Source of the DNA: Alphaproteobacteria bacterium
Lineage (GTDB): Bacteria > Pseudomonadota > Alphaproteobacteria > SMXP01
Direction: 5' to 3'
Length of the DNA stretch: 44,677 nt
Assembly (NCBI GenBank): GCA_021774915.1
Contig: JAJFIO010000114.1
Coordinates: forward strand, 1-44,677
In this document: positions 1-44,677 of the stretch, piece by piece
How positions within the stretch are numbered: the stretch's first letter is position 1
Layout: each line of letters begins with the position of its first letter
The notes under the pieces: generated by a model
The model's input: the letters and a program-made list of their open reading frames with translations, nothing else
Databases searched by the model: none
Told to the model about the DNA's origin: nothing
Program-made: the position numbers and the translations under genes

Positions 1-288
1 ATTGATCCGCGCACCACATCCCCGCTTGACACCGAAAGCATTATTGAAAGCGTTGAGCAGACCGGACGACTGGTGATTGTCGATGAATCCGGACCGCGTT
101 GCGGCATGGCGAGTGACATCTCCTCCATAATCGCGGAGCAAGCCTTCGGGGCGTTGAAGGCCCCCATCATGAAAGTCACGCCGCCGCATGTCCCCATTCC
201 CGCAGCGCCCAATCTGGAACAACTATATATACCGAATGCAGAGCGGGTTATCGATGCCGTTCAGCAAACCATGGAGTACACACGATGA
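1..288 (+). CDS. acoB: 2-oxoacid/acetoin dehydrogenase E1 component beta subunit, C-terminal part (5' truncated by window)
   Basis: Frame 1 is open from base 1 (IDPRTTSPLDTESIIESVEQTGRLVIVDES...), typical C-terminal domain of E1-beta; stop overlaps the next ATG (ATGA). Confidence 0.8.
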   Translation: MDPRTTSPLDTESIIESVEQTGRLVIVDESGPRCGMASDISSIIAEQAFGALKAPIMKVTPPHVPIPAAPNLEQLYIPNAERVIDAVQQTMEYTR

Positions 289-1421
289 GCAACAACCAGA
301 TCACCCCCTTGATCATGCCCAAATGGGGCATGTCTATGGTCACCGGTAAAGTCGTCGACTGGCTGGTGGAAGAAGGAGCAAGTATCGCAACGGGCGATGA
401 ACTGGCCGAGGTCGAGACCGACAAGATCGTCAATGTGGTTGAGGTGCAGGGCAATGGCATCTTGCGCCGCCGCGTCGCCAAAGAAGGCGACGAGTTACCC
501 ATCGGCGCGCTTCTGGGCGTGATCGCGGATGCCGCAATGCAAGACTCCGAGATCGACGCCTTTATTGAAAAGTTTCAGGAAAATTTTGTCCCTGAAGAAG
601 TGGAAGAAGGTCAGACCAACGAACCCTTAAGCGTCGAAGTGGATGGACGCCCCCTTTCTTATCAAAAGGCCGGCCCGGAAGATGCCGAAGGGACACCGGT
701 GCTTTTTATCCATGGGTTTGGCGGCGATTCCAGCTCCTGGATGTTCAATGTAACGGACCTCGCTGCAAGCCGTGCCGTCTATACTCTGGACATGCCGGGT
801 CATGGCGGTTCAGCCAAGGAATTGGGGCCTGATCCGTTTGAAACACTTGTATCCGCAGTATCCGGGTTCATTGAAAAACTTGAATTGGCACAGATCCACC
901 TCATTGGACATTCTTTGGGAGCGGCTGTCGCCATGGCCGTGGCAGTACAAAAACCCAATAACATTGCCTCACTCACGATCGTCGATGCGGCGGGCCTCAG
1001 CGACACGCTCTCTGGTGGATCTTACATTGAAGAGTTTATCAAAGCCGAGCGCCGCAAAGACATGAAGCCCGCCCTGCAAAAACTATTCGCAAATCCTTCT
1101 CTGGTGAGCCGGGAGATGATCAATGAAACGCTCAAATACAAGCGCATAGAAGGCGTTGCAGAAGTATTGACCGCCATCGCCCGTGCCGTCTTTCCAGATG
1201 GAAAGCAGATTCATGTTTTTCGCGATAAACTTGAAGCACTCCCCATGCCGATAACAGCCATCTGGGGCGCTGAGGATCAATTAACCAACCCTGAGGACGC
1301 TCAAGGAATGCCGGAAAATGTCCGTGTCCACATTATAGACAAAGCCGGGCATATGCCTCATATGGAAGCCGCGCCCCAGTTCAACAAGATCGTGAGCGCA
1401 TTCTTCAAGTCGATCGAATAG
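285..1421 (+). CDS. acoC: Acetoin dehydrogenase E2-type protein: N-terminal lipoyl domain fused to alpha/beta hydrolase (AcoC-like)
   Basis: Lipoyl motif 'EVETDKIVNVVE'; hydrolase motifs 'FIHGFGGDSSSW' and 'LIGHSLGAAVA'; no separate acyltransferase catalytic domain visible. Confidence 0.85.
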   Translation: MSNNQITPLIMPKWGMSMVTGKVVDWLVEEGASIATGDELAEVETDKIVNVVEVQGNGILRRRVAKEGDELPIGALLGVIADAAMQDSEIDAFIEKFQENFVPEEVEEGQTNEPLSVEVDGRPLSYQKAGPEDAEGTPVLFIHGFGGDSSSWMFNVTDLAASRAVYTLDMPGHGGSAKELGPDPFETLVSAVSGFIEKLELAQIHLIGHSLGAAVAMAVAVQKPNNIASLTIVDAAGLSDTLSGGSYIEEFIKAERRKDMKPALQKLFANPSLVSREMINETLKYKRIEGVAEVLTAIARAVFPDGKQIHVFRDKLEALPMPITAIWGAEDQLTNPEDAQGMPENVRVHIIDKAGHMPHMEAAPQFNKIVSAFFKSIE

Positions 1422-1429
1422 AATCTACT

Positions 1430-3514
1430 CTAAAATGAGTGAAAGCTCCCGCCTTGCTTTGCCAATCTTTCAATCAACGGCGCGGGGGTCCACCAGCGTC
1501 CTCCGTGCTGATCCCTTAAGGCGCAGATAATCTCAAATGTTTTCGCCAGTCCCACATGGTCGGCATAATGCATCGGGCCGCCACGATAGCGCGGGAAGCC
1601 GTAGCCATTAACATAGACGACATCGATATCGCCGGAGCGGTAGGCAATGCCTTCCTCCAAGATCTGCGCGCCGATATTCACCAGTGCAAAAATGCAGCGC
1701 TGGACGATTTCATCATCTGAGATAGATCGCCGCGCAATCCCCCGGGCTTCAGCTTCTTGCCCAATGATGGCGTCAACAGCCAAGTCAGGGATGGGTGTGC
1801 GGTTGCCCACCTCATAGCGGTAAAACCCGGCACCGGTTTTTTGCCCTTTGCGCCCCATTTCCACCAGACGGTCATGCACCGCAAAAGCGTTGGCATCATA
1901 AGCGGAAGGATCAAGCGCCTGGCGGATCATAGTGCCGATATCAATCCCCGCCATATCGGTCACTGCAATCGGGCCCATCGGCATGCCGAAATCATAAAGC
2001 GCCTGATCAATCTGCCCGGGCGAGGCCCCTTCGAGCAGCATCAACCCGGCCTCGCGGGCATAACCCTGCAACATGCGGTTGCCGATAAAACCAAAGCAGA
2101 CACCAGCCACCACGCCCACCTTGCCGATGCGTTTCGCCAAGGCGCTCACTGTGCTTAAAACATCCGGCGCGGTTTTGTCCCCGCGCACGATCTCAAGCAA
2201 TTTCATGACATTGGCCGGGCTAAAAAAATGCAGGCCTACCACATCTTCTGGGCGCTTTGTCGCCGCTGCAATCTCGTTGACATCAAGATAAGACGTATTG
2301 GTCGCTAATATGGCGCCAGGCTTCACCACGTCATCCAGAGTCTCAAAGACTTGTTTCTTAACCTCCATTTTCTCAAAGACAGCTTCAATTACAAGATCCA
2401 TGTCCGCCAGGTTGGCATATTCGGTCGTGCCCGAAATGCGGCCCATACATTCATCCGCTTGGGCTTGAGTAATCCGCCCGCGTTTGACGTTTCCCCCATA
2501 GTTATTGCCGACACGGGCAAGCCCGGCGTCGAGCGCATCTTGCGCAATCTCAAGGAGGGTGACATCAATCCCGGCAGAGCTGAACGCCATGGCAATGCCG
2601 CCGCCCATGGTTCCAGCGCCGATGATCCCGACTTTTTTGATGAGGCGTTTAGCCGTGTCTTTGGGCAGATTCGGGATATGACCACAGGCGCGCTCGGCAA
2701 AGAACAAATGCCGCTGCGCCGCTGATTGCGGCGACGCACGTCGTTCCAGCGTGATCTCCCGCTCCCGCGCCACGCCTTGGGGGTAAGGCAGCAGTGCCGC
2801 CTCAACCGCATCGACGCAAGCCTGCGGCGATTCAAAGCCGCGCTTGCTTTTAGCGAGGGACTTACGGGTGTCGTCAAAAAGGCCCGCCGGAATTGACTGA
2901 GGGTCGATCATGATTTCAGAAAGGCGGCGCACGCCCTCGCCTTGCGCAAGAATGTCACGGGCAAAATCCGCCGCTTGCCCCATCAGATCGTCACCAGACA
3001 GCCGGTCGAGTATGCCGAGGGATAATGCTGTGTCCGCGGTGATCTGCTTGCCTGTGGTGATGAGGTCAAGAGCCGCTTTCACGCCGACCAGACGCGGTAG
3101 GCGCTGGGTGCCCGTAGCACCGGGAATAATCCCTAAAGTCACTTCCGGAAACCCGAGTTTTGTTCCGGTGGCAGCGATCCGGTAATGGCACCCCAGCGCA
3201 ATCTCCAACCCACCGCCCAGCGTAAACCCGTGCAGCGCCGCAATCACCGGTTTGCCTGCCGCTTCCAACGTCTCTACCACTTGGCTCAAATGCGGCGGCT
3301 GAGGCCCTTTGTCGAATTCAGTAATGTCGGCGCCCGCCATGAAGGTGCGGCCGCGCGCGGCCAAAATAATCGCCTCCACCCCGTCATCTTCGAGCGCCTC
3401 AACCAGCCCTTCTAAAATACCTTGCCGCACGCCGTGGGAAATGGCGTTCACAGGGGGGTTATCGACCCACACATAAGCCAGCCCATCTTTTACTTCCATA
3501 GAAACCACAGACAT
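1430..3514 (-). CDS. Fused enoyl-CoA hydratase / 3-hydroxyacyl-CoA dehydrogenase (FadB/FadJ-like; PaaF/PaaH-type functions)
   Basis: N-terminal crotonase 'ALHGFTLGGGLEIALGCHYRIA', then Rossmann 'KVGIIGAGTMGGGIAMAFSSAG' and HCDH C-terminal domains. Confidence 0.88.
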   Translation of the reverse strand: MSVVSMEVKDGLAYVWVDNPPVNAISHGVRQGILEGLVEALEDDGVEAIILAARGRTFMAGADITEFDKGPQPPHLSQVVETLEAAGKPVIAALHGFTLGGGLEIALGCHYRIAATGTKLGFPEVTLGIIPGATGTQRLPRLVGVKAALDLITTGKQITADTALSLGILDRLSGDDLMGQAADFARDILAQGEGVRRLSEIMIDPQSIPAGLFDDTRKSLAKSKRGFESPQACVDAVEAALLPYPQGVAREREITLERRASPQSAAQRHLFFAERACGHIPNLPKDTAKRLIKKVGIIGAGTMGGGIAMAFSSAGIDVTLLEIAQDALDAGLARVGNNYGGNVKRGRITQAQADECMGRISGTTEYANLADMDLVIEAVFEKMEVKKQVFETLDDVVKPGAILATNTSYLDVNEIAAATKRPEDVVGLHFFSPANVMKLLEIVRGDKTAPDVLSTVSALAKRIGKVGVVAGVCFGFIGNRMLQGYAREAGLMLLEGASPGQIDQALYDFGMPMGPIAVTDMAGIDIGTMIRQALDPSAYDANAFAVHDRLVEMGRKGQKTGAGFYRYEVGNRTPIPDLAVDAIIGQEAEARGIARRSISDDEIVQRCIFALVNIGAQILEEGIAYRSGDIDVVYVNGYGFPRYRGGPMHYADHVGLAKTFEIICALRDQHGGRWWTPAPLIERLAKQGGSFHSF

Positions 3515-3556
3515 GTTTCTTCCTTGTCCTTCTTGAAAGAGGATTCGAATAGAAAA

Positions 3557-4363
3557 TTACGCCTTAAATTTCGGCGGACGTTTTTCTTGGGCAGAGGCAA
3601 GACCTTCTTTCACGTCAGGCAATCTGAACCCGAGAAACTCCAACGCCAGGGACGTGTCGAAATTCGGGCCCGCCAGACGCAGCCAGTTATTGAGCGCATA
3701 TTTGGTGAAACTGAGCGCACTGGCGCTGCCCTCACTCAACTGAAGGGCTGTTTTGAGCGCCGTCTCATAAACTTCTTCGTCATCGACGCATAAAGAGACA
3801 AGCCCCATCTGCTCCGCCGCTTCACCCAAAATCGGCGTGTTGGTCATCAGATGATATTTGGCTTTGGCCAACCCGCACAGCAACGGCCAGATGATCACCG
3901 CATGATCCCCCGCCGCAACGCCAAGCTTGACATGACCGTCGAGAATGCGGGCGTTCTTTCCTGCAATGGAGATATCCGCCAACAAGGCCACCGCCAGACC
4001 GGCGCCGACCGCAACGCCGCGGATAGCCGACACCACCGGCTTGCTGCAATTGATGATATTGTATACGAGATCGCGGGCTTCCTTCCACACACGTAACAAA
4101 ACGGCGTCATGGTCGATCATATCTTCAATGAGGGAAAAATCCCCACCGGAAGAAAAATTGTCCCCCGCCCCGCGCACTAGAACCACTCTTACGGCCTCAT
4201 CGCCATCTATCTCAGGCCAGAGCGATGCCAGATCGGTGTGCATGCGGGCGTCCGCTGCGTTCAGTTTCCCGCTCTTTTCAAGGATGACCTCAAGAATGCT
4301 TGTCCGGGGCTCAGCAAAAGTGAGGCTGGGAAACCGCGCCTGATATTTTTCTAATGTGATCAT
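3557..4363 (-). CDS. Enoyl-CoA hydratase/isomerase family protein
   Basis: Crotonase signature '[24 protein letters not shown]'; 268 aa; co-directional with paaZ. Confidence 0.85.
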
Positions 4364-4373
4364 GGGTTAAGAG

Positions 4374-6404
4374 TTAGCCGCGCATGGCGTTCATGGTCAA
4401 GAGATCATAAGTGGCGACGGGCTCTCCCTCCTGGTTAGTCACCTCGACATCCCAGCGCACTTCGCCATAGCCAGCGCCGATCCGCTCGGTTTTTTGCTTG
4501 CAAGTGAGTCTAACCTGGATGCGATCGCCGGGATAGACTGGCTTAGAGAAGTTCAGATTCTCCAAGCCATAATTCGCCAGGACAGGCCCTGGCGCCGGAT
4601 CGACAAAAAGACCCGCCGCCGCGGATAGAATGAGATAACCATGGGCGACCCGGCCCTCGAAAAACGGATTGGCCTTCGCCGCTTCCTCATCCATATGGGC
4701 ATAAAATGTATCGCCGGTGAGAGCGGCAAATGCCTCCACGTCTTTCAAGTTGATTTCACGCGATTCTGTATGCAGCGTTGTGCCGATGGCAAGATCCTCA
4801 AAATGTTTGCGGAAAGGATGCTCGGCACCGGTGATTTCATGCGCCCCTTTCTGCCAGACATCCGTAATCTCAGCCAGCATCGCGGGTGATCCCTGAAGGG
4901 CCGTGCGCTGCATGTAATGCATGACGCTGCGGATGCCGCCCAGTTCCTCGCCGCCGCCGGCCCGACCCGGCCCGCCATGAACAAGATGCGGCAAGGGCGA
5001 GCCATGGCCTGTCGATTCCTTGGCGCAGTCGCGATTGATGAGAGCCAGACGGCCATGATAACAGGCGGTTCCATAAACCATCTCGCGGGCGATTTTAGCG
5101 TCATGAGTAAAAAGCGAGCCCACCAGACTTCCTTCGCCTTTGCGGGCCAGGTCAATTGCATCGTTTGTGCTCGAATAGGGGATCAGGGTCGTCACGGGAC
5201 CGAACGCTTCCACCCGGTGCACCGCTTCGTCCGATCCGCCCTCACGCATCCGCAATAAGGTTGGCGCGACAAAGGCCCCTTTACCCATATCCGCATCGAC
5301 AAGCGGAAACTCCTGTCCGCCGCCATAAACGATCTCGGCTTCTTGCCCCAGTTCGCGAACCCGCGCGTTGACATCATCGCGCTGCGCCAGACCCACAAGC
5401 GGGCCCATGGCGACGCCGTCAGATCGCGGATTGCCGATCACCACTTTTTCCAACCGCTCCGCCAGCGCGCCTTCAACCTCTTCAATGTAATTTGAGGGCA
5501 CGATAGCACGGCGAATGGCGGTGCATTTCTGTCCTGTTTTCACCGTCATCTCCGCCGCGATTTCTTTCACGAAGAGGTCAAATTCAGGCGAGCCAGGCGC
5601 GGCGTCCTTTCCCAGAATGGAGCAATTCAGCGAGTCCGTCTCTGCAACAAAGCGCGTGGCATTAGCCACAATCTCAGGATGGGTTGCCAATTTATGCCCC
5701 GTCGAGGCTGAGCCGGTAAACACCACCGCATCCTGACAGGAGACATGATCAAGCATATCGCCTAAGGACCCGCATACAAGCTGCACTGCCCCTTCAGGCA
5801 CAATCCCGGACTCGATGATCCGCCGAAAAACCCGCTCACTCAAATAAGCACTCGCTGTTGCCGGTTTAACCACCGCCGGAACGCCTGCCAGAAGCGACGT
5901 TGCCAGTTTTTCCAGCATTCCCCAGCAGGGAAAATTAAACGCGTTGATCTGGACCGCAACCCCTTCTCTGGGCACAAAAATATGCTGGCCGACAAAGGTT
6001 CCGTTTCGCGAGACAATTTCCGGCGGGCCATCGACGATATGATGGGCATCCGGCAACTCCCGCCGCCCCTTTGAGGCGTAGACGAATAATGTTGCAAATC
6101 CCCCATCAACATCTATCCACGTATCGCTTTTGGTGGCGCCCGTTGCCAGTGAGAGTTCATAAAATTCGTCTTTGAATTGACCCAAATGCTGCGCGATAGC
6201 TTTGAGCATCAGCCCCCGCTCATGAAATGTCAGATTGCGGAGGTTAGGCCCCCCAACCCCGCGGCTGTGATCCAGAATGCGCCGCATGTCGAGCCCATGA
6301 CTGCTACACGTCGCCACCACGTCCCCGGTCGAAGCGTCATGCAAATCGACAAAACCGCCTGACGCCGTCACCCACTCTCCATTGACATAATTTTGCAATT
6401 TCAC
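4374..6404 (-). CDS. paaZ: PaaZ bifunctional protein: aldehyde dehydrogenase plus C-terminal MaoC-like hydratase (oxepin-CoA hydrolase / semialdehyde dehydrogenase)
   Basis: N-terminal 'LQNYVNGEWVTASGG' ALDH with 'TGQKCTAIRRAIVP'; C-terminal MaoC hot-dog 'DTFYAHMDEEAAKANPFFEGRVAHGYLILSAAAGLF'. GTG at 6404 is the likely start; the ORF extends to 6434. Confidence 0.92.
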   Translation of the reverse strand: MKLQNYVNGEWVTASGGFVDLHDASTGDVVATCSSHGLDMRRILDHSRGVGGPNLRNLTFHERGLMLKAIAQHLGQFKDEFYELSLATGATKSDTWIDVDGGFATLFVYASKGRRELPDAHHIVDGPPEIVSRNGTFVGQHIFVPREGVAVQINAFNFPCWGMLEKLATSLLAGVPAVVKPATASAYLSERVFRRIIESGIVPEGAVQLVCGSLGDMLDHVSCQDAVVFTGSASTGHKLATHPEIVANATRFVAETDSLNCSILGKDAAPGSPEFDLFVKEIAAEMTVKTGQKCTAIRRAIVPSNYIEEVEGALAERLEKVVIGNPRSDGVAMGPLVGLAQRDDVNARVRELGQEAEIVYGGGQEFPLVDADMGKGAFVAPTLLRMREGGSDEAVHRVEAFGPVTTLIPYSSTNDAIDLARKGEGSLVGSLFTHDAKIAREMVYGTACYHGRLALINRDCAKESTGHGSPLPHLVHGGPGRAGGGEELGGIRSVMHYMQRTALQGSPAMLAEITDVWQKGAHEITGAEHPFRKHFEDLAIGTTLHTESREINLKDVEAFAALTGDTFYAHMDEEAAKANPFFEGRVAHGYLILSAAAGLFVDPAPGPVLANYGLENLNFSKPVYPGDRIQVRLTCKQKTERIGAGYGEVRWDVEVTNQEGEPVATYDLLTMNAMRG

Positions 6405-6460
6405 GGTGAAACTCCCTCTTATACAGCATCCCAAAGACTCTGATCACAGAGCCGATTATA

Positions 6461-6498
6461 TGATACAATATTGATAATATTGCAATATTATTGTATCA
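6461..6498. promoter_or_regulatory. Inverted-repeat operator TGATAC-N26-GTATCA between paaZ and paaX
   Basis: Sequence atgatacaatattgataatattgcaatattattgtatcat; arms ATGATACAATA/TATTGTATCAT pair perfectly; located in a divergent intergenic region. Confidence 0.75.
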
Positions 6499-6621
6499 TT
6501 TTAACGGCAAATGAAATTTTGACCCGCCTCGCGCCAGTGTATATCGTAAGCTCTTCCTCCCACCCCAACCCGCACGGCCTGCCCTTCTTGAGGTCATCAC
6601 GATAACGGATCCAGTTCATTT

Positions 6622-7560
6622 ATGTCTCAAGGTTTTCAAAAGACCATCGATACACTTGTGGCGAATTTTGCCAATCAACGCCCGATCCGCACCGGTTCTT
6701 TGATCGTCACCCTGTTTGGCGATGCCATCCTGCCTCGCGGAGGAACAGTCTCTCTCGCCAGCCTCGTCCGGGTTCTTGAAACCTTTGGTCTCAGCGAAAG
6801 ACTGATTCGCACGGCGGCTTTCCGCTCAACTAAAAACGGCTGGTTGACCGCCACAAAAATCGGACGGCAAAGCTATTACAGCTTGACCGAATCGGGGCGT
6901 CGACAATTCGATGAAGCCAGCAGACGGATTTATGGCGATGTTGCTGACACTTGGGATGGCGCGTGGACGCTGATCATTCTTCCCCAAGGACTGGAGGGCA
7001 AACGCGACACCATCCGCAAAGATTTGATCTGGCTCGGATTTGGACAGATTACAACCGGACTGCTGGGGCACCCCTCGATCGATTCAACACCCACAATCCG
7101 GCATCTGTCTGATCATGGCGTTCTTGATCAGGTTATCATCATGCACGCCAGATTAGATCGTGTGACGTCCAATCAATCGCAAAATGACATGGTGCGCTCA
7201 TGCTGGCCTTTAGGCGAAATCGAAGACCAGTACCGACATTTCCTGAAAACCTTCCGCCCGGTCTACAAAGCGGCGCGTTCTTCAAAAACGCTCCCACCCC
7301 ATCTTTGCCTCCTGGCTCGAACCATACTCATTCATGAATACAGAAAAATTATTCTTCACGACCCTCTGCTGCCCCGTGAACTTCTGCCCTCAAATTGGCT
7401 CGGCACTTCAGCCTACCAACTTTGCCGTAATCTCTATGGACTTATTTATCAGAATGCGGACAAATATCTCACGAGTCATCTGGAATCAGCCGAAGGTCCT
7501 TTGCAGAACCCTGGGCGTAATTTTGAAAAACGCTTTGGCGGCCTGCCTCACAGCATATAG
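6622..7560 (+). CDS. paaX: PaaX-family transcriptional repressor
   Basis: 'RPIRTGSLIVTLFGDAILPRGGTVSLASLVRVLETFGLSERLIRTAAFRSTKNGWL' is a PaaX N-terminal winged-helix pattern; divergent from paaZ. Confidence 0.9.
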   Translation: MSQGFQKTIDTLVANFANQRPIRTGSLIVTLFGDAILPRGGTVSLASLVRVLETFGLSERLIRTAAFRSTKNGWLTATKIGRQSYYSLTESGRRQFDEASRRIYGDVADTWDGAWTLIILPQGLEGKRDTIRKDLIWLGFGQITTGLLGHPSIDSTPTIRHLSDHGVLDQVIIMHARLDRVTSNQSQNDMVRSCWPLGEIEDQYRHFLKTFRPVYKAARSSKTLPPHLCLLARTILIHEYRKIILHDPLLPRELLPSNWLGTSAYQLCRNLYGLIYQNADKYLTSHLESAEGPLQNPGRNFEKRFGGLPHSI

Positions 7561-7571
7561 AGAATTCATGC

Positions 7572-8636
7572 TCAGCTGTTCTGCGGTGCTTGGGTATATT
7601 GGTCCCCCGGAAGCATTTCGGGTTTGTGCTGCCCAAAATAGCCTTCCGTATGGATAAGCGCCGGTGACGCACCCAAAGCCTTGGTCTTAGCAACACAGGC
7701 ATCGACAAAGTCTGGACTGCCGGCAATGAAAACACTGTGGCGTGAGAGATCCGGCACAACTTCAGCTAATATGTCTGGAATGCGGCCTTGAAAACCATCA
7801 CTCTTTTCCCTCGTTAGGGTGTAGAGGAATTTAAAATTACGGTATTTTTCCTGCCAATATTCCATTAAACCCAGGTCGTAGACATCTGCGCGGGTACGGG
7901 CCGAAAAAAGGATGGTCACAGGATAAGCAAACCCCCGCCGCAGAGCAGCATCCGCTAAAGCCAGAAGTGGAGCCAGGCCTGAGCCCGCCGCGAGGCAAAG
8001 TATCGGCGATTCAACGCCAGGATCTCCGATAAACGTGCCGTAAGGTCCAGAGATCTGAACACGACTGCCTTCATGCAAATCATCATGAATCCAACGGCTG
8101 GTCACGCCATCATCGACACGGGCAATCTGCAAGACGATTTCACCATTTTGCCGGGGCGCATTTGCTATCGAATAAGACCGACTGGGTACGCCATGCTCTT
8201 CAGAACCCATCATGATATATTGACCCGGCCAAAATCTCATCGGCTCACCCACCGGTCTTAGTCTGAGTTCCATGATACTCTGTGTACGTGGCACGCGGTC
8301 AACGACAATATAGGAACTGTTTTCGAGGGGAGGAAAAAGTTTTGGTCTCGCGTCTTCAGTGCCCCATTCGATTTCAAGCACATCATCAAGTGGCTTGGCC
8401 ATGCACATCAGGCCAAAGCCTTTGGCGCGGTCCTCCTGGGACAATGCCATATCCAGCACAAAGCCTTGATCGAAGCGCCCTTGACGCACCTTGATTTTGC
8501 ACTCGCCGCACGCACCCGCCCGACAATTATTCGGCAGCGCGTAGCCCGCAGCTTCCAAAGCAGAGAGCACTGTATTTTCCGGCTGGCATTCAATCTCCTG
8601 ACCGGATGGAAACAGACGAATCTTCGACATCAGCAC
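7572..8636 (-). CDS. Oxygenase reductase: N-terminal plant-type 2Fe-2S ferredoxin plus FAD/NAD(P) FNR domains
   Basis: 2Fe-2S motif 'CRAGACGECKIKV...LMC'; FAD 'RSYSIANAP'; NAD 'LCLAAGSGLAPLLALA'. Domain order (Fd then FNR) differs from PaaE (FNR then Fd). Confidence 0.9.
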   Translation of the reverse strand: MLMSKIRLFPSGQEIECQPENTVLSALEAAGYALPNNCRAGACGECKIKVRQGRFDQGFVLDMALSQEDRAKGFGLMCMAKPLDDVLEIEWGTEDARPKLFPPLENSSYIVVDRVPRTQSIMELRLRPVGEPMRFWPGQYIMMGSEEHGVPSRSYSIANAPRQNGEIVLQIARVDDGVTSRWIHDDLHEGSRVQISGPYGTFIGDPGVESPILCLAAGSGLAPLLALADAALRRGFAYPVTILFSARTRADVYDLGLMEYWQEKYRNFKFLYTLTREKSDGFQGRIPDILAEVVPDLSRHSVFIAGSPDFVDACVAKTKALGASPALIHTEGYFGQHKPEMLPGDQYTQAPQNS

Positions 8637-8699
8637 CCTTTTTACGCATGAACGTCAGGGATCTTACCTGTCATACCTTTCCGATAAGATCAAGCTGAC

Positions 8700-9725
8700 C
8701 TAAAAAACCGGGATGATATCTTCCATCTCAACGTCGGAAATCTCTTTACCTGTAATACCGACTTCGGGGATGGCGGGAAACTCGGTCCCGTATTTGTCGA
8801 GCACACCTTTGAGGTTCAACATGGCATTGCGCCAGTTTTCTTTCTTCTGGTCATAGGTTGGGATTCCAAAGCCGGCTTTACGCGCCACTTCATCGCATGC
8901 GCGTTGATTGGCAATAAAGTCTTGCGGAATATCCCAGAATTCTTCCGGCGGCTCAAACAAAACACCTGACAGGAACAGATAGCCTGCGCGAATCTGCCTG
9001 GTGATGATCGCCTTGTCCTCATCTTTGAGATGCGGATAATCGCGTTCCATCAGCGACATGCAGATCGCCATGTGCCGCCCCTCATCCCGGCCGATATTGC
9101 GAAAAGCCTCCTGGAAAACAGGTTCCGTGCATCCCGCCGCCATCTGATGGAAAATGGTCGCCGCGGCAATCTCTCCCATCAGAAACGAACTGAACAAAAC
9201 AGCGAGACTGTATTTCGGAACGGCGTTCTTATAGCCCTCCCAATAGCGCGCGCCATTGTAGTAAAGCCATTTAACGTTTTTCTGTGCTCTCAGACCCAGC
9301 TCCGATTTGGGCTCATGGGTCAGGTAACTCGTCGATCCCAAAAGTTTTGTGATTGCCAAGCCGCACATCTGTTCATGGTTCTGCTCATCACGGGTTACGG
9401 AGAAAAAACATCTGCGCACCGGATCCTCTTCGTGGGCCTCATAGGTTTTGATCAGCGCAGCTGCAAAAACCGGCGGGGCAGAAGCATCAAATACAGACAA
9501 GATGGACCACCAATAGGCGATCGCTTCACGCTCTTCCCATGAATATTTCTCGACATCGAACGTATCCCAACTCAATTTCGTCGGATCCCAGTTTTCGCGC
9601 TGGGCGGCTTCCCATATCTCCTCCATCTTTTTGGTTTTGGATTCCCAACTCAGAGGATAGACATTGGGCTGCTGCGTTTCAGGAGGAAACTCAACCTTAT
9701 GGGCGATTCTGTCTTTGGGGCTCAC
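8700..9725 (-). CDS. Ferritin-like/R2-like diiron carboxylate oxygenase candidate
   Basis: Two EXXH motifs ('DEQNHEQM', 'RDEGRHMAI') plus upstream Glu-containing helices ('IKTYEAHEEDP', 'FLMGEIAAATIFHQM'); same strand as and about 60 bp upstream of the reductase. GTG at 9725 is the likely start; the ORF extends to 9785. Confidence 0.7.
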   Translation of the reverse strand: MSPKDRIAHKVEFPPETQQPNVYPLSWESKTKKMEEIWEAAQRENWDPTKLSWDTFDVEKYSWEEREAIAYWWSILSVFDASAPPVFAAALIKTYEAHEEDPVRRCFFSVTRDEQNHEQMCGLAITKLLGSTSYLTHEPKSELGLRAQKNVKWLYYNGARYWEGYKNAVPKYSLAVLFSSFLMGEIAAATIFHQMAAGCTEPVFQEAFRNIGRDEGRHMAICMSLMERDYPHLKDEDKAIITRQIRAGYLFLSGVLFEPPEEFWDIPQDFIANQRACDEVARKAGFGIPTYDQKKENWRNAMLNLKGVLDKYGTEFPAIPEVGITGKEISDVEMEDIIPVF

Positions 9726-9787
9726 GGCACGTTCTCCTCGTTTAATCTTTCCCTGGCGGGCCGGATGACCTTCGCTAGGGCGCAATA

Positions 9788-9825
9788 TGATACATTATAT
9801 TTATAATATCAATATTTTTGTATCA
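9788..9825. promoter_or_regulatory. Second TGATAC-N26-GTATCA operator, upstream of the diiron oxygenase operon
   Basis: tgatacattatatttataatatcaatatttttgtatca: same half-sites and same 26-nt spacing as at 6461-6498; overlaps the tetR stop codon. Confidence 0.72.
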
Positions 9826-10461
9826 CTTAAGGGCGCTTTCTGGCTCTTTGGACTCAAATGCCAGAAAATGGCCATTTTTCAGCCCTCCTATGAAAAGATC
9901 TGCAGCCAGATCAGCAATCTGTTCGCTGGTCAGCCCCTTTGCGGGGTCAAACCATGTGTAAGTCCAGTTGATCATCCCTAAAAATAACATCGAAAACACA
10001 GTGAGATTGGCTCTTGAAGCGTGCCCACCCCCTAAAATATCGCCGATAAGGGTGGAGATGAGACTCACCACACCGTCCTCTTGAGCAATGATGAGATCCC
10101 GATCCTCTGCACCCAACGCCTCAAGCTCATTGAGCAAGACGATATGCTTGGCTTTCGCCTTCTCATAAAGCTGTAAAAAATCCCGCGTCAGATGACGGAA
10201 TTTATCTTCCGGGTCGCCCGACCCCCTAACGATGGCGCGCGCGGTCTGGCTCAGCGCCCTTGTATGTCCCTCCACCGAACAAAACAACATTTCCCGTTTT
10301 GATGAGAAATAATGGTAAAGCAAGGACTTTGATATTTTACACGATGCGGCTATTTCGGATATCGAAGTTTTATGAAACCCGTGTGCGGCGAAGAGCTCCG
10401 TAGAAGTATCGATGATATGCTGTCGTCGTTCGTCATAATCGGCAGATTGGGTCCGCGCCAT
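9823..10461 (-). CDS. TetR-family transcriptional regulator (PaaR-like by context)
   Basis: HTH 'TSISEIAASCKISKSLLYHYFSSKREML'; downstream of paaG-thiolase-paaK on the same strand. Confidence 0.87.
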   Translation of the reverse strand: MARTQSADYDERRQHIIDTSTELFAAHGFHKTSISEIAASCKISKSLLYHYFSSKREMLFCSVEGHTRALSQTARAIVRGSGDPEDKFRHLTRDFLQLYEKAKAKHIVLLNELEALGAEDRDLIIAQEDGVVSLISTLIGDILGGGHASRANLTVFSMLFLGMINWTYTWFDPAKGLTSEQIADLAADLFIGGLKNGHFLAFESKEPESALK

Positions 10462-10504
10462 GTCACATGACTCCCCTTCTCAATAACATCTGATGGGGCG
10501 CCGC

Positions 10505-11821
10505 TCAGGCGGGTCTGGTTCTTGCGTGACGCATATCAATCACACGGGCCGCTTTTCCTTCAGATCTTTCCAGTTTCATAGGCTCTTCCACATGAACCGT
10601 CGTACTCACCCCGACCATCACCTTGATTTGGTGCTTGAGATCCTGCGCGGTATTTAGGCGGTTTTGAGTATCTACCGCACCTTGTAAAGAGGAACATTCC
10701 ACGCGCACAGTGAGGGAGTCGAGCGCTCCTTCGCGGTGGATCTCCAGAACATAATGAGGCGACAAGCGATCATCTTTCAAGATCAGCTCTTCGATCTGTG
10801 TGGGAAAAACGTTCACGCCTCGGATGATCATCATATCATCACTGCGCCCTCTTATGCGACCCATGCGCCGCATAGAGCGCGCCGTGCCGGGAAGCAGACG
10901 CGTGAGATCCCGTGTTCGATAACGGATGACCGGCATTGCTTCTTTGGTAAGAGACGTAAAAACCAACTCGCCTTCCTCACCATCTTCCAACACGTCGCCT
11001 GTTTCGGGATTGATAATCTCGGGATAAAAATGATCTTCCCAGATATGAGGGCCGTCTTTTGTTTCTATGCATTCATTGGCGACGCCGGGTCCCATCACTT
11101 CCGACAGGCCATAAATATCGACAGCGTCGATATTAAAACGCCCCTCGATTTCCCGGCGCATTTCATCCGTCCATGGCTCCGCCCCGAAAATACCAACGCG
11201 CAGAGAAACTTCGCGCGAATCAAGCCCCTGGCGCATAAACTCATCGGCCAGAGCCAACATATAGGACGGTGTCACCATGATGATATCGGGTTTAAAATCC
11301 TGCATCAGTTGCACCTGGCGCTCCGTCGCCCCGCCCGACATCGGAACTACCGTGCAGCCCAATCGCTCCGCGCCGTAATGCGCCCCCAATCCGCCGGTAA
11401 AAAGCCCGTAGCCATAGGCGACATGAACCATATCGCCCGGCTTGCCACCCGCCGCCCGAATGGAGCGGGCGACGACATCAGCCCAGATATCAATATCGTT
11501 TTTGGTGTAACCGACAACCGTGGGCTTGCCGGTGGTGCCGCTTGATGCATGAATGCGCGCAACCTTTTCACGCGGCACGGCAAACATGCCGAAGGGATAA
11601 TTCGCCCGCAGATCGTCTTTTACCGTAAACGGAAAGAGACTAAGATCTTTCAAAGACTTCAGATCGCCGGGATGCACGCCTTTGTCTTCAAAAGCCTTGC
11701 GGTAAAAAGGAACATTGTCATACGTGTGCACAAGCGTCTTTTTCATCCGCTTAAGCTGAACCGCAGCAATCTCATCCCGAGACGCCTTTTCCAGATGATC
11801 TAATCTCGAGCAATCCGGCAT
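10505..11821 (-). CDS. paaK: Phenylacetate-CoA ligase
   Basis: 'IHASSGTTGKPTVVGYT', 'DIYGLSEVMGPGVANEC', 'YRTRDLTRLL', 'GVNVFPTQIEELIL' are PaaK signatures. ORF extends to 11851; ATG at 11821 preferred. Confidence 0.93.
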   Translation of the reverse strand: MPDCSRLDHLEKASRDEIAAVQLKRMKKTLVHTYDNVPFYRKAFEDKGVHPGDLKSLKDLSLFPFTVKDDLRANYPFGMFAVPREKVARIHASSGTTGKPTVVGYTKNDIDIWADVVARSIRAAGGKPGDMVHVAYGYGLFTGGLGAHYGAERLGCTVVPMSGGATERQVQLMQDFKPDIIMVTPSYMLALADEFMRQGLDSREVSLRVGIFGAEPWTDEMRREIEGRFNIDAVDIYGLSEVMGPGVANECIETKDGPHIWEDHFYPEIINPETGDVLEDGEEGELVFTSLTKEAMPVIRYRTRDLTRLLPGTARSMRRMGRIRGRSDDMMIIRGVNVFPTQIEELILKDDRLSPHYVLEIHREGALDSLTVRVECSSLQGAVDTQNRLNTAQDLKHQIKVMVGVSTTVHVEEPMKLERSEGKAARVIDMRHARTRPA

Positions 11822-11858
11822 TGGCCTAAAGCCTCCCTCCCCGTCTATCAATTAATGG

Positions 11859-13064
11859 TCACACCCGTTCGAAGATGGCGGCGATGCCCTGCCCCACGCC
11901 AATACACATGGTGCAGAGAGCATAGCGGCCCTGGCGGCGCTTCAGTTCAAGACAGGCGGTCAGCGCCAGGCGCGCGCCGCTCATACCCAGAGGGTGGCCA
12001 AGAGCAATGGCGCCGCCATGAGGATTGACGTGCGGTGCATCATCGGCCAACCCGAGCGCGCGCATCACTGCCAAGGATTGCGCCGCAAAAGCTTCATTCA
12101 GTTCAATGACGTTCATATCGTTAATATTCAGACCGGCTTGGCCCAGGAGTTTCTTCGTCGCGGGCACAGGGCCGACTCCCATGATGCGCGGGGGCACACC
12201 GTGTACGGCACTGCCGACAAAGCGCGCACGCACGTTGAGATCATATTCCTTGACCGCTTTTTCCGAGGCGACGATCATCGCGCATGCGCCGTCATTGACG
12301 CCCGATGCATTGCCTGCGGTAATAGTCCCGCCGGCCTTAAACGGGGTCGGCAGAGAGCTTAGCTTTTCAAGTTTGGTTTCAGGTCGCGGATGCTCATCGC
12401 GCGTGATGTCCTTTTCTTGTTGGCGGGAAACGCGCACGCGCACGGGAATGATCTCGTCATCGAATATGCCTGCTTCTTGAGCCGCCCCCGCCTTTTGCTG
12501 CGAGCGCCAAGCGAACTGATCCTGGTCTTCTCGTGAAATCTGAAAATCTGTCGCCACATTTTCCGCCGTCTCAGGCATAGAATCCACACCGTAGTGCTTT
12601 TCCATCAGCTTATTCACGAAGCGCCAGCCGATCGTGGTGTCATAGATTTCCGCCTTGCGCGAAAACGCGCCCTCCGCCTTGCCCATCACAAAAGGCGCAC
12701 GGCTCATGCTCTCCACACCGCCGGCAATCACCAGATCCGCCTCGCCGCATTTCACCAGACGCGCCGCCTGAGCGATGGCATCGAGTCCCGATCCGCACAA
12801 ACGGTTCACGGTTGCGCCCGGCACCACTTCCGGCAGGCCGCTGAGCAGAACCGCCATGCGCGCCACATTGCGATTGTCCTCGCCCGCCTGATTGGCGCAG
12901 CCCAGAATCACATCATCAAGACGCGCCCAATCCACTTGTGAAGTGCGCTCCATCAGTGCGCGCAAAGGCACCGCCGCCAAGTCATCAGGGCGAACAGAAG
13001 ACAGCGCGCCGCCATACCGCCCAATCGGGGTGCGCACACCATCACATATAAAAGCATCATTCAT
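11859..13064 (-). CDS. paaJ: Acetyl-CoA acyltransferase (3-oxoadipyl-CoA/3-oxo-5,6-dehydrosuberyl-CoA thiolase type)
   Basis: 'VNRLCGSGLDAIAQAARLV' nucleophile motif, 'NPHGGAIALGHPLGMSGAR', 'CTMCIGVGQGIA'. Confidence 0.88.
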   Translation of the reverse strand: MNDAFICDGVRTPIGRYGGALSSVRPDDLAAVPLRALMERTSQVDWARLDDVILGCANQAGEDNRNVARMAVLLSGLPEVVPGATVNRLCGSGLDAIAQAARLVKCGEADLVIAGGVESMSRAPFVMGKAEGAFSRKAEIYDTTIGWRFVNKLMEKHYGVDSMPETAENVATDFQISREDQDQFAWRSQQKAGAAQEAGIFDDEIIPVRVRVSRQQEKDITRDEHPRPETKLEKLSSLPTPFKAGGTITAGNASGVNDGACAMIVASEKAVKEYDLNVRARFVGSAVHGVPPRIMGVGPVPATKKLLGQAGLNINDMNVIELNEAFAAQSLAVMRALGLADDAPHVNPHGGAIALGHPLGMSGARLALTACLELKRRQGRYALCTMCIGVGQGIAAIFERV

Positions 13065-13081
13065 CTTAGCTGAATCTCCAC

Positions 13082-13873
13082 TTAACTGCCGGTATAATGC
13101 GGCGTTCTCTTGCCTAAAAATGCCGCCACGCCTTCGGCATAATCGTCCGAATTACCCGCCTGGCGCTGAAGCTCTTCCTCAACATCAAGCTGCGCCTCCA
13201 GCGTATTTTCCAGCGACAGCGCCAGCGCTTTTTTGGTGAGGCCGTACCCTAAGGTCGGTTGACCGGCCATTTCCAATACCAGTTTTTCCGCCTCACCCAT
13301 CAAATCCTCATCAGGGTACGCTTTCCAGATCATCCCCCAGTCGGCCGCCTGCACCCCCGTGATCGGCGTTGCCAACATCGCGATGGCCTTGGCCCGCGGC
13401 AGACCAATGAGCCGGGGCAGGAAAAACGTGCCGCCGCTGTCGGGGATCAGCCCCAGCTTTGAAAAGGCCTGAATAAAACGCGCCCCTTCCGCCGCCAGAA
13501 CGATATCGCACGCCAGCGCGAGATTGGCGCCCGCCCCGGCTGCCGTGCCGTTCACCGCGCAGAGGGTTGGTTTAGGCAAAGAGACGAGTTTAAGAATAAG
13601 GGGGTTATAGCCTTGCCTCAGCGATGCGCCGAGATCCGTTTTCGCGCCTTGGGCTTTGACCGCGCGATCATTGAGGTCTTGACCCGAACAAAAGCCCCGC
13701 CCCGCCCCCGTCAGCAGCACCGCGCGAATATCATCGCGCGTCGCCGCCTCATCCAGCGCCGCGCCCAGCTCCTCCAGCATCTGCCGGGTGACCGCGTTCA
13801 GCCGCTCTGGGCGATTGAGCGTCAGTTTAGCCACCCCCGCCTCAACGGTGAAAAGAATGGTTTCAAAGGTCAT
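13082..13873 (-). CDS. paaG: Enoyl-CoA hydratase/isomerase, PaaG-type (epoxyphenylacetyl-CoA isomerase)
   Basis: Crotonase 'AVNGTAAGAGANLALACDIVLAAEGARFIQAFSKLGLIPDSGGTFFLPRLIG' closely fits PaaG; operonic with thiolase and paaK. Confidence 0.87.
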   Translation of the reverse strand: MTFETILFTVEAGVAKLTLNRPERLNAVTRQMLEELGAALDEAATRDDIRAVLLTGAGRGFCSGQDLNDRAVKAQGAKTDLGASLRQGYNPLILKLVSLPKPTLCAVNGTAAGAGANLALACDIVLAAEGARFIQAFSKLGLIPDSGGTFFLPRLIGLPRAKAIAMLATPITGVQAADWGMIWKAYPDEDLMGEAEKLVLEMAGQPTLGYGLTKKALALSLENTLEAQLDVEEELQRQAGNSDDYAEGVAAFLGKRTPHYTGS

Positions 13874-13946
13874 AGTGTTTAACGCCCCTTTTCACGCGCG
13901 CCCTCGCCCAGGCTGAAAACCCCAGAAACTCGGGAAATATTAATTA

Positions 13947-13960
13947 ACCGACCGATCATT
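13947..13960. promoter_or_regulatory. Imperfect palindrome ACCGACCGATCATT upstream of paaG-paaJ-paaK-tetR (candidate TetR operator)
   Basis: AT-rich flanks (attaaccgaccgatcattcatat); partial dyad symmetry; about 75 bp upstream of the paaG start. Confidence 0.4.
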
Positions 13961-14141
13961 CATATTTTAAAATCAAGTCCCTGTCTATGGCAGATTAAAT
14001 GACAAGAGGCGCCGCTAGCCCAAACCAGCCTGTTGTGTTTACTCTCAAACACCAGAGGATATATTTTAAGCTTAAATCTTTATCGAGCGTGTGGTACAGG
14101 CAATCATTCACTCTCCCCTTAAACTTCGGCACCGCAAAACC

Positions 14142-15755
14142 ATGACCGTGTATCGCGAATTCATCAAATCAAATCTCGACTTCTCAACGAGGCCTTTTTT
14201 GTGCTTGCCGGAAGGCGCAGGAGATCTGACCTATGGCGCCGCAGGGACCCAAGTGGAAGACCTGCGCGCCTGCTATTCACAAGCCGCTTACGGCCTGGGC
14301 CACAGGGTCTGTTTGGTCCTCGACAACCGGCCGGAGTTTTTCATCCATTTTTTAGCCTTAAACGCTTTGGGCGTCAGCGTCATCCCGGTTAGCGCCGGAC
14401 TGAGACCAGAAGAGATCGCTTTCATTTTCGAGCGCAGCGATACCGATCTCGTGGTCAGCCTCGATCAGCACAAGAGCCTGGTGGCAGAAGCCATTCGACA
14501 GTGCGATACAGCTATTCCCCTTGCGGCCTTAGAACACCTTTCTCCAGTGCCCAAGCCCTTTTCGCAGGCACGGCGCGGCGCGCCGGATCTGGCCAGCGAA
14601 GCCGCCATGCTGTTCACCTCGGGCACAACAGGCAAGCCGAAGGGATGTCTTCTTTCCAATGAGTACTTTACCGGCCTTGGGCGCTGGTATGCTGATATGG
14701 GGGGATTGTGCGCTCTGGAGCCGGGTGCGGAACGCCTGATCACGCCGCTGCCGGTCAGCCATATGAACGCCATGGCCTGCTCGTTCATGGCCATGCTTAT
14801 GTCTGGCGGATGCATCATTCAGCTTGACCGTTTTCACCCCTCAACCTGGTGGGCTAGCGTGCGCGAGGCGCGCGCCACGATCCTCCATTATCTGGGCGTC
14901 ATGCCGGCCATGCTCCTCAATGCTCCGCCAGAGGAAGAAGATGATTTCAGTGCCCAGATTAAATTTGGATTTGGCGCCGGCGTCGACCCCAAGCATCACC
15001 GTACTTTTGAAGAGCGCTTCGGCTTTCCGCTGATCGAAGCCTGGGCCATGTCTGAGACCGGTGCGGGGGCCTGCATTGCGGCCACCCAAGAGCCGCGCCA
15101 TGTGGGCACACGCTGCTTTGGCAAAGCCTTGCCCGGCCTTGAAACCCGGATGGTTGACGAACAGGGCGAAGACGTGGTCCAAGGCACGCCCGGCGAACTT
15201 CTGGTGCGCCGCAAAGGGCCCAACCCGCGGCAATATTTCTTCAGTGGCTATTACAAGGACGCCCAAGCCACGGCGCAAGCCTGGGAGGGCGGATGGTTTC
15301 ACACCGGCGATGTCGTGCGCAAAGATAGCGAGGGATATTATTATTTCGTCGATCGGCGCAAAAACATTATCCGCCGCAGCGGTGAAAACATCGCCGCGGT
15401 CGAAGTTGAAGGCGTTTTGATGCAAAGCTCCCTTGTCGAGAACTGCGCCGTGGCCCCCATCCCGGACGAGATCCGGGGAGAAGAAGTGATGGCGTTGATC
15501 GTCGTCGTGCAAGGACAAGCAAAAACGATAGAGACGGCTGAAAAAATTGCCGCTTCTTGCCGGGGCGCTCTCGCCTATTACAAAGCACCCGGCTACATTG
15601 CCTTGGTCGATAGCTTGCCGATGACGGGTTCGCAAAAGTTACAACGCGGCAGGATTAAAGAAATCTGCCGTGATCTGGCGGCGCGTGGGGAGTGTTTTGA
15701 TCTGACCCCCATGAAATCACGCTCACGGCAAAACAACAAAGGCGCACGCGCGTGA
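14142..15755 (+). CDS. AMP-dependent acyl-CoA synthetase/ligase
   Basis: 'AMLFTSGTTGKPKGCLLSNEYF', 'EAWAMSETG', 'GWFHTGDVVRKDSEGYYYFVDRRKNIIRRSGENIAAVEVE'. ORF opens at 14091 (GTG); ATG 14142 preferred. Confidence 0.9.
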   Translation: MTVYREFIKSNLDFSTRPFLCLPEGAGDLTYGAAGTQVEDLRACYSQAAYGLGHRVCLVLDNRPEFFIHFLALNALGVSVIPVSAGLRPEEIAFIFERSDTDLVVSLDQHKSLVAEAIRQCDTAIPLAALEHLSPVPKPFSQARRGAPDLASEAAMLFTSGTTGKPKGCLLSNEYFTGLGRWYADMGGLCALEPGAERLITPLPVSHMNAMACSFMAMLMSGGCIIQLDRFHPSTWWASVREARATILHYLGVMPAMLLNAPPEEEDDFSAQIKFGFGAGVDPKHHRTFEERFGFPLIEAWAMSETGAGACIAATQEPRHVGTRCFGKALPGLETRMVDEQGEDVVQGTPGELLVRRKGPNPRQYFFSGYYKDAQATAQAWEGGWFHTGDVVRKDSEGYYYFVDRRKNIIRRSGENIAAVEVEGVLMQSSLVENCAVAPIPDEIRGEEVMALIVVVQGQAKTIETAEKIAASCRGALAYYKAPGYIALVDSLPMTGSQKLQRGRIKEICRDLAARGECFDLTPMKSRSRQNNKGARA

Positions 15756-16930
15756 CTATGACACCGAAATCTTTTGAAGGCGTGGCCCTGGTGGCCCCGG
15801 TAGCTGTGCCTTATGTCCGCCATTCAGATCATGGCGCCGCGTGGTTCATCGGCCGGGCGCTCAAATCTATGATCACCACCACCGGACTTGAAAAATCAGA
15901 CGTGGACGGACTGGCCATTGCCAGCTTTTCTCTGGCTCCGGACACGGCGGTGGTTTTAAGCGAACATTTCGGCCTCACCCCGCGTTTTTTGGAACACATT
16001 CCCATGGGTGGCGCCAGCGGCATTGTCGCCCTGCGCCGGGCGGCGCGCGCCATCCAGGCGGGGGATGCCGAAGTTGTAGCGTGCATCGGCGGCGACACCA
16101 TGGCCAAGGGCGGTTTTGCCGATCTCATTTCCAATTTCAGCCGCTTCTCAACAGATGCGGTCTTCCCTTACGGCGCGGCGGGACCCAATGGCGTATTTGC
16201 GGGCATCACCCAGAACTATATGGCGCGCTATGGCGTTACCCGGGCAGATTTTGGCCGGGTCTGCCTGTCCCAGCGCCGCAACGCCCAAAGCTTTCCCCAT
16301 GCCCTGCTGCAAAAACCCATGACCATGGAGGATTACCTGAACGCCCGGCCCATTGCCGGTCCGCTGCATCTTTTTGACTGCGTGATGCCCTGCGCCGGGG
16401 CTGACGGCTTTCTCGTGATGTCCACAGACAGGGCAAAAAAACTGGGCCAGCCCTATGCGGAAATTTTAAGCGCCGAAGAATTGCATAACGCTTATCCGGA
16501 AGACCCTATTGCCACGAGAGGCGGCTGGGCGCTCTATCGCGACGCCCTCTATGATGCCGCCGGAGCGGGGCCCGGCGATATGGATTTTCTTCAGACCTAT
16601 GACGATTACCCGGTGATTGTGATGATGCAGATCGAAGACTTAGGCTTTTGCGCCAAGGGCGAGGCGGCCCGCTTTGTCCGCGAAACCTCTCTTGATGTTG
16701 ACGGCGGCGGCCTGCCCCACAACACGTCCGGAGGCCAGCTCTCCTGCGGGCAGGCGGGGGCGGCGGGGGGTTTTCTCGGACTGGTGGAAGGTCTGGCCCA
16801 AGTGACCGGGCAGGCCTTGGGCCAAGCGGTTTCAGACGCCCGTATCGGACTTGTCAGCGGCTATGGCATGGTCACTTATGACCGCTGCCTCTCGAGCGCC
16901 GCGGTCATTATTGCGCGGGGGCCACAATGA
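15752..16930 (+). CDS. Thiolase-like/SCP2-type protein lacking the canonical Cys nucleophile
   Basis: Thiolase-superfamily layout with 'HIPMGGASGIVALRRAARAI' where thiolases carry Cys, and 'GGGLPHNTSGGQLSCGQAGAAGG'; overlaps ligase and DUF35 genes. Confidence 0.85.
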   Translation: MTMTPKSFEGVALVAPVAVPYVRHSDHGAAWFIGRALKSMITTTGLEKSDVDGLAIASFSLAPDTAVVLSEHFGLTPRFLEHIPMGGASGIVALRRAARAIQAGDAEVVACIGGDTMAKGGFADLISNFSRFSTDAVFPYGAAGPNGVFAGITQNYMARYGVTRADFGRVCLSQRRNAQSFPHALLQKPMTMEDYLNARPIAGPLHLFDCVMPCAGADGFLVMSTDRAKKLGQPYAEILSAEELHNAYPEDPIATRGGWALYRDALYDAAGAGPGDMDFLQTYDDYPVIVMMQIEDLGFCAKGEAARFVRETSLDVDGGGLPHNTSGGQLSCGQAGAAGGFLGLVEGLAQVTGQALGQAVSDARIGLVSGYGMVTYDRCLSSAAVIIARGPQ

Positions 16931-17400
16931 GCACTCCCCTCACACCACCGTCATCCCGCACCCCGCTTTGGGCTGAGATCACCAAAGCGGCAAAAGAAAG
17001 GCGCTTCACTCTTCAAGTGTGCGCCTCCTGCGCCACGGTGCAATATCCACCACGCGAAGTTTGCCGCTCCTGCCTATCGGACAGGCTCGACTGGAGCCAA
17101 GTCGATCCTGATGGCACAGTGCTGACGTGTACGGAGCTCCATGTTTCCAGCGATCCCTTTTTCCAAAACCACATGCCGTGGGTTATGGGCACGGTGCACC
17201 TCGACTGCGGACCTGTCATCTTCGCCCATCTGGCGCCAGGCGCGCACAAAATAAGCGGCCACGTGACGATGATCAATCGCCTTGACCCGTCAGGCCAGGG
17301 CGTTTTTATCGCACTGCCTAAATCTGCCCACACTCCGCCTCAAGATTTCGACTTTGCTGATCTGCTAACTGGGCAAAATGAAGAGGGGAAGAACTCATGA
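16927..17400 (+). CDS. DUF35 / Zn-ribbon OB-fold protein (thiolase partner)
   Basis: 'CASCATVQYPPREVCRSCLSDRLDW' zinc ribbon followed by an OB-fold; directly downstream of the thiolase-like gene. Confidence 0.9.
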   Translation: MSTPLTPPSSRTPLWAEITKAAKERRFTLQVCASCATVQYPPREVCRSCLSDRLDWSQVDPDGTVLTCTELHVSSDPFFQNHMPWVMGTVHLDCGPVIFAHLAPGAHKISGHVTMINRLDPSGQGVFIALPKSAHTPPQDFDFADLLTGQNEEGKNS

Positions 17401-18134
17401 CCAGTGAACAGGATCGCGGGAGCGCGCTCGTCACCGGCGGCTCCACCGGAATCGGCGAAGCCATTTGCCGGCATTTGCTGGATGCGGGATATGACGTTAT
17501 CTCACTCGCCCGCCGCAAAGCGCCCTTCACCCATGATCGCCTCACATCCGTTGAGGTGGATCTCACCGACCGCACAGCCACCCGCCAGGCGGCGCAAGAG
17601 ATCTGTGCGCAACACAATGTGTTGAACGTGGTTCACAATGCCGGGATAATCCGGCCTGCCTTGCTGGCGGATGTCAAATTGCAAGACCTCGACTATCTCA
17701 CCAATCTTCATCTGGCGGCGGTTTTGATTATCGTTCAGGAAGCGCTGCCAGCCATGAAAAAGGCGGGCTATGGCCGCATCGTTAACATCTCATCGCGCGC
17801 CGCTCTTGGCCTTGAAACGCGTTCTGTCTATTCCGCCACCAAATCCGGTATGCTCGGGCTGACCCGAACCTGGGCGCTGGAACTGGCGCCTTCGGGGATA
17901 ACCGTTAATGCGGTCTCCCCCGGCCCCATCGTCACCGACATGTTTCATGAATTGGTCCCGGCAGACAGCTCCAAGAAAACTTCCCTGGCGGGGTCCATTC
18001 CCGTCCGGCGCCTCGGCACAGCCGATGACGTGGCGCGCGCAGTGATGTTTTTCCTGGCGCGTGACAGCGATTTTATCACCGGCCAGAATCTTTTTGTCTG
18101 CGGGGGAACCAGCATCGCCTCTTTAGCGCTTTAA
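17397..18134 (+). CDS. SDR-family oxidoreductase
   Basis: 'ALVTGGSTGIGEAICRHLL', 'YSATKSGMLGLTRTWALELAPSGITVNAVSPGPIVTDMF'. Confidence 0.9.
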   Translation: MTSEQDRGSALVTGGSTGIGEAICRHLLDAGYDVISLARRKAPFTHDRLTSVEVDLTDRTATRQAAQEICAQHNVLNVVHNAGIIRPALLADVKLQDLDYLTNLHLAAVLIIVQEALPAMKKAGYGRIVNISSRAALGLETRSVYSATKSGMLGLTRTWALELAPSGITVNAVSPGPIVTDMFHELVPADSSKKTSLAGSIPVRRLGTADDVARAVMFFLARDSDFITGQNLFVCGGTSIASLAL

Positions 18135-18174
18135 TTTAAGATATTTTTCGTTTGGACTTATTCATAAGTTCTCT

Positions 18175-18243
18175 GGATCCCGGATCTAACATTCGTCTAT
18201 CAAAAACCTACGGTTTTTGCGCTCATGTAACGTCCGGGATGAC
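18175..18243. repeat. Structured convergent intergenic element: outer stem ATCCCGGA/TCCGGGAT with inner hairpin AAAAACC-TAC-GGTTTTT
   Basis: Arms at 18177-18184 / 18233-18240 and 18202-18208 / 18212-18218; sits between convergent SDR and marR genes. Confidence 0.5.
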
Positions 18244-18268
18244 GCAGATCAGACTTGGCTACCCCTTC

Positions 18269-18748
18269 TCATTCATAGGGTGAGCGGATGAGGTTTTTCT
18301 GAATGTGACGTAGAACAGAGTTGAGCTGATTGATCTCAGTATTCTCCAAGCCGTCAAAAGCGCGTTCAAAAATATTTCCCGCAACTTTTTTGACTTGTCT
18401 CAGAGCATCGCGCCCCTGCCCGGTCAGGAAAACTTCCGTCACGCGATTATCCTGCGCGCGCGGCGCACAGCGCACCAGATCCTCCTCCTGCATACGCTGG
18501 ACGATCCGCGTGATGGTCGGCAGCTTCATCACCGCCTTGTCAGCAATGCCGCTGACGCTACACGGACTTCTATCCCCCAAAATCATAAGAACACGCCAAC
18601 GAGGCGGATCCATATCGATGGATTTCAAAACCGAACTCATGACGTCGCTATAGGTGGACCAAGCCTGGGCCATCAGAAAAAAAGGGTATTTCTCCAGCTC
18701 AAAACTTTGAGATGCGGGATGGCCGGTTTTTTTCGCTTTTTTTTGCAT
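18269..18748 (-). CDS. MarR-family transcriptional regulator
   Basis: 'CSVSGIADKAVMKLPTITRIVQRMQEEDLVRCAPRAQDNRVTEVFLTGQGRD' winged helix; divergent from the Rieske oxygenase. ORF extends to 18781 (TTG); ATG 18748 preferred. Confidence 0.9.
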   Translation of the reverse strand: MQKKAKKTGHPASQSFELEKYPFFLMAQAWSTYSDVMSSVLKSIDMDPPRWRVLMILGDRSPCSVSGIADKAVMKLPTITRIVQRMQEEDLVRCAPRAQDNRVTEVFLTGQGRDALRQVKKVAGNIFERAFDGLENTEINQLNSVLRHIQKNLIRSPYE

Positions 18749-18825
18749 GGTGCTGGAACGGAGTGCTATTCTCGAAAACAAGGTGAGGAAAACTTAGGTA
18801 AGCTGGTGCAGTATGGCGCGATATT

Positions 18826-18841
18826 ACTTGAATATTCAAGT
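18826..18841. promoter_or_regulatory. Perfect 16-bp palindrome ACTTGAATATTCAAGT, candidate MarR operator
   Basis: Perfect dyad in the divergent marR / Rieske-oxygenase intergenic region. Confidence 0.7.
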
Positions 18842-18892
18842 GATTTTTGTTACAAACAACCTTCATGAGCGGGCTCAAGGGAGAAGCAACAA

Positions 18893-20206
18893 ATGTCACA
18901 GGCAAACACCATAGACATTGAACCTTTGCTGCACAAAGACGAAGTGCACCGCAAAGTCTACACAGATCCTGACATCTTTGACCTGGAGATGGAACGCCTC
19001 TGGCACCGCACATGGATCTATGTCGGCCATGAAAGCCAGGTAAAAAATCCAGGCGATTATTTCGCCACCACCATCGGGCGGCAACCGGTCATCCTGGTAC
19101 GCCATAAAGATGATAAAATTCATGTTCTTTATAACCGTTGCGCCCACAAGGGCGCCCAATTGGTAGGGGACACGTCGGGCTGCGTCAAAGCCTTTCGCTG
19201 CTGCTACCATGGATGGCGGTTTGACACTGATGGCGCGCTGCTCACCATCCCGCTTGAAGGCGGCTATGACAACACCGGGTTTTGCCGCGACAATCCGGAC
19301 ACCAATGTCAAAAAAGTACCGCGATATGACTCATACCGCGGGTTTGTTTTTGCCAGCCTGAGCGCCAAAGGTCCTGACCTCAAAACATGGCTCGGGGGCG
19401 TCGCCTCGTCCATTGACAACATGGTCGACCGCGCACCCGATGGCGAATTAGAGGTTACTGGTGGGGTCTTGCGCTATACGCATGATTCCAACTGGAAATT
19501 TTTTGTCGAAAACCTCAACGACCTCATGCACGCCATCGTTACCCATCAATCGTCAAGCCAGACGGCACGTATTGTCGCCAAACGCGTGATGGACGAAAAA
19601 GATGAAGTCCCATGGGCGGTGGAAATTTTCAGTCCGTTCACCAACAGATACTCATTTTTTGAAGAGATGGGGTTACACGCATTTGAATACGGGCATTCTT
19701 ATTCAGGAGGCAAAGTCTCGATACACTCCGCCTATTCGGATATTCCCGGCTATGTTGAAGCTCTGGAATCGGCTTACGGCAAAGAAAAAACTTTGGATAT
19801 ATTTTCCGAGAATCGCCATAACACCGTGTTTTATCCCAGCGCGACCATCAAAGGGCCCATTCAGACCATGCGTGTTGTCAAACCGCTGGCAGTCGATAAA
19901 ACAGTGATTGAATCCTGGACGTTCCGCCTCAAAGGCGCGCCAGAAGCCATGACGCAACGCTCTATTCTCTATTGCACATTGATCAATTCATCGGCCAATC
20001 TGGTGGGGCCTGATGATTATGAATCCTATCACCGCCTGCAATACGGACTTCAGTCGGAAGCAAACGACTGGGTCAGCATGCACCGCCACATGGACCAAGA
20101 AATCGTCAATGCTGACGGCACGATTGAAGCTGAAGGCACAAATGACATTGTGTTCCGCAACCAGTTCAAGGCCTGGAAACAATACATGTCGGCGGAGGAT
20201 GCCTGA
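18893..20206 (+). CDS. Aromatic-ring-hydroxylating dioxygenase, Rieske alpha subunit
   Basis: Rieske motif 'CAHKGAQLVGDTSGCVKAFRCCYHGWRFD'; 'NWKFFVENLNDLMHAIVTH' mononuclear-iron region. Confidence 0.93.
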   Translation: MSQANTIDIEPLLHKDEVHRKVYTDPDIFDLEMERLWHRTWIYVGHESQVKNPGDYFATTIGRQPVILVRHKDDKIHVLYNRCAHKGAQLVGDTSGCVKAFRCCYHGWRFDTDGALLTIPLEGGYDNTGFCRDNPDTNVKKVPRYDSYRGFVFASLSAKGPDLKTWLGGVASSIDNMVDRAPDGELEVTGGVLRYTHDSNWKFFVENLNDLMHAIVTHQSSSQTARIVAKRVMDEKDEVPWAVEIFSPFTNRYSFFEEMGLHAFEYGHSYSGGKVSIHSAYSDIPGYVEALESAYGKEKTLDIFSENRHNTVFYPSATIKGPIQTMRVVKPLAVDKTVIESWTFRLKGAPEAMTQRSILYCTLINSSANLVGPDDYESYHRLQYGLQSEANDWVSMHRHMDQEIVNADGTIEAEGTNDIVFRNQFKAWKQYMSAEDA

Positions 20207-20209
20207 GCC

Positions 20210-20710
20210 ATGACGAGCGTCACATCACTTGCCGAACTGGACCTTAAAACAGTCGAGGAGTTTCTTTTTCATGAAGCGCGCCTGCTAGATGAAAAAAAAT
20301 GGCAAAAATGGGATGGGCTCTTTACCACAGACGGGACATATTGGATGCCCGCCTCCGTCGATCAACCGGACCCTTTGAATTATGTCTCCCTTATTTATGA
20401 GGACAAGCTGTTAAGGGCCGTGCGGATAGAACGGTTCGACAACGAGAACGCCCACTCGCTGCAACCAATCCCACGCAGCGTCCACCTCGTCTCTAATGTT
20501 ATGATTGATGCCTATGATGCGGTAAGCGGCACCTGCACTGTGAACTCAAGGTTCGTGGTTTTTGAATACCGCCGCGATGAACAGCGCATCTATGGCGGCG
20601 CTTATATTCATGACCTCATCTTTGACGGAACGGATTTCAAAATAAAACAGAAACGCGTCAACTTAGTGAATTGCGAAAGCGCGCTGGATAACATCAACGT
20701 TTATCTTTAA
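20210..20710 (+). CDS. Ring-hydroxylating dioxygenase beta subunit
   Basis: 166 aa; 'VEEFLFHEARLLDEKKWQKWDGLFTTDGTYWMPAS' typical of the SnoaL-like small subunit; directly downstream of alpha. Confidence 0.92.
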   Translation: MTSVTSLAELDLKTVEEFLFHEARLLDEKKWQKWDGLFTTDGTYWMPASVDQPDPLNYVSLIYEDKLLRAVRIERFDNENAHSLQPIPRSVHLVSNVMIDAYDAVSGTCTVNSRFVVFEYRRDEQRIYGGAYIHDLIFDGTDFKIKQKRVNLVNCESALDNINVYL

Positions 20711-20737
20711 AATTAGAGCGCCATCAGGGAGAAACAT

Positions 20738-21532
20738 ATGTCATCTACTCAAACCACATTAGCCGATATGGTCACCGCCATCGCAAGCGGAGACATTCGC
20801 GTGATCGATCTCAGCCAAACTCTGGGGCCTGACACGCCGGTGATCATGCTGCCGCCGGAAATCGGCAAAAACTCACCGCCTCTGAGTATCGAACGCATCT
20901 CGCACTTCGATGATGATGGGCCCGCCTGGTATTGGAATGTGTTGACGCTCGGTGAACATACCGGCACGCATTTCGATGCGCCCAATCACTGGATCAGCGG
21001 CAAGGATTACGCCGATGGCGGCACGGACACCATACCCGCCGACCGCTTCATCGGCCCGGCTTGCGTAATTGACTGCTCATCCGAGACTGCCGCCGACCCC
21101 GACTTTCTACTGACGGCGGATCATGTCCAGAAATGGGAAAAAGAACATGGAGAAATTCCGGCAGGCGCGTGGGTTTTGATGCGCACCGATTGGTCGAAGC
21201 GCACCAATGGGGATGAATTTCTCAATGCAGATGAAAACGGTCCGCATTCACCGGGCCCGCGCCTTGATGCCGTTGAATATCTGGCGCGTGAACGCGGCGT
21301 TTTGGGCTTTGGCGTCGAAACCGTCGGCACCGATGCGGGTCAAGCCGGCATGTTCGAACCACCCTTCCCGTGCCACACCATCATGCATGGCGCCAATAAA
21401 TTCGGGCTGGCGAGCCTGACCAATCTCGATGCGCTACCGCCAAAAGGCGCCGTGGTCATTGCCGCGCCGTTGAAAATTATTAACGGGTCGGGTTCTCCGG
21501 TACGGGTGTTGGCACTGGTTCCCGGGCACTAG
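20738..21532 (+). CDS. Cyclase-family metal-dependent hydrolase (kynurenine formamidase / isatin hydrolase-like)
   Basis: 'GEHTGTHFDAPNHWISGKDYADGGTDTIPADRFIGPACVIDCS' carries the HxGTHxDxPxHW metal motif; operonic with the Rieske oxygenase. Confidence 0.85.
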   Translation: MSSTQTTLADMVTAIASGDIRVIDLSQTLGPDTPVIMLPPEIGKNSPPLSIERISHFDDDGPAWYWNVLTLGEHTGTHFDAPNHWISGKDYADGGTDTIPADRFIGPACVIDCSSETAADPDFLLTADHVQKWEKEHGEIPAGAWVLMRTDWSKRTNGDEFLNADENGPHSPGPRLDAVEYLARERGVLGFGVETVGTDAGQAGMFEPPFPCHTIMHGANKFGLASLTNLDALPPKGAVVIAAPLKIINGSGSPVRVLALVPGH

Positions 21533-21575
21533 ATTGCTCACGCCAACACGCGTCGGCGCGCGGCACCGCGGGAGC

Positions 21576-21637
21576 GGCGCGGGAAGCGCCGGGCTGCGCT
21601 TGCAGCCTAGACCATTCCCGGTTAACCGGGAACGGTC
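21576..21637. repeat. Tandem inverted repeats (three hairpins) between cyclase and iorA-like genes
   Basis: GGCGC-gggaa-GCGCC (21576-21590), GCTGC-gctt-GCAGC (21593-21606), and GACCaTTCCCGGTTAACCGGGAAcGGTC (21610-21637; inner 18 bp is a perfect palindrome). Confidence 0.6.
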
Positions 21638-21689
21638 ATAAGAAACAAAAACGCTGCCAATCTGATCAGCGGGATGAGGATAACAACAC

Positions 21690-23810
21690 ATGGCAGAGAG
21701 ATCCTTCGCCAAAGAAATTCTGTCTTTGCGCCTTGGCGCGGGCGATGATTTCTGTGGAGAGGGAATCCTCGCCGTCACCAAAGCCCTTCTTCAGTCGGGC
21801 GTTTCTTATGTCGGCGGCTATCAAGGCGCCCCAATCTCCCATCTAATGGACGTGCTCTCGGACGCCGAAGACATTCTTAACGAACTGGGCGTGCATTTTG
21901 AGACCAGCGCCAGCGAAGCCAGCGCCGCAGCAATGCTGGCAGCCTCGGTCAACTATCCCTTGCGCGGAGCCGTTACATGGAAATCGACCGTCGGCACCAA
22001 TGTCGCCTCTGATGCCCTGGCCAATGTCGCCTCAGGCGGCGTCACCGGCGGCGCGCTCATTATTATTGGCGAGGATTACGGCGAAGGCTCGTCCATCATG
22101 CAAGAGCGCAGCCACGCCTTTGCCATGAAATCGCAGATCTGGCTGCTGGATCCCCGGCCCAATCTCACCAGCATCGTGGACAGTGTCGAGAAGGGATTCG
22201 AACTCTCCGAAGCCTCTAACACACCGGTGATGTTAGAGCTGCGCATCCGCACCTGCCATGTCTTTGGCCATTTCGAAGCCAAAGACAATCAAAAGCCGGA
22301 TTTCACCCTGCAAGAGGCCATGGAAAACCCGCAGCGCGATACCGAGCGGATCGTCCTGCCGCCGGCGAATTTTCTTCATGAACAGGAAAAAATCAATCAA
22401 CGCTGGCCCGCAGCCATTGAATTCATCAAAAAGAACAAGCTCAATGAATTTCTTGGCGGCGCCACCGGCGTGCAAGGGCTCATCATACAGGGCGGCCTTT
22501 ACAACACGCTGATCCGCGCCCTCGACCTCCTTGATCTGTCGGACTGTTTCGGCAACACCGATATTCCGATCTATGTCTTGAACGTCACCTATCCCCTTAT
22601 TCCCGATGAGATTGTCGGCTTTTGCGCTGATAAAAAATCCGTGCTGATCATCGAGGAAGGGCAGCCTGACTATATCGAACAAGCCATCAATACGATATTG
22701 CGCCGCGCTGATCTCCAAACCAAAATCAGTGGCAAGGATGTCCTGCCCATGGCGGGCGAATATACCGGCCAGGTTCTCAAAAATGGTTTGAAGACATTCT
22801 TCGCCATAACGGACGACCAAGAAGAAGCCTCTTTGCCCGCCGTGGATGCGATGAATACCACCCTGCCGCCACGCCCGGCGGGCTTTTGCACCGGCTGTCC
22901 GGAGCGCCCTGTCTTCACAGCCATGAAACTCCTGGAGCGAGAGCTGGGGCCAGCCCATGTCAGTTGCGATATCGGCTGCCACCTTTTTTCCATCCTGCCC
23001 CCCTTCAATATCGGCAACACGACCATGGGTTACGGGCTTGGCGCGGCCGGGGCGTCGGCTTTCACGGCGCCGTCAATAAAGCGCACCATCGCCATCATGG
23101 GCGATGGCGGGTTCTGGCATAACGGCCTGACCAGCGGTGTCGGCAATGCGGTCTTTAATGAAAGCGACAACGTGCTGATGATCGTGGATAACGGCTATTC
23201 GGCCGCCACCGGCGGGCAAGACATATTGTCGTCGCGCAGCAAAAACAAAACGCGCAGCACGCGCCACCGGATCGAAGACGCGGTGCGGGGGCTGGGCGTC
23301 ACATGGGTGCGCCGGGTCCGCACCTATGATCTGGCCGATATGATGGAGACCTTGCGTGAGGCCCTGACCACAAAGCAAAAAGGACCAAAAGTTCTGATCG
23401 CCCAGTCGGAATGTCAGCTTAACCGACAGCGCCGCTTAAAACCTATTGTCCGCCGGATGCTGAGCCAAGGAAAACGCGTGGTGCGCGAGCAATTCGGCGT
23501 CGATGCCGAAACGTGCACGGGCGACCATTCCTGTATCCGCCTGTCGGGCTGTCCGTCCCTCACCATCAAGGAAAACCCCGACCCCTTAAGGCAAGACCCA
23601 ATCGCTTATGTCGATAACACATGTGTCGGCTGCGGCCATTGTGGTGAAGTGGCTGATGTCGCCATATTATGCCCATCGTTTTACAAAGCTCAAATCATCT
23701 CCAACCCCTCGGCATGGGATATGACCATCACCAAAGTCCGGCAAGCGGTGATCGGCTTTTTCCAGCGCAAGTCTGAAAAATCCCTTCGTCTGCGGACTTA
23801 CCAATCATGA
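21690..23810 (+). CDS. iorA: Indolepyruvate ferredoxin oxidoreductase alpha-like (2-oxoacid:acceptor oxidoreductase, TPP and 2x[4Fe-4S])
   Basis: TPP motif 'IMGDGGFWHNGLTSGVGNAVFNESDNVLMIVDNGYSAATGGQ'; clusters 'CTGDHSCIRLSGCPS' and 'CVGCGHCGEVADVAILCPS'. Confidence 0.88.
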   Translation: MAERSFAKEILSLRLGAGDDFCGEGILAVTKALLQSGVSYVGGYQGAPISHLMDVLSDAEDILNELGVHFETSASEASAAAMLAASVNYPLRGAVTWKSTVGTNVASDALANVASGGVTGGALIIIGEDYGEGSSIMQERSHAFAMKSQIWLLDPRPNLTSIVDSVEKGFELSEASNTPVMLELRIRTCHVFGHFEAKDNQKPDFTLQEAMENPQRDTERIVLPPANFLHEQEKINQRWPAAIEFIKKNKLNEFLGGATGVQGLIIQGGLYNTLIRALDLLDLSDCFGNTDIPIYVLNVTYPLIPDEIVGFCADKKSVLIIEEGQPDYIEQAINTILRRADLQTKISGKDVLPMAGEYTGQVLKNGLKTFFAITDDQEEASLPAVDAMNTTLPPRPAGFCTGCPERPVFTAMKLLERELGPAHVSCDIGCHLFSILPPFNIGNTTMGYGLGAAGASAFTAPSIKRTIAIMGDGGFWHNGLTSGVGNAVFNESDNVLMIVDNGYSAATGGQDILSSRSKNKTRSTRHRIEDAVRGLGVTWVRRVRTYDLADMMETLREALTTKQKGPKVLIAQSECQLNRQRRLKPIVRRMLSQGKRVVREQFGVDAETCTGDHSCIRLSGCPSLTIKENPDPLRQDPIAYVDNTCVGCGHCGEVADVAILCPSFYKAQIISNPSAWDMTITKVRQAVIGFFQRKSEKSLRLRTYQS

Positions 23811-25330
23811 TCGAACGGGATCGCCCCAGACCCCTTTCGATCGCCATTGCTGCCCTCGGCGGTCAGGGCGGGGGCGTGCTGTCCAATTGGATCGTCACTC
23901 TGGCCGGTAGCGCAGGGTATTTAGCTCAGTACACTTCGGTACCGGGCGTCGCCCAGCGCACGGGCACAACGATCTATTACATTGAGATCTTTCCTAAAGC
24001 CAAAGCCTTGGGCCAGGAGCCTGTGTTTGCGCTCAATCCTGTCCCCGGCGACGTCGATATTGTGATTGCCTCAGAATGGATGGAGGCGGGCCGGGCAATT
24101 CAACGCGGGCTTGTTTCCCCGAACCTCACAACGTTAATCGCCTCGTCCCACAGGGTTTATGCCATATCCGAAAAATCCGCGATGGGACAGGGTATCGTCG
24201 ATGACAAGAGCGTGCATGAAGCCGCACAGGCAAGCGCACATTCTTTGATTCACTTTGATATGGAGCAAGCGGCGCACGAAACCGGCAGCGTGATCAGCGC
24301 CGTATTGTTTGGGGCGTTGGCAGGTTCAAAAGCGCTTCCCTTCGAAAAATCGTCGTTTGAAGAGACCATCTCCCGCAGCGGCATTGCCGTTGAAACAAAT
24401 CTCGCCGGCTTTAATGAAGGGTATCGCTTAGCGAAAGCCAATCTTGCGGACGCTACCAAGACCAGCGAACCCGAAATGCCACCATTAGAAAAGATCTCCG
24501 TACACAGAGATGACCAGCTTTCTCAAAAGGTACAACAAATATTCCCCAAATCCTGCCGGGAAATCCTGATGGTCGGGACCAACAGAACCCTTGACTATCA
24601 GGATAAAGCCTATGGCGCCTTCTATCTTCAGCAGATGGAAGATATCCTTACCCTTGATGATACCGCGCGGGGACATCGACTTACGCAAACAGTTGGGCGG
24701 CACCTTGCCCTCTGGATGACTTATGAAGATACCATTCGCGTTGCCGATTTTAAAATCCGTAAAAAAAGGTTTGACCACATCGCACAAGAAACCGGCGCCA
24801 CCCAAAACCAAGTCGTGAACGTGGTGGATTATGTGCATCCGCGCGTCGAAGAAATTTGCGATTCGCTTCCCGCACCCCTCGGCCGCGCTCTCATGAGCGC
24901 ACCGCGGACCAAAAGATGGGTAGGGCGGCGGCTCAAAAAAGGGCGGCGCATTCAATCAAGCAAGCTGTCGGGCTTTTTGTTGTTTTATATGATCTCATCA
25001 ATGAGACGCTGGCGTCGCGGCACCTATCGTTACCATGTCGAGCACGCCCGCATAGAGGACTGGCTTGCGCGCATCAAACAAACGGCCAGTAGTGATTATG
25101 ATCTGGCTGTCGAGATTGCCGCCTGTCAGCAACTGGTTAAAGGCTATGGTGACACGCATGCACGGGGGCTCAAAAACTTTACCCTCATTATGGGTGCGCT
25201 CGACGCATCCGGCCCGGATGCAAAGCTCGCCTCGGTGATACGTCGTTTACGCGATGCCGCGCTAGCCGACGAAGCTGGCGAGATGTTACAGCTGGAATTG
25301 ACCCGCCTCAACGATGCGCATGCAGAATAA
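23807..25330 (+). CDS. iorB: Indolepyruvate oxidoreductase beta-like subunit (gamma-type domain plus long C-terminal extension)
   Basis: 'IAIAALGGQGGGVLSNWIVTLAGSAGYLAQYTSVPGVAQRTGTTIYYIEIFP'; 4-bp overlap with iorA-like gene. Confidence 0.85.
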   Translation: MIERDRPRPLSIAIAALGGQGGGVLSNWIVTLAGSAGYLAQYTSVPGVAQRTGTTIYYIEIFPKAKALGQEPVFALNPVPGDVDIVIASEWMEAGRAIQRGLVSPNLTTLIASSHRVYAISEKSAMGQGIVDDKSVHEAAQASAHSLIHFDMEQAAHETGSVISAVLFGALAGSKALPFEKSSFEETISRSGIAVETNLAGFNEGYRLAKANLADATKTSEPEMPPLEKISVHRDDQLSQKVQQIFPKSCREILMVGTNRTLDYQDKAYGAFYLQQMEDILTLDDTARGHRLTQTVGRHLALWMTYEDTIRVADFKIRKKRFDHIAQETGATQNQVVNVVDYVHPRVEEICDSLPAPLGRALMSAPRTKRWVGRRLKKGRRIQSSKLSGFLLFYMISSMRRWRRGTYRYHVEHARIEDWLARIKQTASSDYDLAVEIAACQQLVKGYGDTHARGLKNFTLIMGALDASGPDAKLASVIRRLRDAALADEAGEMLQLELTRLNDAHAE

Positions 25331-25335
25331 CATCC

Positions 25336-25731
25336 TTAATTCTTTGGAATAACCGCCGTGGTTTCAATTTCAATCTTGGCCCTGTCTTCCACTAAGGAAC
25401 AGACCTCAACCGCCGCCATTGCGGGATAATGAGGGCCCATGATCTCGCGATAGGCCGCACCGATTTCTTTCAGGCGAGAGACGTATTCTTTTTTATTGGT
25501 GAAATACCATGTCATGCGCACAATATGTTCAGGCCCCGCTTCAGCCACCGCCAGAACCTCTCTGGTGTTAATCAATACCTGCCTCAGTTGACCAACAAAA
25601 TCATCGGTTTCAAAAACATATTTACCATTCCATCCCACCTGACCCGCAACAAAGACAAGACGACCTTCTGCACTAATGCCGTTTGAATATCCTTTGGGGC
25701 GTTCCCAGCCATCAGGGAGCAGATGTTTCAT
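25336..25731 (-). CDS. RidA family (enamine/imine deaminase)
   Basis: 'RLVFVAGQVGWNGKYVFETDDFVGQLRQVLINTREVLAVAEAGPEHIVRMTWYFTN'. Confidence 0.88.
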   Translation of the reverse strand: MKHLLPDGWERPKGYSNGISAEGRLVFVAGQVGWNGKYVFETDDFVGQLRQVLINTREVLAVAEAGPEHIVRMTWYFTNKKEYVSRLKEIGAAYREIMGPHYPAMAAVEVCSLVEDRAKIEIETTAVIPKN

Positions 25732-25762
25732 ATAAGCTTACCTTTTGTTATTCATCGTCTTT

Positions 25763-26188
25763 TTATTCATCATCCGACCCCAGAAGAAAGGGAACCATAG
25801 CGGCGCGCATTTCTTCGGGAAAAGGTACGGCACAATAATCATCGAGATTGGCATACACAAGAACCGCCTTCGCCACCAGGCGCTTTTCACCTTCACAGAC
25901 GGCCGAAACCGACACCGTACACGATGTCCGGCCAAGATCCAGCAAGATGAGAGAGAACTCAAGCACGTCTTCAATCATACTGGGCCGGAAAAAATCAGCC
26001 TCGATATGGACCGTAGGCGTCGCCACCCTGTTTTCAAGCGCCATTTTTCGGAAACTGGCGCCGATCTCATCGGCAAACCAGCTTTCAACAACACCGTTGA
26101 CCATTTCAAAATAGCGTGGATAAAAAACGATACCCGCAGGATCCGTATCGGCAAAGCGCACCGGCCAGTCTAATCTGAACACACTCAT
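25763..26188 (-). CDS. Acyl-CoA thioesterase (4-hydroxybenzoyl-CoA thioesterase/hot-dog family)
   Basis: '[28 protein letters not shown]' hot-dog signature. Confidence 0.9.
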
Positions 26189-27363
26189 GATGTTTTATGT
26201 TGAGCCAGTATCTGGCTGGCGATGATCACCTTCTGAACTTCAGAGGCGCCTTCATAGATTCTGAGCGCGCGAATCTCACGGTACAATTCCTCAACCTTCA
26301 CCCCGGTGACCACACCCAGACCCCCAAAAATCTGAACAGCTTTATCAATCACTTCCTGCGCGGTTTCGGTGGCATAATATTTTGCCATGGCCGCTTCCTT
26401 GGTTACACGTGGCTGGCCACCATCTTTTGTCCAAGCCGCACGGTACACCAGAAGCGCGCTGGCATCCACCTTCAGAGCCATTTCCGCGATCATGCCTTGG
26501 ATCAATTGCTGATCGGAAAGGACGCCGCCAAAGATTTCGCGCGTGCTGGCGCGAGATGCCGCTTCATCCAGCGCCCGCCGGGCAAGACCCAAAGCGGCGG
26601 CGCCTACAGTCGAGCGAAAAACATCGAGGGTCGCCATGGCGATTTTAAACCCCTGCCCCACTTCACCAAGCAAATGGGATTTGTGCACTTTGCAGTCTTC
26701 AAACCTCACCGTCGCCAAAGGATGAGGCGCAATGGTCTCGATGCGTTCAGAGGCATCAAGGCCCGGCGTGTCGGCATCGACGACAAACGCGCTGACACCC
26801 CGCGCCCCGGATATGGGCTCAGTACGGACGAAAACGACATAAAAGTCGGCAATGCCACCATTGGAGATGAACGTCTTGACGCCATTGATCTCAAAGTGGT
26901 CGCCGTGATGCGTAGCTGTGGTAATCAAATTCGCTGCGTCCGACCCCGTCTCGGGTTCAGTAAGGGCAAAGGCGGCGACTTTTTTCCCGCTCCGCACTGC
27001 GGGCAGATAATGGCCTTTGAGCGCCTCGTCGCCAAAAAGTGAGATCGGGCCTGAACCCAATCCCTGCATGGCAAAGACAAAGTCCGCCAGTCCCGAAGAG
27101 CGTGCGAGGGTTTCGCGGATGAGGCACAAAGACCTAACATCCAGCGTGTCAGTCGCGCCGCCATAAGCAGAAGGAACCGCATATTCAAGAATGCCTGCCG
27201 CTGCCAAGCGGCTTAAGATGTCCGCACAGGTCTGATCGACATCGCTGTGCGCTCCCTCCAGAAGTTCTTGCTCCTCTAAAACCCAAGCTTCGATGCGAGC
27301 CGCCAGGCTCCGATGCGTGTCGTCAAAAAAAGGCCAATCGAGAAAACTCTTGTCACTCATCAA
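26185..27363 (-). CDS. Acyl-CoA dehydrogenase
   Basis: '[39 protein letters not shown]', '[39 protein letters not shown]'. Confidence 0.93.
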
Positions 27364-28169
27364 TTGCCCTCGAACACCGGTTTTTGTTTGTTCACGAACG
27401 CTTCATAAGCCCGCCTGAAATCCCCCGTCTGCATACAGAGGGCCTGAGCCTGAGCCTCTGCTTCAATCGCCGTGTCGAGGCTCATATCCCATTCCATATT
27501 GAGTTGGTTCTTAGTCATGGCATTGGCGAAACTTGGGCCCTTCGCCAGACGCAGCGCCATGGCGTGCGTTGTTTCTAAAAGCTCCTCGCGCGCACATAGC
27601 TTATTGAAAAAACCCCAGCGCTCAGCTTCCTCGCCGCCAAGACCGCGCCCGGTAAACAGTAATTCCGATGCCCGCCCCTGCCCAATGATGCGGGGCAGGA
27701 TGGCGCACGCCCCCATATCGCATCCGGCCAACCCAACCCGGTTGAACAGAAAAGCTACCTTCGCTTGCGACGTGCCATAGCGAAGATCAGACGCCATCGC
27801 CAGGATCGCCCCAGCCCCGGCGCAAACGCCATCGATCGCGGCAAGGATCGGTTGCGGACAGCCGCGCATCGCCTTCACCAGATCGCCGGTCAGGCGGGTG
27901 AACTCAAGAAGCTCAGGTGCGCTCATCTCCACAAGCGGGCCGATAATGTCGTGGACATCCCCGCCTGAGCAGAAATTATCTCCGGCCCCGGTGATCACCA
28001 CCGCCTTCACGTCAGGGGCATATACGAGCTGGCGAAACAGATCGCGCAGCTCGGCATAAGACTCAAATGTCAGCGGGTTTTTGCGCTCTGGCCTGTTGAG
28101 CATAACAGTGCCGACGCCGTCCTCGCATTCCCACTGAAAATGGGTGGCTTTATACGCGGCGCCCTTCAT
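27360..28169 (-). CDS. Enoyl-CoA hydratase family protein
   Basis: '[19 protein letters not shown]', '[22 protein letters not shown]'; ATGA overlaps with both neighbours. Confidence 0.9.
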
Positions 28170-28672
28170 TTTGAACGGCCCTTCCCGCGCGCCTGCCCCA
28201 TCGATATTTTTGTTTTATGAAGAAGCTCCAGAAGTGTTTCTATTTCCGAAGCGTTCAGTAGACCCATCATTTCATCAACCCAGCCTTCATGAGCGCTGGC
28301 CCATTTTTGAAATTCTTTGCGGCCATAAGGGGTCAATTTCACGCATTGAGTACGCCGGTCAGGCTTTGTTACCTGCCGGACAATGAAGTCATCTTGTTCC
28401 AAACGATTAGCGAGACCCGTCACATTGCCGTTCGAGACCATCAGGCGTTCGGAGATTTGTCCCATAGTCAGCCCCTCGGGGGCCCGATCGAGCGCAGACA
28501 AAAGATCAAAGCGCGGCAACGTAGTGTCGAACTCAGTGCGCAATTTATCGCGAATTTCCCGCTCCATAACTGAGGTGCAGGTGAGCAGCCTGAGCCAGAG
28601 GCGCAATGATTGCTTGGAGTGGGGCGCCCCGCCTCCCAGCTTGTCTTCCAGAACATCGGACATCATTTGCAT
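28166..28672 (-). CDS. MarR-family transcriptional regulator (embedded in operon)
   Basis: '[54 protein letters not shown]'. ATG at 28672 overlaps the SDR stop; the listed ORF extends to 28744. Confidence 0.9.
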
Positions 28673-29454
28673 TACATCACCTCTCCTCCAGCCACCGCAA
28701 TGGATTGGCCGGTAATGGCGGCGCTTTCCAGCGAACAAAGCCAAGCCACCGTCGCGGCCACCTCCTCCGGGTGCACCAAACGACCCTGGGGATTGGCAGC
28801 CGTCAGGTCGTCCAGCGCTTGGGCAGGACTGCGCCCGGTCTTTTTAATAAGTGTTTCGACCGAATGTGCAACAATATCCGTATCCGTGTAACCCGGACAA
28901 ACGGCGTTGACAGTAATATTTTTTTGGGCGAGCTCCAGCGCCAATGCGCGTGTGAGGCCAATGAGACCGTGTTTTGCCGCGCAATAGGCGGCAACATAAG
29001 CATAACCTTTAAGACCCGCCGTGCTGGCAATTGAGACAATCCGGCCCCAGCCTGCCTGCTCCATTGACCCCACCACCGCCTTGGCGCAGTAAAAGGCGCC
29101 CGTGAGATTAACCTGCAGCATGGCGCGCCAGTGGGCGCTATCCATTTTTCTGAACGGCATGGACTGCACCGCGCCTGCGTTGTTGACCAGAATAGAAACC
29201 GGCCCCATCCCCTCCACAGCACCCGCAAAAGCGCGATCCACCGCAGCTTCATCGGTTACATCCAGTGTGACCGCTTGAGCGTTATCCAGGTCTCGCGCCG
29301 TGGCGGCAAGGCGCTCTGCGTCCCGGCCCATCAGCGTAATGCACGCCCCTTCAGCCGCCAAGCGGGCGGCGATGGCCGCGCCGATTCCCTTTCCCCCACC
29401 GGTGATCACGGCATGGCGGCCTTTCAGAGGCATATGTGCAAAACTTGGCGTCAT
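28672..29454 (-). CDS. SDR-family oxidoreductase (3-hydroxyacyl-CoA dehydrogenase type)
   Basis: '[32 protein letters not shown]', '[38 protein letters not shown]'. ATG at 29454 overlaps the upstream stop (ATGA). Confidence 0.9.
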
Positions 29455-31760
29455 GCGTTCAGCGTCAACATCTGGCCCTGGCGTTCCAGATTGCGTTCCA
29501 ATTGCGCTTGACCGCTTAAGTATTGCGGTGGGCATTTCACATCATGGTAGCGTTGCTCTGCCGCGGCGCGCAACGTCCAGCCCGGATCGGTGAGATGGGG
29601 ACGCCCCAGCGCGCACAGATCCGCCCGGCCGGCGGCAATGATGGAATTAACGTGATCCACCTCATAGATATTACCGACTGCCATGGTCGCCATATGGCCC
29701 TCATTGCGGATCTGATCTGAAAACGGCGTCTGGAACATCCGGCCGTAAACGGGTTCAGCTTGCTTGGACGTCTGACCGGCAGACACGTCTATCAGATCAC
29801 ACCCCGCACGATCGAAAGCTTGGGCGATCCGAACAGCATCTTGCGCTGTGATCCCGGCTGCGCCGCGCCAGTCGGTGGCAGAGATGCGTACCGACATGGG
29901 CTTGTGCGAAGGCCAGACATCGCGCATGGCCTGAAACACCTCCAGCGGGAAACGAAGCCGGTTTTCAAGCGAGCCGCCATACTCATCGGTGCGCTTGTTC
30001 GTCAAAGGCGTGACGAACGCCGACAGCAAATACCCATGGGCGCAGTGAAGCTCGACCATATCAAAGCCGCACGTCTGGGCCCTTATGGTGGCGCTGACAA
30101 AATCCGCCCGTACTTTGTCCATATCTTCGCGCGTCATCACGCGCGGGGTCTGGTTCTCGGGCGACCAGGGGATGGCCGATGGCGCGATGATTTCCCAATT
30201 TCCTTGTTCCAGAGGCTTGTCGGCCCCTTCCCATTCGAGGCGGGTTGAACCTTTGGGCCCTGCATGCCCCAATTGGAGGGCGAATTTAGCAGTGCTGTGC
30301 GTGTGGACATACTCGACCACACGGCTCCACGCTTCGGCCTGTTCTTCAGTGTACAAGCCGGCGCAGCCCGGCGTGATCCGGCCTTCCGCCGAGACGTCTG
30401 TCATTTCGGTGAAGAGCAACCCCGCGCCGCCCATCGCCCGGGCGCCATAATGAACCATATGAAAATCGTTGATGGCGCCTTCCTCGGCGGAGTACATGGA
30501 CATGGGCGAGACCACGACCCGGTTGGCGATCTCCATGTCGCGCAGCCTCAAAGGCGTGAACATCGGCGGCATGGCATGAGTGACCGCGCCGCCCGTGGCT
30601 TGGCGCGCAAACCATGCCTCGACGGATTCAAGCCAGGTTTGATCGCGCAAACGCAGGTTTTCATGGCTCACCCGCTGACTCCGGGTCATCAAAGAGTAAG
30701 CGAACTGGAGAGGATCAAACTTCGTATACCGATCAAGGTTTTCGAACCAGTCTGTAGAATTGCGCGCCGCGCTTTGAACCTTCAGCGCCTCCAGATGCCT
30801 TGTGTCTTGATAGGCTTCCAGCGCCCCTTCGATACTCTCGTATTCTTTGCCCGCTGAGAGAGTTTCAGCCAACTCAATGGCGTCTTCAAAGGCAAGCTTG
30901 GTGCCGGACCCAATGGAGAAATGCGCTGTATGCGCCGCATCGCCGAGCAGAACGATATTCTTGTGATGCCATTTCTCGCACTCAACCCGGGAAAAATTAA
31001 GCCAGGCGGAACCGCGCAAATGCTTGGCGTTGCTCATCAATTCATGCCCATCCAGATAAGCGGCAAACAATTGCTCGCAGCGCCGCGAACAGTCATCCTG
31101 ACTCATGTCACCAAAACCGAATTTTTCCCATGTGTCTTGCGAGCACTCGACAATGAAAGTGGATGTATCCTTGTCGAACCGATAGGCATGCGCCCATATC
31201 CAGCCATGTTCTGTTTGTTCAAAGATAAACGTAAAAGCTTCAAATATTTTATGGGTGCCGAGCCAAAGGAACTTGTTTTTCCTGACATCAATACTGGCCT
31301 TGAATTCTTCCGGCCATCTGTTGCGAATTTTACTGTTAATGCCATCCGAGGCGATCAAAAGATCCGCATCGGAAAATTCAGCCAGATCGTTTTCAACATC
31401 AACCTCATATTCGAACACCAGCTTGATGCCGAGATCCCTGGCGCGATCTTGAAGAATATTCAGCAGCCTCTGGCGGCCAATGCCGCAAAATCCGTGTCCG
31501 GTCGATGTGGTGGTCTGCCCTTTGATGTGAACATCAATATCATCCCAATGGGCAAAACTATCCAGAATATCCTGCGCACTTTTGGCGTCGTTCTTAGCCA
31601 GGTTTTCCATGGTCTGATCGGAAAATACCACGCCCCAGCCAAATGTATCGCCCGGCTGATTGCGTTCATACACGGTAATTTCGTGTGACGGGTCGCGCCG
31701 TTTTAACGAAATCGCAAAGTAAAGACCCGCAGGGCCTCCTCCCAGACAAGCAACTTTCAT
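29451..31760 (-). CDS. 2-aminobenzoyl-CoA (or salicylyl-CoA) monooxygenase/reductase: FAD monooxygenase fused to Old Yellow Enzyme domain
   Basis: N-terminal '[20 protein letters not shown]' and '[32 protein letters not shown]'; C-terminal OYE '[29 protein letters not shown]' and '[32 protein letters not shown]'; 769 aa. Confidence 0.88.
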
Positions 31761-31791
31761 GGCGCATTCCTTCGTTTGTAAGAAGTGATAT

Positions 31792-31809
31792 TATTTTATG
31801 ATTAAAATA
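31792..31809. promoter_or_regulatory. Inverted repeat TATTTTA-TGAT-TAAAATA upstream of the aminobenzoyl-CoA operon (candidate MarR operator)
   Basis: Perfect 7-bp arms, 32 bp upstream of the monooxygenase/reductase start codon. Confidence 0.45.
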
Positions 31810-31929
31810 TATATTGCGCAAGATACGGTGGCAGATAAAATGGAAACATGCGACCTTTAGTCCAAGTCCGAGTAATACCGCTTTTCCGCCAAATTTCACG
31901 ACCAAGTCAGCCGCAAAAGGACAGTCCTG

Positions 31930-32910
31930 ATGACAGCTAAAATAAGGTGGGGACTGATCGGGACGGGCGCTATGGCCCATCGCTGCGCCGCCGCCCTGTC
32001 CAGCCTGGACGATGCTGAAGTGGCCGCTGTGGGCTCACGCAGCCTATCTCAGGCGCAGCGTTTTGGTGACACCTTCGGTATCCCACGGCGCCACGGCAGC
32101 ACCCAGGACCTGGCGCAGGATTCCGACATTGATGTGATTTATATCGCCACGCCCCCGGCGCTCCACGCCGCGCAAGTCCGGATGTGTCTGGAGGCGGGCA
32201 CGCCCGTGCTCTGCGAAAGGCCCTTTGCCATCAACAGCCGCGAGGCCGAGCCGGTGATCGCGCTGGCGCGTGAAAAAGGCCTGTTTCTCATGGAGGCCAT
32301 GTGGACGCGGACCTTGCCGGCCACTGAAACCCTGAAAGAGTGGCTTGCCAAAAAGATGATCGGAAAGGTCGAGATGGTGGTTGGTGGCGGCGGCTACGCG
32401 CAATCAGGTGCGCCCGGGCCCTCCCTATTTAATCTGGAGACGGGCGGCGGTGTGCTCCTGAACCGCGGCGTCGATCTGGTCGCCATGATTTCACTGATTC
32501 TCGGCCGTCCGGCCACCATGACCAGCATGGGCTCCCTTAATGAGCGCGATATTGACGATCAGGAGATGGTCCTTCTGGGTTATTCCGGCGGGCGCATGGC
32601 CAATCTCACCCTGTCGAGCAAAATAGACTGGCCTCCCGATCTGACTATTTTAGGCGATGCCGGATCAATCAAGGTGCATGCGCCGCTGACCTGCCCACCC
32701 GCCCTGACCCTCACCACAGGGGCGGGCACGCACACCACGACTTTTGATGAGCCTCATGACGGCATGACCTCTGGCGCGGCCGAAGTGATGCGCTGCCTAC
32801 GCGAAGGGCGTCTGGAAAGCGATCTCATGCCCCTCGATGAGACCGTGAGGCTCCTGGATATTCTCAATGAAATCCGCCTACAGATCGGCCTCAGATTCCC
32901 GACCGAGTAA
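31930..32910 (+). CDS. Gfo/Idh/MocA family NAD(P)-dependent oxidoreductase
   Basis: 'IRWGLIGTGAMAHRCAAALSSLDDAEVAAVGSRS', 'DIDVIYIATPPALHAAQVRMCLEAGTPVLCERPFAIN'. Confidence 0.92.
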   Translation: MTAKIRWGLIGTGAMAHRCAAALSSLDDAEVAAVGSRSLSQAQRFGDTFGIPRRHGSTQDLAQDSDIDVIYIATPPALHAAQVRMCLEAGTPVLCERPFAINSREAEPVIALAREKGLFLMEAMWTRTLPATETLKEWLAKKMIGKVEMVVGGGGYAQSGAPGPSLFNLETGGGVLLNRGVDLVAMISLILGRPATMTSMGSLNERDIDDQEMVLLGYSGGRMANLTLSSKIDWPPDLTILGDAGSIKVHAPLTCPPALTLTTGAGTHTTTFDEPHDGMTSGAAEVMRCLREGRLESDLMPLDETVRLLDILNEIRLQIGLRFPTE

Positions 32911-34372
32911 ATTCCAAATCGGATACGGCTGACGGCGCAGCCCAAGGCATGTCAACGCTGACGGAGTTGGAGGGAAGTGATGGTGTCCCCGCTTCCCCAA
33001 ACGCCCGCACATAATAAGTATAGTTCAACCCTCCCAAAACGGTCCGGTCATCGAATTTCGTGCTCTTTTTGGCTTCGATACAAATGACCTCACCTCGGTC
33101 CTCGGCCCGGTAAATATCATAACCTAACACCCGTGGCCCTGTCGCGGGTGGCCAGTTCAGCCGCACCATGCCGCCTTCAATCCGCGCCGTCAGGATATTG
33201 CCCTCCGGCCATGCAGGGCGATCAGCGTGAGGATCATCGCGTGGGGCTTGGGCATTGCCCTTGGGCCACAGGAAACACGTCACGGGTTTGAAATTCTCAT
33301 CAAGCTGCTTGCACACATTGCAGTAGATACAGCGCAGGATCTCATCCGTGCGGCCTTCGCTCACTTTTTTCGGCCAATCAGGATCAGCCAGCAATTGCCG
33401 CGCCATGCCGATCATATCGCCGCGGCCTTCTTCCAAGACCCGCTCGGCGTCCTCCGGCGCGCTGATTTTCCCGATTGCGACCACGGGGACCTGATAGCCT
33501 TTATCGCGCAGGTATTTTCGGATACGGGTCGGGTATTCGATATGCGGCATCGCCGGATAGTGCGCCCCGGGCATGCACCGGTCGCCTGAATAGCCGGTAT
33601 AAGGATAAGGCGGACGGCCTTTCTGGGGAATAGCGTCCTCGAATTTACCGCCAACCGACAAGGAGATGTAATCACAGCCCAATTGCGCCATCCGCAGGGC
33701 AATCAACCGCGAATCTTCCAGCGTATAGCCATCCTTGATCATTTCATCGGCGAGAAAGCGCACACCGACGGGAAAATCCTCCCCCACCTGCGCGCGCACT
33801 TCAGCAAAGACCTCTCCAAACATGCGCAGACGGCCCTCTAAGGTGCGCCCATCATAGTGATCCCGGCGTCGGTTCAAGCGCGACAGCGACGACGCCAGGG
33901 TATAGGCATGGGCGGCATGCAGTTCGACCCCGTCATACCCCGCCTCACGCACCCTCAAAGCGGCCTCGCCGAACTGCCGGATGATGTCAGTCATCTCATC
34001 GGTCGACAACATATCGAGAGTTTGACGCCAGCCGGACCGGGCCACCTTCATGAAGTGAATGATCTGGGGCACGATTTTGGAAGGCCCGGCCTCATGGACC
34101 CGCGCGACGAGTTCTTTGTGGCCGGCAATGAATTTATCATCAGAAAGACGGAGCAACGGACCTGACTTCGATTCGTGGATCGCCGTCGCCTCGACCACGA
34201 TCAGACCCACATGACCTTGGGCAAAACGCACATACCGATCAATAATCGCCTGATTGACAAAACCATCATCCCCCGACAGGCGGGTCACCATCGCCGGGAC
34301 AATCATCCGGTTGGGCACAGTCATGCCGTTCATGGTGAGTGGCGCCATCAGCTTTTGATATGACATGGCCAT
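32891..34372 (-). CDS. Old Yellow Enzyme/dienoyl-CoA-reductase-type flavoenzyme with 4Fe-4S Cys motif and C-terminal fibronectin-III-like domain
   Basis: TIM barrel 'YDGVELHAAHAYTLASSLSRLNRRRDHYDGRTLEGRLR'; 'CIYCNVCKQLDENFKPVTC'; C-terminal 'ARIEGGMVRLNWPPATGPRVLGYDIYRAEDRG...LNYTYYVRAFGEAGTPSLPSNSVSVDM'. ORF extends to 34417. Confidence 0.82.
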   Translation of the reverse strand: MAMSYQKLMAPLTMNGMTVPNRMIVPAMVTRLSGDDGFVNQAIIDRYVRFAQGHVGLIVVEATAIHESKSGPLLRLSDDKFIAGHKELVARVHEAGPSKIVPQIIHFMKVARSGWRQTLDMLSTDEMTDIIRQFGEAALRVREAGYDGVELHAAHAYTLASSLSRLNRRRDHYDGRTLEGRLRMFGEVFAEVRAQVGEDFPVGVRFLADEMIKDGYTLEDSRLIALRMAQLGCDYISLSVGGKFEDAIPQKGRPPYPYTGYSGDRCMPGAHYPAMPHIEYPTRIRKYLRDKGYQVPVVAIGKISAPEDAERVLEEGRGDMIGMARQLLADPDWPKKVSEGRTDEILRCIYCNVCKQLDENFKPVTCFLWPKGNAQAPRDDPHADRPAWPEGNILTARIEGGMVRLNWPPATGPRVLGYDIYRAEDRGEVICIEAKKSTKFDDRTVLGGLNYTYYVRAFGEAGTPSLPSNSVSVDMPWAAPSAVSDLEFTRSGI

Positions 34373-34660
34373 TAGCACTTTCCTATTGTCACATGAGGTT
34401 TCACTGCCAAACATCACTGGCGGACCTCACACCATTGCAGGCGCCTTCTCGCGCTCAGCAACGCACCAAGAGTATAGAGGAACTTTGCCTATTTGAATAT
34501 TACTTTATGCATAAAATACTTGACGGGCTCTGGTCATTAGCGTCATCATCCGGCATACTTTGAATCCAAAAATCGGGTTGTTCTCGGGGTTCACCACGTT
34601 TAAGGCCAGATTTTCATATTCACGAGTTTTCCAATAATTCCTAACTTCAAGAGTGGACGA

Positions 34661-36406
34661 ATGACACGAGGGCGGCAGTGTAAATTAACCCATTTCTTGG
34701 GCGTGCTTCTTCTCATCATAGGCAGTGCATCGCTGGCGGGGTGCGACGAGAGCGAGACAGACGCCCAGAGCACGCCGCCAGAGGCCATGAGCCCGGCCGA
34801 ATCCACTTTATCCTCCACTTCAGTCGATGCGCCTGAGACCCCTCAACCTGTCACCCCAACCCCTCAGCCAATCTCCATAACAGTCGAACCTTCAGAGCCA
34901 CTTGCCGCATCCGAATTGCTGAGCCTTTATTGCGGCGCTTGCCACACGCCAACCAATAATGGCGGCCTCAGCCGAATCAGCAATATGCGCAAAACCCCTG
35001 AGGGCTGGGACATGTCCATTGTGCGCATGTCTATATTTCATGGTGTTGACGTGCCGGTGGATATCCGGCGCACACTGGTGAAATATCTTGCCGATGCCCA
35101 GGGCCTGGCGCCCAGTGAAACGCAAGGCCACCGCGCGGTGCTGGAGCAGCGGCACAACATTATCGAAACCGGCTTTGATGAAGAACTGAATGTCATGTGC
35201 GCGCGCTGTCATTCCAATGCGCGTTACGCGTTGCAGCGCCGGGATACTGACGAATGGAATCTACTGGCCAACATGCATGCCGGCCAATGGCAGTCGATCG
35301 AATACCAGGCGCTCGCCCGGGATCGGAACTGGTGGGAGATCGCCTCCACAATCGTACCGGAAAAACTAGGCTCCCTTTATCCCCTGGAGACCACTGCCTG
35401 GTCCGACTGGCGCGCAATGCCGCGCGAAGATCTGTCCGGCACTTGGGCGGTAACAGGCCACTGGCCCGGTAAGGGCGATTATGCCGGCGCCATGGAGATC
35501 GATGCCGATGGGGACGACGCCTATCACGCTACATACACCCTCACCACGAGTTCCGGCGACACACTGACCGGAACCACAAAGGCCATTGTTTACACAGGCT
35601 ATGAATGGCGCGGTCGGGGCACATGGGGTGACATGCCGATCCGGGAAATCTTTGCCCTGTCGGAAGAAGGTACGGAACTTACCGGACGCTGGCATATTGA
35701 AGACAGTTTCGAGATTGGCTCCGATTTCAGCGCATCGCGCGTAGACGCCAATGCCCCCCACATCACGTCCGTCTGGCCCGCCGTAGTTGAGAGCGGAGAG
35801 TCGGTCGATGTCACAATCATCGGCATGAATCTGGAAGGCGATGTTTCTTTAGGACCTGATATCAAAGCGCAGGTGACCGAGCGCAGCGCAACCAAAATCA
35901 TTGTGCGCGCCAAAGCGAAATGCAGCGCTGCCTCCGGCTTGCGCAATATCGAAGTGGGTGATGCCAGCGCTCAAAACGCGCTGACGCTTTATGAAGACGT
36001 GGATTATATTCAGATCTCACCGGATTACGGCATTGCACGGGTGGGCGGCGGCATGACACCGCCGGTCACCGCCCAGTTTGAAGCCATCGGCTACACCAAT
36101 GGGCCGGACGGCATTGCGCAAACGGAAGATGACCTGTCCATTGGCCCGTTACAAGCAGAGTGGCGGGTGGAAGCCTATGATGAGGTGGCGCAAGCGCTGG
36201 AAGATGTGAAATATGCCGGCACCCTTGATGACAGTGGTCTTTTTACACCCGGCGACGCAGGCCCCAATCCGGAGCGCAAATACGGCACCAATAATGTCGG
36301 TGATCTCAAAATCATCGCATCCGTGCCCACTTATAATGGCAAGGCGGAAAATGCTGCACATCTGATTGTCACCGTTCAGAAATGGAACAATCCGCCGATA
36401 CAGTAA
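34661..36406 (+). CDS. qhpA: Quinohemoprotein amine dehydrogenase alpha subunit (diheme cytochrome c), predicted lipoprotein
   Basis: Two CxxCH motifs 'CGACHTP' and 'CARCHSN'; lipobox 'LAGC|D'; followed by qhpD-C-B. Confidence 0.92.
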   Translation: MTRGRQCKLTHFLGVLLLIIGSASLAGCDESETDAQSTPPEAMSPAESTLSSTSVDAPETPQPVTPTPQPISITVEPSEPLAASELLSLYCGACHTPTNNGGLSRISNMRKTPEGWDMSIVRMSIFHGVDVPVDIRRTLVKYLADAQGLAPSETQGHRAVLEQRHNIIETGFDEELNVMCARCHSNARYALQRRDTDEWNLLANMHAGQWQSIEYQALARDRNWWEIASTIVPEKLGSLYPLETTAWSDWRAMPREDLSGTWAVTGHWPGKGDYAGAMEIDADGDDAYHATYTLTTSSGDTLTGTTKAIVYTGYEWRGRGTWGDMPIREIFALSEEGTELTGRWHIEDSFEIGSDFSASRVDANAPHITSVWPAVVESGESVDVTIIGMNLEGDVSLGPDIKAQVTERSATKIIVRAKAKCSAASGLRNIEVGDASAQNALTLYEDVDYIQISPDYGIARVGGGMTPPVTAQFEAIGYTNGPDGIAQTEDDLSIGPLQAEWRVEAYDEVAQALEDVKYAGTLDDSGLFTPGDAGPNPERKYGTNNVGDLKIIASVPTYNGKAENAAHLIVTVQKWNNPPIQ

Positions 36407-36444
36407 TCGGGCGCAACCAAAGCCACAAGGAGCATGCGATCAAC

Positions 36445-37926
36445 ATGGGGATGTTACAGCTCAAACACGACACCATCCATGACGTCCATGTGGGCGCACG
36501 CCGTGTATTGTTTCATGTGCCCACCACAGGATTGTTTGAGTTGGACACGCTCAGCAGCGCAGTCCTCGATCTGTTCAAAGACAAAGGGCAGGTCACCCCC
36601 GGCGATGTCCGTGACTGTTTTGAAGGCAGCCATAACGCCGATGACATCGCGCAGACGATCCGCGACTTTCTCGATCTTGGTGTTGTGACGGATGGCCCAA
36701 ACCCAACGCAGGACGCCCGCCCCCCTCTCAAAATTGACAATTACCCCCTCAGTACTATTATTTTGAACGTTAATACAGGCTGCAATCTGAGTTGCAGCTA
36801 TTGCTACAAGGAAGATCTGGCGACGCCCAAAGAGGGGCTCAAGATGGATTTTCCTACGGCACGCAAAAGCATAGACCTGCTCTTAGCCGAAGCTACCATG
36901 CGGGACCGGATCAATGTGGTTTTTTTTGGCGGCGAACCGCTGACCAATTTCGATCTTATCCAACAGGTTGTAGCGTACACGGAAAAAAGATGCGCGGAAG
37001 AGAATAAAATTGCCGATTTTTCCCTAACCACCAACGCCACACTGCTTACCCCTGAGATTGTCGATTTTTTCAACGCGCATAAATTCGGTATCGCGGTGAG
37101 CATTGACGGCCCCAAAGCCGTGCACGACAAAAATCGTAAAACAGTCGGTGGCAAAGGCACCTATGATGTGGTTTCCGATAAAGCCTGTATGCTGCTCGCC
37201 CGCTATACCGCCCGGCCCGTCGGCGCACGGGTGACCCTCACGCGCGGGGTCACGGATGTCGTGGGGATACACCGGCATTTGCGTGATACATTCGGATTTT
37301 ATGAAGTCGGCTTCGCTCCGGCAACCTCGGCCGACATTTCCGCATTTAATCTTAACGCTGAGGAACTCTCTGAAGTGTTTCTTAAGATGAAAGAGCTGGG
37401 CCGCCTTTACCTCAAAGCTGCGCTCAAGGGGGAAAATATTGGCTTTGGCAATCTCCATCAACTTATGACGGACCTTCATGAAGGCACGCGCAAATCCCTG
37501 CCTTGCGGCGCCGGTCTAGGGCTGCTTTCGGTCGACACCAAAGGCGACCTCAATTTATGCCACCGGTTCACCGGCTCCACATTACCGACTTTCGGGTCAG
37601 TTGATAAAGGTATTGATAAACCCCGCCTGGGCGCTCTCATCGAGGCGGCCGGAAAGCGCGCGGGAACAGGATGCGAGACCTGCCGTATACAAAATATTTG
37701 TTCAAGCGGCTGTTATCACGAATCATACGCCAAATATGGCGATCCCCTTCACCCGACTTATCATTATTGCGATCATTTGCGCGATTGGGTGGATTTCGGC
37801 ATTGAAGTTTATATACAAATTCTGAATGAAAACCCCGATTTTTTCGAGCGCCATATAAACCCCCGGATCGCCGCAAAAGACAGTACAGGTCAATTCGCCA
37901 TTTTGTCAGGACAGGACGCATCATGA
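36445..37926 (+). CDS. qhpD: Radical SAM/SPASM peptide maturase for quinohemoprotein amine dehydrogenase
   Basis: '[13 protein letters not shown]' (CX3CX2C) and C-terminal SPASM cysteines '[19 protein letters not shown]'. ORF opens at 36382. Confidence 0.93.
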
Positions 37927-38243
37927 ATCACCTGAAACCACTCAACAAAAAAGCTCATCTGGTCTCCCGCGCTCTCGATGAAGGCCATATGAAAGAGGTC
38001 ACCGCAATGCAGACCGTGGTCGGCTGCACCGCTTCGTTGGATCCGGGCTGGGAGGTTGATCCCTTCGGCACGCTGACATCGCTTTGCCAACCCATGGAAG
38101 CCGATCTTTACGGCTGCGCCGATCCCTGCTGGTGGCCGGCGCAAGTGCCCGATACCATCAACTCTTACCCCAATTGGAACGCTGAAGCGGCATCGGGCCA
38201 AAATGACTGGCGCAAGCTGGAAGCGGTCTTTCCAAAAGACTGA
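37923..38243 (+). CDS. qhpC: Quinohemoprotein amine dehydrogenase gamma subunit precursor (CTQ- and thioether-crosslinked peptide)
   Basis: 106 aa; 28-residue leader then '[49 protein letters not shown]' with Cys/Glu/Asp/Trp spacing of QHNDH gamma. Confidence 0.95.
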
Positions 38244-38290
38244 CACGAGACCGGTCGCCTGCGGAATCATACTTAAGCGAAAGAGAACAC

Positions 38291-39406
38291 ATGGCCGCTT
38301 CAGATTTCAAAAGTTCCATAACCCGCGCTCTTCTTTTCTGTCTTGGCCTGATGTTCAGCCAATCGGCAGCTGGTGTGTCACACGCCAAAGAATACCTCCT
38401 GACCGCCGCCAAGCCCGATCGCCTGTTCCTGATGGACATGAGCGCGCGGAAAATTGTCCGCGAATACAAAATCCCGGGACCCATGATCGCGCCGATGACA
38501 TTTGTCCCTTCGCCCGACGGAAAAACCGTCTACATCGTCACCAATCGCGAAAAGTCCATCACCGGCATAGATATGGACAGCGGCGCGCAAGTTTTCAGCG
38601 CCGACATGAGCCCTGAGTTTGATATCCGCACTAAAAATTTCGGCCTTGAGATCAGCCCCGACGGCAAGGAACTTTATTCTTATGATGTGGCGGCGCGACT
38701 CCACCCCGATAGATACGAAGTGCTTGAGTCGCGCATTTCGGTGTTCGCCACCGATGGCGGAGTGCAAGCCAAAGCCATCCGGTCCTTTGCCGCGCCCCGG
38801 CGCATTCACTTGCTGATGATGTCGACAGACGGCAATTCTCTTTATGCTCTGGGCAAGGATTTTTACACTTTCGATCCGGTGAGCGGCGAGCTTGTGGATA
38901 CCTACCCCTTTCTCAACTGGAAGCGGCCCAACATGTCGCCGCCGGATCTGCTGAATTTCTGGCCATTGTGGGATCAGACCATGATCTTCAGATCACTCTA
39001 CACGGTGGCCCGGACCAATCTGCCGCCCACAGATCCCAATGCTTTTGCCGTAGGAATTTTAAGCCTCGATTTGAAAAGCGGTGAGATGGGGGTCGAGGAA
39101 TTGAAAATTCCGCCTGAAGTGCTGTTCACCATCGTCACCAGTCCCAATCGCCGCGACGCCTTTGCGGTCTTCAATAATCTGGTGAAAATTGATTTGGAAA
39201 CCGGCGAGGCCGTTAAGACAGTTGAGGTTGACCACTCTTACTACATTGCCCAGATTTCCGGCGACGGAAGGGAAGTCTATCTGGGCGGCACCATGTGCGA
39301 CATTCCCATCTATGCGGCGGACACGTTGGAAAAACTGGACCAGATCGAACTTCCCGGATGTCCTGACATGGCTGGATCTCCCCTTAAAATTATCCACCGC
39401 GATTAA
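38291..39406 (+). CDS. qhpB: Quinohemoprotein amine dehydrogenase beta subunit (beta-propeller, Sec signal)
   Basis: Signal peptide 'ALLFCLGLMFSQSAAGVSHA'; repeats such as 'FVPSPDGKTVYIVTNREKSITGIDMDSG'; gene order. Confidence 0.9.
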   Translation: MAASDFKSSITRALLFCLGLMFSQSAAGVSHAKEYLLTAAKPDRLFLMDMSARKIVREYKIPGPMIAPMTFVPSPDGKTVYIVTNREKSITGIDMDSGAQVFSADMSPEFDIRTKNFGLEISPDGKELYSYDVAARLHPDRYEVLESRISVFATDGGVQAKAIRSFAAPRRIHLLMMSTDGNSLYALGKDFYTFDPVSGELVDTYPFLNWKRPNMSPPDLLNFWPLWDQTMIFRSLYTVARTNLPPTDPNAFAVGILSLDLKSGEMGVEELKIPPEVLFTIVTSPNRRDAFAVFNNLVKIDLETGEAVKTVEVDHSYYIAQISGDGREVYLGGTMCDIPIYAADTLEKLDQIELPGCPDMAGSPLKIIHRD

Positions 39407-41100
39407 ATGGGTACTGACGGGAACGCCATCACCTGGGCGCTGACATTCATCAAAGCGCATGCGCGGCGCTTGTGGCTAGTGCTCTTCTTGTCTTTCCCGA
39501 CCGTCGGTCTCGGGCTCGCACAACCTTACCTGACAAAAATCCTGATTGACGACGGCATCCTGGCAGGAAGGATCAACGTGGTGTTCTGGACGTGCGCGCT
39601 TTTCCTGGCCGCTTCCGCATCTCTGTTCGCTTTGAGTGCTCTTCATCGGTGGTTCTATATTGATGTTTCCAGCCGCATCCTGTTCGACATGCGCGAAGAC
39701 GTGTTCCGCCATCTTCTTAAACTCTCCCCGCGCTTTTACACGCACCACAAAAAAGGGGACATCCTCTCACGCATTGACGGAGACATTGCACAAGTCCAGA
39801 GATTTTGCACTGACACCCTGCTAATGATGATCAACAACACACTTCTTCTTTTCGGATCACTCATCATTATGCTGGGTTTAAGCTGGAAGCTTTCGCTCCT
39901 GGCTTTCGCTCTTCTGCCCGCGCAGGTTTTTTTTTACGCGCCATGCGCACGCGCCTCGAACGGATTGCCTTAAAGGTTAGGCAAAACGTTGCCCGCATCA
40001 CCGACTTTCTGGTCACCTCTCTTTCTGCAGTGAAATATATTCAAGCGGTGGCTACCGAACGCCATGAGAATGAGCGCTTGGAAGACCTCAATCAAGGCTA
40101 TAGAAAAGACCTCCTCCGCCAGCAAATGACCGGCTATGTCGCCACCGGCGTACCCGGACTGATGCTCTCCATCGCCACCACCGGCGTGTTCCTGGCGGGC
40201 AGCCAGATGGTCATCTCCGGGTCCCTGTCTCTGGGCGCCCTGGTGGCGTTCACCACCTATCTGGCGCGCGCCACGGGGCCGGTGCAGTCTTTTCTGGGGC
40301 TCTATCCGGCGTATCAGAGGACCAAAGTCTCTCTCGCCCGCGTGATGGAGATCGCCGCAGAGCCTGTTGGCGTGCCGCGCGGGGGACCCGGCTTGGCTCT
40401 TCCTCCCGGCGGCACAGGGGAGATCAAACTAGACGGCGTTTTTTTTCGGTATGAGGAGGACGCGGACTGGATCCTTCGTGACGCCACACTCACCCTCCCC
40501 GGCGGACAAAAAACCGGCGTGCTTGGCCTTTCGGGCGTGGGCAAAAGCACGCTGATTGATCTTCTCCACCGCCATTATGACCCGCACAAAGGCACAATCC
40601 GGTTGGACGGCATTGATCTCAAAGACCTCAATTTAGCTGACATGCGCCGGAAGATCGCCGTGGTTTCTCAAGATCCGGTTCTATTCAGGGGCAGCTTTCG
40701 CGACAATATCCGCTATGGCACAGATCACGCCACCGACGTGCAGGTGAAAGACGCGGCCAAGGCGGCGCAACTCCATGATCATATCAACGCATTACCGCAA
40801 GGGTATGACAGCGATGTCGGCGTCGATGGCCGCACTCTGTCCGCCGGGCAAAAGCAGCGCCTCTCAATCGCCCGGGCGGTGCTCGCCGATCCGCTGATCC
40901 TGATCCTTGATGAAGCCACCGCCGCACTAGATATCGAAACGGAAGAAAAACTGATGGCCCGGATCGATGCTCTGTTCTCAGAGCGCACACGGATTATCAT
41001 CTCCCACCGGGCTTCGGCTTTCCGTGACGCGGATCTCATTTTGAAGATGTCAAATGGCGCTCTCCTCCCTCAGTATAAAGCGCCTGACCAGAAAACATGA
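39407..41100 (+). CDS. qhpF: ABC transporter (permease-ATPase fusion) of qhp locus; split into 39407-39973 and 39943-41100 by a -1 frame change at the T9 run
   Basis: 5' ORF has TM helices of an ABC exporter; 3' ORF has Walker A 'GLSGVGKST', signature 'LSAGQKQRLSIARA', Walker B 'LILILDEATAALD'. One extra T at 39927-39935 would give continuous '...LPAQVFFLRAMRTRLERIALK...'. Confidence 0.85.
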
Positions 41101-41780
41101 CCACACGGTGTAAAATCGGACTTCTGGATTCAGGCGTTGGGGCGAGCATTGCCTGCTCTGCCGCCATTCGCATTGAACTGAGTACAGAGGGAGAGTGCGT
41201 GCACAGCCCTGCCGTGGCCGATCAGCTTGGCCATGGCGATGCGATAGCCCAGATTATCTTAGCGGGGGCGCCGCAGGCTGATTTGGTCAGCGCACAGATT
41301 TTCCATGACACGCTCACCACCAGCCCCGCACTCATCGCAGAAGGGATAGACTGGGCGCTTGGCCAAGGCGCGCGCCTGATCACTATGTCTCTGGGCGTGC
41401 GGGCGGACCGGGCGGTGCTGCGCCACGCCTGCCAAGTGGCACTGGGGGCGGGCTGCATTCTGGTTGCCGCGACGCCGGCGCGGGGACCTGATGTTTTCCC
41501 GGCGCATTATGACGGCGTGATCCGCGCCATGGGCGATGCGCGGTGCGGCCCACATGACATCTCGGCGCTCATGACACAGCGTGCGCATTTTGGCGCGCCG
41601 CCGCAAGCAAGTGATATTCTGGGGTCGGATCATCCCTTACGCGGCGCGAGCTGCGCCACGGCGCGGGTTACCGGACGCTTGGCCGCCCTGATGGAGGTTG
41701 AGCCCCACATCTCCAGCCAAGAACTCATCGACAAGCTGGCCCAAACGGCGCGTTTCCATGGCCCCGAGCGGCGTGTTTAG
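41097..41780 (+). CDS. qhpE: Subtilisin-like serine protease, QHNDH maturation
   Basis: Asp box 'IGLLDSGVG', His box 'DQLGHGDAIAQII', Ser box 'RGASCATARVTGRLAALM'. Confidence 0.88.
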   Translation: MTTRCKIGLLDSGVGASIACSAAIRIELSTEGECVHSPAVADQLGHGDAIAQIILAGAPQADLVSAQIFHDTLTTSPALIAEGIDWALGQGARLITMSLGVRADRAVLRHACQVALGAGCILVAATPARGPDVFPAHYDGVIRAMGDARCGPHDISALMTQRAHFGAPPQASDILGSDHPLRGASCATARVTGRLAALMEVEPHISSQELIDKLAQTARFHGPERRV

Positions 41781-43135
41781 AGCGGCGTTACCGACTGCTC
41801 GCGCAGCCAACGCAACGCCACCTCGATTTGGCGGGGAGCGACGTCAAATTTTCGGGCCAATTGGTCCTCCGACAGGCTAGTGCCGGGAGCTTTGACCTCC
41901 CGCCACAAATCCGCCATGGGGACACCGTCCAACATCAACACCCCATCGGGATTTGCGGGGGTGACAAGCACGTCCCTTTCCACCACGAACCCCTCCTCGA
42001 CCACCCCGCGCCGGTCAAGAGTTATTGGCGCATTACCTTCGTCCACAGTGTGGTCGATCTCCTCCCGGTGCAGCCAATCCCGTCTCTCCTGCCAAAAGGG
42101 ACGGCCGCTCCATTGCTTTTCTTCAGCATAGAATTCCTGTCCCGCCTTGACCTGATGAATGAAGCGGCGTTTCACACGGGATCCATAAAACGCCATGGCA
42201 AGGTCTGCCTGCGCGGGTCGATTGAGGATCGTGTTCAGGGTGGGGGCAGCCGTCAGGCCCGATGAGATCGCCTGAAAAATGCCATGCCCTGACAAGGGGT
42301 CAACACTCGCGGCGGCATCTCCAACCCGGATCATAGCCTGCGTGATAGGCTCGTTCGATAAAGCAACGCTCGCATCGCGCACAAAAAATTCATCCAAAGG
42401 CGTGAGATGTTCTCCCAAGTCATCGCGATACTGATTCAAAATATCGCCCACGATAGCCCCATGTTGGTCCATAAGGTGTTTGCGGGAACCGGAGGGTGTG
42501 TTGTCAAATCCCGTGAGCGCCTGAACTGAGACCCGTCCGTCTCCTAAATTAGCCAACCAGGACCACCCATCACAGTGGGAGGCAATCGCGGTAAAACTTT
42601 TCCCAAGCTCAGCGCCCTCATACCAACGGGCGAGAGAAAAAGTGACCGGCCCGCATATTTGAGCTTGTCCACGAGACAAAGCCCGCCGCCCGCGCGCCTC
42701 CACGATCATCCGTGCACGGCAAATATGTGTTTTACCTTGCGTCTCACGCGTATGAATGCGCCATCCGGCTTCGTCATGCTTCATGCGCACTGCGGACCCG
42801 TTGACGACCGTCACGCCCGCCTCAGCTACGCAATCCAGCAGCGCCCTGTCAAAACCCGTGCGCTCGACAAGGACTTCGCTGTTGGCGGCAGACTCTTGCC
42901 CATTCCAGTGCACCCGGCGTATTGCGGGCGCGGTGCTGAGCGCAGCGGCGCGCGCAAAGCCCAGATTTTTAAGCGCTTCCACCGTGCGCGGCGCCAGCCC
43001 TTCCAGCGCGCCTCTCGGGCGGGGGCGCGCCATAAGGATGACGGCCATCCCAAGCTCCGCTGCCCGTGTCGCGGCGATGCCCCCCGCCGGGCCGCCGCCA
43101 ATCACCGCCACATCAAATTCAGGCTGTACTGTCAT
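41777..43135 (-). CDS. qhpG: FAD-dependent monooxygenase (QhpG-like, CTQ biogenesis)
   Basis: 'FDVAVIGGGPAGGIAATRAAELGMAVILMARPRPRG', 'MIRVGDAAASVDPLSGHGIFQAISSG'; convergent with qhpE, 4-bp 3' overlap. ATG 43135 preferred over ORF start 43234. Confidence 0.87.
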   Translation of the reverse strand: MTVQPEFDVAVIGGGPAGGIAATRAAELGMAVILMARPRPRGALEGLAPRTVEALKNLGFARAAALSTAPAIRRVHWNGQESAANSEVLVERTGFDRALLDCVAEAGVTVVNGSAVRMKHDEAGWRIHTRETQGKTHICRARMIVEARGRRALSRGQAQICGPVTFSLARWYEGAELGKSFTAIASHCDGWSWLANLGDGRVSVQALTGFDNTPSGSRKHLMDQHGAIVGDILNQYRDDLGEHLTPLDEFFVRDASVALSNEPITQAMIRVGDAAASVDPLSGHGIFQAISSGLTAAPTLNTILNRPAQADLAMAFYGSRVKRRFIHQVKAGQEFYAEEKQWSGRPFWQERRDWLHREEIDHTVDEGNAPITLDRRGVVEEGFVVERDVLVTPANPDGVLMLDGVPMADLWREVKAPGTSLSEDQLARKFDVAPRQIEVALRWLREQSVTPL

Positions 43136-43198
43136 TGCGCCCCGGCCCAGAGTCTTCATTGCGGGGCACACTCTAACAGGCATTGCCTGGATAAAGAA

Positions 43199-43230
43199 AA
43201 AGTGCGCCCCCTTTTCAAGGGACGCACTTT
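43199..43230 (-). terminator. Intrinsic terminator for the TonB-dependent receptor gene
   Basis: Hairpin AAAGTGCG-CC-CCCTT-ttc-AAGGG-A-CGCACTTT; on the minus strand followed by TTTTTCTTT. Confidence 0.8.
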
Positions 43231-43273
43231 CCAAAGTCTGCCTTTTTTCAGGCTATTGCCTGGAACCCGCTCC

Positions 43274-44677
43274 TTAAAGATGAGCGGCGGCTCTGATGCC
43301 CCACCAGCGCGGCCGGCCAAAGGCCTGCTGGTTGAAGCCAAAAAATCCGGTGAAGTCGAATGTATAAACTTTGTATTCTTCTTCAAAGGCGTTTTGCACG
43401 AAACCACCCAGCTCCCACCTTCTGTCGGGGCTGTAATAGGTTGCGCGGAAATTCCAGATATCATAGCCATCTTCGCTCGACACGGGATGGTTTTGAATAT
43501 CAAAGAACGTCTTGGTCTGATAGGACGCATCGACTTGAAAAGCGATAGAGCCCATATCAGCCATATCATGCTCATAACGCACCAGACCATTCAACTGCAC
43601 TTTGGGTGCCAGCACCATGCGACGATCATGTGGCACGCCCAGAGAATCGGCGACGTTCTTAGCCTTGGCTTCAGGCAGATAGGAAATTCCGAACAGCGCG
43701 TCCAGTCCCTCAACAGGAGTGAGGGTAATTTCCGCCTCAGCGCCCGCCACTTTAGCGTCTGCATTGACGATGACCTGGCTTAAGCCCTCGAAAGTAAAGG
43801 CCTGGAAGTCTTCGTAATCATAATAGAAGCCAGCGGCATTGATACGGGCCTTACCGTCCAGAAGAGTGAGCTTGACCCCGGCCTCATAAGAGGTAAGCGT
43901 CTCTTCCTTGTAAGGAATTTCCCCCGGCACATTCGATCCAAAAACACCGCTTCCATCCAGGATACCCGTATTAAAGCCGGCCGATTTGGTGCCGCGCGAC
44001 ACGGTGGCGTAAAGCAGCGTGTCTTCATTGGGCCGGAAATCAATCCCGATTCGCCCGGTGACATTATCCGTCTTCTGCTCCGCCAGTCCGCCATTAACGG
44101 CTTTATTAAAGACAAAACCAACCGGTCCGCAGCAACCCGAAATGTCGGTGCTCAGATAATTGAGCTCTTTATCCTCGTCGGTAAAGCGCAAGCCGCCGAT
44201 CAGGGTCAATTGCTCGGTCACATCAAACTCCGCCTGACCGAAGAGCGACCAGGACGTGGTTTCCTGTTTATATTCCACATCTATGTTCACGAATCCGAGT
44301 CCCGATGTATCCAGATCCGGGGATCCGTCCACTTCCTGATCGAAGAAATAGAAACCACCGGTCCAACGCAGACGCTCGCCTTCACCGGCAATCCGCAATT
44401 CCTGCGTAAACTGATCAATCTCCGCCGAAAAGGTTGGGTTGATGAGCGGGAACGGGCTCATTTCCGTATCTTCTTCAAAGAAGCGTTCGAACTTCTCATA
44501 GGCTGTAACGGATGTCAGGGTTACTGTATCGTTCAGATCCCAATTGATGGTCGCGGAAGCGCCGCGATTCTCAATCTTCAAGCCGCCGTCGCGGTCATAA
44601 GACCCTTTCCAGGGCGAACCGTCGGTGTCTTTAAATCCGAACGCATCACACCCCGGGCAGGTTGCATAAAAATCAAC
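43274..44677 (-). CDS. TonB-dependent receptor, C-terminal part (5' end beyond window)
   Basis: 'FRPNEDTLLYATVSRGTKSAGFNTG', 'YKEETLTSYEAGVKLTLLDGKARINAAGFYYDYEDFQAF', terminal 'RWWGIRAAAHL'; frame stays open to the window edge (VDFYATCPGCDAFGFKDTDG...). Confidence 0.92.
   Translation of the reverse strand, partial: VDFYATCPGCDAFGFKDTDGSPWKGSYDRDGGLKIENRGASATINWDLNDTVTLTSVTAYEKFERFFEEDTEMSPFPLINPTFSAEIDQFTQELRIAGEGERLRWTGGFYFFDQEVDGSPDLDTSGLGFVNIDVEYKQETTSWSLFGQAEFDVTEQLTLIGGLRFTDEDKELNYLSTDISGCCGPVGFVFNKAVNGGLAEQKTDNVTGRIGIDFRPNEDTLLYATVSRGTKSAGFNTGILDGSGVFGSNVPGEIPYKEETLTSYEAGVKLTLLDGKARINAAGFYYDYEDFQAFTFEGLSQVIVNADAKVAGAEAEITLTPVEGLDALFGISYLPEAKAKNVADSLGVPHDRRMVLAPKVQLNGLVRYEHDMADMGSIAFQVDASYQTKTFFDIQNHPVSSEDGYDIWNFRATYYSPDRRWELGGFVQNAFEEEYKVYTFDFTGFFGFNQQAFGRPRWWGIRAAAHL

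Follow-up and report, generated by a model that had tools for sequence, protein, structure and literature searches.

A two-component diiron system proposed as an alternative to PaaABC(D)E for phenylacetyl-CoA epoxidation

The epoxidation of phenylacetyl-CoA is the committed, oxygen-dependent step of the phenylacetate pathway, a pathway that about 16% of sequenced bacterial genomes are reported to encode (PMC13186573, PMC9493321). The canonical enzyme, PaaABC(D)E, combines a diiron oxygenase (PaaA and PaaC belong to PF05138) with a NAD(P)H/FAD/[2Fe-2S] reductase (PaaE, TIGR02160), and is encoded among other paa genes under the control of PaaX. A 2026 survey proposed PaaA and PaaC as robust markers of the pathway and recorded configurations without an epoxidase as rare (PMC13186573). 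A gap-filling study based on fitness data reported an alternative oxepin-CoA hydrolase for the PaaN-type route; as far as the available portion of that paper goes, it describes no alternative epoxidase (PMC9007349). The other described systems that we compared are BoxAB (benzoyl-CoA 2,3-epoxidase), which epoxidizes an aryl-CoA with a single diiron chain and a separate reductase; the AurF/CmlI-type N-oxygenases (PF11583) of amine and antibiotic biosynthesis; and the R2lox and ribonucleotide reductase R2 proteins.

We propose that a diiron protein and its adjoining reductase, both annotated so far only as "hypothetical," form a two-component phenylacetyl-CoA 1,2-epoxidase that replaces the non-homologous PaaABC(D)E. 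We put the probability of this reading at roughly 0.7; the activity itself is inferred.

The window (the whole stretch of 44,677 nucleotides that we analyzed) contains a run of minus-strand genes from 13873 down to 1430. In order, these encode PaaG, the 1,2-epoxyphenylacetyl-CoA isomerase (13082-13873; TIGR02280, 356 bits against a cut-off of 345; 54.6% identical to PaaG from E. coli); a PaaJ/PcaF-type 3-oxoadipyl-CoA thiolase (11859-13064; TIGR02430, 687 bits against 597); the phenylacetate-CoA ligase PaaK (10505-11851; TIGR02155, 738 bits against 646); a TetR-family regulator in a PaaR-like position (9823-10461; Pfam TetR_N and TetR_C_24); the diiron protein; its reductase; PaaZ, the oxepin-CoA hydrolase / semialdehyde dehydrogenase (4374-6434; TIGR02278, 1001 bits against 563); an enoyl-CoA hydratase of the PRK07327 type (3557-4363; NF005595, 414 bits against 292); and a fused enoyl-CoA hydratase / 3-hydroxyacyl-CoA dehydrogenase in the PaaF/PaaH role of the lower pathway (1430-3514; Pfam ECH_1 and 3HCDH). 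The gene for the PaaX repressor lies between the reductase gene and paaZ, on the plus strand (6622-7560; TIGR02277, 287.8 bits against 264.6). PaaZ retains both of its catalytic pairs: Cys/Glu of the aldehyde dehydrogenase (C295, E256) and Asp/His of the hydrolase (D561, H566). The calls for PaaK, PaaG, PaaZ, PaaJ, and PaaX rest on curated NCBIfam cut-offs, and PaaK, PaaG, and PaaZ, which together we took as the mark of the aerobic CoA-dependent phenylacetate pathway, all exceed theirs. The paa cluster of the window thus encodes the reactions on either side of the epoxide, but contains no paaABCDE; the diiron and reductase genes stand where those genes would be expected. The sequence-only reading of the window had claimed this cluster and a gap at ring-1,2-epoxidation, and both hold.

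The sequence-only reading also carried the caveat that canonical paaABCDE could lie elsewhere in the genome. A search by family (PF05138) of the source genome (3.04 Mb in 324 contigs, 92% complete) found no PaaA/PaaC homologue, and neither did the same search of the only congener genome that we tested. Since 4 of 14 control genomes were positive, the search works.

The diiron gene (8700-9725, minus strand) encodes 341 amino acids. Its frame is open to 9785, and we placed the start at the GTG at 9725 (the stop is at 8700) because homologues begin at the equivalent residue. From the sequence alone it had been described as a ferritin-like protein of about 340 residues with two ExxH motifs; indeed, both motifs, each of the form DExxH (E114/H117 and E215/H218), are invariant in 60 homologues. 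So are D80 and E185, and in the structure model these six residues sit on the four helices of the bundle. We infer, with the help of the model, that D80, E114, H117, E185, E215, and H218 are the probable diiron ligands. The AlphaFold2 model, whose alignment left out two plasmid homologues, is confident and all-helical (pLDDT 88). The protein meets our criterion for the ferritin-like diiron carboxylate superfamily, namely a four-helix bundle with two ExxH motifs and further carboxylates.

Among solved structures, R2lox and ribonucleotide reductase R2 have the closest folds, and these are distant (Foldseek E of about 4e-4 to 2e-3, TM of about 0.5, 13-18% identity); a sequence search of the PDB with a profile of the diiron protein gave no significant match. 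As in R2, the first ligand may be an aspartate (D80). Unlike R2lox and R2, the diiron protein has a dedicated reductase, and it has an invariant cysteine (Cys121), seven residues past the glutamate of the first ExxH, at what we take to be the position of the R2 radical tyrosine and of Cys151 in MMOH. Searching NCBIfam with the protein gave no match. The best Pfam match was to PF11583 (AurF), which fell short of the curated cut-off (22.9 versus 29.6 bits); this weak match lies over the helix bundle and recurs in 61 of the 62 members of the alignment. The AurF/CmlI enzymes serve amine or antibiotic biosynthesis, whereas our diiron gene lies among genes for the catabolism of CoA esters and adjoins the gene for a dedicated reductase. 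There was no Pfam match to PF05138, with an hhalign probability of 0.8%, and no detectable similarity to BoxB (0.07%). A search for viral relatives found none. A close match to a family of known, unrelated function would have counted against an epoxidase, and these comparisons produced none.

The reductase (7572-8636, minus strand, 354 amino acids) is BenC/MmoC-like by its domain and family matches, with the domain order ferredoxin [2Fe-2S], FAD, NAD. Its Fer2 domain spans residues 10-82, as compared to residues 267-341 in PaaE from E. coli, where the order is FAD-NAD-Fer2; the proposal that the two orders are opposite was therefore correct. It scores 112 bits against TIGR02160, for which the cut-off is 421, and so does not qualify as a PaaE-type protein; its match to BoxA covers only a short stretch. 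In all 81 of 81 related loci the reductase gene lies directly downstream of the diiron gene, with a median gap of about 100 bp. The pair resembles PaaABC(D)E in its proposed reaction, its cofactors, and its paa context, but a single diiron chain stands in place of PaaA plus PaaC and of PaaB and PaaD. It resembles BoxAB in that one diiron chain, served by its own reductase, would epoxidize an aryl-CoA.

Control by PaaX also seems to be shared. The palindrome TGATAC-N26-GTATCA lies upstream of the diiron gene (9788-9825), where we predict a PaaX operator, and a second exact copy lies between paaZ and paaX (6461-6498). These are the only exact copies in the window; allowing up to 2 mismatches gives 3 sites, with 0.8 expected. 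Similar palindromes precede the diiron gene at four other loci (L001, L024, L070, and L021). The motif resembles PaaX operators, and its placement before the diiron gene and before paaZ/paaX bears out the claim of a putative PaaX-type operator.

In a genome scan, we found 80 loci with a diiron homologue at 72-93% identity, and the Vitreoscilla plasmid pVF1 adds one, so that 81 or more genomes have kept the pair. (More distant homologues occur in Variovorax, at 53% identity, L083, and in Nonomuraea, at 49%, L084. The diiron gene of a Stygiobacter MAG, L036, falls inside the Magnetospirillum group on the gene tree, which is probably due to mis-binning or recent transfer.) Because the pair was too rare in a random sample of the phylum (3 of 398 genomes), co-occurrence was tested in genomes chosen for the diiron homologue. 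Canonical PaaA/PaaC was present in 44 of the 79 tested genomes and absent from 35 (L007 was left out). With the source genome, 36 genomes have the pair without canonical PaaA/PaaC. (In two of these, Azospirillum soli and A. isscasi, a divergent PaaA-like protein of 84 bits is encoded beside the pair; in A. soli it is a PaaA/PaaC-like protein of 272 amino acids, at L093:10831-11646, next to paaX and the pair.) PaaG is present in 36/36 of them at E ≤ 1e-60, in 33 at E ≤ 1e-98, and above the curated cut-off in 32; the background rate in the phylum sample is 56 of 398 genomes at E ≤ 1e-98. A full PaaZ is found in 16 of the 36. We do not regard the PaaZ-negative genomes as a break in the pathway argument, as Tepidiphilus and Rhodobium have PaaN instead. 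The survey of genomes with paa genes and no paaA that the sequence-only reading had called for turns out as predicted, and does so independently in several lineages. On the diiron gene tree, the presence or absence of PaaA switches 8 times or more, and well-supported branches force at least 4 of these switches.

Could the pair instead be an accessory to PaaABCDE, for assembly, protection, or repair, with the canonical genes merely missing from fragmentary genomes? The two systems do occur together in 45 of the 81 genomes (the 44 above and the Vitreoscilla plasmid), many of the pair genomes without PaaA/PaaC are incomplete MAGs, and the source genome is itself in pieces and incomplete. Yet isolates of Sedimenticola (three), Tepidiphilus (two), and Rhodobium orientis have the pair and lack PaaA/PaaC although their paa clusters were recovered. 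Furthermore, among pair-less genomes of the phylum sample, PaaG without PaaA/PaaC is rare: 52 of the 53 with PaaG have a PaaA/PaaC match. (The single exception, G340, has neither system, and its PaaG is not in a paa cluster.) Separate use of the two systems is also suggested by an FNR box that is found on the pair and rarely on paaA. We consider an accessory role very unlikely.

This FNR box (TTGAT-N4-ATCAA, at least 9 of 10 matches) occurs in 38 of 82 regions upstream of the pair; 19 other arrangements of the half-sites gave 0-5, and random stretches about 1. It is found in 33 of the 44 genomes with canonical PaaA/PaaC and in 4 of the 35 without (p = 1.6e-8). With Azospirillum counted once, 22 of 33 carriers of PaaABCDE have it (p = 3.6e-6). 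As related genomes are not independent, these p-values are only indicative. Of the 19 canonical paaA promoters that could be read, 5 have the box, and four of these 5 are from Azospirillum. In these four (L098-L101), an FNR-like site, TTGATCTGTATCAT, lies 61-67 bp before the start of paaA, and a position about 60 bp before the start would suit repression; the perfect site of the Azospirillum pair is at about -187. Judging from these positions, the sequence suggests opposite control by oxygen, with the direction of regulation inferred. In the window, a scan found no convincing FNR site, so that a low-oxygen role is not shown for the source organism. Neither the genomes with both systems nor these sites, which hint at a low-oxygen role, had been noticed in the sequence-only reading.

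The FNR boxes could also mean that the diiron protein is induced by low oxygen for some purpose other than ring chemistry, such as reducing oxygen, peroxide, or nitric oxide, as rubrerythrins do, and that it is near paa genes by chance. Pfam's Rubrerythrin family does have weak similarity to the diiron protein, and a dedicated reductase would suit such a role. But several lineages have the pair within or beside their paa genes, in the window it has a PaaX-type operator, and the genomes without PaaA/PaaC, every one of which has PaaG, seldom have the box. We give this idea hardly any weight.

We also compared gene neighborhoods in other genomes. (Gene calling in GC-rich loci is confused by antisense reading frames, so we used GC content by codon position.) The substitution is clean in the isolate Sedimenticola selenatireducens DSM 17993, which has paaK-J-H-G-F, paaZ-diiron-reductase, and paaX. 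The paa operons of Marinospirillum, Nitrincola, and Comamonas contain the pair between paaK and paaA, and in Vitreoscilla it follows paaZ in the same paa region as the canonical system. A point against our reading is that 12 of the 35 genomes lacking PaaA/PaaC have no other paa gene or paaX near the pair, although assembly ends account for part of this.

These neighborhoods bear on whether the pair oxygenates some other aryl-CoA, or a by-product that the pathway forms (hydroxyphenylacetyl-CoA, indoleacetyl-CoA, or the seven-ring dead-end thioester), while genomes without PaaABCDE use some other, unrecognized epoxidase. In Vitreoscilla, a single cluster contains both systems; an indolepyruvate/Rieske cluster adjoins the paa cluster in the window; and the Variovorax homologue has different neighbors, namely another PaaK-like ligase, an OB-fold/thiolase pair, and indolepyruvate oxidoreductase. 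(Judging by this neighborhood, other aryl-CoA esters may be substrates of the wider diiron family.) However, in both Sedimenticola and the window, the pair lies within a complete phenylacetate set with epoxidation as the sole missing step. Another substrate would also require a second unknown epoxidase in each lineage, and in the loci that we examined, no other oxygenase recurs beside the clusters. We think this explanation unlikely, although less so than the two above.

We therefore return to a second phenylacetyl-CoA epoxidase, because the pair fills the only gap, PaaG is nearly always present, and an oxygen-sensor site is found in genomes with both systems. The evidence is in the sequences (gene content, conservation, co-occurrence, ligand motifs, and operator and FNR-like sites) and supports epoxidation as originally proposed for the pair; the substrate and the reaction are inferred, without biochemistry or genetics, and where both systems are present the pair might act otherwise. 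In the mechanism that we envisage, NADH would reduce the FAD and then the [2Fe-2S] center of the reductase, which would pass electrons to the diiron site. One atom of the oxygen bound there would be inserted into the ring at its C1-C2 bond. PaaG would convert the epoxide to oxepin-CoA; PaaZ, or in other genomes PaaN with a separate hydrolase, would open the ring; and PaaJ with the hydratase and dehydrogenases would complete the pathway. The pair would be the only recognized epoxidase in the source genome (with its PaaX-type operator), Sedimenticola, Arcobacteraceae, and others. Where it coexists with PaaABCDE, as in Azospirillum, Azoarcus, Marinospirillum, and Hydrogenophilus, among others, an FNR/Anr site is usual and the pair is probably a low-oxygen isoenzyme.

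More broadly, we lean slightly towards the view that bacteria have two unrelated epoxidases: PaaABCDE, used when oxygen is plentiful, and a single-chain diiron enzyme under FNR control, of high (inferred) oxygen affinity, for microoxic conditions. The latter would repeatedly have become the only one, and would let microaerophiles and chlorate- or nitrate-respirers attack the ring with traces of oxygen. Carriers of the pair are largely microaerophiles, denitrifiers, or facultative anaerobes.

According to a review, aromatic compounds are degraded by aerobic pathways under anoxia, with biogenic oxygen reused, in the chlorate-respiring strain NSS (cited there as Sedimenticola strain NSS) and in Arcobacter sp. 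CAB; phenylacetate is among the substrates (PMC5748585). This statement concerns the strains only, and their genomes are outside our sample. Our literature search found no description of the pair; it did not cover the primary papers on chlorate-respiring Sedimenticola and Arcobacter, so a prior mention is possible. On the best reading, what is new is a variant enzyme that carries out an established step and belongs to an uncharacterized diiron family, with its activity, substrate, and oxygen affinity inferred. If this is true, then surveys based on PaaA/PaaC overlook entire groups (Sedimenticola, Arcobacteraceae, Tepidiphilus), a function can be assigned to a widespread diiron family now called "hypothetical," and the pair offers a simple two-gene system in which to study the epoxidation of an aromatic ring at a diiron site. 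The FNR-type sites amount to a concrete, testable claim about the degradation of aromatics at low oxygen.

Other genes in the window may relate to aromatic compounds as well. Beside the paa genes, a plus-strand cluster (14091-25330) encodes an acyl-CoA ligase, a thiolase-like protein with a zinc-ribbon protein, an SDR, Rieske oxygenase alpha and beta subunits, a cyclase-family (isatin-hydrolase-like) protein, and indolepyruvate oxidoreductase alpha and beta subunits; it looks like an indole-3-acetate/indolepyruvate route. A 769-amino-acid fusion of a FAD monooxygenase with an Old Yellow Enzyme (29451-31760, minus strand) has the layout of 2-aminobenzoyl-CoA monooxygenase/reductase, which would fit anthranilate coming from the indole cluster. 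Finally, the alpha subunit of a quinohemoprotein amine dehydrogenase (34661-36406, plus strand) could feed phenylethylamine into phenylacetate.
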